Under the pieces are notes generated by a model. The model saw nothing but the letters and a program-made list of their open reading frames with translations, was not told the origin of the DNA and did not search any database. A stretch of 38,155 nucleotides of DNA from a virus. Position numbers and translations under genes: made by a program. The stretch is from positions 1 through 38,155 of IMG/VR virus record IMGVR_UViG_3300036770_006043. One strand, 5' to 3'. Shown here piece by piece: positions 1 to 38,155 of the stretch. How positions within the stretch are numbered: the first letter of the stretch is position 1; each line of letters opens with the position of its first letter.

Positions 1-1
1 A

Positions 2-112
2 TTAGAAGTATGGGACGGAGCAGACTGGGCCAGCCCGGCAGGTGCTGCAGGTGCGGTGAATGAAATTACCGCGAACGAGATAGCGGCAATATATGCCATA
101 ACTTTAGGATGA
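2..112 (+). CDS. 3' end of a probable phage structural protein (partial)
   Basis: Open reading frame entering from the left edge and ending at TGA 110-112. Only the last 36 residues are visible: they begin LEVWDGADWASP, followed by an Ala/Gly-rich stretch, and end ITLG. The W-D-G-x-x-W pattern is common in fibre and neck proteins of T4-like marine phages, but the piece is too short for assignment. The stop lies 7 bases before the next start, so it is probably co-transcribed with the following virion genes. Confidence 0.6.
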   Translation, partial: LEVWDGADWASPAGAAGAVNEITANEIAAIYAITLG

Positions 113-119
113 TATAAAA

Positions 120-452
120 ATGCCTACAGTTTTTAAACATTCGGTTAACACAGAAATAGGAACTACTCCTGTAGACATCGTTCAGATTCCCGAGGGAGTA
201 AGAGCCACAGTGATAGGATTAAATTTAGCCAACGTTACTGAGTATGACACAGTAAATGTCAATGTATTTGTGGTTGATGAAAATTCTACACAAGCGCACT
301 ATGTTAGAGGTCTAGTAATTCCTCCTAACACTTCAGCTAAAGTTGTGACACAAGGTGAAAAATTGATACTGCCACAAACTGCTGGATTGCGAGTAGTTAG
401 CGATACAGAAAACAGTGTCGATGCTACAGTAAGTTATGTTGAGATATCATAA
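120..452 (+). CDS. small beta-rich virion-like protein
   Basis: 110 residues with no membrane segment or signal peptide. The sequence is rich in Val, Thr and Asn with alternating hydrophobics, which predicts a compact beta-sandwich. Its layout (N-terminal T.PVDIV, central 'IGLNLANVT', late 'VIPPNTSAK') resembles the 106-residue product at 14411-14731, so the two look like diverged paralogues, one ahead of and one behind the giant fibre genes. The ATG is preceded by AGGA (106-109) at a spacing of 10. The position suggests a fibre- or baseplate-associated decoration or connector protein. No specific function can be named. Confidence 0.75.
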   Translation: MPTVFKHSVNTEIGTTPVDIVQIPEGVRATVIGLNLANVTEYDTVNVNVFVVDENSTQAHYVRGLVIPPNTSAKVVTQGEKLILPQTAGLRVVSDTENSVDATVSYVEIS

Positions 453-461
453 GGATAAACT

Positions 462-827
462 ATGAGTGCGAATTATTATATAGGAACAACTCCAGAAACC
501 GCTCTAGGTGACAGTCCGCGATATTGGTATGCTCTTCGAAGAAATCAAGACGGTGAATTGTTTTTACTACGTAGTGATCAATTGAAAGATAAAGATTCTA
601 TAGAACTAAACCTTCCAGGAGATCCGGCCGAAAATTTTGAAGATTTCGAACCAGGTGTCGACTATTTCGAAGGGATCGCAGATGATCACGAAGTCGAACA
701 CGAAAATTTAGTATGGATTCAATATCGTTGGGATAATCGTAATATGCTATATTACATCGACAGCGAAGGTCGATTGACACAACGTATCAATCAGGGATAT
801 TCATATCCTGATGGTGTATCAAGTTAA
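462..827 (+). CDS. hypothetical protein in virion gene cluster
   Basis: 121 residues, strongly acidic (many Asp and Glu, e.g. residues 46-80) and aromatic-rich. It contains 'YWYALRRNQDGELFLLRSDQ' and 'WIQYRWDNRNMLYYIDSEG', two similar beta-hairpin-like segments that suggest an internal repeat. There are no catalytic motifs, signal peptide or membrane helix. It starts 9 bases after the previous stop with AAGGA upstream and ends 12 bases before the giant fibre gene, so it belongs to the same operon. It could be a small fibre-associated or assembly protein. I do not recognise the family. Confidence 0.75.
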   Translation: MSANYYIGTTPETALGDSPRYWYALRRNQDGELFLLRSDQLKDKDSIELNLPGDPAENFEDFEPGVDYFEGIADDHEVEHENLVWIQYRWDNRNMLYYIDSEGRLTQRINQGYSYPDGVSS

Positions 828-839
828 AGAGAAAAGATT

Positions 840-3800
840 ATGGCAGAATTTAAGATAAGTAGGATTAGATATACTTGGCGAAATGCTTGGACCAGCGCAC
901 GAGCCTATAATAGAGACGACGTAGTTAGATACGGAGGATCTACATGGGTATGTGTAAGACAGCATACATCGTCAGCCTTCCAAACCGATCAAACTTTTTT
1001 AGCGAATCCAGGAGATACTGATTTTACTCCAGCCTGGATAAAAATGACTGACGGATATGCTTGGAGAAGCAATTGGAATCAATCAACTTTATATAATTCC
1101 GGAGACGTCGCATTATACGGCGGAGTCGTGTATCTATGCGTGACCAGTCATACATCACAGTCTACATTCGATGCTAGTATTTCTAATTGGGCTGTCTATC
1201 TTTCTTCTATAAATTGGAGGACAGAATGGCAACCTAATACCAGATACGGTATCGGCGATTTGATCAAATACAACGGTATAGTTTATAGATGTATCGTAGG
1301 ACATACTAGCTCTACCACTGCTCTCGGCCTAGAAATAGGCAATAATGACACACAAGATGACAGCACAGGTGAACTGTGGGAAATCTATTACGAAGGAATC
1401 GAGTTTGTAGGAGAATGGACTGAAAGCGTTAGATATCGAGAAAACGATTTAGTCAAATATGGTGGTAGTATTTTGAGATGTGTCATAGGGCACGTCGCTA
1501 CGGGCAGTATCGAAAATGATAACTTCGTTACAGAATTTCCCGGATTTAATTTCCATCAAGAATGGAGTTCATCGGTCTATTATGCAGTAGGAGATATAGT
1601 CAAACACGGTGGTTATATCTATGTCGCCAACGCAAACAATTATCAAAGAAATCCTGCCGCAGACGATACCACACAATGGGATTTATTAAGCAAAGGTATA
1701 AATTTTCTAGGCAATTGGTCATCTTCGACAAATTATAAAACCGGAGATCTAGTACGCAGAGGAGGAAATTTATATGTTGCTGTCGCAGATACTACCAACG
1801 ATGGCAGCAGCCTCGATTATTTAGATGCAGGAAATTGGGAGTTAGTTACCACGGGCAAAAATTGGCGCGCAGGCTGGCAGCAAAATCAATCTTACAAAAT
1901 CAATGATCTAGTAATCTATTTAGGTAGTACCTATGCATGTAATTTAGAACACGATTCTACAGATCAAAACTTTCCAGGTGATAACGGTTCAGGATTCGAA
2001 TATTGGGATTTAATACTACAAGCCGGTCAAGATGCTGGCATGACCACTCGCGGCGATCTTTTGACTTATGATCTTAGTAGAGCACTACAAAGTGACGGCA
2101 GCACATTTGGCCCCGCTAGAGTTCCCGTGGGATCAGAAGGCCAATTACTGTCTGTTAGTAGCGCATCTTCTTTAGAATACAAAACGTTTGGAAATGTAAA
2201 TAGGGTTGTTTATGTAGCCACAAATGGCGTAGATGATGCAACAGATATGATGAGAGGATATAATCCTTTCAAACCTTGGCGCACAGTGAGATTCGCTTGC
2301 GAACAGGTAGATGACGGATTTTCCGGAACGACCACAGTTCGTGTTGCTGCCGGACTGTATGAAGAAATTACTCCTATTATAATTCCAGCACGGACAGTGG
2401 TATTAGGCACAGAACTCAGAACAACTACTATAAAAGCAGCAGGCCCAATTGCAGCATTGGCACTAGATAGCACTTATACAATAGCGGTATTGAATCGAAT
2501 TTCTAATATCTTATCTCCATTAATTAACGGAGATTCTTTTAATAAAAGTTTAGGTAATCCTTTAAATCCTGTGGAACCTTTTAAAGTTGTAATTACAGGA
2601 ACATCTTTTAGTCCTCCGATATATGAACAGATTCCTTACAGCCCTCCTCAATTTGATATTAACGGAATAGAACAGTTTCAACAAGGCCCAGAAATATTCG
2701 AAACTACTACAGAAACTATAGAGCCACTTACTGTAGATACATTTACTATAGGAAGAGTTTCTGGAATGATCTCTAACATAATAAGTTATATAAACTTTTT
2801 TGTTAACAGTTCTGGCTCTTCACCAGCCATTTCAGGAACCAACACAGCGAACACTTCGGAAAATGTGTTGAACGTAGCTACCGCACTAGAACAGAATAGA
2901 GCTTTTTTACAAGAAGAAGCGGTTGCATTTATGAGATCTTCGTTTCCTGCCTATAACTTTGACAGCGATCTCTGCAAACGAGATGTGAGCAGATATATCG
3001 ATGCTTGGAAATACGACATACTTTATACCGGTAATTACAAATCTATATTAGCAGCTCGCTATTATCGAAATGCAATATTAGGTTGTCAAGAAACTGAAGA
3101 TATGTTTTATGTTAGAGATTCCACAGGTATTAGAAATTGCACACTAACAGGATTAGAAGCAGAATTAAGTCCGCCGATAGCATTTGATCTATATCAAAAA
3201 CCATTAGGCGGTGCGTATGTTAGCTTAGATCCAGGATGGGGTCCAGCCGATGAAAAGGTGTGGATCGTAAATCGATCTCCTTATATTCAAGGTGTCACTA
3301 CAATCGGTACAGGTTGTACCGGACAGAAGATCGACGGATCATTACACAACGGTGGTAATCGTTCTATCGTATCTAACGATTTCACGCAGGTATTATCAGA
3401 CGGCATTGGAGCATGGGTAACTAACAATGGTCGAGCCGAATTAGTTTCAGTGTTTACCTATTATTGTCACATTGGTTATCTAGCAGAAGATGGCGGCGTT
3501 ATTCGTGCTACCAACGGTAACTGTTCTTATGGAACATTTGGTGCTATATCAGACGGAATTGATGACACCGAAGTGCCGGTCACGGCAGTAGCATATACTA
3601 GAGCTCAACAAGCTTCGATCGCATCTGCATTCGCAGGAGATTTCGTAGACGAGATACAGATTTTAGAATTTGATAATTGCGGTGAAAACTATACCGAAGC
3701 TGTTGCGTCTTTCGTTGGCTCGGGCGTAGACGCTAGTGTGGTCTTTGAAGACTTTCGAGACGACGCAGTGTTCCAAGCTAGATTATTAGATGCTAACACT

Positions 3801-6485
3801 TCTGGAATCGCTCAATCTATCGGCGGAAGCGGTTATGTTATTGTACAGAACAATGCTCAAACAGGCACCGCAACTACTATCACGATAGCTACCAACGATC
3901 CGAATTCTATCTCCGAATATTTAGGAATGAGAATCATTCTCACTAGCGGAGCTGGTACAGGTCAATATGGTTACATAACTGGTTATGATAATATATCTAA
4001 AATCGTAAACGTCGCTAGAGAATCAGACAATCAACCAGGTTGGGATCATGTCGTTCCAGGCAAGCCGGCCACAGTTCCATTATTGACTAACACCGTTTAC
4101 AGGATAGAACCTAGAGTAATATTTTCAGAACCAGCATATGCTGCTCAAGAAATTATTGTTCCTACTTCGACAACTTGGTCTGAAATAGTCTACGGAGAAA
4201 CGACAGAAACATACAGTAATATAGCAGTTAACGAAGCAGGTACAGGAACTACGATTGATGTCGAGGCTGCCCTGGCTAGATTTAATATCACCAAACAAGG
4301 TCGAGATTATGTGATAACTATCAGCAATGGTGGTGCTGGTTATGAAGAAGGACAACTGTTAACTATCGACGGCGACCAAATCGGTGGCGAAACACCTCTC
4401 AATGATCTTATCATTTTAGTTACACAGGTTAGTGATGACAGCACAAACTCTGTGTTAGCAGCTGAACAAAAAACATATGGAACCGGAGAAGATAATCAGG
4501 CCTCCAGCGGAAAATTTGTAGTAGTATCTAGCAGCGGAAGTGCTGCACTTTATAGCGGCGACGGTGAAACCTGGACAGATTTCAACATGCCTAGTGCAGG
4601 CGATTGGAAATGTTTAGCAGCAGGCAACAACAGATTCGTTGCTATACAAAAAGACAGCAATGCTGCAGCTAGCTCTCTAGACGGAGTAACCTGGACCGCA
4701 AGAACTATGCCTGCCACAAGAGGTTGGAATTCTGTGGTTTATGGCGGCGGAGCATTTTTAGCCATCGCCGACGATTCTAATTCAGCTGCCTACAGTTTAA
4801 ATGGCACCACCTGGACTGGGGTCAATATGCCTTCATACGGAGATTCCACATTAAACGAATGGATCGATGTCGCTTACGGTAAAAATAGATTTGTAGTATT
4901 GGCCAACAGCAATAACAATGTAATGGTAGGCGAAAGAAATACCGTTACTAATGTTTGGACATGGGCCGGTCATATCATGGATGTGATAGCAGACTCAAGT
5001 AGCAAAGATTGGGTCAGTATCGCCTACGGTAACGATAGATTCGTAGTTATTTCTAGTACAGGTGATGTCGCTTATAGCTTTGATGGCGCAACATGGTTAC
5101 CTGCAACTATGCCTTCTCAAGACGGATCTACAGCACATAATTGGAAAAAAATACGCTACGCACAAGGAGTGTTTTTTGCAGTAGGAGATACTGGAGGTAG
5201 AGATATAGGTGGAGATCCTGTTGCAACCGCTACTAATTATGCAGCGACATCGTTCGATGGAGTTGTTTGGACCCAGAGAACTCTAGCATCTAGCAAAGAG
5301 TGGGCATCTGTAGCATTCGGAAATCCATACGTCGACAGCAGAGATTCTTCGGTAGGCAAGAAAACTCCGATGTGGATAGCTATAGATAATACCAATACAT
5401 TTAATAAAATACAGACTGGCGCTAGAGCATTAGGAAGGATCACTTCGTCCAGCGGATTAATATCATCTGTGAAGCTATGGGATCCGGGAAGCGGTTATAC
5501 CGAAGGTCCTACTTGTACTTTAATAGATCCTAACAATACTTCAAATGCGATCATTGAATGCAGAACATCTGACGGTGTATTAGCTCAACCTAGTTGGTTA
5601 GATCGAGGACTAGGATATAGAACCACCAGTACCACAGTCACTATAACCGGTGACGGATTTGCTGATGTAATACCCACCGGTAAGTTCTTTGTGATAAACG
5701 ATCTAGAAGATTATCCAGGACCTGGAGCTAGCCTTACCATAGGCAATTTAGAAGGATTTTATACACTAGTAACTATAGAACCTATAGGTCCAACTGATCG
5801 TGGACTAGCGGCTAGAATTCGTGTAAGTCCAGAGTTGAAAGTTAGAGACAATCTACAGCATTTGGCACCTATCACTATAAGAACACAATTTAGTCAATGT
5901 CGTATCACAGGTCATGACTTCCTAGACATTGGTACAGGAAATTTTGAAGAAACTAATTATCCAGAATTATATAGTGGATTCTATACTCCAGCACCAGAAA
6001 ATGAAATCGTAGAATTAAATCGAGGTCGAGTTTTCTATACTTCTACTGATCAGAGCGGTAACTTCCGTGCAGGAGAATTGTTCGCGGTAGAACAGGCCAC
6101 AGGTATCGTGACCATTTCTGCGGATTTCTTTGACCTAGGAGGATTGACTGAGTTAAGGCTAGGAGGTATCAGAGTAGGTGGCACCGGCGCTGTGGTAAGA
6201 GAATTTTCAACCGATCCGTTGTTCATAGAGGATTCGAACAATATTGTTCCGACTCAACGAGCAATCCGTGCATATCTAGCTAATAGATTATCTGTAGGCG
6301 GTTCAGAAATTTCTGTAGGAAGCTTTATCGCAGGAACCATACTAGTAGGTCCAGATAGAATTAATAACGTAGCAAATTTAAATATTGTTTTTCCTATAAG
6401 AACAGAATTTGATGCTGCTAACTCTGGAATAAGCGGTAGTATGTTAGCTCAAAATATGTTTTATCGTTCGTTTAGAAGTAATTGA
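840..6485 (+). CDS. giant fibre/virion protein with CBM-like repeats, beta-helix and beta-propeller (paralogue 1)
   Basis: 1881 residues. Domains: (1) residues ~8-385, seven repeats of the form W..xW...xxYxxxDxVxYGGxxYxC..HTS, resembling chitin-binding CBM5/12 modules; (2) from ~457 ('VYVATNGVDDATDMM') a right-handed beta-helix-like region; (3) ~712-742 one 'CKRDVSRYIDAWKYDI' module; (4) ~800-900 a conserved core including 'GWGPADEKVWIVNRSPYIQG'; (5) ~1222-1500 repeats with S-x-D-G-x-x-W Asp-box-like motifs ('SLDGVTWTARTMP'), probably a beta-propeller; (6) ~1690 to the end, a conserved C-terminal block with 'GHDFLDIGTGNFEETNYP' and 'NIVPTQRAIRAYLANRL'. It is homologous over most of its length to the next gene. 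It is probably a large adsorption-structure component with glycan contacts; the exact virion location is inferred, not shown. Confidence 0.85.
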   Translation: MAEFKISRIRYTWRNAWTSARAYNRDDVVRYGGSTWVCVRQHTSSAFQTDQTFLANPGDTDFTPAWIKMTDGYAWRSNWNQSTLYNSGDVALYGGVVYLCVTSHTSQSTFDASISNWAVYLSSINWRTEWQPNTRYGIGDLIKYNGIVYRCIVGHTSSTTALGLEIGNNDTQDDSTGELWEIYYEGIEFVGEWTESVRYRENDLVKYGGSILRCVIGHVATGSIENDNFVTEFPGFNFHQEWSSSVYYAVGDIVKHGGYIYVANANNYQRNPAADDTTQWDLLSKGINFLGNWSSSTNYKTGDLVRRGGNLYVAVADTTNDGSSLDYLDAGNWELVTTGKNWRAGWQQNQSYKINDLVIYLGSTYACNLEHDSTDQNFPGDNGSGFEYWDLILQAGQDAGMTTRGDLLTYDLSRALQSDGSTFGPARVPVGSEGQLLSVSSASSLEYKTFGNVNRVVYVATNGVDDATDMMRGYNPFKPWRTVRFACEQVDDGFSGTTTVRVAAGLYEEITPIIIPARTVVLGTELRTTTIKAAGPIAALALDSTYTIAVLNRISNILSPLINGDSFNKSLGNPLNPVEPFKVVITGTSFSPPIYEQIPYSPPQFDINGIEQFQQGPEIFETTTETIEPLTVDTFTIGRVSGMISNIISYINFFVNSSGSSPAISGTNTANTSENVLNVATALEQNRAFLQEEAVAFMRSSFPAYNFDSDLCKRDVSRYIDAWKYDILYTGNYKSILAARYYRNAILGCQETEDMFYVRDSTGIRNCTLTGLEAELSPPIAFDLYQKPLGGAYVSLDPGWGPADEKVWIVNRSPYIQGVTTIGTGCTGQKIDGSLHNGGNRSIVSNDFTQVLSDGIGAWVTNNGRAELVSVFTYYCHIGYLAEDGGVIRATNGNCSYGTFGAISDGIDDTEVPVTAVAYTRAQQASIASAFAGDFVDEIQILEFDNCGENYTEAVASFVGSGVDASVVFEDFRDDAVFQARLLDANTSGIAQSIGGSGYVIVQNNAQTGTATTITIATNDPNSISEYLGMRIILTSGAGTGQYGYITGYDNISKIVNVARESDNQPGWDHVVPGKPATVPLLTNTVYRIEPRVIFSEPAYAAQEIIVPTSTTWSEIVYGETTETYSNIAVNEAGTGTTIDVEAALARFNITKQGRDYVITISNGGAGYEEGQLLTIDGDQIGGETPLNDLIILVTQVSDDSTNSVLAAEQKTYGTGEDNQASSGKFVVVSSSGSAALYSGDGETWTDFNMPSAGDWKCLAAGNNRFVAIQKDSNAAASSLDGVTWTARTMPATRGWNSVVYGGGAFLAIADDSNSAAYSLNGTTWTGVNMPSYGDSTLNEWIDVAYGKNRFVVLANSNNNVMVGERNTVTNVWTWAGHIMDVIADSSSKDWVSIAYGNDRFVVISSTGDVAYSFDGATWLPATMPSQDGSTAHNWKKIRYAQGVFFAVGDTGGRDIGGDPVATATNYAATSFDGVVWTQRTLASSKEWASVAFGNPYVDSRDSSVGKKTPMWIAIDNTNTFNKIQTGARALGRITSSSGLISSVKLWDPGSGYTEGPTCTLIDPNNTSNAIIECRTSDGVLAQPSWLDRGLGYRTTSTTVTITGDGFADVIPTGKFFVINDLEDYPGPGASLTIGNLEGFYTLVTIEPIGPTDRGLAARIRVSPELKVRDNLQHLAPITIRTQFSQCRITGHDFLDIGTGNFEETNYPELYSGFYTPAPENEIVELNRGRVFYTSTDQSGNFRAGELFAVEQATGIVTISADFFDLGGLTELRLGGIRVGGTGAVVREFSTDPLFIEDSNNIVPTQRAIRAYLANRLSVGGSEISVGSFIAGTILVGPDRINNVANLNIVFPIRTEFDAANSGISGSMLAQNMFYRSFRSN
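861..1995 (+). repeat. seven CBM5/12-like coding repeats, copy set 1
   Basis: Seven degenerate repeats of about 45-60 codons at the 5' end of the first giant fibre gene. Each has W near the start, then a Tyr, a D-(L/V)-(V/I) and a G-G/N-G turn. The first four end in C..(x)H-(T/V) and the last two are degenerate around the Cys/His positions (e.g. 'GNLYVAVADTTND'). DNA identity between units is low, so this is old protein-level duplication and not a recent satellite. Confidence 0.75.
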
Positions 6486-6493
6486 TTAACAGT

Positions 6494-6501
6494 AATAAAT
6501 A
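6494..6501 (+). promoter_or_regulatory. candidate late promoter octamer AATAAATA
   Basis: AATAAATA lies in the 34-base gap between the two giant fibre genes, 18 bases before the ATG at 6520, and a GGAG ribosome site sits at 6510-6513. It fits the relaxed NATAAATA late consensus of T4-like cyanophages and differs at the first base from the T4 TATAAATA. The spacing is similar to the two stronger octamers in this window. AT-rich gaps can match by chance. Confidence 0.45.
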
Positions 6502-6519
6502 TAGAATACGGAGTAGAAA

Positions 6520-9500
6520 ATGGCAGAATTTAAACTAGGTAGAATCAGATTTGTATGGAAAGGCGATTGGAATCCTTCCACAACTTATTACATAGATGAT
6601 GTGATAAGATACGGAGCCAGGACCTATATATGCGCAGTAGGACATACCTCTGCAGCAGATTTTAATACTGATTTAGAATATAGTCCAACCAAATGGAATC
6701 AAATGAGCGATGGCCAATCTTGGACCGGAGATTGGAGTACTTCTACATTTTATAGAATCAACGACGTTGTCAAATATGGCGGACTGCTGTATATTTGTAA
6801 TGATAGCCATACTTCCGCAGCCATCGAATCTACCGGCCTAGAAGCAGATCAATCTAAATGGACACTATATGCTGAAGGATTAGATTGGAAAGATGATTGG
6901 TCTACAGCCACACGATATAAAGTAAATGATGTAGTGAGATACGGCGGATATACATATGTGTGTAATGAATATCATACATCAGCTGCCACATCATTGTTAG
7001 GTCTGGAAGCAGACCAATCTAAATGGGATGAATTCAATCAAGGTATAGAATACAAGGGTAATTGGGTCACTGCTACTCGTTATAAAGTAAACGATGTGGT
7101 AAAATATGGTGCAGGTTCGTGGATCTGTTCTACACAACACGTAGCAGATGCTGCGTTCCTTACCGATTCAACAGCCGGACGTTGGTCACAATTTATCGAA
7201 GGTAACGAGTTTGAAAGCACTTGGAACTCCTCTACATTATATCAACCCGGTGACATAGTTAGTTATGGCGGTAATCAATATGTTTCCAAAACTGTTCATA
7301 CTGCTGCTACTTCCGCCGACACTCCGCCAGCAACAGCGGCAGATTGGGATCTATTCTCTGAAGGCTTAAAATATCAATCAAACTGGAGCAACTCTACTTC
7401 TTATAAAATCGGAGAGGTAGTTACACGCAACGGAAACGCCTATGTAGCAACAGTAGATAGTCCAAGCAATGCATACACCGTGACAGCAAGTAACACAGCC
7501 ACGGATATATTCACAACCAGCAGTACTGCCGGAATGGTTGCCGGCATGTCAATTAGATTTGCTGGAGTACCATTCGGTGGAATTTCTGTAAATTCACGAT
7601 ATTACGTCAACGAAGTTGTTAACGGAACTACATTTAAGATTACAGACAGTTTCGGAGGCCCAGTATTCAATTTAACTACCGCGTCAGGAACTATGACGGC
7701 TACAGTTTCGGCCGAACCTCCAAACTCTTCTTATTGGTCAGTGCTTTCTAGCGGAATCTATTGGAGAGGAGCATGGGAGGATGATGTAGAATACAACGTA
7801 GGTGATGCTGTAAGATTAAGTTCTAATGCTTATGTTTGTATCAATTCTCACAGATCAGAACAGGACGACGGTTCCACTATCGGCACTCAGGGTGGCGGCG
7901 CAGCCAATAGCAGACCTGATTTAGACACCACAGGAACATACTGGAGTCTGTTGAGCATAGGATCAGAAACAGATATCCTTTCAGTACGAGGAGATTTGGT
8001 CTACTACGGTGGTTCCGGACCTACCAGATTGCCAGTAGGACGAGAAGGTCAAATTTTAAGATCAAACGGAACAGATCCAGAATGGGCTACATTAGGAGAA
8101 GTAGATCATGTATATTTCGTTGCCACACATGGTACCGATTCTCCTGCTCCTATATACGGTAAAACTTTTGACAAGCCATGGAAAACTATTCGTTATGCCT
8201 GTGAACAAGTAGAACAAGGCCCAATGAATCCGGAAGCGAAAAAATTGTTAGAACTTAATCGTGTGTTTATACAGCGAGAAGTAACAGAATTTATTCAGAA
8301 TCAAATAACCAATAACATCGCACCATTTACATCTGCGTTTGTCTATGATGATTTTAAATGTGAAAGAGATGTGGGTTTTGTAATAGATGCATTGATTTAC
8401 GATATCGGCCACGGCGGAAATATCAAATCTAGAGGCGCTGCTAATTCTTTAATAGGAGGATTGAGCGAGGAAGAAACCGAATCCTATCCAGGGTTGACTT
8501 TAGAATCTGAAGAATCGGTAGCTGCCTATAATTATATGTTAGAAGTCGTAGAGGACGTTCTAACACAAACAGCACCCGCTGTAAATTATCAAACTTTAAA
8601 CGGCGATAACTCAACTGCAACAGTGGCACAATATTTTGATGCTGATCTCGAAGCCGAATCTGGTACTTATACTACCATACAAGGATTAGTAGGTATAATA
8701 ACTGATGCGATCACTGCAAGAGCTGCCGCTAGCACTCCTGCAGAAATAGCGGCCGCCCTGGCAGCAGTCCCAGCTAGAAGAAGTCCTAGCAATTTAATTA
8801 GAGTGGCTACAGGTCAATATCGAGAAGTTTTACCGATCATCGTCCCAGAACAAACTTGTGTGCAAGGTGATGAGCTCCGCTCCACCAATGCTGGACCTGG
8901 AACAGGAACAACCAATATATCAGATGCTATGTATAGCGTTGGCGCTTTGACTAGAATGGAGACAGTGGTTGGAGAAATAATCACCGGAGCAGATGTCACA
9001 GAAAGTTCTGGAAATACGGAAATTCAAAGTATCGCATTTCCGTACGCAAGTTCTGAAGAGTCAACTACTATAAAACAATTGGTCAGAACCATACAACACA
9101 ATATTGATTTTAGACTGAATGCCAATATATTAGCATCATATACATTACCAACAGGTTATAATACAGCTTACTTAAACGGTTATGGTGATGCTAGAACATT
9201 GATCAAAGAAAACAGACAGTTTGCCAAGTCGGAATTAATAGCTTTTATAGCAGTAAATTATCCTAATGTCAAATATAGCAAGACTAAATGCAAAAGAGAT
9301 GTAGGTTATATCATAGATGCATTAATTTATGATCTTACCTACGGCGGAAACAGCCAATCTGTAAATGCCGCATTGGCTTACTTCGATGGCCCAGGCAGTG
9401 AATTCGCTGGAATATTTGGAGAATCTACGGAAGAAGTGACCGCTACTATTGCCAGTTATCAGAGACTCAAGACGATTCTTCAACAAATTGCTGCTAATAC

Positions 9501-12500
9501 TACCGTTACAAGAACTAACGGAAACACCGATACACAATGGACTGACAGCACCAATCTCACAGGAGGATCAGCGGCTTCGTCGTTTATCGGTTCAGCTATA
9601 GATATCATAATTAATATCCTTACAACAGGAGCTACCACAGCCGCACCTTCAATTACTGTAACTTCTATCACCGGTAGTAATACAGCAGTAACTGGAAGCG
9701 CACACGGATTAGCGGCAGGAGACACATTCGTTCCTCGCACCACAGCCAACGGTTTCGTCAAGAACAGAAAATATTGGGTATTGACTGCACCTAGTGGCAC
9801 AGAGTTTACAGTGTCTACAACATTCGGCGGTAGCACACATACACTAACCAACGGAACAGGATTAAGTATCGTTGGAGACGTTACAGATACTCCTCCTGCG
9901 ACCAACGGAGTCACTTCTACTACAGCGTTGATTACTGCCGCGCAGACACTAGATGCCGCGCAGGAAACCATAGTACAGAATGTCGTAGACGATCTAAACG
10001 CGGTAGCCTGGCATACTGATTTTGTCGTCGATGATACATCTTTAACTACGACTCAGTTTAGAATCTATGTAGGCAAACATACATTGGCACATACCTATGT
10101 CAGTGGCGGCACAGTTACTAAATCCGACGAAACAGTTTTAAATATTTCTAATTTTGTCTACAACGAAAGTACAGGATATGCAATTGTAACTACAACTACA
10201 CACGGTCTTGAAGCAGGAGATATCGTAGATATAGAAGATATCACAGTATCTTGCCTGTCGTCGGGTGGTAGTCCTGTACAGACTGTGTTTCCGAGTTCGA
10301 CCAAAACCGATGGCGTGACACCTAAAATCCGTTATCTACAGCACAAATGCCTGAGAGATACTAGATTAATATTAGAAGCTGTGATGTACGATTTTATGTT
10401 CAACAGCAACGTGCAGACAAAGGTAGCAGGTTATTCTTACCTAAGATCAACTGCTAGTGACGTATACGATCTAAATCAAAAAACCATAACTAGAGATGCG
10501 TTGGCAAATGCTAAAACAGAAGCTTTGGCTAATGTCGGCGGTGACACTACCGCTCAAGCGAGAATCGAATCTCTAATGACACTGTTAGATGATATCGTAT
10601 TCAGCGGTAGTACAGAAGGCAGTAGATGTGCAAGCGGAAACAGAATGATCGACTATGCTGTGTTACAGCTAGAAAGAAATAGAAGTTATATCGTAGCAGA
10701 AATAGATGCATACATAGACTCAACCTACACTACAACGGTTACCAACGCTACCGCGTCAACAGATCTGTTTACTTGTTCTTCAACGGCGTGGATGCAGAGA
10801 GGAACAGCTATTAGATTTAGCGGCACAGTGTTTGGTGGAATTAACACAGAAACAACTTATTATGTACAAAATGTCGTAAGCTCAACAACATTCAAGATCA
10901 CTACAACTAGAGGATCTAATGCGGCTTTAGATATTACCAGCGATTCTGCCGGATCAATGACAGTTAAATTGCACTATAACAGCGATCTCTGTCTGCGAGA
11001 TGTTAATTCTTATATAGATGCGTTGAAATTCGATCTTAAGTTCCCTGGAAATTACAAATCTCTAATGTCTGCGAGATATTATGCCAACGCTGTGGTCGGT
11101 AGCCTAGAAGAAGATATGTATTATCTACGTGATGCTACTGGAATTAGAGATCAGACACTGCAAGGACTTACTGGTGATCTTCTTGCACCAAACAGTATAG
11201 GAACTTCCAGAGTCAGTGCAGGTGCTTACTGTTCTCTAGATCCAGGATGGGGACCAGAAGATTATCGCACTTGGATCATCACTCGTTCGCCGTATGTCCA
11301 AGGTGTAACAACATTTGGTACTGCTTGTATCGGTCAGAAGATCGACGGAGCACTGCACAACGGAGGAAATGATTCTATAGTCTCTAATGACTTTACACAG
11401 GTATTGTCAGATGGTATTGGTGCATGGGTCGATAATAACGGTCGTGCTGAACTAGTTTCGGTGTTTACTTATTATGGTCATATCGGTTACCTAGCGACCA
11501 ATGGCGGTAGGATCCGTGGTACCAACGGTAACTGTTCTTACGGTGACTTTGGTGCTGTGGCAGAAGGTTTCGATACTTCAGAAACACCTAATACTGCTAT
11601 AGTTGATAACAGATTCCAGTTTAATGCCGTCGTAGATCGGATCGTCACTGACGGATCTGGTCTTTTACAATTCGAATTTACCAATGCTGGTATCGACTAC
11701 ACCGAAGCGGAGTATGTTATAACTGGTGGAGGGCTCAATGGAAATGTAGTCAACGATGAATTCCGTGATGATGCAGTTTTCGAAGTGAGAATGCTTGACC
11801 TTGTAGACGATAGTACCAACGCCGAAGAAGCTGACGGAAACTTTGGCGGATTTGGTTATATCACTAACAGCAATACTGCACAAGGAGGTTCTAGTACTTC
11901 TATAACTATAGCTGCTACTGATTCAGAAACCAGCACCGCATACGTAGGTATGAAAGTGGTTTTAACAGGCGGAGCCGGTGTAGGACAGTTTGGTATTATA
12001 ACTTCGTATAATTCAGGAACCAAAGTTGCAAATGTGGTGAAAGAAAGCACAGGAGTAGCAGGTTGGGATCATATGATTCCGGGAACCACTATAGCGAATC
12101 CAGATGCTTCTACTACATATATCATAGAACCTAGAGTGACATTTAGTGCTCCTGCATTTACTGCCGCAGCATCTATTTTACCAAGTTCAGGAACCTGGAG
12201 CAGTGCAGTTTACGGTGAAACTGCAGCAGTCTATACCAGCTTGTCAGGAACGTATTCCGGCAGTGGTGCAGGAGCGACATTCACGGTCATCCGCAATGGA
12301 TGGAAATATACACCATCTTTACAGACCGCAGGTACAGGTTACACTAGATTACAGACTATCACCATAGCCGGAAATAATCTAGGAGGTACGGCTGTAACTA
12401 ATGATCTAGTGATCACTATCACAGCAGTAAATTCTGTGACAGGCGCTATATTAGAATTCGATCATTCAGGCAGCGGTGCAGGCGGAAGATACGTGGCTGT

Positions 12501-14388
12501 AAGAAGCGGATCTACTAATGCCGGTGCATATTCAAATGACGGCATTTCTTGGACCGGCATGACTCTTCCTAGCACCGGTTCTTGGACAAGTGTAACGCAC
12601 GGTTTGATAGACGACGGATCTTCTGTCGGTAAAGTCAGCAGATTCGTAGCAGTACGCAGCGGTAGCACCGCAGCAGCTTATTCCGCAGACGGTATAACTT
12701 GGACCGCATCTACACTGCCATCTAGTGCGTCTTGGACTTCAGTAGCTTACGGTAATGGTCGATTTGTAGCTATTAGTAGCGGTGCGGGAGGTAATGTGGC
12801 AGTAAGTCTCGACGGTGAAACGTGGGATATCACTAGCAGCCTAACAGATTCGGGATACACAGAAGTCGCATATGGTCGAGGATTATTCGTGGCTATAAGA
12901 ACTGCAACAACCGACGCACAGACTAGTCCAGATGGTGTGACCTGGACCGCTAGAACTTTACCTGCTGCTGACGCTTGGATCAGTGTAACTTGGGGCAACA
13001 ATAAATTTGTAGCAGTAGCTTCGGATAGCAACGACGGTGCTATTAGCTTAGATGGTGCGACCTGGACTGCCGTGACTCTGGGTTCAGTCGACTCTAGTAC
13101 CGCAGGATACCAAAAAGTACGTTACGGTCAAGGATTGTTTATGGCCACAGTATACAAGAGTGGAGAAACTGGTTACTCCTTCTGTGTGACATCGGAAGAT
13201 GGATTAACTTGGAATGAACAGAGTCTTCCTGACAACGGCGGTAGCATAGAAGGTTACAACGCCTTGGCATTTGGTAATCCTCAACGAACAGGTCGTTGGG
13301 TAGCGCTTCAGTACGCTTCTGGAACACACGCAGTTAGTATCAGGACTGGTGCTAGAGCCAAAGGACGTGCTCTAGTAGCAGCTAATAAACTGTTCCAAGT
13401 TAATATTACAGAGCCAGGATCAGGTTATAATACAACACCGACGATCACATTTACGGATCCCAACAACACATTTGAGGCGCCTACTTTGGTTAGAAAGGGC
13501 AGCGGCGTACTAGCCAACCCAACATTTATCAATAGAGGATCGCAGTATGTTACGAGTAATGCAGAAATCGATACCGGTGACGGATATGCTGATTTATTCC
13601 AGCCAGGTGCATTTGTGGCTGTTAGGCAGATCACAGAAAGACCAGTACCAGGATCTAATGTGGTATTTGGACATCTTCCAGATAGAACATTTAAATTAGT
13701 GAATGTGATAACATTTTTAGGAACCAATGATGGTGGTTATACTGCATTCTTCCAAATAAGTCCAAATTTAACTATATCTGAAGCACCAGCCCATGAAACC
13801 AGTATAACTACCAGATTGCGTTATAGCCAGGTTAGACTTACAGGACATGACTTTTTAGATATAGGAACTGGTAATTTTGAGGATACAAACTATCCAGGAT
13901 TACCAACACAAGATCCGATACCTGCCAATGAAACAGTAGAAGGAAACGGCGGCCGGGTGTTCTTTACAGCCACTGATCAAGACGGTAACTTCCGAGTTGG
14001 CGACTTGTTCAATATCGAACAGAGCACTGGTATCGCGACATTGAATGCTGATGCATTCAATATTTCCGGACTGCAGGAATTGAATCTAGGTAATGTGACT
14101 CTAGGTGGCGGATCTGCGACAATCACAGAATTCTCGACCGATCCGTTCTTTACTGCCGATTCAGATAATATCGTTCCAACGCAGAGAGCTATCAAGGCCT
14201 TTATCGCCAGCCAGATTGGTGGCGGCGGAGCTAGTCTAAACGTGAACTCTGTGACTGCAGGTTCGATCTTTATCAGCAGTAACGTTATTACAACCACTAC
14301 CGGCGGACCAATTAAAATGAATGCTACTTTTGAGTTCCGCGGTGGAGTAATAGGTCTACCTTTAGCATTCAACTATTTTTTAAACTAA
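6520..14388 (+). CDS. giant fibre/virion protein with CBM-like repeats, beta-helix and beta-propeller (paralogue 2)
   Basis: 2622 residues, among the largest proteins such a phage would encode. It starts like its paralogue (MAEFKLGRIRFVWKGDW vs MAEFKISRIRYTWRNAW) and has the same order: seven CBM5/12-like repeats (~12-478), a beta-helix onset ('YFVATHGTDSPAPIYG', ~531), a core with 'GWGPEDYRTWIITRSPYVQG', an Asp-box-like propeller (~1988-2267, e.g. 'SLDGATWTAVTL') and the C-terminal block with 'GHDFLDIGTGNFEDTNYP' (~2442). The extra ~740 residues come largely from repetition of a C-x-R-D-x...DAxxYD module, seen about residues 613, 924, 1277 and 1490 against one in paralogue 1, plus small inserted domains near 315-400, 1045-1130 and 1405-1480. 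GGAG lies 6 bases before the ATG. Probably a large adsorption or fibre protein. Confidence 0.85.
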   Translation: MAEFKLGRIRFVWKGDWNPSTTYYIDDVIRYGARTYICAVGHTSAADFNTDLEYSPTKWNQMSDGQSWTGDWSTSTFYRINDVVKYGGLLYICNDSHTSAAIESTGLEADQSKWTLYAEGLDWKDDWSTATRYKVNDVVRYGGYTYVCNEYHTSAATSLLGLEADQSKWDEFNQGIEYKGNWVTATRYKVNDVVKYGAGSWICSTQHVADAAFLTDSTAGRWSQFIEGNEFESTWNSSTLYQPGDIVSYGGNQYVSKTVHTAATSADTPPATAADWDLFSEGLKYQSNWSNSTSYKIGEVVTRNGNAYVATVDSPSNAYTVTASNTATDIFTTSSTAGMVAGMSIRFAGVPFGGISVNSRYYVNEVVNGTTFKITDSFGGPVFNLTTASGTMTATVSAEPPNSSYWSVLSSGIYWRGAWEDDVEYNVGDAVRLSSNAYVCINSHRSEQDDGSTIGTQGGGAANSRPDLDTTGTYWSLLSIGSETDILSVRGDLVYYGGSGPTRLPVGREGQILRSNGTDPEWATLGEVDHVYFVATHGTDSPAPIYGKTFDKPWKTIRYACEQVEQGPMNPEAKKLLELNRVFIQREVTEFIQNQITNNIAPFTSAFVYDDFKCERDVGFVIDALIYDIGHGGNIKSRGAANSLIGGLSEEETESYPGLTLESEESVAAYNYMLEVVEDVLTQTAPAVNYQTLNGDNSTATVAQYFDADLEAESGTYTTIQGLVGIITDAITARAAASTPAEIAAALAAVPARRSPSNLIRVATGQYREVLPIIVPEQTCVQGDELRSTNAGPGTGTTNISDAMYSVGALTRMETVVGEIITGADVTESSGNTEIQSIAFPYASSEESTTIKQLVRTIQHNIDFRLNANILASYTLPTGYNTAYLNGYGDARTLIKENRQFAKSELIAFIAVNYPNVKYSKTKCKRDVGYIIDALIYDLTYGGNSQSVNAALAYFDGPGSEFAGIFGESTEEVTATIASYQRLKTILQQIAANTTVTRTNGNTDTQWTDSTNLTGGSAASSFIGSAIDIIINILTTGATTAAPSITVTSITGSNTAVTGSAHGLAAGDTFVPRTTANGFVKNRKYWVLTAPSGTEFTVSTTFGGSTHTLTNGTGLSIVGDVTDTPPATNGVTSTTALITAAQTLDAAQETIVQNVVDDLNAVAWHTDFVVDDTSLTTTQFRIYVGKHTLAHTYVSGGTVTKSDETVLNISNFVYNESTGYAIVTTTTHGLEAGDIVDIEDITVSCLSSGGSPVQTVFPSSTKTDGVTPKIRYLQHKCLRDTRLILEAVMYDFMFNSNVQTKVAGYSYLRSTASDVYDLNQKTITRDALANAKTEALANVGGDTTAQARIESLMTLLDDIVFSGSTEGSRCASGNRMIDYAVLQLERNRSYIVAEIDAYIDSTYTTTVTNATASTDLFTCSSTAWMQRGTAIRFSGTVFGGINTETTYYVQNVVSSTTFKITTTRGSNAALDITSDSAGSMTVKLHYNSDLCLRDVNSYIDALKFDLKFPGNYKSLMSARYYANAVVGSLEEDMYYLRDATGIRDQTLQGLTGDLLAPNSIGTSRVSAGAYCSLDPGWGPEDYRTWIITRSPYVQGVTTFGTACIGQKIDGALHNGGNDSIVSNDFTQVLSDGIGAWVDNNGRAELVSVFTYYGHIGYLATNGGRIRGTNGNCSYGDFGAVAEGFDTSETPNTAIVDNRFQFNAVVDRIVTDGSGLLQFEFTNAGIDYTEAEYVITGGGLNGNVVNDEFRDDAVFEVRMLDLVDDSTNAEEADGNFGGFGYITNSNTAQGGSSTSITIAATDSETSTAYVGMKVVLTGGAGVGQFGIITSYNSGTKVANVVKESTGVAGWDHMIPGTTIANPDASTTYIIEPRVTFSAPAFTAAASILPSSGTWSSAVYGETAAVYTSLSGTYSGSGAGATFTVIRNGWKYTPSLQTAGTGYTRLQTITIAGNNLGGTAVTNDLVITITAVNSVTGAILEFDHSGSGAGGRYVAVRSGSTNAGAYSNDGISWTGMTLPSTGSWTSVTHGLIDDGSSVGKVSRFVAVRSGSTAAAYSADGITWTASTLPSSASWTSVAYGNGRFVAISSGAGGNVAVSLDGETWDITSSLTDSGYTEVAYGRGLFVAIRTATTDAQTSPDGVTWTARTLPAADAWISVTWGNNKFVAVASDSNDGAISLDGATWTAVTLGSVDSSTAGYQKVRYGQGLFMATVYKSGETGYSFCVTSEDGLTWNEQSLPDNGGSIEGYNALAFGNPQRTGRWVALQYASGTHAVSIRTGARAKGRALVAANKLFQVNITEPGSGYNTTPTITFTDPNNTFEAPTLVRKGSGVLANPTFINRGSQYVTSNAEIDTGDGYADLFQPGAFVAVRQITERPVPGSNVVFGHLPDRTFKLVNVITFLGTNDGGYTAFFQISPNLTISEAPAHETSITTRLRYSQVRLTGHDFLDIGTGNFEDTNYPGLPTQDPIPANETVEGNGGRVFFTATDQDGNFRVGDLFNIEQSTGIATLNADAFNISGLQELNLGNVTLGGGSATITEFSTDPFFTADSDNIVPTQRAIKAFIASQIGGGGASLNVNSVTAGSIFISSNVITTTTGGPIKMNATFEFRGGVIGLPLAFNYFLN
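6541..7950 (+). repeat. seven CBM5/12-like coding repeats, copy set 2
   Basis: Seven units of W..xW...T.Y...DVV.YGG..Y.C...HTSA form, about 45-60 codons each, some keeping the Cys and HTSA end and some degenerate. The third and fourth share 'TATRYKVNDVV', the most recent-looking duplication of the set. An ~85-codon unrelated insert separates the sixth and seventh units. Confidence 0.75.
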
Positions 14389-14410
14389 ATATATAACGGA
14401 GAAATAAATT

Positions 14411-14731
14411 ATGGCAACAGGAAGACTAGGAGTAGCAGATTTAGCAGCAGCTACCAATACTACACTTTACACAGTACCGTCTTCGACATTTTCAGTAGTG
14501 TCATTGAGTTTGTGTAATAGAGGCACATCAACGGTTACGGTGAGAGTGGCAGTTTCTGCATCTGGAACGCCAGCTGACAGCGAATACATCGAATATGATG
14601 TAAATCTGCTAGCCAAAGGTGTGTTAGAAAGAACAGGTATCGTGTTAGACGCAGGTAAAAATATTGTGGTAAGAGCCAGCGCTACAAACGTATCAGCTGT
14701 CTGTTATGGTATCGAAACCGCCACAGCCTAA
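14411..14731 (+). CDS. small beta-rich virion-like protein (paralogue of the 120-452 product)
   Basis: 106 residues. The sequence has a beta-sandwich pattern: 'TTLYTVPSSTFSVVSLSLCN', then V-T-V-R-V-A-V, then 'LLAKGVLERTGIVLDAGKNI'. The V..L.P......G..........L..G..I.V.A layout is the same as in the 110-residue product at the start of the window. A GGAG lies 9 bases before the ATG. It follows the giant fibre gene by 22 bases, so co-transcription and a role in the same structure are likely. Small proteins of this type recur in marine T4-like phage fibre clusters. Exact role unknown. Confidence 0.75.
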   Translation: MATGRLGVADLAAATNTTLYTVPSSTFSVVSLSLCNRGTSTVTVRVAVSASGTPADSEYIEYDVNLLAKGVLERTGIVLDAGKNIVVRASATNVSAVCYGIETATA

Positions 14732-14750
14732 TAAAAAATAGGAGATAGAA

Positions 14751-15023
14751 ATGGGACGAAGTATTCATACAGGAACAGCAGGTAGTGGCGGTGGAATTGG
14801 ATCGCTGAATGTTATCGCTAATAAGATAACCAGCGTGGTAGAAAATGATGACATCGAATTCGAACCTAACGGTACTGGTAAAGTAGAGATGGTTAGGAAC
14901 ACTTCGGCTACCAGCACCAGCACAGGTGCTTTAGTCGTAGTAGGAGGTGTCGGCATAGGCGAAAATCTTTGGGTAGGTGGTAATATCGAAGGTGCAGGTA
15001 CTATTAACGGCGGAACATTCTAA
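14751..15023 (+). CDS. short virion protein with fibre-like repeat
   Basis: 90 residues. An N-terminal Gly/Ser-rich segment precedes 'IEFEPNGTGKVEMVRNT' and 'GALVVVGGVGIGENLWVGGN'. This alternation of (F/E)PNGTGxV with GGxGIGxNLxVGG is the repeat found in long fibre proteins of cyanophages, so it is probably a stand-alone fibre segment or connector. A GGAG lies 7 bases before the ATG. The stop overlaps the start of the next gene as TAATG (15021-15025), which implies translational coupling to the first glycine-rich fibre. Confidence 0.75.
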   Translation: MGRSIHTGTAGSGGGIGSLNVIANKITSVVENDDIEFEPNGTGKVEMVRNTSATSTSTGALVVVGGVGIGENLWVGGNIEGAGTINGGTF

Positions 15024-15982
15024 TGCCTAATATAAAGCTAAAAACATCAAATACTCCCGGATCTGTTCCCGCAGGACTGGTGCCAGGTGAATTAGCTATT
15101 AACACAGCAGATAATGCCTTGTATATAGGCAATGCTTCAGGCACAACCATAAAAATAGTAGGTACACTAGCAGCCAACCCTGCAAACAATGTAACTATTA
15201 CAGGCGGATCCATACAAGGAACCACTGTGGGTGCCGTGACGCCGGGAACGTTGACCACCGGCAATTTAAAAATCGCTAGCGGACAAGCAGTGTCGTCCGC
15301 ATCAACTTCCACGAGCCTAGGAACCAGTAATTCTGTTATAGCTACCCAATCAGCAGTGAAAAGTTATGCTGACACACACGTAGGAGCTCTCAAGAATATC
15401 TATACATTTACCAGCAACGGTACCTACACCAAAAGTGGTGCTGATGTACGTCAAATACGTGTGATCTGTGTAGGTGGCGGTGGCGGCGGTAGAGGTTACG
15501 GTGAAAGCGGTGGCGCAGGTGGATTCACAGAAGAATGGATCGATGCGACAGGAATCTCAACAGTTAGCATAACGATCGGTGGTGGTGGTGGTGGCGGGGT
15601 ATACTATGGTTATAGTCCCGGCGGAGGCACCACCAGTTTCGGCAGCTATTGCTCGGCATCTGGGGGCAACGGTGCCAATAACAACCAAGATCACACCGGT
15701 GGACGAGGTGGTGATGGCAGCGGCGGAAACTTAAATTTCACAGGTGGCGGTGGCGTGGGACATCATAACTGCCACACAGCATCATATCATAATCCCGGAA
15801 TGGGCGGAGCCAGTTTCTTTGGGGGTGCTCAACCAGGCGTACACTATACCGGTCGTTCGGAAGACGTGGGAGCGTTTGGCGCTGGGGGTACAGGATCAAA
15901 CTGGTACAACAACGGTGCTAACAACTACGACAGAGGATTTGACGGCAAAGCCGGAGTATGTATAGTCTACGAGTACAGATAA
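15023..15982 (+). CDS. tail fibre with Mtd-like N-terminus and glycine-rich tip (copy 1 of 3)
   Basis: 319 residues. Residues 1-50 (MPNIKLKTSN, then GELAINTADNALYIG) match the pattern of the major tropism determinant N-terminal domain, a particle-attachment module. Residues ~60-115 are a short beta/helical stem including 'IATQSAVKSYADTHVGAL'. From ~123 ('KNIYTFTSNGTYTKSG') to the end is a glycine-rich domain with runs such as GGGGGGRGYGESGGAGG and ending CIVYEYR, similar to distal adhesin domains of T-even-like phages. The role inferred is receptor binding. It is the first of three tandem paralogues that keep the ends and differ in the loops, as expected of host-range determinants. Confidence 0.82.
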   Translation: MPNIKLKTSNTPGSVPAGLVPGELAINTADNALYIGNASGTTIKIVGTLAANPANNVTITGGSIQGTTVGAVTPGTLTTGNLKIASGQAVSSASTSTSLGTSNSVIATQSAVKSYADTHVGALKNIYTFTSNGTYTKSGADVRQIRVICVGGGGGGRGYGESGGAGGFTEEWIDATGISTVSITIGGGGGGGVYYGYSPGGGTTSFGSYCSASGGNGANNNQDHTGGRGGDGSGGNLNFTGGGGVGHHNCHTASYHNPGMGGASFFGGAQPGVHYTGRSEDVGAFGAGGTGSNWYNNGANNYDRGFDGKAGVCIVYEYR

Positions 15983-18452
15983 AATGCCAAGAATAAAGAT
16001 AAAAACATCAACCACATCAACAGCAGTACCAGCTGCCGGTAGTCTTCAGCAAGGAGAATTGGTAGCTAATCTAGCAGATAACAAAGTATGGGTGGGCGAT
16101 GCCAGCGGCAACCCCATACAGCTCATAGACTCTATAGCCAGCCAAGATAGCGGATCGGTAGCTATCACTGGCGGTAACATAAACGGCACAGCCATCACAG
16201 CCACCAATGTAGATACGACTGCACTGACGCTGACAGGCGAAACATTGTATTACGACGAGGGAACAGCGGCCAATAGTTTCACAGCGAATTGGAATAACTC
16301 TACTACCTATAACATGGCGGACTTTGGCGGGCTAGGCAATGTCACTGCACACGGTTGGTCATCGGGTCCAGCAACTTATACATTAACACTGACAGGTATT
16401 CCTGCACACACAGAAGTGAGATATCAGTGTTTTTTACATTTAGTAGATTCGTTAGACAACGAGACTTCTAACATTTTTACCATGAACAGCGGTGGTACAG
16501 AAACAGAAAGACTACGCTTTAGAAAACCAAATACAACGTCTCCTCCAGCATACGATGTCATCGCTTCCGGAACTACAGTATCGTGGCACGGAAATAGATT
16601 TTATAGTTATCAGCCTTGGGGTGGAAACAGGACTGCTGAAAACGGTGGCGCCAACGGATATATCATAATGGATACCGGATGGTATGCTCATGCGCTAACA
16701 AGTTTCACGGCTAGGCATGTTCTCGGAGCAGACCAAGCACAGTCTGATGAAGCACAGTATATCAGCCATGTGAAACTGTGGATAAGAGGAGCGACCAATA
16801 CCTATACCTCGATAGCCACATCATTGAGCAGCGGTGCAACCAGTGCATTGCCCACACAAAATGCTGTAAAAACTTTTATCGATACCAATCTGGGAACTAC
16901 CTCGACTTTTGTTAAAAACGTCTATACATTTACCAGTAACGGTACCTATACCAAGAGCGGATCAGATGTCCGCGCAGTGCGAGCGATCTGTATTGGAGGT
17001 GGCGGCGGAGGTAGAGGCTATGGAGAAAGCGGAGGTGCTGGCGGATATGCAGAAAGAACTATCGGAGCAGAAGCTATATCGACAGTTAGCGTAACGGTAG
17101 GTGGCGGCGGCGGCGGCGGTAATTATTTCGGTAACAGTCCAGCCGGTGGTACTACCAGTTTTGGTTCATATGTCAGCGCTTCGGGCGGCAGCGGTGCTAA
17201 CAACCATGGCAGCCACATCGGAGGACATGGCGGTCTTGGATCAACCGGGGATGTGATCAGCCGTGGCGGCGGTGGCAAAGGACACAATAACGGTGTGAAC
17301 AATCCCAGTAACTCCGCAGTGGGTCGTGGTGGTGCAGGATTTTTTGGCGGATCGAGAAACAGCCATCACAGTGCTAGCCGTCCAGCGGACCACGGTGCAC
17401 CAGGCGGCGGCGGAACCGCATCAGTTGGCGGATCGGGTGGTACAGGATCCGATGGTCGAGCCGGTATTTGCATTGTATACGAATTGAGATAAAAAAATAT
17501 GCCTATTTTTAAATTTAGAAACAGCACATCTAGCGGAGCACAACCGGCCAACGGTGATCTAGAGGACGGCGAGATTGCTATCAACGTCGCCAATCAAAGA
17601 ATGTTCGAAGGCACAGCCAGCTCGACCACGGTTAAGATAACTGATACACTGGCGGTCCAACGCCCAAACAGCGTCAATATCAGTGGCGGCACAGCATCAG
17701 TTACCGATCTCAATACATCTACATTGGCCGCGGTGAATACAAACTCTTTGGTTCTTGGCGGGACTACGATCAGCGCAGCCGCAGCTGATCCGTCTAACAA
17801 TTCAGCTTCTGCAGCCCCTACTGCAGCCAGCGCATTCTATAGAGTCAACGAACTGCGGGGAAAACTTAAAAACGTATTCACTTTTACATCAAGCGGTACT
17901 TATACCAAAAGCGGTTCAGATGTCAACAGAATCCATGTGATCGTCATGGGTGGTGGCGGTGGCGGTAGGGCATATTCGGAATGCGGAGGTGCCGGTGGAT
18001 ATGCAGAAAAAATAATCGATGCTACCAGTGTCACTACCGTTACTGTGACCATAGGCGGTCCAGGGACGGGAGGTGTTTATTTTGGGTTTAGTCCTGGAGG
18101 TGGTACTACCAGCTTCGGATCTTTTGTATCAGCCAGCGGTGGCGACGGCGCGAACAGCCATATACAACACAACGGTGGTCGGGGAGGTCTAGGATCTAAC
18201 GGTGATTTAAATGCACGAGGCGGTGGCGGTGGCGGGCATAATAACATGGACCAATATTCCAGTAGCTGTGCTCCGGGTGGTGAGGGCGGTATTGGATTTT
18301 TTGGTGGCGGAACTCCTGGAGCACACACCAGCGGTGCTCAGCCTGCGGATGTTGCAGCATGGGGAGCAGGAGGAGTTGCAGTATCGCCTAGCCATAACGG
18401 TCAAGGCGGTCGTAACGGCAGAGGTGGAATCTGTATAATTTATGAATACAAA
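15391..18452 (+). repeat. three direct repeats encoding glycine-rich adhesin tips
   Basis: Copies at about 15391-15979, 16914-17489 and 17863-18452. All begin with near-identical DNA encoding YTFTS-GTYTKSG, followed by GGTGGCGG-type runs encoding the first polyglycine loop. The copies are in direct orientation at ~0.9-1.5 kb spacing. They are diverged between the conserved blocks, so homologous exchange could swap loops or delete a copy. Confidence 0.7.
15984..17492 (+). CDS. tail fibre with Mtd-like N-terminus, extra central domain and glycine-rich tip (copy 2 of 3)
   Basis: 502 residues. The N-terminus (MPRIKIKTST, GELVANLADNKVWVG) and the C-terminal glycine-rich tip (from 'KNVYTFTSNGTYTKSG', ending CIVYELR) are paralogous to its neighbours. 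Between them lies an extra domain of about 190 residues (~75-270) absent from copies 1 and 3. It contains 'TYTLTLTGIPAHTEVRYQCF' and 'TSPPAYDVIASGTTVSW' and looks like an all-beta module, possibly glycan binding. It begins one base after the preceding stop. The cargo between conserved ends suggests domain acquisition by recombination. Function inferred as a receptor-binding fibre. Confidence 0.82.
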   Translation: MPRIKIKTSTTSTAVPAAGSLQQGELVANLADNKVWVGDASGNPIQLIDSIASQDSGSVAITGGNINGTAITATNVDTTALTLTGETLYYDEGTAANSFTANWNNSTTYNMADFGGLGNVTAHGWSSGPATYTLTLTGIPAHTEVRYQCFLHLVDSLDNETSNIFTMNSGGTETERLRFRKPNTTSPPAYDVIASGTTVSWHGNRFYSYQPWGGNRTAENGGANGYIIMDTGWYAHALTSFTARHVLGADQAQSDEAQYISHVKLWIRGATNTYTSIATSLSSGATSALPTQNAVKTFIDTNLGTTSTFVKNVYTFTSNGTYTKSGSDVRAVRAICIGGGGGGRGYGESGGAGGYAERTIGAEAISTVSVTVGGGGGGGNYFGNSPAGGTTSFGSYVSASGGSGANNHGSHIGGHGGLGSTGDVISRGGGGKGHNNGVNNPSNSAVGRGGAGFFGGSRNSHHSASRPADHGAPGGGGTASVGGSGGTGSDGRAGICIVYELR

Positions 18453-18455
18453 TGA
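17499..18455 (+). CDS. tail fibre with Mtd-like N-terminus and glycine-rich tip (copy 3 of 3)
   Basis: 318 residues. The N-terminus (MPIFKFRNST, then GEIAINVANQRMFEG) is a diverged Mtd-like attachment domain. The stem carries 'NNSASAAPTAASAFYRVNEL' and the tip starts at 'KNVFTFTSSGTYTKSG' and ends CIIYEYK. The glycine-rich part keeps the framework of copies 1 and 2 but has different His/Asn-rich loops, for example 'GHNNMDQYSSSCAPGG'. It starts 6 bases after the previous stop. It is inferred to be a receptor-binding fibre; whether all three copies are on one particle or act as alternatives cannot be told from sequence. Confidence 0.82.
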   Translation: MPIFKFRNSTSSGAQPANGDLEDGEIAINVANQRMFEGTASSTTVKITDTLAVQRPNSVNISGGTASVTDLNTSTLAAVNTNSLVLGGTTISAAAADPSNNSASAAPTAASAFYRVNELRGKLKNVFTFTSSGTYTKSGSDVNRIHVIVMGGGGGGRAYSECGGAGGYAEKIIDATSVTTVTVTIGGPGTGGVYFGFSPGGGTTSFGSFVSASGGDGANSHIQHNGGRGGLGSNGDLNARGGGGGGHNNMDQYSSSCAPGGEGGIGFFGGGTPGAHTSGAQPADVAAWGAGGVAVSPSHNGQGGRNGRGGICIIYEYK

Positions 18456-18468
18456 TTGAGGAACGAAC

Positions 18469-18864
18469 ATGAAAAAAGCATTAATAGACAAACGATTTTG
18501 GACAGTAGTTCAGATTATCGGTGAAAATGAAACCGAGTTTGAAACAACTGCGGATTTTATCTGGCGGCCTTGCGCAGACAACTGCGAAACAGGTTGGGGA
18601 TATGATGACAATACCAAAACATATACAGATCCGCATATTCACAGCAGAGACGAATTTGGAAATCCTGTTGAACCTTTCGTCATGCAACGGATGAGATCTT
18701 ATCCGCCTATGGGAGATCAGTTAGATATGCTGTATAAAGAAATACGAGATACAGGATCTATATCTACTACCGGAGAATGGTTCCAATCGATAAAATATGT
18801 CAAGGACAATCTGCCTAAACCCGGATCCGAAGGCGACCCAGGAAATCATATTTTTAAACCTTGA
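18469..18864 (+). CDS. probable tail-fibre assembly/chaperone-like protein
   Basis: 131 residues. The C-terminal half has 'MRSYPPMGDQLDMLYKEI', the (R/A)-x-Y-P-x-x-x-D-Q-L-D-x-(L/I)-(Y/W) signature seen in small proteins encoded next to phage tail fibres and often annotated as fibre-assembly proteins. The N-terminal part is acidic and aromatic with two Cys ('RPCADNCETGW'). An AGGA-type site precedes the ATG, 13 bases after the third fibre. It is the last gene of the rightward operon and its stop directly abuts the stop of the convergent oxygenase cassette. Chaperone function is inferred from the motif and position. Confidence 0.72.
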   Translation: MKKALIDKRFWTVVQIIGENETEFETTADFIWRPCADNCETGWGYDDNTKTYTDPHIHSRDEFGNPVEPFVMQRMRSYPPMGDQLDMLYKEIRDTGSISTTGEWFQSIKYVKDNLPKPGSEGDPGNHIFKP

Positions 18865-19461
18865 TTACCAGACTCCGAAGTTCACTACGATCCTTGAACC
18901 CGTAGTTGGCCTAGTACTAGCGTGATATCGAGAGCCGTCAAATACGACGGCTCTTCCTTTTTTAGGAGTCACTCGCTGAAATATCTTTAGTTCTTCTACG
19001 GTTACTTCCGAAGGCGAGATGTCTCTAAATGTCTTGTCATAGAAAACCGTGTCCCCATCTGAATCGCAGACATAATACAAGACATTTAGGTGCGATACTT
19101 CTCTATCAACATGAGGATGATCGACCCTATCGAGATGGGTGGGTAATGGTATCGTAAGAAAACTTCTAACAGCAATAATTTCTGTTATTCTAAATTTAAC
19201 TTTATCACAGGCAAAATATACGATCGGTAAGATTAAACCATAAGCTGGACTTATAACACCTTTTTCTCTATCATAAAATTTATGAGCAAACGCTGGCTTT
19301 GATTCAGAGACATTGATTTCTTTGATCTTATCTACATCATAGGTTATGTCTTGCATATAATGCCAATTAACATTCTCAGCCACCAACTGTTGTTGTATTA
19401 GATCCTGATATTGCTCTGGAAGAAAATCATCTAAAACCACTATATCATCTATTATAAGCAT
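18865..19461 (-). CDS. 2OG/Fe(II) oxygenase superfamily protein (HxD type)
   Basis: 198 residues. Prolyl-hydroxylase-like double-stranded beta-helix with iron ligands H117-x-D119 ('HPHVDR') and H180 ('SRYHAS'), and R190 placed to bind the 2OG carboxylate ('GSRIVVNFG'). Expected chemistry is Fe(II)- and 2OG-dependent hydroxylation; the substrate is unknown. The strand order 'LNVLYYVCDSDGDTVFYD' resembles the 183-residue product at 29999-30550, so these two are probably paralogues. It is the last gene of the minus-strand cassette, overlaps the preceding gene by 10 bases and ends exactly against the plus-strand stop. Its codons contain the opposite strand's terminator. Confidence 0.85.
   Translation of the reverse strand: MLIIDDIVVLDDFLPEQYQDLIQQQLVAENVNWHYMQDITYDVDKIKEINVSESKPAFAHKFYDREKGVISPAYGLILPIVYFACDKVKFRITEIIAVRSFLTIPLPTHLDRVDHPHVDREVSHLNVLYYVCDSDGDTVFYDKTFRDISPSEVTVEELKIFQRVTPKKGRAVVFDGSRYHASTRPTTGSRIVVNFGVW
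18931..18963 (+). terminator. intrinsic terminator of the fibre operon, embedded in the convergent gene
   Basis: Perfect 9-bp stem AGAGCCGTC (18931-18939) / GACGGCTCT (18946-18954), loop AAATAC, followed by TCCTTTTTT (18955-18963). It lies 67 bases beyond the stop of the plus-strand operon. The U-tract is on the plus transcript only; the minus transcript has no T run after the stem. The same bases encode residues R-A-V-V-F-D-G-S of the last oxygenase, just before its distal iron-binding His. Confidence 0.8.
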
Positions 19462-20033
19462 ATGATATTAAATCCTATTAAAATCCTAACATTATTTCCG
19501 TGATATGGTTCTGCATCGTGCATCAGCATACTAGGAAAAAGTATTAATCTTCCGGGAACGAATCTAGAAGAAAATCTATCATCTGCGAAATCAAGCCCCG
19601 GTTTTCTTTCCATAACGTAAGGCAAATACCAATTGTTGCCCTGTTCGTCTATGTCGCTATATATATAAAAAATTCCAGACCATGTAGATCCGGAATGATA
19701 GTGAGGTCTGTGATAACCCCCCGGTCTGGTTACATGTGCCCAGCTTTCTGTTATAGCCACTTTATAACTATTGTTATTATTGATTTTATTGATCATAGAT
19801 TCCGATTCTTCGATCAGCCACAGTTTTAAATCCATTAATTCTTGTTTAGAGTCTAAAAAATCAAAATCTGATTCCCATAATTTATTTTTAGCACGGATAG
19901 AAACATTAGATTCTATTGTATTTGGTTTTTCCAACCCCATACAAATTTCTATGATTCGATCTCTGCGATGGTCAAAATCGGACCAATCACTGATCAACAA
20001 TGGAATTTTGCCTAACGAGATTTCTTGCTGCAT
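19452..20033 (-). CDS. putative 2OG/Fe(II) oxygenase, HxH type (TIGR02466/PF13759-like)
   Basis: 193 residues. Predicted ligands H111-x-H113 ('RPHYHSGSTWSGIFYI') and H172 ('LFPSMLMHDAEP'), with R183 ahead of 'ILIGFNI'. The H-x-H...SG(V/I)(F/Y)Y plus G(R/K)LILFPS..xH plus R..I.FN pattern is that of the 2OG-FeII_Oxy_5 family, in which His stands where classical enzymes have Asp. Activity and substrate are unknown. The start codon overlaps the stop of the preceding gene by one base (TAATG), so translation is probably coupled. Confidence 0.82.
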   Translation of the reverse strand: MQQEISLGKIPLLISDWSDFDHRRDRIIEICMGLEKPNTIESNVSIRAKNKLWESDFDFLDSKQELMDLKLWLIEESESMINKINNNNSYKVAITESWAHVTRPGGYHRPHYHSGSTWSGIFYIYSDIDEQGNNWYLPYVMERKPGLDFADDRFSSRFVPGRLILFPSMLMHDAEPYHGNNVRILIGFNIICL

Positions 20034-20611
20034 TATCTAAAAATATCCACAGATACAGTCACAGTCATTACCAGCCTATCTTCTTGGCTGTTGTTTTTTT
20101 CTGTCATATGATGTAAAAAGCCAGGAAAAAATAAAACATCGTTTTGATTTACCTCAACAGTTTTCCAATTATTTCTATCGATTTTAGGGAAACCAGAAAA
20201 TGTATATTGTAACGGATCTTTAAACATAATATTGCCACCGTCAGCTGGCTGTTTGATATAGATGACTATAGTTTGGTGGCATTGGCCGTGATCATGTTCG
20301 TCTGTGTAAGCACCCGGCGGATGCAAATTAACCCAGCTCCTATGTATGAATCGAGGTATATCGTCAGCAAAATTCCATCTCTGCCATACTTCTGCTGCAA
20401 CTGTGGTTAACCAGTGTCTTAAATTATCGCAAGACTGATCGAAAATCAAATCGTTGGCCGTATTAAATGTTGTTCTGCCATCGTTCTTTTCTAGTCCGTG
20501 TATAGATTCGTCATTTAATTTTGTTCGACAAAAGGCTTCTACAGCACTTAAATCTAATGGACAATGTGTTTTATAAATTAAATCAGGCCAAAGTCTTATC
20601 GGTTCAATCAT
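20033..20611 (-). CDS. putative 2OG/Fe(II) oxygenase, HxH type
   Basis: 192 residues. The core motif 'HPPGAYTDEHDHGQCHQTIV' gives H106-x-H108; the distal ligand is H167 or H168 ('FFPGFLHHMTEKN') and R179 is the candidate 2OG contact. The short N-terminal part with 'LWPDLIYKTHCPLD' fits the usual phage oxygenase form that begins with a (F/W)P..I/V. segment. It sits directly downstream of the DUF-like gene with an ATGA overlap at 20608-20611. The product is probably cytosolic. No substrate can be predicted. Confidence 0.82.
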   Translation of the reverse strand: MIEPIRLWPDLIYKTHCPLDLSAVEAFCRTKLNDESIHGLEKNDGRTTFNTANDLIFDQSCDNLRHWLTTVAAEVWQRWNFADDIPRFIHRSWVNLHPPGAYTDEHDHGQCHQTIVIYIKQPADGGNIMFKDPLQYTFSGFPKIDRNNWKTVEVNQNDVLFFPGFLHHMTEKNNSQEDRLVMTVTVSVDIFR

Positions 20612-21366
20612 GATTCGATGTCTAGATCTGTCTTGGTTAATTTAAATTTATTTTTTGCAGAAATATAACCTCTCCAATTATACCTAGAAAGGCCATTTAA
20701 TCCTAGGATATTCATGAATCTATTTTCATCTTGACCATTATATTTTCTACTAACAGCATCGATAGATTCTCTTCGAAAAGGAATAATTCTCACCAACGGT
20801 TCGCCCATTTTAATCAAGGTATGTTTTTTTTCAAAAAAAGCTAAATTTATAGGTGTATCGTTAAGAGTCATATCGGTATCCAATATACCTGGTAAGGCCT
20901 GATAATTTTTATTGGTATAATATATTGGTAACCAAAAACAACTGTATCCGTCTATGGTTTTGATATGCCAAGGATTGTTGATCTTGATCACTAGTCTCAC
21001 ATCAAAATGATCACCTAATATTTTTTGATATTGATTTTCTGTGTGTACATCATGACTGTAATCTTGATTGCTGTATCTAATTAATACATTGTCGCCTTCG
21101 AAGTCAATCTCAATATCGCACCATGCGGATATCACATATCCGTATTTTAAAAATGAATTTATCGAAGGACATTGTCTAGCAGTCAGTTGGTAAGATAAAT
21201 TCCTGCGTTCGAAAGGACAGATTTTTCCTACAGGCAAATCCATGTATTCTTCGGGCAGTTTGTTTTCTCCTAGTTCAACTGGTGAGTATTTTCTTATGGC
21301 CCAATCTTTACAGCTGAAAGTTATAATTTCTTTTTCTTTGAAAAAACTTTTGATAAATTTGATCAT
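20608..21366 (-). CDS. unknown protein paired with halogenase (DUF6065-like, copy A)
   Basis: 252 residues, no signal peptide. Conserved-looking blocks are 'TARQCPSINSFLKYGYVISA' (63-82), 'NNPWHIKTIDGYSCFWLPIY' (130-149) and 'MGEPLVRIIPFRRE' (187-200). It has the same order of blocks as the 236-residue product at 26573-27283: QCP followed by YVI, a middle strand region, and G-(E/Q)-P-L. The layout resembles bacterial and phage proteins grouped as DUF6065, but that name is from memory and unchecked. Both copies lie directly beside a halogenase gene, this one joined by ATGA (21363-21366), so they may act with the halogenase. Confidence 0.7.
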   Translation of the reverse strand: MIKFIKSFFKEKEIITFSCKDWAIRKYSPVELGENKLPEEYMDLPVGKICPFERRNLSYQLTARQCPSINSFLKYGYVISAWCDIEIDFEGDNVLIRYSNQDYSHDVHTENQYQKILGDHFDVRLVIKINNPWHIKTIDGYSCFWLPIYYTNKNYQALPGILDTDMTLNDTPINLAFFEKKHTLIKMGEPLVRIIPFRRESIDAVSRKYNGQDENRFMNILGLNGLSRYNWRGYISAKNKFKLTKTDLDIES

Positions 21367-22952
21367 TTTTCGTATTTTGTTTTTAGATACTGATATAAAG
21401 TGGGAAGAGTTTCTACAAATTTTCTACGAGTTTCTAGCATCACATCCCAATAAGGGAAACAGTTATTTTTAAGATTTTCGATGTAATCGAGAGATCTATT
21501 TCTGTAGAGAATTCTGTGTATCAAAGATTCGTCTAATGGAAGAAAATTTAATCCGGTCGCTACACAGAGCGTACCTCCCATGTCTTCGGTGTACCTATGC
21601 TCGACATATTTCTGGCGTATCAGATGGTCGATACCAAACGATGCATATACACCTAATTGCATGTTTTTAGGCCAATTTTTATTTCTACATGCCCTCCAAT
21701 ACTCGGTATCATCACGATGGCTCATTGCATAATGTAGAGCCACAAATTCTGCAAAAGCTCTAAAGTCTCCTCTACAACCTTCATTGAATGCGAGTCTGTC
21801 AAATTCTGTAATTTCATCACGATTCAATGCTGAAACTAACTTTAATAGAAATTCATGTACAGTGTATAATCCTGAAGATTCTAAAGGTTCGATAAACCCA
21901 GCCGATAATCCGATAGCGCATACATTTTTGTGGTATATTTTTTGATGTATACCAATCCGCATTTTAATATTTTTAAATTCTAAAGAATCTATCATCTCTT
22001 TTGATTTTTTGATAGATCTGTGATTAATTAAATAGTCCTTGAATTGTTCTAATGCATCTTCGTCGCTGATGAATCTGTCACTGTAAACATATCCTGTACC
22101 TACTCTCGACCAAAGAGGAATATTCCATACCCAGCCATTTTGTATGGCCGTACAATTAGTGTAGGGTTCGAGCTCTTGTTCTTTGTCCGTAAAGGGAACT
22201 CTGGTAGCCCAGGCCGAATTGTTAGGAAGAAGATCTTCATAACTATCAAAAGGTACATTCAAAGTTTTTCCTAGTAACATAGACTTAAACCCGGTACAGT
22301 CGATATATAGATCTGCAGAAATTTCTTCACCCGATGTTAATTTAAGTACTTCGATACCGTTTTCGTTGGTTACAATTTCGATTACGTCGTCTTTGATCAG
22401 TTTAACTCCGCGAGGAATAGAAAAATTGTCTCTTAACCAAGCACCAAATTTGGCCGCGTCAAAATGGTAAGCCACATCTCTATTGAAATCCCATTCAGGA
22501 AATTCGTTGTTAGAATTATCACAGATCTTATTATTATCTGACATCGTTACTGCAGGAAAAAAAGTTTCTGCAAAGTTTTGTACGGGAAGATTATTATCTA
22601 ATGCTTTTCTTATAAACCAATCCTGCAGACCGCTAGGAAAATGTAAACGATTATAGATAGGTACTCCAAAAGGATAATGAAAGGCTCCCGCTCCTTTTTT
22701 ATAAAAATCTGTGAATTTTATGCTTAATTTATAACTAGCATCACATTGTGTCATCCAATCTTCATCTTTTATGCCCAGAGAAAATAACCATTCATTGATC
22801 TGACCTATAGTACTTTCGCCTACTCCTACCGTTGGAACGTTGGGGCTTTCGATGACAACAACTGCTTTATTTGGAAAGTTTTTGATCAGTGTAGCAGCAC
22901 TCATCCATCCAGCGCTACCTCCGCCAACTATGACTATTTTATCTATCCGCAT
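21363..22952 (-). CDS. flavin-dependent tryptophan-halogenase family protein 1
   Basis: 529 residues, the usual length. FAD-binding GGGSAGW (10-16) and 'GVGESTI' (43-49) lie at the N-terminus. K75 ('ASYKLSIKF') aligns with the catalytic Lys of PyrH (K75) and RebH/PrnA (K79). The diagnostic W-x-W-x-I-P motif is intact (WVWNIP, 274-279). E355 in 'AGFIEPLESSG' matches the second catalytic residue, with the halide-site Ser/Gly next to it. The family uses FADH2, O2 and halide to make HOX, carried by the Lys to an aromatic substrate. The closest known phage precedent is VirX1 of cyanophage Syn10, a broad iodinating enzyme. AGGA lies 8 bases before the ATG. A 36-base gap separates it from the preceding gene, the only gap in the cassette. 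Confidence 0.92.
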   Translation of the reverse strand: MRIDKIVIVGGGSAGWMSAATLIKNFPNKAVVVIESPNVPTVGVGESTIGQINEWLFSLGIKDEDWMTQCDASYKLSIKFTDFYKKGAGAFHYPFGVPIYNRLHFPSGLQDWFIRKALDNNLPVQNFAETFFPAVTMSDNNKICDNSNNEFPEWDFNRDVAYHFDAAKFGAWLRDNFSIPRGVKLIKDDVIEIVTNENGIEVLKLTSGEEISADLYIDCTGFKSMLLGKTLNVPFDSYEDLLPNNSAWATRVPFTDKEQELEPYTNCTAIQNGWVWNIPLWSRVGTGYVYSDRFISDEDALEQFKDYLINHRSIKKSKEMIDSLEFKNIKMRIGIHQKIYHKNVCAIGLSAGFIEPLESSGLYTVHEFLLKLVSALNRDEITEFDRLAFNEGCRGDFRAFAEFVALHYAMSHRDDTEYWRACRNKNWPKNMQLGVYASFGIDHLIRQKYVEHRYTEDMGGTLCVATGLNFLPLDESLIHRILYRNRSLDYIENLKNNCFPYWDVMLETRRKFVETLPTLYQYLKTKYEK

Positions 22953-22988
22953 TTAGTTTCCTTTGACAATTTAACTTAATTATCAGAT

Positions 22989-23639
22989 CTAATCTGCCAC
23001 GAATAGATTTCCTGAAATAGAAACTCTATTCTCATTGCTGGTAAAAAAAGGATAAACTAAATGTTTGATTGTCGAAGGAAAAAATAAAACAGTGCCTTCA
23101 CAAGTTTTGTCTGGAAAAAATGGCAGAGATTGGACATCTCCTAGAATATTAGTAAACACAAAATTAAAGCTAGTGGCCAAAGGATAATCAGCAGGTGTAA
23201 CATGCGGCATCGTCAATTCTTCTTCTAAAGAGTAGGGTATATCTATCCACGAAACAAAACTAAACACACCGCTATGGTTATGCAGAGGATTAAATTCGTA
23301 TTTTTTCTGGAAATTAATCCAAACTTTTTCTAGCATAAAGGACAGCGGCTTCTTGATCAAATAATTTTGAGATATCTCCTTATCAAAATTCCATGCCCTT
23401 ATGTATTGAGCAGCCATTTCTAACAAATAAGGTTGGATTATTTGTTGAGATGTTTCGAGATAAACCTGTGTTTCAAGATGACCTGCTAAATTTTTGTAGA
23501 TTTTTTCTTTTTTATCGACATTTTTTTTTATTTCTTGTATTTCTTTTTTAAGAACAGATGTTATCTCATCTGGAAATTTCGATATTGAGTAACCATAATT
23601 AGGAAAATGTTTTTGTTCTACAGAAAAATCATCAAACAT
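22989..23639 (-). CDS. putative 2OG/Fe(II) oxygenase, HxH type
   Basis: 216 residues from the ATG at 23639, chosen over an in-frame TTG at 23651 because no ribosome site favours the latter; the ATG overlaps the upstream halogenase stop by 8 bases. Motif 'NPLHNHSGVFSFVSWIDIP' gives H120-x-H122, the distal ligand is H193 ('LFFPSTIKHLVYP') and R205 ('NRVSISGN') is the 2OG contact. The insert between the strands is longer than in its neighbours, a form common in cyanophage genomes. The N-terminal 25-60 region is Lys/Glu-rich and helical. Substrate unknown; it lies between two halogenase genes. Confidence 0.82.
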   Translation of the reverse strand: MFDDFSVEQKHFPNYGYSISKFPDEITSVLKKEIQEIKKNVDKKEKIYKNLAGHLETQVYLETSQQIIQPYLLEMAAQYIRAWNFDKEISQNYLIKKPLSFMLEKVWINFQKKYEFNPLHNHSGVFSFVSWIDIPYSLEEELTMPHVTPADYPLATSFNFVFTNILGDVQSLPFFPDKTCEGTVLFFPSTIKHLVYPFFTSNENRVSISGNLFVAD

Positions 23640-25122
23640 TGTCGAATTCAATTTTGTGCATATGGGATCTGTTCATAATTATTTCTAATGCTTGTCTATG
23701 AGAAACAAACTGTTGATTATTTTCCCACTCTTTAAATTTAGTCAGCGCATCTACGGCTGCGAATTTTATATCTTCGTTCTGGCTATCATAAAAATCTTTT
23801 AACTTTTGCCTATCTAACATCTGTAGACCGTGCATAACCATCAACCAATTTTGATCTCTAAACATGAGAAAAGATCCGTTAAAGAAAACATGGCTAGGCA
23901 ATGAATTTTTAAATATATCTAACGTTTCCCTGTTAAAATCGGTTTTCGTTAATTCGCTGCAACTTCTCCAGAACTCTGTGTCTTGTCTTTTGGTAAAATA
24001 GTGTAGTTGGACAAAGTCGATGATATTTTTACAAACATTTTCAAATTCGATATTATATTGATTAGGAGTAGCAGTATCTCCAGGCTCCCATAAAACCAAA
24101 TGATTAGCCAACGCTAACGATTGCTGGATAGATGTGCCGATACTGCTGGCTTCTAACGGTTCAACAAAACTGCCAGCTAATCCTAGCGCCACGCAATTTT
24201 TAATCCAAAACTTATCAACATAGCCCGCAGAAAATTTTATTTTCTTTGCAATTTCGATTGGCTTTTCAAACACAGTCTGCGCTTCGGCGATGGCCTGCTC
24301 TTCTGTTATAAAATCATCATTGTAAACATATCCGTTACCGAATCTTCCTTGGGTAGGAATCCGCCACATCCAGCCGGCGCTCATAGCAGTACTAGCTGTG
24401 TTAGATGGAATATCTTCTAACCTTTCGGTCGGAAACGCAATCGCTGCGTTCATGGGCAAATATTTTCTACAGTCCAGCCATTTGGCTCCTAATTTAGAAG
24501 ATATTACTCTCCTAAATCCGCTACAATCGATGAAAAAATCTGCAAAATATTTTTGCCCATCGGCGTCTACAAGATGCGAAACAAATCCTTGTTCATTTAT
24601 ACCGACTTCTTCGATTGTAGCATCGACGATTTCTATAGATCTAGACGAGCACAACTTCAATAGATATTCATTAAGCTTAAAAGTATTAAAATGAAACTGA
24701 TTTACTGATGTTTCAAAATTTTCAGCGTGGGTAGAATCGTGTATGTTCTTCGGCACCAAGTTATGATGATCTAATCCGTCGATGATCATTTTAGTGTAGA
24801 TAAACGGAAATCCGGTAGGAGCCTGATGTGTAAAAGAAGAATGCAATGAATGAAAGTAATAATCATCGTCACCGTTCCAATTCACAAATTTAATACCTGT
24901 TTTAAAAGTAGCATCGGTTTCTTTTATTAATTCATTGATCGAAATTCCGCATGCTTTCATAAAGGTAGTCCAGTGTTCTGTAGAACCTTCGCCTACACCG
25001 ATTATTCCGATTTCTTTAGATTTTATGATTTGGATTTCTAATTGACTAAATTTAGATTTAAGTATGAGCGCAGAGATTAATCCGCTGGTGCCACCGCCTA
25101 ATATGATTAATTTTTTGATCAT
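23632..25122 (-). CDS. flavin-dependent tryptophan-halogenase family protein 2
   Basis: 496 residues from the ATG at 25122. A longer start at 25152 is possible, but 25122 has GGAG 6 bases upstream and makes an ATGA overlap with the preceding gene. Key features: GGGTSG (9-14), 'GVGEGSTEHW' (42-51), catalytic-type K74 ('ATFKTGIKF'), intact W-x-W-x-I-P (WMWRIP, 251-256) and E321 in 'AGSFVEPLEASS'. All elements of a working family member are present. 'KFVNW' after the Lys is closer to many bacterial tryptophan halogenases than copy 1. Identity with copies 1 and 3 is low, so the three are old paralogues or separate acquisitions with different substrates. Confidence 0.9.
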   Translation of the reverse strand: MIKKLIILGGGTSGLISALILKSKFSQLEIQIIKSKEIGIIGVGEGSTEHWTTFMKACGISINELIKETDATFKTGIKFVNWNGDDDYYFHSLHSSFTHQAPTGFPFIYTKMIIDGLDHHNLVPKNIHDSTHAENFETSVNQFHFNTFKLNEYLLKLCSSRSIEIVDATIEEVGINEQGFVSHLVDADGQKYFADFFIDCSGFRRVISSKLGAKWLDCRKYLPMNAAIAFPTERLEDIPSNTASTAMSAGWMWRIPTQGRFGNGYVYNDDFITEEQAIAEAQTVFEKPIEIAKKIKFSAGYVDKFWIKNCVALGLAGSFVEPLEASSIGTSIQQSLALANHLVLWEPGDTATPNQYNIEFENVCKNIIDFVQLHYFTKRQDTEFWRSCSELTKTDFNRETLDIFKNSLPSHVFFNGSFLMFRDQNWLMVMHGLQMLDRQKLKDFYDSQNEDIKFAAVDALTKFKEWENNQQFVSHRQALEIIMNRSHMHKIEFDNV

Positions 25123-26591
25123 TGCATTCTCCACTCGTCGAAAGTTAGACATTCTCTAGATATCAAAAAAGCTTCATTTAATAGTTGTTGATATTCTTCT
25201 TGTATAGTTTCCAACATATATTTTCTTTTGTGTTTTAATTTTGTTTCGAAAATTTTAAAGTCAAATACTTGGTTTCCTTGGAAAACTGCGGCATAATTTT
25301 CAAAAGAATAAACCGGAAAATCTTCAAAATTTACGCAGCCGGTTGCCCACTGATCTATTTTATTTTTTAAACTTTCGGGAATTTTTCGGATTTTTTGATC
25401 TTTCCAAAATTCTGAATCGTCCCTAGCAGTCATATAATGTAGATTTATAAAATCTATTACATCCGTTATCATTAATTGGTATTTATGATTATAGCTAACT
25501 TCATCATGACTGTTTAATTGACTGCCAGGATTCCAGTGTTCTGATAATAATCTCAATTGGAGACCTATCAGAGTATGACCGGGACTCCCTAACGGTTCTG
25601 GGAATCCTGTGCTCAATCCGATGCCAATGACGTTTTTAGTCCACGGATTCAGAGATAACGACGGATCCCAAGTGAGTGAAGCAATAGGAGTTATATCCTT
25701 ATTAAAAGTTTTATTGATTTCATCAACAGCTTGGTCTTTTGTGATACGAGAATTGTCATAAACATATCCTCTACCAGATCTAGATTGTAAACTCACATCA
25801 AAAGACCAACCGTTTTTTAATGCTGTCATTTCTGTGTAAGGTAGATTGCTGCTTTCATCCCACCATGCAACGACTGATGTGGCTGGAAATTCTTGACGAT
25901 AATCTTTAAAAACTTGTCCTAATGCTTTTTTAAGCAGCAATTGAGAAAAGCCGGAACAGTCAAAAAACCAATCAGCATTTAACACCGTGTGGTCTTCGAG
26001 TACCAACGAATCTATAGAACCATCATTGTCTAAATTTGTGTATAAGAATTTTTTTTCAACAAGGTTGATCTGTCTTTCAATACCTAGTCTTTTAAGATAA
26101 TTGGCATTTTTTCTGGAGTCAAAATGCCACATCGAATTTAAAATATAGGTACCATTTTTTGTATAAGGTACCTTTTTATCTAAAATCAATCTTGTTGAAA
26201 CAGATAAATCACTTACAGGTAAATTTAAAGCTAGAAGACCTAATAAAAAATCATTTTGATTTCCGAATTCAGGATATTTGTACAGATATCTATTCAGATA
26301 CCTCGAAAACAGAGGTTGTATAAAAAAATCACCGTTGCCAGACCAATTGACGAATTTTCCTCCTAGTTTTGGAATCCCATCTACTTCTTTTCGCCATGCT
26401 TCGATGGGTATATCTAAAAATTCTAGCAACTCCACAAAAGGAATGGTGCAACTCTCACCAGCAATGATCGGTAATGCATTCGGATCTTCTATTACAGTGA
26501 TCTCGATGTTTTCCCACGTTTTTTTCAAGAAAAGCGCTGTTAGCCAACCGGCGGATCCTCCACCGAGAACGATTATTTTTTTGTGAACCAT
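25119..26591 (-). CDS. flavin-dependent tryptophan-halogenase family protein 3, divergent motif
   Basis: 490 residues. GGGSAGW (10-16) and AGESCTI (44-50) bind FAD, K75 ('IPKLGGKFVNW') fits the catalytic Lys, and E332 in 'TGFPEPLGSPGH' fits the catalytic Glu. The W-x-W-x-I-P signature is replaced by WSFDVS (262-267): only the first Trp is kept, while the following 'SRSGRGYVYD' is normal. In the family this motif is thought to block monooxygenation, so this copy may have altered chemistry or may lack halogenase activity. The EPLG in place of EPLE is also unusual. It overlaps the upstream gene by 19 bases and the downstream gene by ATGA. Confidence 0.87.
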   Translation of the reverse strand: MVHKKIIVLGGGSAGWLTALFLKKTWENIEITVIEDPNALPIIAGESCTIPFVELLEFLDIPIEAWRKEVDGIPKLGGKFVNWSGNGDFFIQPLFSRYLNRYLYKYPEFGNQNDFLLGLLALNLPVSDLSVSTRLILDKKVPYTKNGTYILNSMWHFDSRKNANYLKRLGIERQINLVEKKFLYTNLDNDGSIDSLVLEDHTVLNADWFFDCSGFSQLLLKKALGQVFKDYRQEFPATSVVAWWDESSNLPYTEMTALKNGWSFDVSLQSRSGRGYVYDNSRITKDQAVDEINKTFNKDITPIASLTWDPSLSLNPWTKNVIGIGLSTGFPEPLGSPGHTLIGLQLRLLSEHWNPGSQLNSHDEVSYNHKYQLMITDVIDFINLHYMTARDDSEFWKDQKIRKIPESLKNKIDQWATGCVNFEDFPVYSFENYAAVFQGNQVFDFKIFETKLKHKRKYMLETIQEEYQQLLNEAFLISRECLTFDEWRMQ

Positions 26592-27283
26592 GTTTTAGGT
26601 CTCAATCTATTGAAAGAATTGTGTATTTTCCAACTAATTTTAGGCAAAAAATGTTTCAAGGTAAGGCTGCTGTTTACAGCGTGTTCTAGTTTTTCTGTCC
26701 TTTCAATTTTTTCAAGCTTTATTTTATCTTTAAACCTTGGAGTTCTAAATTTCACATAAGCCAACGGCTGTCCTCGTGATAGGCGTATCTCATCTGTTAA
26801 CATTTCAAAAGTTGTAACAAATGGACGATACCAATTGCCTATGTTATAACTTCCCGGAATAAGTCTCCATGCGGGATCTATATCATTAAATGGGGGTAAA
26901 CTTTCTATTAAGACATCCTCATCGGATACAAAAACAAAGCTATTGCTCAATGCTACAATGGGTCTACCTGCGTCCGGATCAAAATCTCCCCAATGTAATC
27001 TTACAAAAGAATTATGGGCTTCGAAAGGTAAATCGCTGTGCAATACCTTGTTTGTTTTATCCCATCGAAGCGTAATATCTATAGTATTTTTGATGACGTA
27101 AAATTGATTTACATAGTTTGTAAAAGCAGGGCATTGATGATATTTAGAAACAGAATCGTCCCAGGTCGATAATTTTTCAAGTTCGAAGTGTGCTAGATCA
27201 ACCCAACCATAATAATTTAACGCAGTATTAATAGTGTTGGGATTTTTTTCATTCCACGGGCAATAACCTACTTTAATTTCCAT
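26573..27283 (-). CDS. unknown protein paired with halogenase (DUF6065-like, copy B)
   Basis: 236 residues. 'QCPAFTNYVNQFYVIKNTID' (50-69), 'RPIVALSNSFVFVSDEDVLI' (107-126), 'GSYNIGNWYRPFVTTFEM' (144-161) and 'SRGQPLAYVKFRTP' (169-182) appear in the same order as the matching blocks of the 252-residue product at 20608-21366, which suggests paralogy at low identity. The C-terminal 45 residues are basic (about residues 185-236). It lies immediately before the third halogenase and overlaps it by 19 bases. No catalytic signature is visible. It may be a partner, substrate-binding or scaffolding protein; this is inference. Confidence 0.7.
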   Translation of the reverse strand: MEIKVGYCPWNEKNPNTINTALNYYGWVDLAHFELEKLSTWDDSVSKYHQCPAFTNYVNQFYVIKNTIDITLRWDKTNKVLHSDLPFEAHNSFVRLHWGDFDPDAGRPIVALSNSFVFVSDEDVLIESLPPFNDIDPAWRLIPGSYNIGNWYRPFVTTFEMLTDEIRLSRGQPLAYVKFRTPRFKDKIKLEKIERTEKLEHAVNSSLTLKHFLPKISWKIHNSFNRLRPKTWFTKK

Positions 27284-27488
27284 AATATGAAGACCAAAAT
27301 CCCATCGGACACGTCCCCGATTTCATTTTAGCTCTAGCAGTATAGGGTTCATTGATAATTTTACAAAAATTTGTTTCAGAATCGCAGGCATAACATTCTT
27401 TGCAGATCGATATTCTTTCTTCATATTTGTGATAAGGCACTAATATGACCTTTTCGTTATGATGCATTAACCTTGGTTTAGTTTTCAT
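27273..27488 (-). CDS. small cysteine-rich (zinc-ribbon-like) protein
   Basis: 71 residues with Cys at 29, 32, 35, 42 and 60 ('ICKECYACDSETNFCKI' and 'GTCPMGFW'). C-x2-C-x2-C-x6-C followed by a late C-P-x-G-x-W is the pattern of small phage zinc-ribbon-like proteins, so four of the five Cys probably bind Zn(II). The C-terminus is aromatic (FWSSYYGN). It is basic overall and overlaps both neighbours by 11 bases, so it is a genuine cassette member. It could be a partner of the oxygenases, or, more speculatively, a peptide that is modified at its Trp/Tyr tail. Confidence 0.75.
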   Translation of the reverse strand: MKTKPRLMHHNEKVILVPYHKYEERISICKECYACDSETNFCKIINEPYTARAKMKSGTCPMGFWSSYYGN

Positions 27489-28203
27489 TGCGAATATTCC
27501 GTTTAAGATCTTCTATAATAAATTGTAAATTTAATATCTTGTTATTTAAGTGCTCTATATCGCTTATACAATTGTCATCAACATACGGATACTCTGAATT
27601 TGAAGAAAGGTATTTTCCCGAGTATCCTATGTTGAATGAAATCACGATCCTATCATCATTTGATAAATTCTCACCTGTTTTGTGTCTAATGTAACCAGGA
27701 AAAAGAACCAAATCTCCTGTACGTACTTTTATCCCCGTCTCTATTTTTCTTTCGATATCGGTCGAAAATGGAATATTAGTTATACTATACTCTGCGGGAT
27801 TGGTTAATATTAAATCTCCGGAATCGTATTCTGCTTTTAAATAAAATGCAGCCACCATCGGCATAAGGCTGTGCGAATGTTGTAATGTGAAAGACCTCGA
27901 TCTATGAATATTAGACCAGCATTGATCTATTCTAGGACTTAATCTTTCGTCGACATCTAGCACACGCCAATACATGCTGGAATGAAACAGCACTAAGTCC
28001 GATAACTGTCGCATGATTGGTAGCTCGTGCAACTGATTGTCAGTTTCATAGGTGCTTACTCCGCCATGTTTTTCTAACGAGGATAAACTTTCTACAGCAT
28101 AATTCAATTTATGCCTGATTGTTTTTTCTATCTCATCGATCTCGACTAGAGATTCTAATAAGTTAATCTTATATATTGGCGTAGAAAATAAATTATGAAT
28201 CAT
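27478..28203 (-). CDS. putative 2OG/Fe(II) oxygenase, HxH type, with C-terminal coiled coil
   Basis: 241 residues. N-terminal 'NLFSTPIYKINL', then H109-x-H111 ('TLQHSHSLMPMVAAFYL'), the distal H174 ('LFPGYIRHKTGEN') and R185 ('DDRIVISFNIG'). The substrate-facing loop includes 'LTNPAEYSITNIPF', typical of the family. Residues 208-241 form a charged heptad-like tail (ISDIEHLNNKILNLQFIIED), a probable coiled coil not present in the other oxygenases, which might mediate oligomerisation or docking onto another protein. Overlaps of 11 bases with both neighbours. Confidence 0.82.
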   Translation of the reverse strand: MIHNLFSTPIYKINLLESLVEIDEIEKTIRHKLNYAVESLSSLEKHGGVSTYETDNQLHELPIMRQLSDLVLFHSSMYWRVLDVDERLSPRIDQCWSNIHRSRSFTLQHSHSLMPMVAAFYLKAEYDSGDLILTNPAEYSITNIPFSTDIERKIETGIKVRTGDLVLFPGYIRHKTGENLSNDDRIVISFNIGYSGKYLSSNSEYPYVDDNCISDIEHLNNKILNLQFIIEDLKRNIRNEN

Positions 28204-28798
28204 TAGCTATTGGTTGATTTTTTAAATACCATTTTTTGCTTACAAAAGTCTTGTAAGAAATATATTTTCTCAATTTTTTACAATCTCTAGTCGGCCCCAA
28301 TCCTCTATGCGGAATGTTGCTGTCAAAAACCAAGCAGGTGTTAGGCAATGGATAATAGGTAGCAACTACATTACCATTGTCATCAAAAAATTGGAATTCG
28401 CCTCCCCATTCTGGATTCCATTCTCTGTTCGGAAAAAAACAAAAAGTCATAAAACCGTCACCCATATCATTAAACTCTACTTCTTTGTCAGTGTGTATTC
28501 CGCCATCTAGGCCGAATGTTTTTCCGCCGGCGATAGCATGATACATCTTAAATTGATAATCAGAAGTTTCCGGAGCTGTTTGATATAGTTTATTTTGGAT
28601 TTCAAAAAATGCAACTTCACTTATTAAATGATCGAGACTGAAATCGGCTTGCCAAAAAACTGTACTATCTTCATCCCAGACATCGGGATTGGTTACTCTA
28701 CCAAATTGCCACACGGGTTTATCGAGCTCTGCACAGACATTGTTCCATGTATCATCTCGCAAGACATTTGTTAGATAAAATATTTCTTTGTTTCTCAT
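28193..28798 (-). CDS. 2OG/Fe(II) oxygenase superfamily protein (HxD type)
   Basis: 201 residues. H102-x-D104 ('GGIHTDKEVEF'), distal H164 ('NIPHRGLGP') and R177 (or R171) as 2OG contact ('LRKYISYKTF'). The segment 'TFCFFPNREWNPEWGGEFQF' is the Y(L/F)N..W....GG...(F/L) strand of prolyl-hydroxylase-like oxygenases, and 'NTCLVFDSNIPHRG' is the matching second half. The facial triad is complete, so activity on an unknown substrate is plausible. GGAG lies 5 bases before the ATG, and a TATAAATA octamer ends 22 bases before the ATG, so this gene may head an internal late transcript. Confidence 0.87.
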   Translation of the reverse strand: MRNKEIFYLTNVLRDDTWNNVCAELDKPVWQFGRVTNPDVWDEDSTVFWQADFSLDHLISEVAFFEIQNKLYQTAPETSDYQFKMYHAIAGGKTFGLDGGIHTDKEVEFNDMGDGFMTFCFFPNREWNPEWGGEFQFFDDNGNVVATYYPLPNTCLVFDSNIPHRGLGPTRDCKKLRKYISYKTFVSKKWYLKNQPIANDS

Positions 28799-29430
28799 TT
28801 TGACTCCAAATCAGGTTTACTATTTATAGGGCCTGTTAGCCCCTGCCTAAATAAATCATCTGACCATCCCGGGTGATTCCACGCTTCTGCTTCTTGATCG
28901 GTCAACAACAATTCTCGTTCATCGAACTTTAGATGATCGAAATCGCCATTTTTTCGAACGTAGTGAAAAAATATTTGATGCTGAAAACTCTGCCCGTCCA
29001 TAGGGTGTCTTAAATGGCTTATTTTGCTGCCTTCGTAAATTAATGCATCACCGATATCTATTGTAAATTCGATAAATCCAGTTTCGTTCTGAAGAAATAT
29101 CGGCCAGATAAATTTTTCATAATCCAAAGTAATGGTCAAGCTTATTTCGGCACCGGGTCTATCAAAATGAGGCAGCAAATAATCATTTTCTTGATAAATC
29201 CGTCCGTAGGTGTATACAGGATGTAATTCGCAGCCTACAATTTCTTCCACACGACTTCTAATCGATTCCATCTCGTCGTTGAAAATTCCATACCATGCAG
29301 GGCTTAATTTACATTGTCCATCGGGGGATCTGTAAATATTTCTCTGGAGTAGATCCTCCATTTTTCTAGCCATCTGGAAACATTGTTCTTTCGGGATAAG
29401 TGATTTTTCTAAATGATATAATGAAAACAT
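28795..29430 (-). CDS. 2OG/Fe(II) oxygenase superfamily protein (HxD type)
   Basis: 211 residues. H88-x-D90 ('LLPHFDRPGAEISLTITLDY') and distal H139 ('GDALIYEGSKISHLRHP') complete the iron site. The following 'SFQHQIFFHYV' matches phage and cyanobacterial oxygenases of the 'GD(A/L)(L/I)(I/V)Y.G..(L/I)xH' type. The C-terminal 50 residues (after 'DHLKFDERELLL') extend beyond the core and have no recognised motif; the extreme end is partly constrained by the overlapping late octamer. Its start overlaps the preceding stop by one base and its stop overlaps the next start as ATGA. Substrate unknown. Confidence 0.86.
   Translation of the reverse strand: MFSLYHLEKSLIPKEQCFQMARKMEDLLQRNIYRSPDGQCKLSPAWYGIFNDEMESIRSRVEEIVGCELHPVYTYGRIYQENDYLLPHFDRPGAEISLTITLDYEKFIWPIFLQNETGFIEFTIDIGDALIYEGSKISHLRHPMDGQSFQHQIFFHYVRKNGDFDHLKFDERELLLTDQEAEAWNHPGWSDDLFRQGLTGPINSKPDLESK
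28821..28828 (-). promoter_or_regulatory. internal T4-type late promoter octamer
   Basis: TATTTATA on the plus strand reads TATAAATA on the minus strand, the exact T4 late consensus. It sits inside the 3' end of the 28795-29430 gene, 22 bases before the start codon at 28798. That spacing is close to the 24 bases between the cassette's first promoter and its first gene, and a GGAG site follows. It would let the distal part of the cassette be expressed on its own. Not tested. Confidence 0.55.
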
Positions 29431-30002
29431 TATTCTATTGTTATATTAAAAGATATCGATACTCGGTTCGAATCGCTATTGTTAATACTAACAGCGTGTT
29501 CTAAAAAACTAGGAAACAAAATTAATTTTCCCACTTCTGGCACATAAGAAATCTTGGAAAACTCGGCAGATGTAATCTTATGAAATCTATTAACTGGCGA
29601 AGGATTTAAAAAAACTAAATCTCCATCTTTGCTGTTGGTCTTATGAAAATAGACTCCCGAAATATCATAACCGTCGTGCATATGGTAATTTTGAAATCCA
29701 CCTTTAACAGAGTAATTAATCCAAGATTCTGCTATGTTTATATTTAAATAATTAACTGCGAGCTGTTCTAAAAAATCTCTAGAATAATCTAGAATTTTAC
29801 TTTTCAGAATAGGAATTTGATCTAGTGTGTGGTCATAGGGGCCGTATTTAAAATTAGTCAATACTGTATCCCCCCAAGGATTTATCAGTGTTTCCTTATC
29901 CAAAGTTGACTCGTATTTTTCTATTTCGTTAGAAACTACAGCAACGTCTTCATCATTTAAGACTTTAAAATAGATTGGTGTTGGAAAGAAATACTCTATC
30001 AT
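29430..30002 (-). CDS. putative 2OG/Fe(II) oxygenase, HxH type (TIGR02466/PF13759-like)
   Basis: 190 residues and the cleanest example of the family here: 'FPTPIYFKVL' at the N-terminus, H107-x-H109 ('NYHMHDGYDISGVYF'), G-D-L-V-F-L-N-P, then 'GKLILFPSFLEHAVSINN' with H169 and 'NRVSISFNI' with R180. His replaces the classical Asp ligand. The family is common in marine bacteria and phages; no substrate is established to my knowledge. Its start codon overlaps the preceding gene as ATGA, and the next gene's ATG overlaps its stop by one base. Confidence 0.85.
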   Translation of the reverse strand: MIEYFFPTPIYFKVLNDEDVAVVSNEIEKYESTLDKETLINPWGDTVLTNFKYGPYDHTLDQIPILKSKILDYSRDFLEQLAVNYLNINIAESWINYSVKGGFQNYHMHDGYDISGVYFHKTNSKDGDLVFLNPSPVNRFHKITSAEFSKISYVPEVGKLILFPSFLEHAVSINNSDSNRVSISFNITIE

Positions 30003-30550
30003 AGTTTATAGTCTGTCGAAGCAACCGCATTGATAACTAGTCGTCTTTCGTTTATGATAGGAGAAGAACTAGAATGTAACTGATTCGAAGGAAATATAAC
30101 ACATCTATTTTTTTTAGGAACGATTTTGTCTATAATTTGGTAGTTTTCATCAAAAAAGTAAGTAGGGCCATCGCTGTCGTTGATATAATAAATCATAGAA
30201 ATCATGTTGTCTGCCGTATCGTCTTTATGCGGTGGATGAGGAACAGCACCATTAGAATTGTACTTTAACAATTGATTTATTTTTACTCTTCGATAATTTA
30301 ATATGCCTCTAGAATGTTCTGTTAGTATTGAATCGACAGCTTTGATTATTAAAGGAGTATAGGAAGAATCAGCACGACCGTTGTCTATTATCGGGTGAAC
30401 GAACTGAAATGTCTCTAAAAATTTATCTGTATCATAGGTTATATGTCCTGCGGTATAAGGATCATACCACCAATATGTATATGGATCCAAAAAGATCTGC
30501 TCGATTTCGTCGGCTAGATAAGAATTAATACAATTATCTATGATCTTCAT
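29999..30550 (-). CDS. 2OG/Fe(II) oxygenase superfamily protein (HxD type)
   Basis: 183 residues. H108-x-D110 ('PHPPHKDDTADNM'), distal H159 ('FPSNQLHSSSSP') and R169/R170 ('ERRLVINAV'). The central 'SMIYYINDSDGPTYFFD' is a prolyl-4-hydroxylase-like major sheet, and 'YFFDENYQIIDKIVPKKNRC' resembles the corresponding region of the cassette's last gene (18865-19461), suggesting that the first half and the end of the cassette carry paralogues. Both neighbouring junctions are ATGA overlaps. Substrate unknown. Confidence 0.86.
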   Translation of the reverse strand: MKIIDNCINSYLADEIEQIFLDPYTYWWYDPYTAGHITYDTDKFLETFQFVHPIIDNGRADSSYTPLIIKAVDSILTEHSRGILNYRRVKINQLLKYNSNGAVPHPPHKDDTADNMISMIYYINDSDGPTYFFDENYQIIDKIVPKKNRCVIFPSNQLHSSSSPIINERRLVINAVASTDYKL

Positions 30551-31152
30551 TTGAGGGCCAAATTAAACGGAATGCTTATCTTGTTTTTGTCTTGTTCGTG
30601 TTTATCATACCCATGATAAACGCTAGATTTAAACATTATGATTCTTCCCGGAGTACAATCATATTTGACTAATTTATAATTTAGATCATTATCCATGATC
30701 GGTTTTACAGTTTCAAACGAATCCCTGTACGGTGATCCAAAATTCAGTGTTGCGTTAGGCGGCGATTCGACATAGAACACTCCACTCAAATAAGCACGAC
30801 CCATGCTGTTGTGTACATGTAAGGCATGATAATCATGCTTTTCTATCAAGTTGATCCACATATTTACTGGTTCTATCTGATTCTCGGTAATCCCTGGAAA
30901 ACCTAAAGCATTAAGAAACCCTACAGCTTGGTAGATTATTTCTTTCGTTAATAATTTGAATGTATCTAATTTATAAATGTGTCCGTATAAAGAATGCCAA
31001 AAAGTCGTTTTAAGAGAACTTTCTCCAAAGGGGTGTGATTCTCGGCCGATTTCTTCTAAAATTTTCAGACATTGACCTTTGTAATCTTCTAATTTTTCTA
31101 ACTGATTATTATCAGTATACCAAACAGATGTAGGAAACCAATTATCTATCAT
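30547..31152 (-). CDS. putative 2OG/Fe(II) oxygenase, HxH type, Arg replaced by Lys
   Basis: 201 residues from the ATG at 31152. A start at 31176 would add eight residues but ignores the GAGG 5 bases before 31152 and the ATGA overlap with the preceding stop. Motifs: 'NWFPTSVWYT', H112-x-H114 ('LHVHNSMGRAYLSGVFYV'), distal H180 ('MFKSSVYHGYDKH') and, where the family normally has Arg, K191 ('KNKISIPFNL'). A Lys can bind the 2OG carboxylate in some members, so loss of function should not be assumed. Substrate unknown. Confidence 0.82.
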   Translation of the reverse strand: MIDNWFPTSVWYTDNNQLEKLEDYKGQCLKILEEIGRESHPFGESSLKTTFWHSLYGHIYKLDTFKLLTKEIIYQAVGFLNALGFPGITENQIEPVNMWINLIEKHDYHALHVHNSMGRAYLSGVFYVESPPNATLNFGSPYRDSFETVKPIMDNDLNYKLVKYDCTPGRIIMFKSSVYHGYDKHEQDKNKISIPFNLALK

Positions 31153-31733
31153 TTGAACCTCGGCCCGTTGACCCAAGTAACTAGGCTTTTTCTAAATCCG
31201 GATGAGACCTTTGTTACTTCGTGTATAACAAAACTAGGAAAAACTATTACCGTGCCTATTTCTTTTGGAGCAGCAGCGCATTCAGAAAGTGTATTTCTGT
31301 AAAACAGTAGATCGCCACCTTCATATTCCTTAGGATCTGATAGTTGTACCGACACGCTTAATTTACGAAACAAATTAAATTTATAACCGTCGTCAGTGTG
31401 ACTGGTATAAAAATCTAAAGTTTCGCCTTTGTATTCTGTGTACTGTAATGACTCCATTTCTGTAAGATCATATTTGTAAAATCTATCATTTAGAGAGTTA
31501 ATTATGTCGGCCAGTTTTACAAAAATGTCTTTAGATTCAGCATCGGCATCAATCCATGAAATGTTGCAATTCCTAACAGCGGAGTTAGAAACACCTCCTT
31601 CTAATTCTGCCTTGCCTCCGTAACGATTTTTTCCTAATTGTATGATTTTATCGATCTCGTCAAGACTGAAACAGTTTGTAGCATATGCAAACGGTTCGTT
31701 GGTATAATTAAAATCTTTCATTAACCAAGACAT
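31149..31733 (-). CDS. 2OG/Fe(II) oxygenase, PKHD/PiuC-like (HxD type)
   Basis: 194 residues. H112-x-D114 ('SHTDDGYKFN'), 'LSVSVQLSDPKEYEGGDL', distal H171 ('VFPSFVIHEVTKVSSGFRKS') and R181 form a full prolyl-hydroxylase-like active site with the typical end 'LVTWVNGPRF'. It is the member closest to characterised bacterial and phage 2OG oxygenases of the PKHD group, some of which hydroxylate peptides. The ATG at 31733 is preceded by GGAG at a spacing of 8, which favours it over an in-frame ATG at 31721. It overlaps the first cassette gene by 13 bases. Confidence 0.88.
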   Translation of the reverse strand: MSWLMKDFNYTNEPFAYATNCFSLDEIDKIIQLGKNRYGGKAELEGGVSNSAVRNCNISWIDADAESKDIFVKLADIINSLNDRFYKYDLTEMESLQYTEYKGETLDFYTSHTDDGYKFNLFRKLSVSVQLSDPKEYEGGDLLFYRNTLSECAAAPKEIGTVIVFPSFVIHEVTKVSSGFRKSLVTWVNGPRFK

Positions 31734-32290
31734 TTAGCTATCTCCGTGTCGAAACTTATAACATATTTGATATCTGCATGATTTTCACTGTAATGTTCTA
31801 CCCAACTAGGAAAGATTATCAGCATATTTTCTTCTATTGGAATCTCAAATTCTTGCATGTTAAAAGTTGTTGTTCTCGAGCAGACTTCGTTTATCTTGAA
31901 AGGATTGCAGGGATTTTTAATTTTTAAAAAACTGTTGGTCCCTTTGATTAACGGATAGTACACACCGCTTACTATACTCATTTCGTGTTTGTGAGGTAAT
32001 ATATATCCTTTGTTTACATATTTGTTACACCAGCTGTAAGAAATTTTCGCAGGTGTTACTCCGTAGTAATCAACAAAGCAATCTATTTCTTTTTGAAAAA
32101 TTTCTTTCAGCCATAATTTCCTGTCTAAAAAGGTGTTAGTTTTAGATCGATGTCCATTTTTAATAAGATTGTTGTTTTCTAGCTTTTCTTGATCTATCGA
32201 GTGCGTAATATCTGCTAGATCTCGAGTTGTCACTGATTCTAGTTTAATTTTTTTAATAAGAACAGGAAATATCTCTAATAGTTCATTCAT
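31721..32290 (-). CDS. putative 2OG/Fe(II) oxygenase, HxH type; first gene of the cassette
   Basis: 189 residues. N-terminal 'IFPVLIKKIKLE', H100-x-H102 ('LPHKHEMSIVSGVYYPL'), 'FLKIKNPCNPF', distal H166 ('IFPSWVEHYSENH') and K175 where Arg is usual ('DIKYVISFD'). It is therefore a TIGR02466/PF13759-like protein with a substituted 2OG-binding position. No good ribosome binding site is visible before the ATG; the leader from the late promoter would be about 18 bases. Position makes it the first gene translated from the divergent late promoter. Confidence 0.83.
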   Translation of the reverse strand: MNELLEIFPVLIKKIKLESVTTRDLADITHSIDQEKLENNNLIKNGHRSKTNTFLDRKLWLKEIFQKEIDCFVDYYGVTPAKISYSWCNKYVNKGYILPHKHEMSIVSGVYYPLIKGTNSFLKIKNPCNPFKINEVCSRTTTFNMQEFEIPIEENMLIIFPSWVEHYSENHADIKYVISFDTEIAKCLG

Positions 32291-32384
32291 CGGGAAATGT
32301 TCAAAATCTATAAATATTTATATACAGCGTATATCGCTCGAAAAAAAGTGATAAGATTTTCCAAAATTTTAAGATAAATACCAA
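32291..32384. other. divergent intergenic region
   Basis: 94 AT-rich bases between the leftward oxygenase cassette and the rightward fibre block. Besides the palindromic octamer it holds a weak inverted repeat AGCG-TATAT-CGCT (about 32326-32338) followed by seven A residues, which may be a weak hairpin or nothing. No small open reading frame or RNA gene is evident. Confidence 0.6.
32309..32322. promoter_or_regulatory. palindromic bidirectional late promoter
   Basis: TATAAATATTTATA is a perfect 14-base palindrome: TATAAATA on the plus strand (32309-32316) and on the minus strand (32322-32315). Each half is the exact T4 late consensus. It lies in the only divergent intergenic region: 24 bases from the minus-strand cassette start and 68 bases from the plus-strand fibre start. 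Both transcripts would depend on the phage late sigma factor and sliding clamp if the T4 system applies. Confidence 0.7.
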
Positions 32385-33890
32385 ATGTCCAAAATACCGA
32401 TTTTTAATGCCGTAAGAGTAATACCGAGAGAAGAAGGTTTCTTAAATAGAAACGTAGGTAATCGAGGCGAAATATACTACGATAAAGACTCAAATTCGTT
32501 AAGATTGTTTGATGGCGACAATCGAGGCGGATTTTCAATCGCTAGATCGGATTTCGAAAATGTTCCTATTACTGCATTTAGGAATAAATCAGTTGGTTCT
32601 GGAATATCTACAGTAGTTTACACGGTAACTGTAACCGGCCCTCAAAACCCAGACACGGGCAACAAATACAGTCTCAACGGTGTTTATCGTCCCGAACCCA
32701 ATTTCGTGGTAGGATACACCTATGTATTTGTACAGGATGATCAGACCAATGTGTATTTTCCTAATGCCAATGGCACCACACCAAATCCTCATCCGTTAAA
32801 CTTCTCCTCAGATAATCTCAGCGGTGAGAGAGGCGGTGGTACCAGCTATCTCGTTAACGTGAGATACTTCCTTGACGGAGTAAGCGTTTCCCAGTCAGTT
32901 TACAACAGTACAGCATTCAATACAGCCACATCTAGGCAAGTGTGGATTACTGTTACAAATTCTACTCCGTCAACACTATACTATTGGTGCTGGAATCACC
33001 AGGCCATGGGCAACGAGATCTCGGTGGCGGATCCGGGTTCCGGTGGTAGCGGCGGAAACACAACTGTAACCGTCAGTCAGACCGCTCCGACGTCGCCAAA
33101 TGCTGGAAACCTATGGTTGAGCACCACAAACGGTAATCTATATGTTTACATAGATGACGGCGATAGCCAGCAATGGATTCAGCCTTCTGGACCGTACCCT
33201 GATTTGTCAGCATATGCTCTTAGTTCGTCCCTGTCGGCCTATGCACTTACTTCATCTCTATCGGCATACGCTCTCAATTCATCTCTATCGGCATACGCTC
33301 TCAATTCGTCCTTGTCGGCGTATGCTACACTTTCTTATGTAAATTCGGCTATTGGCAATATCCCTAAAGAATTATTTGATTTTTCTGTAGCAGCAGACGA
33401 CTCAACTCAACGACTCATTACATCTGGTAATACGATTAAATTTATTGGAGCCGGCGGCGTAACGACATCAAGTGACAACGACGGAAACATTACTATCACT
33501 GGAGGCGCTACTACCGGAAATGTAACTTTTGTAGGTACTACTATTGATACGAGCGACTCGTCTGCCATCGTGTTTACTCCTGCGGTTGTGCTTGAATCTG
33601 ATCTAACAGTAGAGAACGAACTGACTGCGTCTATATTAAATGCCGATGTAATTAATATAACAGGGGAAATAACCAGTATCGGTTCTGGAACTCCTGAACT
33701 GGTATCAGATAACGAAATCTTGCTTACAGCCGGAACCAGAGTAGAAATTACTAGTAGCCCATTTAAAGTAGCGTCTTTCAGTTCAGCAGAAAGAGATTTG
33801 CTTTTAGCCCAAAACGGTGATTTGATCTATAACACAACCACAAATAAATTCCAAGGATATGAAAATGGGTCTTGGGTAGATTTAGTTTAA
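32385..33890 (+). CDS. fibre protein with cupredoxin-like domain and 9-residue repeat
   Basis: 501 residues. Residues 1-55 ('GNRGEIYYDKDSNSLRLFDG') resemble fibre attachment domains with a G-E-(I/L)-x-Y-D-x-x-x-x-x-L-x-(L/V)-(F/Y)-D-G pattern. Residues ~75-215 form a cupredoxin-like beta-sandwich with all type-1 copper ligands in place: H136 ('PHPLNFSSDN') and C202-x2-H205-x2-M208 ('YWCWNHQAMGNEI'). Residues ~274-315 are a SAYAL(S/T/N)SSL repeat, probably a trimeric stalk. The rest ('NTIKFIGAGGVTTSSDNDGN', then 'LYNTTTNKFQGYENGSW') is typical fibre shaft. It begins 68 bases downstream of the plus-strand late octamer. The ribosome site is weak. Confidence 0.82.
   Translation: MSKIPIFNAVRVIPREEGFLNRNVGNRGEIYYDKDSNSLRLFDGDNRGGFSIARSDFENVPITAFRNKSVGSGISTVVYTVTVTGPQNPDTGNKYSLNGVYRPEPNFVVGYTYVFVQDDQTNVYFPNANGTTPNPHPLNFSSDNLSGERGGGTSYLVNVRYFLDGVSVSQSVYNSTAFNTATSRQVWITVTNSTPSTLYYWCWNHQAMGNEISVADPGSGGSGGNTTVTVSQTAPTSPNAGNLWLSTTNGNLYVYIDDGDSQQWIQPSGPYPDLSAYALSSSLSAYALTSSLSAYALNSSLSAYALNSSLSAYATLSYVNSAIGNIPKELFDFSVAADDSTQRLITSGNTIKFIGAGGVTTSSDNDGNITITGGATTGNVTFVGTTIDTSDSSAIVFTPAVVLESDLTVENELTASILNADVINITGEITSIGSGTPELVSDNEILLTAGTRVEITSSPFKVASFSSAERDLLLAQNGDLIYNTTTNKFQGYENGSWVDLV
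33204..33326 (+). repeat. 27-bp tandem coding repeat
   Basis: Four and a half units of 27 bases encoding S-A-Y-A-L-(S/T/N)-S-S-L, with high DNA identity between the middle units (TCTCTATCGGCATACGCT appears twice). The reading frame is kept, so unit gain or loss would change stalk length by nine residues without a frameshift. Confidence 0.8.
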
Positions 33891-33898
33891 ATTAATAT

Positions 33899-35941
33899 AT
33901 GACTACAAAATATTATCAACTATCTACTTTTACCGAAGAACAGTGGGATGAACTTAATCTCGAATTAATTTCTCAAGGTAAATTTTCTGAACCTGTGCCT
34001 GAACGGTCAGTAGAGCTGGCCGATGATCATTTACACAGTCCCACCAGAGGCACATATCTTTTAACTGACGAAGAAGCTGAAACATTAAAATCCGATCCTC
34101 GAATAAAATTTATTAATATAGATTATAAAAGATACCCAGAATACATACCTCCGAAAGATGATCTACAAGCCACTAGACCCGAGTTAATAGCTCGATATTC
34201 ATCTACAATAAAAAACTACAGAGAGTTTGAGACATCCAATACATTGGACCCAACTCCTGAAGCGGACGATGCCAATCGTACAGGTTATCAATTATACAGA
34301 TGCCAACAAAAACTAGATCCTTGGGTAGACGGTGCGTTAGCGGACAATGCTGTACCCGAGGTCAACATATTCCAGTACGGTACTGGACGCCATGTAGATG
34401 TCATCGTGGCCGACGAAGGTATGTGGCTAGGACATCCCGAATTTCAAAATAATACTGTATTGATCACAGACGGAGTGACACCTTTAGAAAAACCTAACGG
34501 ATATACCGGAGGCAATCTTCTGCCGGGTAACGGAACCTGCGATGTATTAGATGTGGTATTGGACGGACCGTATTATATCGATCCAGAATGGTTTGATGCC
34601 AGTCCAGAAACAAGATTAACTACGAGATGGGATGGCACTGTAGTTCCCGTGGAAAGCGTAGCGAGAACTTGGTGGAGTAACGCTTCCCAACGCAGTGCTA
34701 AATTCGCCAATGCAGGTACAGTCACAGTGTCTGCATCCTACACTCGATTGAATACCAGCGGTGATAACACACAGCGTCCTCCTATTAGTCTTCCATTCAT
34801 CGATGAAGGTCAGCACGGTACTCCCTGCGGAGCATTGACCTACGGACGCACACAAGGATGGGCCTATAATGCTAATAAATGGACGTTAGACTTATACGGT
34901 TCATATGGAGCTGGCATAGAACAAGGGTTTGATATACAGAAAATTTTCCATCAACTAAAACCTATTAATCCGTTATACGGAACCAAAGATCCTACGATCA
35001 GTTCAAACAGTTGGGGATATCGTTCTGTCAAAGATCCCGGCGGTTCAACTTGGTATTATACCCATCGTGCTTCTTCAAACGTTGCCTATACCACAGAAGT
35101 TGGACTGCCTTGGTTGGAACAGATGGGCTTTCCTGGTGACGGTGGGCGGTTCAAAGGTGAAATGAAAACTAATTCGCTCACGACTGCGTTAGACGAACTG
35201 ATAGATGCCGGGGTAATTTTCGTAGCGGCCGCAGGAAATTCGACGCAGAAACAGGTAAATTACGGTCATCCCGATTTTGATAATTATATCACCACCACCA
35301 ACGGCGGATCTCTACTGAATTCTAATTTTACCGAATTCGGAATAAACGTCTACGGTACGACGAATCGTCGAGGATTTCCTCAACAAGGTGGAAAATATGT
35401 CGAACCTAATGGCTCTGTGAATTATAAAACCATCAATATAGGTGCGCTAGATGATGATTATAACACAGGATTAGAAGCCAAAGTAAGTTATAGTGACCGA
35501 GGAAATGGTATTGACCTTTATGCACCGGCAGATGGCACACTTGCTGCAAATAAATCTTACACCAACGAAGGACCGCGTCCGGATACCTATGCTGGTTTCA
35601 CTTACAATAGTGGTACGGCCTATGATTGTGCTTTTAGTGGCACCAGTGCAGCCTGTCCTGTATCAGCAGGTTTTCTTGCCACAGTGATAGAATACAACAG
35701 AGACTGGACGTGGGCTGAACTAAAATCTTGGATAGAAACTCTCGATGCACAAGATCCCAGTGATTTTTATTATGGCACAGAATCAACAACTCCTACTACC
35801 GTGAATTGGAACGATACAAACAGCCTAGAAGGTGGTGTTGCTCGAGTTGCCTATCAGGCACCATTTGATGCTAGATTTCGCCCCGGTCCTAGAAAACTTG
35901 CATCGGGGTTGAGTCTAAAAGGTATTAGATTCAGAAAATAA
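33899..35941 (+). CDS. subtilisin-family (peptidase S8) protease in the fibre cluster
   Basis: 680 residues. Catalytic Asp in 'DVIVADEGMWLGHP' (D172), His in 'GQHGTPCGALTYGR' (H306), oxyanion Asn in 'FVAAAGNST' (N447) and Ser in 'SGTSAACPVSAGFLA' (S583) give a complete S8 site in the right order. Residues ~1-120 ('RGTYLLTDEEAETLKSDPRI') look like an inhibitor-I9-type propeptide. No N-terminal signal peptide, so export by the usual route is not expected. A ~135-residue insert lies between Asp and His. It starts 8 bases after the preceding fibre gene, in the same operon. Possible roles: processing of virion or fibre proteins, or degrading host surface protein; the choice between them is inference. 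Confidence 0.88.
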   Translation: MTTKYYQLSTFTEEQWDELNLELISQGKFSEPVPERSVELADDHLHSPTRGTYLLTDEEAETLKSDPRIKFINIDYKRYPEYIPPKDDLQATRPELIARYSSTIKNYREFETSNTLDPTPEADDANRTGYQLYRCQQKLDPWVDGALADNAVPEVNIFQYGTGRHVDVIVADEGMWLGHPEFQNNTVLITDGVTPLEKPNGYTGGNLLPGNGTCDVLDVVLDGPYYIDPEWFDASPETRLTTRWDGTVVPVESVARTWWSNASQRSAKFANAGTVTVSASYTRLNTSGDNTQRPPISLPFIDEGQHGTPCGALTYGRTQGWAYNANKWTLDLYGSYGAGIEQGFDIQKIFHQLKPINPLYGTKDPTISSNSWGYRSVKDPGGSTWYYTHRASSNVAYTTEVGLPWLEQMGFPGDGGRFKGEMKTNSLTTALDELIDAGVIFVAAAGNSTQKQVNYGHPDFDNYITTTNGGSLLNSNFTEFGINVYGTTNRRGFPQQGGKYVEPNGSVNYKTINIGALDDDYNTGLEAKVSYSDRGNGIDLYAPADGTLAANKSYTNEGPRPDTYAGFTYNSGTAYDCAFSGTSAACPVSAGFLATVIEYNRDWTWAELKSWIETLDAQDPSDFYYGTESTTPTTVNWNDTNSLEGGVARVAYQAPFDARFRPGPRKLASGLSLKGIRFRK

Positions 35942-35966
35942 GTAAATAATAGTTAAAGGACTCAAT

Positions 35967-37652
35967 ATGGCACTAAATTTTCCTAACAATCCCTCAATAG
36001 AAGACACGTATACCGAAGGAGGTATAACGTGGACGTTTGACGGATCTGCATGGAATGTATTAAGCGGAACAGTTTCTCCGGCAAATTCATTTTCCACGAT
36101 TGCGATAGCAGGACAAGACACAGTCGTCGCCGATACTTCTGCGGACACCTTGACATTAGTGGCAGGAGCTAATGTAACTTTGACTACCAATGCAGCCAGT
36201 GATCAGGTGACTATATCTTCTTCAGCTGCAACAAACACCTTTTATAGAATTTCAGTAGCCGGTCAAGACGATATCGTGGCCGATTCATCTAACGATATAT
36301 TAACATTAGTGGCTGGATCGGGAGTGGTTTTAACCACAAATAACACGACCGATACCTTAACGATTTCGTCATCATCTTCGGTGAATAGTATCAATGATCT
36401 AACCGATGTAGACACCGTTAGCACTCCTCCAACAACAGGTCAAGTTTTAAAATGGAATGGATCTAACTGGGTGCCTGCCGCAGACGTCACAAGCGGAGGT
36501 GGTGGTACTGATGCGGATACACTAGATGGTTTAGACAGTGCCTACTTTTTAAACTATAATAACCTAACAAACAAACCAACGATTCCGTCGACAGTCTTTA
36601 ACACTATAGTTGTATCTGGAGAATCAAATATCATCGCAGATAGTCAAACGGATTCGTTGACTTTTGTCGCAGGTACAGGAATCTCGATTACAACTGACCC
36701 TTTAACTGACTCTTTGACCATCACCAACACAGTGACGAATACAAATACAACGTACGGAATAAGTTCTGAAACTGCAACCGGTGGCGTGAATTTAAGATTA
36801 ACAGGCAGTGATGCGACCACAGATAATGTAAAATTAGCTGCCGGTTCAAATATGACCATCACCAGAACAGATGCAGACACGATCACGTTTGCATCAACGG
36901 CTACGGGTGGTGCAGCATCAAACAGTTTCGAGACCATTTCTGTGAGCGGTCAATCCAATGTCGTGGCAGAAAGCGGTACCGACACGTTAACATTGGTAGC
37001 AGGTTCTGGAATAACTATCACTACAGATGCCGGCGCAGACAGCATTACTATTACCAATTCCGCTGCCGGATCTAATGCTTTTGGTACGGTAGCAGTTACA
37101 GGACAGACTAATGTAGTAGCAGATTCGGTGAACGATACGTTAACGTTAGCTGCCGGCACGGGAATATCCATAACCACAGATGCTGGTTCCGATACAGTGA
37201 CCATTACCAGTACCGTTTCTGCAGGCGCTACAGCCTTTACTGGATTGTCTGATGTAGGTACTGCGTCGTTGACCGTAGATAAAATCTATCTACCTGCGAT
37301 AACTATGTTGACAGTGACCAATAATGGTGCTACTGCTTATAGATTTGATCAATATGGAACTGTCGATGACCCAACAATTTATGCAATAAATGCTACTACG
37401 ATAGCATTCAATTTAAACGTTATCGGCCATCCTTTTTTGATTCAAGATAATACAGGAACAAATTATAATACTGGATTAGTTCATGTTGCGACCAACGGTA
37501 CGGTCACTACCGGTGCTTCGGCTCAAGGTCAGACACAGGGAACGCTATATTGGAAAATTCCCGATAGTATCTCTGGTAGTTACAGATATCAATGTTCGAT
37601 ACATGCCGCTATGGTAGGGACAATAACTATCAAGAACTTCGGTTCTATTTAA
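35967..37652 (+). CDS. fibre protein with five 43-residue repeats and C-terminal cupredoxin-like domain
   Basis: 561 residues. N-terminal 'NFPNNPSIEDTYTEGGITW' is a common start of marine phage fibres. Five repeats of about 43 residues follow the pattern (V/I)(S/A)GQ(S/D/T)xVVA(D/E)SxxDTLTLVAG(S/T)GIxITTD(A/P)xxDSxTI. Between them is a linker with 'DLTDVDTVSTPPTTGQVLKW'. The C-terminal ~130 residues form a cupredoxin-like domain with H488 ('IGHPFLI') and C543-x2-H546-x2-M549 ('YQCSIHAAMVGTI'), the ligands of a type-1 copper site. A GGAC-type site precedes the ATG. It ends convergently with the next gene, overlapping it by 3 bases. Confidence 0.85.
   Translation: MALNFPNNPSIEDTYTEGGITWTFDGSAWNVLSGTVSPANSFSTIAIAGQDTVVADTSADTLTLVAGANVTLTTNAASDQVTISSSAATNTFYRISVAGQDDIVADSSNDILTLVAGSGVVLTTNNTTDTLTISSSSSVNSINDLTDVDTVSTPPTTGQVLKWNGSNWVPAADVTSGGGGTDADTLDGLDSAYFLNYNNLTNKPTIPSTVFNTIVVSGESNIIADSQTDSLTFVAGTGISITTDPLTDSLTITNTVTNTNTTYGISSETATGGVNLRLTGSDATTDNVKLAAGSNMTITRTDADTITFASTATGGAASNSFETISVSGQSNVVAESGTDTLTLVAGSGITITTDAGADSITITNSAAGSNAFGTVAVTGQTNVVADSVNDTLTLAAGTGISITTDAGSDTVTITSTVSAGATAFTGLSDVGTASLTVDKIYLPAITMLTVTNNGATAYRFDQYGTVDDPTIYAINATTIAFNLNVIGHPFLIQDNTGTNYNTGLVHVATNGTVTTGASAQGQTQGTLYWKIPDSISGSYRYQCSIHAAMVGTITIKNFGSI
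36096..37211 (+). repeat. five ~129-bp coding repeats
   Basis: Five units at about residues 44-86, 93-135, 212-254, 322-364 and 373-415 of the fibre, two pairs adjacent and one isolated. DNA is diverged (for example ACATTAGTGGC versus ACATTGGTAGC), so this is a protein-level repeat kept by selection on a beta-rich shaft. Confidence 0.72.
37633..37646 (+). terminator. small UUCG-tetraloop hairpin at the end of the fibre gene
   Basis: AGAAC-TTCG-GTTCT, a 5-bp stem with the very stable UUCG loop, ending three bases before the TAA (37650-37652). T4-type phages often place such hairpins at gene ends for termination or mRNA 3' protection. No strong U tract follows, so it may be an RNA-end stabiliser instead of a full terminator. 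Confidence 0.4.
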
Positions 37653-37900
37653 TTACCGATAATTTTAAATATTTTTTTCCTTACTTCGGAAATTTTCTTT
37701 CTCGCATCTGCGGTGTCGTCTGATAGTTTTCCTGCCGTAATAATATCAGAATGATTGATATCTATTTTTTTAACATTTGAAACAAGCTCTTGTAGAAGTC
37801 TTTTCATTTCGGTTTTTTTATTTTGATCTTCTATTGTTTCTATGTAGTCGGATATTTTTTGATATTCTTCTCTAAATTTCGGACTGTTTAATATCTGCAT
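37649..37900 (-). CDS. hypothetical small helical protein
   Basis: 83 residues, almost all Lys, Glu, Asp and Ile/Leu in helical order ('REEYQKISDYIETIEDQNKK', 'ARKKISEVRKKIFKII'), with probable coiled-coil segments and no membrane helix or Cys. The ATG is preceded by GGAG at a spacing of 7. The start overlaps the next upstream minus-strand gene by 29 bases, in another frame. It ends convergently with the fibre gene. Family not recognised; helical phage proteins of this sort are often assembly factors or inhibitors. Confidence 0.6.
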   Translation of the reverse strand: MQILNSPKFREEYQKISDYIETIEDQNKKTEMKRLLQELVSNVKKIDINHSDIITAGKLSDDTADARKKISEVRKKIFKIIGN

Positions 37901-38153
37901 CTGAAATCTCCAAAATAGTTTCGATTTTAGTTTTAATTAATTGATTATTTAATGTGGTTCTCAATCCTGAATGCAATTGCGCAGGCAATTGAGCGAGAGA
38001 AGCCCAGGCGTAAGTATTCAAAGAACTTAAAACAAATTCATCTTTAACAATACAGATGTAAGTGCTGTATTCGAATCCCTTATCCTCACTTAGGTAGAGT
38101 TCTACAGGAACTACCTTACCTCGGCTATATGTTTCAAATAATATCTGTGCATC
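37872..38153 (-). CDS. C-terminal part of an unknown protein (partial, cut by window end)
   Basis: An open frame runs in from the right edge and ends at TAG (37874-37872), giving 93 residues. It has 'SRGKVVPVELYLSEDKGFEY', 'ICIVKDEFVLSSLNTYAWAS' and a terminal 'ETILEISDADIKQSEI'. The first part looks like a small alpha/beta domain, but no motif is recognised. The coding frame is open over the whole visible length while the other two minus frames have early stops, and the overlap with the next gene gives it the same compact style as its neighbour. Confidence 0.6.
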   Translation of the reverse strand, partial: DAQILFETYSRGKVVPVELYLSEDKGFEYSTYICIVKDEFVLSSLNTYAWASLAQLPAQLHSGLRTTLNNQLIKTKIETILEISDADIKQSEI

Positions 38154-38155
38154 TT

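Follow-up and report, generated by a model that had tools for sequence, protein, structure and literature searches.

The 38,155-nt viral DNA studied here (the window) carries, on the minus strand at 18865-32290, a single block of 18 genes flanked by two rightward fibre blocks. This cassette encodes twelve 2OG-Fe(II) oxygenases, three flavin halogenases, two mutually related proteins and one 71-aa Cys protein, and it is the largest version seen here of an arrangement that is already known but unexplained. Arrays of this kind are linked to PF21722 fibre-tip genes in either orientation, and the cassette enzymes carry conserved active-site motifs. The likeliest role of these enzymes late in infection is to add hydroxyl groups and halogens to the Gly-rich tips or to some other protein produced alongside them. 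The narrower reading, that enzymes made from a late operon modify the adjacent Gly-rich PF21722 tips as their putative substrate, is slightly favoured.

All 18 genes of the leftward array outlined in a preliminary description of this DNA were recovered in place on the minus strand. Overlaps were found at 16 of the 17 gene junctions, the remaining one being a 36-bp gap, and low dN/dS indicated purifying selection on all cassette genes. The left junction, where the cassette converges on the P1787/P863 fibre genes, was found again on contigs L007, L016, L017 and L018, and L020, L025 and L064 again show a FIB32-type fibre gene pointing away from an OXY11-like gene. Because junctions recur on other contigs, an assembly artefact was ruled out as the cause of the layout.

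Eleven of the 18 genes exceeded the Pfam cut-offs for 2OG-Fe(II) oxygenases, seven with PF13759 and four with PF13640. The PF13759 members are OXY11 (31721-32290, the first gene of the operon; E 4e-11, conserved H100-x-H102...H166), OXY09 (30547-31176, TTG start), OXY07 (29430-30002; E 1e-18, PDB matches 2rg4 and 3bvc), OXY05 (27478-28203), OXY04 (22989-23651, TTG start), OXY03 (20033-20611) and OXY02 (19452-20033). All seven show a conserved HxH...H in place of HxD/E...H, and their chemistry is therefore putative. The PF13640 members, each with HxD...H...R, are the PKHD-type hydroxylase-like OXY10 (31149-31733; E 8e-12, and E 3e-6 to the PKHD-type hydroxylase 3dkq in the PDB), OXY08 (29999-30550), OXY06 (28193-28798) and the last gene, OXY01 (18865-19461). 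The usual reaction of the 2OG oxygenase family is hydroxylation.

The twelfth oxygenase, FCH (28795-29430), gave no match in the Pfam search and belongs to a PHROG named 'ferrochelatase' (phrog_2954). Nevertheless, H88-x-D90...H139 is conserved in its relatives, so that the HxD...H metal triad is kept in five cassette proteins (OXY01, 06, 08, 10 and FCH), and its AlphaFold2 model (pLDDT 71) resembles 2OG oxygenases; prolyl-4-hydroxylases are among the matches, as is vCPH, the collagen prolyl hydroxylase of a chlorella virus. The name 'ferrochelatase' was rejected on these grounds and appears to be wrong for FCH. The earlier count of twelve oxygenase-fold proteins thus holds, eleven by Pfam and the twelfth by predicted fold. 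Another PHROG name, 'DNA endonuclease V' (phrog_274), was likewise rejected, as the window genes in question are oxygenases.

The three halogenase genes, also recognised in that description, all lie far above the PF04820 (Trp_halogenase) cut-off of 21 bits: HALa (21363-22952; 357 bits, E 2e-106), HALb (23632-25152; 340 bits, E 2e-101) and HALc (25119-26591; 268 bits, E 2e-79). They are members of the flavin-dependent tryptophan-halogenase family, and halogenating activity is predicted for them. HALa and HALb have the WxWxIP motif, as WVWNIP and WMWRIP; in HALc it is degenerate (WSFDVS), although HALc keeps the Lys and Glu columns. In a 26-sequence alignment, the positions of the GxGxxG FAD motif and others (G10, G12, G15, K75 and E355 in HALa numbering) were invariant; by reference to PrnA, K75 and E355 are the putative catalytic Lys and Glu. 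HALa, the one halogenase tested against the PDB, gave as best match and closest solved structure VirX1, the flavin iodinase of cyanophage Syn10 (6qgm, E 6e-108), and its protein identity is 48% to Sf-CH11 and 37% to Syn10. HALb and HALc are much more divergent, with 23% and 27% identity to HALa. In the 2019 work of Gkotsi, VirX1 is said to be active in vitro on diverse small substrates, which speaks against tip modification.

The two proteins formerly listed as related unknowns both match phrog_7084 and are indeed related to each other. D6065a (20608-21366; phrog_7084 E 2e-33) is DUF6065-like, although its score to DUF6065 (PF19541) was 18.9 bits, below the curated cut-off of 26.6, and no PDB sequence matched the D6065 profile significantly. 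The best Foldseek matches of its AlphaFold2 model (pLDDT 74) were dUTPases at E 7e-5 (query TM 0.33, target TM 0.64). By eye, the only dUTPase catalytic motif noticed in it was a motif-3-like PGIxDTD stretch; D6065a is assigned a predicted dUTPase-like fold and is not classed as a dUTPase. D6065b (26573-27283; phrog_17480 and phrog_7084) aligns as a divergent paralogue lacking PGIxDTD. The Cys-rich small protein, CYS (27273-27488), has 71 aa and five Cys as described, matches phrog_13558 and weakly DUF6171, and its gene stays next to D6065b in L007, L014 and L016-L018.

The late-promoter claim made earlier was borne out at the level of the motif. A T4-late-type motif, TATAAATA, lies 25 nt upstream of the cassette at 32315-32322 on the minus strand and overlaps a divergent copy at 32309-32316 on the plus strand. 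In the motif scan the pair forms TATAAATATTTATA (32309-32322), facing the cassette on one side and the right fibre block on the other. Three of the six ATAAATA sites in the window fall in the 94-bp gap between these two. The right fibre block (32385-37652, plus strand) holds, by profile matches, FIB32, a subtilase-domain protein (S8) and a baseplate/fibre connector (phrog_677). Contig L018 shows the cassette overlapping a late gp14-gp15-NUDIX operon. The promoter motif and the overlap with neck-gene operons suggest that the cassette is expressed late. Inside the 3' end of OXY01, a 10-bp stem with a T-run (18930-18955, plus strand) may be a terminator of the left fibre transcript, the whole scan finding no more such sites than in shuffled sequence.

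On the left, the cassette directly adjoins three rightward Gly-rich PF21722 fibre-tip genes, whose products are the proposed substrates, P863a (15023-15982; phrog_863), P863b (15984-17492) and P863c (17499-18455), followed by the small conserved gene P1787 (18469-18864, plus strand; phrog_1787), which served as anchor in locus comparisons. A tblastn search with the Gly-rich tip gave no matches, an effect of the low-complexity filter. The cyanophage-type fibre-linked arrays likewise adjoin PF21722 tips and a small gene, but they are co-directional with the fibre genes and the window array is opposed to them.

The search of relatives suggested in the preliminary description showed the cassette gene order kept on other uncultured contigs with 48-86% protein identity, among them L016, L017, L018 and L007-L015, where it is kept next to P1787/P863. 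The idea of a single functional unit is thus upheld, since gene order and co-occurrence persist in relatives and the genes are not scattered. The array density, which had been called unusual, is less so: many more arrays occur in uncultured contigs, and smaller ones occupy the same slot in S-CREM1, Syn10, P-RSM6 and other phages. In Syn10, P-TIM40, S-RIM44, S-CREM1, Sf-FP1, P-RSM6, S-WAM1, S-SZBM1 and Sf-FR1 the order runs from the fibre tips through a small gene and one or more halogenases to the oxygenases. The link to receptor-binding genes, formerly drawn from one locus, is now statistical across other phages. Of the 23 halogenase matches in 14 complete genomes, 14 are no more than 5 kb from a PF21722 domain, compared with 1.6 expected from rotated positions (p 2e-4), and in 10 of the 14 genomes having both, a halogenase is about 2.3 kb or less from a PF21722 gene, centre to centre. 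Among 64 dereplicated halogenase loci, 31 were usable; in 26 of these a Gly-rich ORF was at most two genes away from the cassette, against 17.2 expected (p 2e-4). Loci in such comparisons are not independent, because synteny is partly inherited. In 80 environmental loci chosen by the small fibre-linked gene phrog_7759, at least two oxygenases were present in 69. Of 63 environmental arrays with a Gly-rich gene, 51 run in the same direction as that gene and 12 in the opposite one; hence inversion recurs, and orientation is not a constant feature.

Among cultured phages, the marine T4-like cyanophages (Syn9/Syn10, S-CREM1, P-TIM40, P-RSM6, S-RIM44) hold the same enzyme families after Gly-rich tips and a small gene, several with a D6065-like gene as in the window, but with one to two full-length halogenases compared with three. 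In the literature examined, as far as its accessible text goes, the fibre link of cyanophage arrays is not recognised. Pelagibacter phage HTVC008M likewise has opposite-strand oxygenases and a 'ferrochelatase' gene abutting a PF21722 gene before the neck genes; it differs in having only a handful of oxygenases besides the 'ferrochelatase', and its halogenase lies elsewhere, at 63.8 kb. Many oxygenase genes per genome are also described for cyanophages S-SCSM1 (24) and S-CREM1 (10), and in the available sections of those reports they are interpreted as host-metabolism reprogramming, with their position relative to fibres not raised (PMC9602691, PMC9964418). Mimivirus L230 and vCPH are reported to be virus-encoded 2OG enzymes that hydroxylate collagen or collagen-like proteins (PMC5802723, PMC9546862), but they belong to eukaryotic viruses, act on a collagen triple helix and not a polyglycine fibre tip, and come without a halogenase.

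Modification of the virion and synthesis of a small molecule had both been proposed at the outset; the former is now favoured, and that the fibre itself is the target is what we infer. A halogenated or oxidised metabolite made in infection, such as an antibiotic, as proposed for cyanophage prnA, would suit the tryptophan-halogenase fold, and the published reading is that the host is protected from antibiotics (PMC2984593, PMC9964418). This is quite improbable, as a scaffold synthase, carrier protein, transporter and precursor peptide are all absent from the 18 genes, many arrays are without a halogenase (at least one in only 15 of the 80 phrog_7759 loci), and the arrays stay next to fibre genes even though the number and type of their oxygenases differ widely from phage to phage. 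Recombination and accessory genes generally concentrate at fibre loci, and the cassette could be a mobile island there whose enzymes target host proteins, ribosomes or pools of 2-oxoglutarate, unrelated to fibres. Consistent with this, and against tip modification, 64 of 89 PF13759 matches in the same cyanophages are more than 10 kb from any PF21722 gene; it also speaks against tip modification that halogenases occur alone (S-B64, S-MbCM6, P-SSM2). The cassette has 35% GC against 43% in its flanks, and the published interpretation has such genes modulating 2OG/nitrogen signalling or the metabolism of the host (PMC3037559, PMC9602691). However, low GC was rejected as a sign of recent horizontal acquisition, since the seven further cassettes examined, on uncultured contigs and in cyanophages, are without exception GC-poor relative to their own fibres. 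Moreover, halogenase-PF21722 adjacency is far above random placement and survives inversions, and we consider an unrelated island unlikely.

Another virion protein, such as the long fibre shaft or a baseplate or neck protein, might be modified instead of the Gly-rich tip. The L018 cassette lies within the gp14-gp15 operon, the window cassette is divergent from FIB32/S8/P677, and several cyanophage arrays sit between fibre tips and gp13-gp15. Nevertheless, the arrays of Syn10, P-TIM40, S-CREM1 and S-WAM1 have no gp13-gp15 neighbour and retain the Gly-rich tips, which leaves this alternative very unlikely. Proline content was tried as a substrate clue (6.1% in Gly-rich tips with arrays, 3.0% without) and dropped, because there were only 11 array-less tips and the window tips are Pro-poor.

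Under the favoured reading of tip modification, the 18 genes would make up a single late operon for the modification of side chains in proteins, with the neighbouring Gly-rich (PF21722) receptor-binding tips, made at the same infection stage, as substrates. Up to twelve 2OG oxygenases could hydroxylate several positions, and the flavin halogenases could halogenate aromatic residues in the tip. FADH2 would be supplied by the host, because the 18 genes include no recognisable flavin reductase, and CYS and the dUTPase-fold proteins may be accessory factors. As a result, the polyglycine sandwich might be stiffened or aromatic receptor-contacting loops altered; in the polyglycine-II fibre tip of phage PP01, receptor contact needs loop tyrosines (PMC12892980). 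A broader proposal, that tailed viruses mature Gly-rich receptor-binding tips chemically through a hydroxylase and halogenase array, falls just short of even chances. We know of no modified phage fibre residue, and of no halogenated or multiply hydroxylated phage fibre described before. If the proposal is true, this would be the first, with a chemistry not predictable from genome sequence alone, and host range would come under a genome-encoded layer of control; abundant marine phages would depend on post-translational chemistry to recognise their receptors, sequence-only host-range prediction would be incomplete, and the natural substrate of VirX1 would become findable. For about 15 years the halogenase and oxygenase genes of cyanophages have been interpreted as metabolic or antibiotic genes without any substrate coming to light, and the linkage points to a defined candidate protein substrate that can be tested in phages already cultured. 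Should the proposal prove wrong, one would still have to explain why PF21722 tip, small gene and oxygenase array recur as a block.

For half of the cassette, DNA similarity to phages is patchy, with at most 6% covered. The relatives of the S8 protein are cyanophages, and the terminase of a relative is nearest to those of jumbo phages such as PA5oct (53%).

The 38,155-base window, an IMG/VR virus record, carries 18 leftward genes (18865-32290) between two rightward fibre blocks, of which the left ends at 18864 and the right starts at 32385. Because 16 of the 17 gene junctions overlap and the remaining one is a gap of only 36 bp, the cassette reads as one operon. Above the Pfam cut-offs, 11 genes (OXY01-OXY11) matched 2OG-Fe(II) oxygenases and three (HALa, HALb and HALc) matched Trp_halogenase. 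FCH (28795-29430, minus strand) had no Pfam match and bears the PHROG name 'ferrochelatase' (phrog_2954), which was rejected, as its conserved H-x-D...H motif and AlphaFold2 model (pLDDT 71; similar in fold to, among others, the prolyl-4-hydroxylase of P. putida and vCPH, a collagen hydroxylase from a chlorella virus) place it among the 2OG oxygenases. Hence, the preliminary description was right in counting 12 oxygenases, three halogenases, two related unknowns (D6065a and D6065b) and one Cys protein. 'DNA endonuclease V' (phrog_274) is likewise a misleading name for the 2OG oxygenase gene at 18865-19461; both names also occur on genes within cyanophage arrays.

The metal motif is kept across relatives in all 12 oxygenases, as H-x-D...H in five and H-x-H...H in seven. 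The latter are exactly the PF13759 members (OXY02, 03, 04, 05, 07, 09 and 11), whose motif, in place of H-x-D/E...H, possibly forms a three-histidine iron site. All three halogenases retain the FAD motif and the columns corresponding to the catalytic Lys and Glu of PrnA. HALa and HALb have a complete WxWxIP motif; that of HALc is degenerate. The best PDB match of HALa was the cyanophage Syn10 flavin iodinase VirX1 (6qgm, E 6e-108). The model of D6065a (built from 18 relatives, pLDDT 74) resembles dUTPases, and D6065b is its divergent paralogue without the motif-3-like PGIxDTD stretch.

Upstream of the cassette is a 94-bp gap with overlapping divergent copies of TATAAATA, the T4 late promoter consensus, one lying 25 nt before the first gene OXY11 and the other facing the right fibre block. 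ATAAATA sites are fewer than chance over the whole window, and three of the six fall inside this gap. At the sequence level, this points to late expression of the cassette, as does its overlap with a run of gp14-like, gp15 tail-sheath-stabiliser and NUDIX genes in the related contig that carries locus L018.

In IMG/VR scans, three viral loci (L016, L017 and L018) kept the order OXY11 to OXY01 at 48-86% protein identity, the sole difference in gene order being the presence of OXY07 or OXY08. Their cassettes end, exactly as in the window, against the small gene P1787 and the Gly-rich P863 fibre-tip genes. Between L016 and L018 (2.6% DNA difference), each gene of the cassette had a dN much lower than its dS. 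A more divergent version occupies the same place in L007-L015. Since order and place thus recur, the genes are not scattered without co-occurrence in these relatives, and the earlier proposal of one functional unit is not refuted.

The same slot is found in cultured cyanophages of several genera (Syn10, P-TIM40, S-RIM44, S-CREM1, Sf-FP1, P-RSM6, S-WAM1, S-SZBM1 and Sf-FR1), where fibre tips and a P1787-like gene are accompanied by oxygenases, one or two halogenases and often a D6065-like gene. In the window, in Syn10 and in two further contigs, the fibre-tip genes share the Gly-rich domain PF21722; the Sf-CH11 array has a PF21722 gene on both sides, and in HTVC008M oxygenases and a 'ferrochelatase' are opposed to its single PF21722 gene. 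The halogenases of S-B64, S-MbCM6 and P-SSM2 are exceptions and stand alone. Counting loci that, as in all linkage counts here, are non-independent owing to shared ancestry, 14 of 23 halogenase matches lay within 5 kb of PF21722 in the 14 complete genomes having both genes (1.6 expected by rotating positions, p 2e-4). PF13759 oxygenases showed a weaker excess (25 of 89 within 10 kb; 11.0 expected, p 0.001), and therefore most of them sit elsewhere in the genome. Among 64 dereplicated environmental halogenase loci, 31 were usable, and in 26 of these a Gly-rich ORF lay no more than two genes from the cassette (17.2 expected, p 2e-4). With the small fibre-linked gene phrog_7759 as anchor, at least two oxygenases, called by custom-built profiles, were found in 69 of 80 loci, a set that was not dereplicated and whose anchor had been picked for adjoining a cassette. 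P1787, in a set also not dereplicated and with oxygenases called likewise, gave a halogenase or oxygenase in 45/80. In the phrog_7759 loci, 51 arrays were co-directional with the Gly-rich gene and 12 opposed; that adjacency survives inversion speaks against simple inheritance of an operon. Among phrog_7759 loci in short viral contigs, arrays that comprise six to eight oxygenases, lack a halogenase and run against the Gly-rich gene occur repeatedly (for example L336, L338, L344 and L345).

We infer that the enzymes most likely modify the polyglycine fibre tips. The operon would be expressed late in infection, so that protein-modifying enzymes are made together with the fibres; the oxygenases would hydroxylate residues in the tips and the halogenases would halogenate Trp or Tyr. 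By analogy, tip modification is made plausible by gp38 of phage PP01, a polyglycine-II sandwich with loop tyrosines that touch the receptor or are required for its recognition (PMC12892980). Eukaryotic viruses are known to encode 2OG hydroxylases with collagen as substrate, vCPH among them (PMC5802723 and PMC9546862). The strongest rival is a hot-spot island whose enzymes act on the host. A small-molecule pathway is disfavoured, because the cassette has no scaffold or transport genes and enzyme sets vary between arrays. Published readings include antibiotic protection (PMC2984593 and PMC9964418), 2OG/nitrogen signalling or DNA repair (PMC3037559), and reprogramming of host metabolism (PMC9602691). 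No published link of such arrays to fibre tips was found in the literature covered, mostly outside subscription journals. The enzymes and smaller arrays are already known, and the window array is the largest version met in this analysis, opposed to its fibres; a fibre-modifying function would be new, if proved.

In the haloarchaeal tailed viruses HF2 (9791-10675 and 11605-12642) and HRTV-11 (9815-10702 and 12103-13155), neither of which matched PF13759, PF13640 or PF04820, a D6065a homologue and a Gly-rich protein are encoded some 1 to 1.4 kb apart; the Gly-rich protein of HRTV-11 carries the annotation 'putative adhesin'. This proximity hints at a link of the dUTPase-like protein to Gly-rich adhesins outside bacterial phages.

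The terminase of L105, a relative of the window's virus, is near that of jumbo phage PA5oct and is jumbo-phage-like rather than cyanophage-like. L105 (7176-10532) and another relative, L106 (10019-13504), encode tail sheath proteins of unusual length (about 1,120-1,160 aa, phrog_10581). The window also encodes a fibre protein of 2622 aa that contains six carbohydrate-binding stretches of the CBM_5_12 type (6520-14388) and, in the right fibre block, a subtilase-domain protein (33899-35941). The pattern matches in IMG/VR include 275 relatives of the latter; its surroundings vary, and 29 of 80 loci have oxygenase or halogenase genes there.

Follow-up and report, generated by a model that had tools for sequence, protein, structure and literature searches.

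The window, i.e., the whole 38,155-nt stretch of viral DNA analysed here, raises the question of why a large, uncultured phage keeps a dense array of oxidation and halogenation genes among its fibre genes and on which substrate the encoded enzymes act. Phage halogenases and 2OG oxygenases have for years been catalogued as auxiliary metabolic, DNA-repair or secondary-metabolite genes (PMC3037559, PMC10452541, PMC7824862). As set out below, modification of the virion is favoured over that of a small molecule, and late post-translational hydroxylation and halogenation of the phage's own fibre/adhesin proteins is given somewhat better than an even chance.

Organization and Late Promoters of the Gene Array

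ORF analysis of the window revealed 18 consecutive ORFs (g1–g18) at positions 18865–32290, all on the minus strand, in agreement with the leftward 18-gene array of the original prediction. Neighbouring ORFs overlapped by 1–34 bases at 16 of the 17 junctions and were separated by a 36-base gap at the remaining one, so that the array is operon-like and chance ORFs are excluded. The array encoded twelve 2OG-Fe(II) oxygenases, three flavoproteins of the tryptophan-halogenase family, two DUF6065-like proteins and one four-Cys protein, and its GC content was 35.2% versus 43.2% elsewhere in the window.

Of the 50 occurrences of the motif NATAAATA, 37 lay upstream of an ORF, whereas the median for letter permutations was 7%. 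It was found upstream of g18 and, conserved, upstream of g12. A palindromic late-promoter pair, TATAAATATTTATA (32309–32322), separates g18 from the rightward gene at 32385, and an internal late promoter, TATAAATA (28821–28828, minus strand), precedes g12, where the motif was kept 29–32 nt upstream of the gene in all five contigs compared. It should be noted that the count of TATAAATA was not above chance (3 found versus 4.4 expected) and that its placement is what stands out. Late-promoter control of the array, as anticipated from the first reading, is thus predicted from motif position and conservation; a late promoter at 6494 also precedes the second giant fibre gene, and this shared putative timing argues for fibre modification.

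Oxygenases

A Pfam scan of the 18 products assigned 11 oxygenases at E < 1e-5. Seven were of the PF13759 type, namely, g2 (19452–20033, E = 5.5e-14), g3 (20033–20611, E = 3.4e-12), g6 (22989–23651, E = 3e-9), g11 (27478–28203, E = 2.9e-15), g14 (29430–30002, E = 1.1e-18; distant solved relatives 2RG4/3BVC), g16 (30547–31176, E = 4.4e-15) and g18 (31721–32290, E = 4.4e-11; the first gene of the array). The HxD/E...H triad was not found in these seven; HxH...H replaces HxD and is kept in relatives, and this arrangement, searched as a loose pattern, was present in 83 of 89 PF13759-type matches. As the site is not the classical HxD, the activity of these seven products is putative and unproven, which counts against fibre modification.

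The four PF13640 genes were g1 (18865–19461, E = 2.7e-6; the last gene of the array), g12 (28193–28798, E = 2.5e-8; the first after the conserved internal promoter), g15 (29999–30550, E = 5.1e-8) and g17 (31149–31733, E = 8.2e-12; PKHD type, PiuC/YbiX-like). These genes and g13 (28795–29430) carried the canonical HxD...H iron triad of the double-stranded beta-helix family. For g13 no Pfam match was obtained; its H-x-D and distal H were invariant in 28 of 28 homologues, and its structure model (pLDDT 92) matched the Pseudomonas putida prolyl-4-hydroxylase (Z 15.1, rmsd 2.5 over 156), so that the predicted number of twelve oxygenase-fold proteins is correct. Two database labels were rejected as mislabels, namely, "DNA endonuclease V" for g1 (phrog_274), which is an HxD...H oxygenase by Pfam and motif, and "ferrochelatase" for g13 (PHROGs), in view of its motif conservation. 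The same locus in related phages bears the annotations "DNA endonuclease V" and "ferrochelatase", and these were also taken to be mislabelled oxygenases.

The fold of g13 is shared by the P. putida enzyme (4IW3) and by the viral collagen prolyl hydroxylase of PBCV-1 (5C5T), although both are single enzymes of other sequence families with no halogenase linkage. According to work cited in PMC9301287, the PBCV-1 enzyme provides a precedent for a viral hydroxylase acting on peptides. The P. putida enzyme was solved with EF-Tu, and such protein-acting kin argue for a protein substrate. A role in which the oxygenases use up 2-oxoglutarate and so affect nitrogen signalling through NtcA, or act in DNA repair, as proposed for cyanophage 2OG oxygenases (PMC3037559), is very improbable here, since the relatives matched by g13 and g17 are protein hydroxylases and PKHD enzymes, and the halogenases, the purifying selection on twelve divergent oxygenases and the fibre linkage would all go unexplained.

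Flavin Halogenases

The products of g5 (21363–22952), g7 (23632–25152) and g8 (25119–26591) matched PF04820 at E-values from 1e-79 to 1e-106 and fell into three old clades of the family tree. The GxGxxG, active-site Lys, WxWxIP and EPLE[SA] motifs were all present in g5 and g7 and conserved in the relatives checked, with the active-site Lys pattern unmatched in the copy of g5 from contig G003; g5 and g7 are therefore predicted halogenases with intact catalytic residues. In g8, by contrast, the catalytic Glu was replaced by Gly (EPLGS) and WSFDVS stood in place of WxWxIP. EPLGS was found in g8 of the window and of G004, G001, G002, L071 and G005, whereas the more distant G003 copy retains EPLES. 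Thus, all three proteins belong to the halogenase family as expected, but g8, given its missing Glu and WxWxIP, may not halogenate.

The nearest solved structure to g5 was VirX1, a flavin halogenase of a marine cyanophage (6QGM; match over 524 residues, E = 5.5e-108), which has the same catalytic motifs and grouped in one clade with g5 and Syn9 gp42. VirX1-like enzymes share only about 37–40% identity with g5, and VirX1 has been studied alone, outside any cassette. A title cited in PMC10452541 has VirX1 iodinating diverse small substrates in vitro, which counts against fibre modification. Meanwhile, g5, g7 and g8 weakly resemble QhpG (NCBIfam, far below the family cut-off), a halogenase-like flavoprotein that dihydroxylates Trp inside a protein (PMC7876137); this distant relative, which serves quinone cofactor biogenesis, points to a protein substrate.

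DUF6065-like Proteins and the Four-Cys Protein

Both of the related unknowns in the array proved to be DUF6065/phrog_7084-like, namely, g4 (20608–21366; Pfam/PHROGs match) and g9 (26573–27283; phrog_17480). The structure model of g4 (pLDDT 74) shows the fold of DUF6065 to be that of a dUTPase (Z 10.5, rmsd 3.9 over 127; the matches listed were dUTPases). A GILDTD stretch of g4 resembles dUTPase motif III, whereas g9 has PGSYNIG and the Asp is missing; in both proteins the remaining motifs were assessed by eye only. A dUTPase activity was not adopted for DUF6065, for which the fold is supported and catalysis is not. The small Cys-rich protein is g10 (27273–27488), a 71-aa product with four Cys and weak matches to DUF6171/phrog_13558, which probably binds metal.

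Among 80 bacterial DUF6065 loci, found with a narrower profile because the first was too diverse, most had no oxygenase neighbour, so that only the few oxygenase-bearing loci are informative. In two bacterial operons, g17-like and g13-like oxygenases were combined with DUF6065, and a gene for a Tyr/Pro-rich RTX repeat protein was adjacent. One of these repeat proteins fell within the 80-locus scan and was its sole Tyr-rich ORF; in the same order, three loci with DUF6065 only had no such repeat protein. This pairing argues for fibre modification. The Azospirillaceae operon, one copy of which is in Azospirillum melinis, resembles the window in uniting homologues of g17, g13 and g4 (PKHD and P4H-like oxygenases with DUF6065), but it is cellular, has only three enzymes/partners and an obvious repeat-protein neighbour, and contains no halogenase. 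That the analogue comprises two related genomes with no halogenase counts against the fibre reading.

Fibre Neighbours and Conservation in Relatives

To the left of the array, on the plus strand, the window carries two giant fibre genes (840–14388), whose products of 1881 and 2622 aa contain six and seven CBM5/12 repeats, three Gly-rich adhesin/fibre-tip genes (15023–18455) and a small phrog_1787 gene adjoining the cassette (18469–18864). The giant fibres and the Gly-rich tips are candidate substrates, and the phrog_1787 product, a homologue of Syn9 gp40, is possibly a fibre assembly factor. On the other side, a rightward block (32385–37652) encodes a fibre protein, a subtilase S8 protein and a gp10-like baseplate/fibre connector. 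The proposed position between two rightward fibre blocks thus holds for the window, but in relatives the right-hand block is mostly absent: the cassette closes the fibre block, and a Nudix-like gene, a sheath-stabiliser-like gene and the neck genes come next. This location could also reflect an insertion-tolerant site, which would count against fibre modification, as does the finding of no collagen-like or Tyr/Pro-rich repeats, and of no prominent substrate motif, in the window's fibres. A Trp-rich protein of about 150 aa was considered as a general halogenase substrate (31 of 58 halogenase loci) and was not used as evidence because it is also present in phages outside the halogenase set and is missing from the window group.

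The enzymes could instead act on the host, modifying its proteins or a polymer of its surface, e.g., as a superinfection block or lysis aid. The CBM5/12 repeats suggest a polysaccharide-rich host surface, g17 is similar to PiuC/YbiX-type host enzymes, and capsule decoration was proposed for a related cluster (PMC7824862); however, the Pfam scan revealed no glycan-acting enzymes in the cassette, and the late promoters are common to the cassette and a fibre gene, so that this explanation is quite improbable.

Related contigs were searched for the same genes, and at least six other uncultured contigs retained 13–17 cassette genes in near-identical order; this sharing of gene set and order bears out the view of the array as one functional unit. 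In a comparison between two relatives, dN/dS was 0.05–0.21 in all 16 genes with measurable dS; this purifying selection supports the fibre-modification reading.

The related contig G001 has head genes of the PA5oct/Vibrio 2.275.O/Phosso jumbo lineage (capsid 70–72%, TerL 53% identity) and not of the Kyanoviridae, identity to cyano- and pelagiphages being 36% for the capsid and 32% for TerL. This affiliation derives from the contigs of relatives, the window itself carrying no head genes, and counts to that extent against the fibre reading. A cyanobacterial host as a given was dropped, since no psbA match was found in ten related viral contigs and the head genes are those of the jumbo lineage. 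The three PA5oct-like jumbo members that were checked gave no match to a halogenase or to PF13759; because the head genes are PA5oct-like and these members have no halogenase, the fibre tips and the cassette look like one exchangeable module.

Comparison with Cyanophage Loci

Smaller cassettes were found behind fibre genes in the cultured cyanophages Syn9 (gp41–gp54), S-CREM1 (69–80), P-RSM6, P-TIM40 and S-RIM44, so the assumption that such phage genes are known only singly was not borne out, and the density of the array is not unprecedented. These Kyanoviridae loci, like the window, have VirX1-type halogenase(s) followed by DUF6065 (not detected in P-RSM6) and a PF13759 oxygenase, the order seen in g5-g4-g3, and then further oxygenases, often of the g13 type, directly behind fibre genes; in most of them the phrog_1787 gene accompanies the cassette. 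They differ from the window in having fewer genes, with one or two halogenases, placed on the fibre strand, whereas the window has 18 genes on the opposite strand, three halogenases from three old clades and a second DUF6065 gene, and its relatives belong to another phage lineage. Gly-rich tips, phrog_1787 and the cassette are thus neighbours in the window group as well as in Syn9, S-RIM44, P-TIM40 and S-CREM1, so that the predicted receptor-binding setting is seen in two phage lineages. Because relatives and cyanobacterial phages carry the cassette together with the same fibre-tip genes, fibre proteins are the likeliest target. Literature searches on cyanophage prolyl hydroxylase, or on phage oxygenases and virion modification, returned nothing on this locus.

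Small Molecule or Fibre Protein

The main rival is biosynthesis of a small molecule, in which the starting compound would be an indole, a free amino acid or a short peptide (with g10 a possible ribosomal precursor), and successive hydroxylation and halogenation would yield a late-infection product that acts in signalling, in defence or as a toxin. An S-SSM6a-type cyanophage cluster of 8–12 genes, which likewise combines a halogenase with several 2OG oxygenases and has cupin-type enzymes, has been assigned a predicted role in halogenated-metabolite synthesis or capsule decoration (PMC7824862), the solved family halogenases, with PrnA, RebH and Thal in the structure listing for g5, mostly use free tryptophan, and the make-up of the cassette differs between relatives, as in secondary-metabolite islands. 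However, the S-SSM6a-type cluster is of another make-up, being defined by carbamoyltransferases, a HemK methylase and HAD phosphatases that the Pfam scan did not find in the window's 18 genes. The same scan revealed no NRPS, PKS, carbamoyl-, methyl-, glycosyl- or aminotransferase and no scaffold-making, transfer, activation or export gene, which argues for fibre modification. Across relatives g10 keeps its Cys and a C-terminal CPxGFWSS with no visible leader/core pattern, and its candidacy as a RiPP precursor was rejected; the fibre-tip linkage in two lineages and the late timing would also be unexpected for a small molecule. This alternative is therefore unlikely.

Under fibre modification, for which the linkage of tips, phrog_1787 and cassette in two lineages also argues, the cassette would be a late-expressed protein-modification module. 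The oxygenases would hydroxylate side chains of fibre/adhesin proteins during virion assembly, the two intact flavin halogenases (g5 and g7) would halogenate such side chains, and the DUF6065 proteins, with their dUTPase fold, may serve as non-catalytic adaptors, as may the four-Cys protein, the outcome being receptor-binding tips that are stiffer, more adhesive or chemically varied. A tentative extension, considered possible and rather doubtful, is that of a mobile "fibre-finishing" unit, in which a large set of dedicated hydroxylases and halogenases would move with the adhesin tips between distant phage lineages, and the enzyme combination would give each phage a distinct, genetically swappable tip chemistry (hydroxylated and Cl-, Br- or I-bearing residues).

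Significance

New here are the lineage-crossing association of tips and cassette, the modelled dUTPase fold of DUF6065, the loss of the catalytic Glu in g8 and the bacterial operon analogues. The fibre linkage offers a concrete, testable substrate class, namely, fibre tips. If the proposed reading is true, phages chemically modify their receptor-binding proteins post-translationally, which would bear on adhesion, host recognition and protein-halogenation biocatalysis.

Composition of the Cassette

The window, a 38155-base contig from an uncultured virus, carried 18 minus-strand ORFs in an unbroken series from 32290 down to 18865, with 16 of the 17 junctions overlapping by 1–34 bases; numbering runs from g1 (18865–19461) to g18 (31721–32290), whereas transcription proceeds from g18 to g1. 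Pfam matches to the 2OG-Fe(II) oxygenase families PF13759 (g2, g3, g6, g11, g14, g16, and g18) and PF13640 (g1, g12, g15, and g17) and to Trp_halogenase (g5, g7, and g8) were found. The g13 product had no Pfam match; H88-x-D90 and H139 were common to its homologues (28/28), and its model (pLDDT 92) aligned to the P. putida prolyl-4-hydroxylase with Z 15.1. The Pfam matches, together with the g13 homologues and model, confirmed the original prediction: twelve products are oxygenases and three belong to the halogenase family, the others being a pair of related unknowns and one small Cys protein. In many phage records, 2OG oxygenases are listed as "DNA endonuclease V" (phrog_274) or "ferrochelatase" (phrog_2954); oxygenases mislabelled in this way were located at 18865–19461 and 28795–29430 of the window and in locus L079 (gp23, gp51, gp53, and gp54).

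All seven PF13759 proteins had HxH...H instead of HxD...H, a motif kept in relatives and a trait of the family. The flavin motif, active-site Lys, WxWxIP, and EPLES/EPLEAS of g5 and g7 were retained in nearly all relatives checked; g8 retained the flavin motif and Lys, with WSFDVS replacing WxWxIP and, in its window copy and those of five relatives, with EPLGS. The tree placed these proteins in three separate clades, g5 with VirX1-type enzymes, g7 with those of HTVC008M and S-H38 (deepest fork moderately supported), and g8 on its own; the clades are old, and the three proteins are not recent copies. A Pfam scan of the 18 genes revealed no FADH2-supplying reductase; consequently, the halogenases would need a host or distant phage reductase.

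The g4 and g9 products belonged to the DUF6065/phrog_7084 family. The AlphaFold model of g4 (pLDDT 74, pTM 0.66) aligned to dUTPase 3LQW (Z 10.5, rmsd 3.9 over 127 residues), with dUTPases only among the matches listed, and its GILDTD stretch, missing from g9, resembles dUTPase motif III. Both may be non-catalytic binding proteins. Four Cys and a C-terminal CPxGFWSS, all conserved, were found in g10. Single DUF6065-like proteins occurred near the baseplate module of the haloarchaeal tailed viruses HSTV-2 and HF2 (L075 and L076), with no halogenase annotated near the gene.

Conservation and Late Promoters

A search of viral metagenomes recovered the gene set in nearly the same order in related IMG/VR contigs: 14–17 genes were recognised in each of G001 (106.8 kb), G002, G004, L066, and L071, 13 in G005, and 15 in G003, including a fourth halogenase. 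Full comparison of five contigs (G001–G005) showed that the cassette and the fibres occupy opposite strands in 5/5, the cassette being flanked on one side by Gly-rich adhesins and the phrog_1787 gene (15023–18455 and 18469–18864, both plus strand, in the window) and on the other by virion structural genes toward the neck. The first gene on the neck side was Nudix-like in G001, G002, and G003; in G005, a small extra gene lay between it and the cassette. This conserved Nudix-box protein is encoded on the same strand ahead of the cassette (G001:C1:50324-50773, G002:C1:16526-16975, G003:C1:35381-35830, and G005:C1:35673-36212), and a related protein lacking a clear Nudix box was encoded in G004 and at the right edge of the window. 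Between G001 and G002, dN/dS was 0.05–0.21 for every gene with measurable dS. Genes such as g3, g4, g6, g15, and g18 varied in presence among relatives; thus, the cassette make-up is modular.

The T4-like late promoter NATAAATA, reported for cyanophages (PMC2984593), occurred 50 times in six contigs, 37 of these at 8–80 nt 5' of an ORF, whereas at most 24% (median 7%) of occurrences of its same-letter permutations lay upstream of an ORF. In the window, it was found before g18 (as a palindrome common to g18 and a rightward gene), before g12, and before the giant fibre gene at 6520. The site preceding g12 lay 29–32 nt upstream in the window, G001, G002, G004, and G005. The late control of the cassette proposed originally is thus supported, and the position and conservation of the motif argue for control shared with a fibre gene.

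Relationship to Known Phage Loci

The cassette is an enlarged version of a locus already in databases, and its density, originally considered unusual, is not without precedent. Syn9 (gp41–gp54), S-CREM1 (69–80), P-RSM6, P-TIM40, and S-RIM44 have one or more halogenases, usually DUF6065, and several oxygenases directly behind fibre genes; the halogenase–DUF6065–PF13759 oxygenase order of g5-g4-g3 recurs in Syn9, S-CREM1, S-RIM44, and P-TIM40. HTVC008M has a smaller oxygenase set on the minus strand between baseplate/fibre genes and neck. Among 58 viral loci found with g5, several of them short or near-duplicate, 49 contained an oxygenase, and in 49 the halogenase was directly adjoined by an oxygenase, DUF6065, or Cys-protein gene. 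A Trp-rich protein of ~150 aa (PYxSW...W..P...WDE...W), also found in other marine phages, was encoded near the halogenase in 31/58 loci (e.g., L016:7278-7739). In the literature searched, the locus has not been recognised as a fibre-linked module.

The head genes of G001 (the window has none) were nearest to those of jumbo phages. The G001 capsid had 70–72% identity to Vibrio phage 2.275.O, Sinorhizobium phage Phosso, and Pseudomonas phage PA5oct, TerL 53% to PA5oct, and the portal 46–52% to jumbo phages, against about 28–36% for head genes compared with cyano- and pelagiphages. Neither a halogenase nor a PF13759 match was found in these three phages, which had a single weak PF13640 match between them. 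Meanwhile, the fibre tips (Gly-rich matches partly of low complexity), phrog_1787 gene, and cassette were Kyanoviridae-like. On the simplest reading, tips and cassette would have moved between lineages as one unit; contig chimerism is a less likely alternative, although the gene order is shared by several contigs, which speaks against chimerism.

Putative Function

A cyanophage halogenase/2OG cluster of 8–12 genes was predicted to have a metabolite or capsule role (PMC7824862); it contains carbamoyltransferases and other genes, whereas the window cassette lacks them. Since the sequence reveals no substrate, a small molecule as the cassette's product retains some weight, although it is rather unlikely given that scaffold-building enzymes are missing, and modification of the host surface is less probable still. 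The giant fibres (840–6485 and 6520–14388) carry six and seven CBM5/12 repeats of chitin-binding type, hinting at a polysaccharide receptor, and a subtilase-family protein (PF00082, phrog_9158) is encoded at 33899–35941 within the right-hand fibre block.

A DUF6065 genome scan yielded 80 bacterial loci, most without a nearby oxygenase. In Azospirillum melinis, g17-like and g13-like oxygenases and DUF6065 follow an RTX repeat protein rich in Tyr and Pro (YVPGFYSPGFY...); of 5188 ORFs, it alone was Tyr-rich. A second genome of the same order had this gene set too, with DUF6065 52% identical and a divergent repeat protein (MAYYPGFYVKGFYSPGFY...PSYYPSYYPSYY). These small cellular Azospirillaceae operons (L181:5652-8675 and L191:5023-8459), comprising RTX repeat protein, PKHD oxygenase, P4H-like oxygenase, and DUF6065, possibly serve protein modification. 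In the third oxygenase case, a Dehalococcoidia MAG contig (L178:7941-10319), DUF6065 and a PKHD oxygenase likewise have a repeat protein as neighbour, here one of GVSATG repeats with spaced Trp residues at its end; the contig resembles phage DNA in style and may be a prophage or a binning error. Three DUF6065-only loci lacked both oxygenase set and repeat protein. This correlation, from few genomes, points to repeat-rich proteins as substrates of the set.

Linkage across lineages, shared late promoters, the lack of scaffold-building enzymes, protein-acting structural kin (P4H and PHD2; QhpG for the flavoproteins, PMC7876137), and the bacterial hint thus moderately favour protein modification as the most likely role: late in infection, the cassette enzymes would hydroxylate and halogenate the phage's fibre and adhesin proteins.
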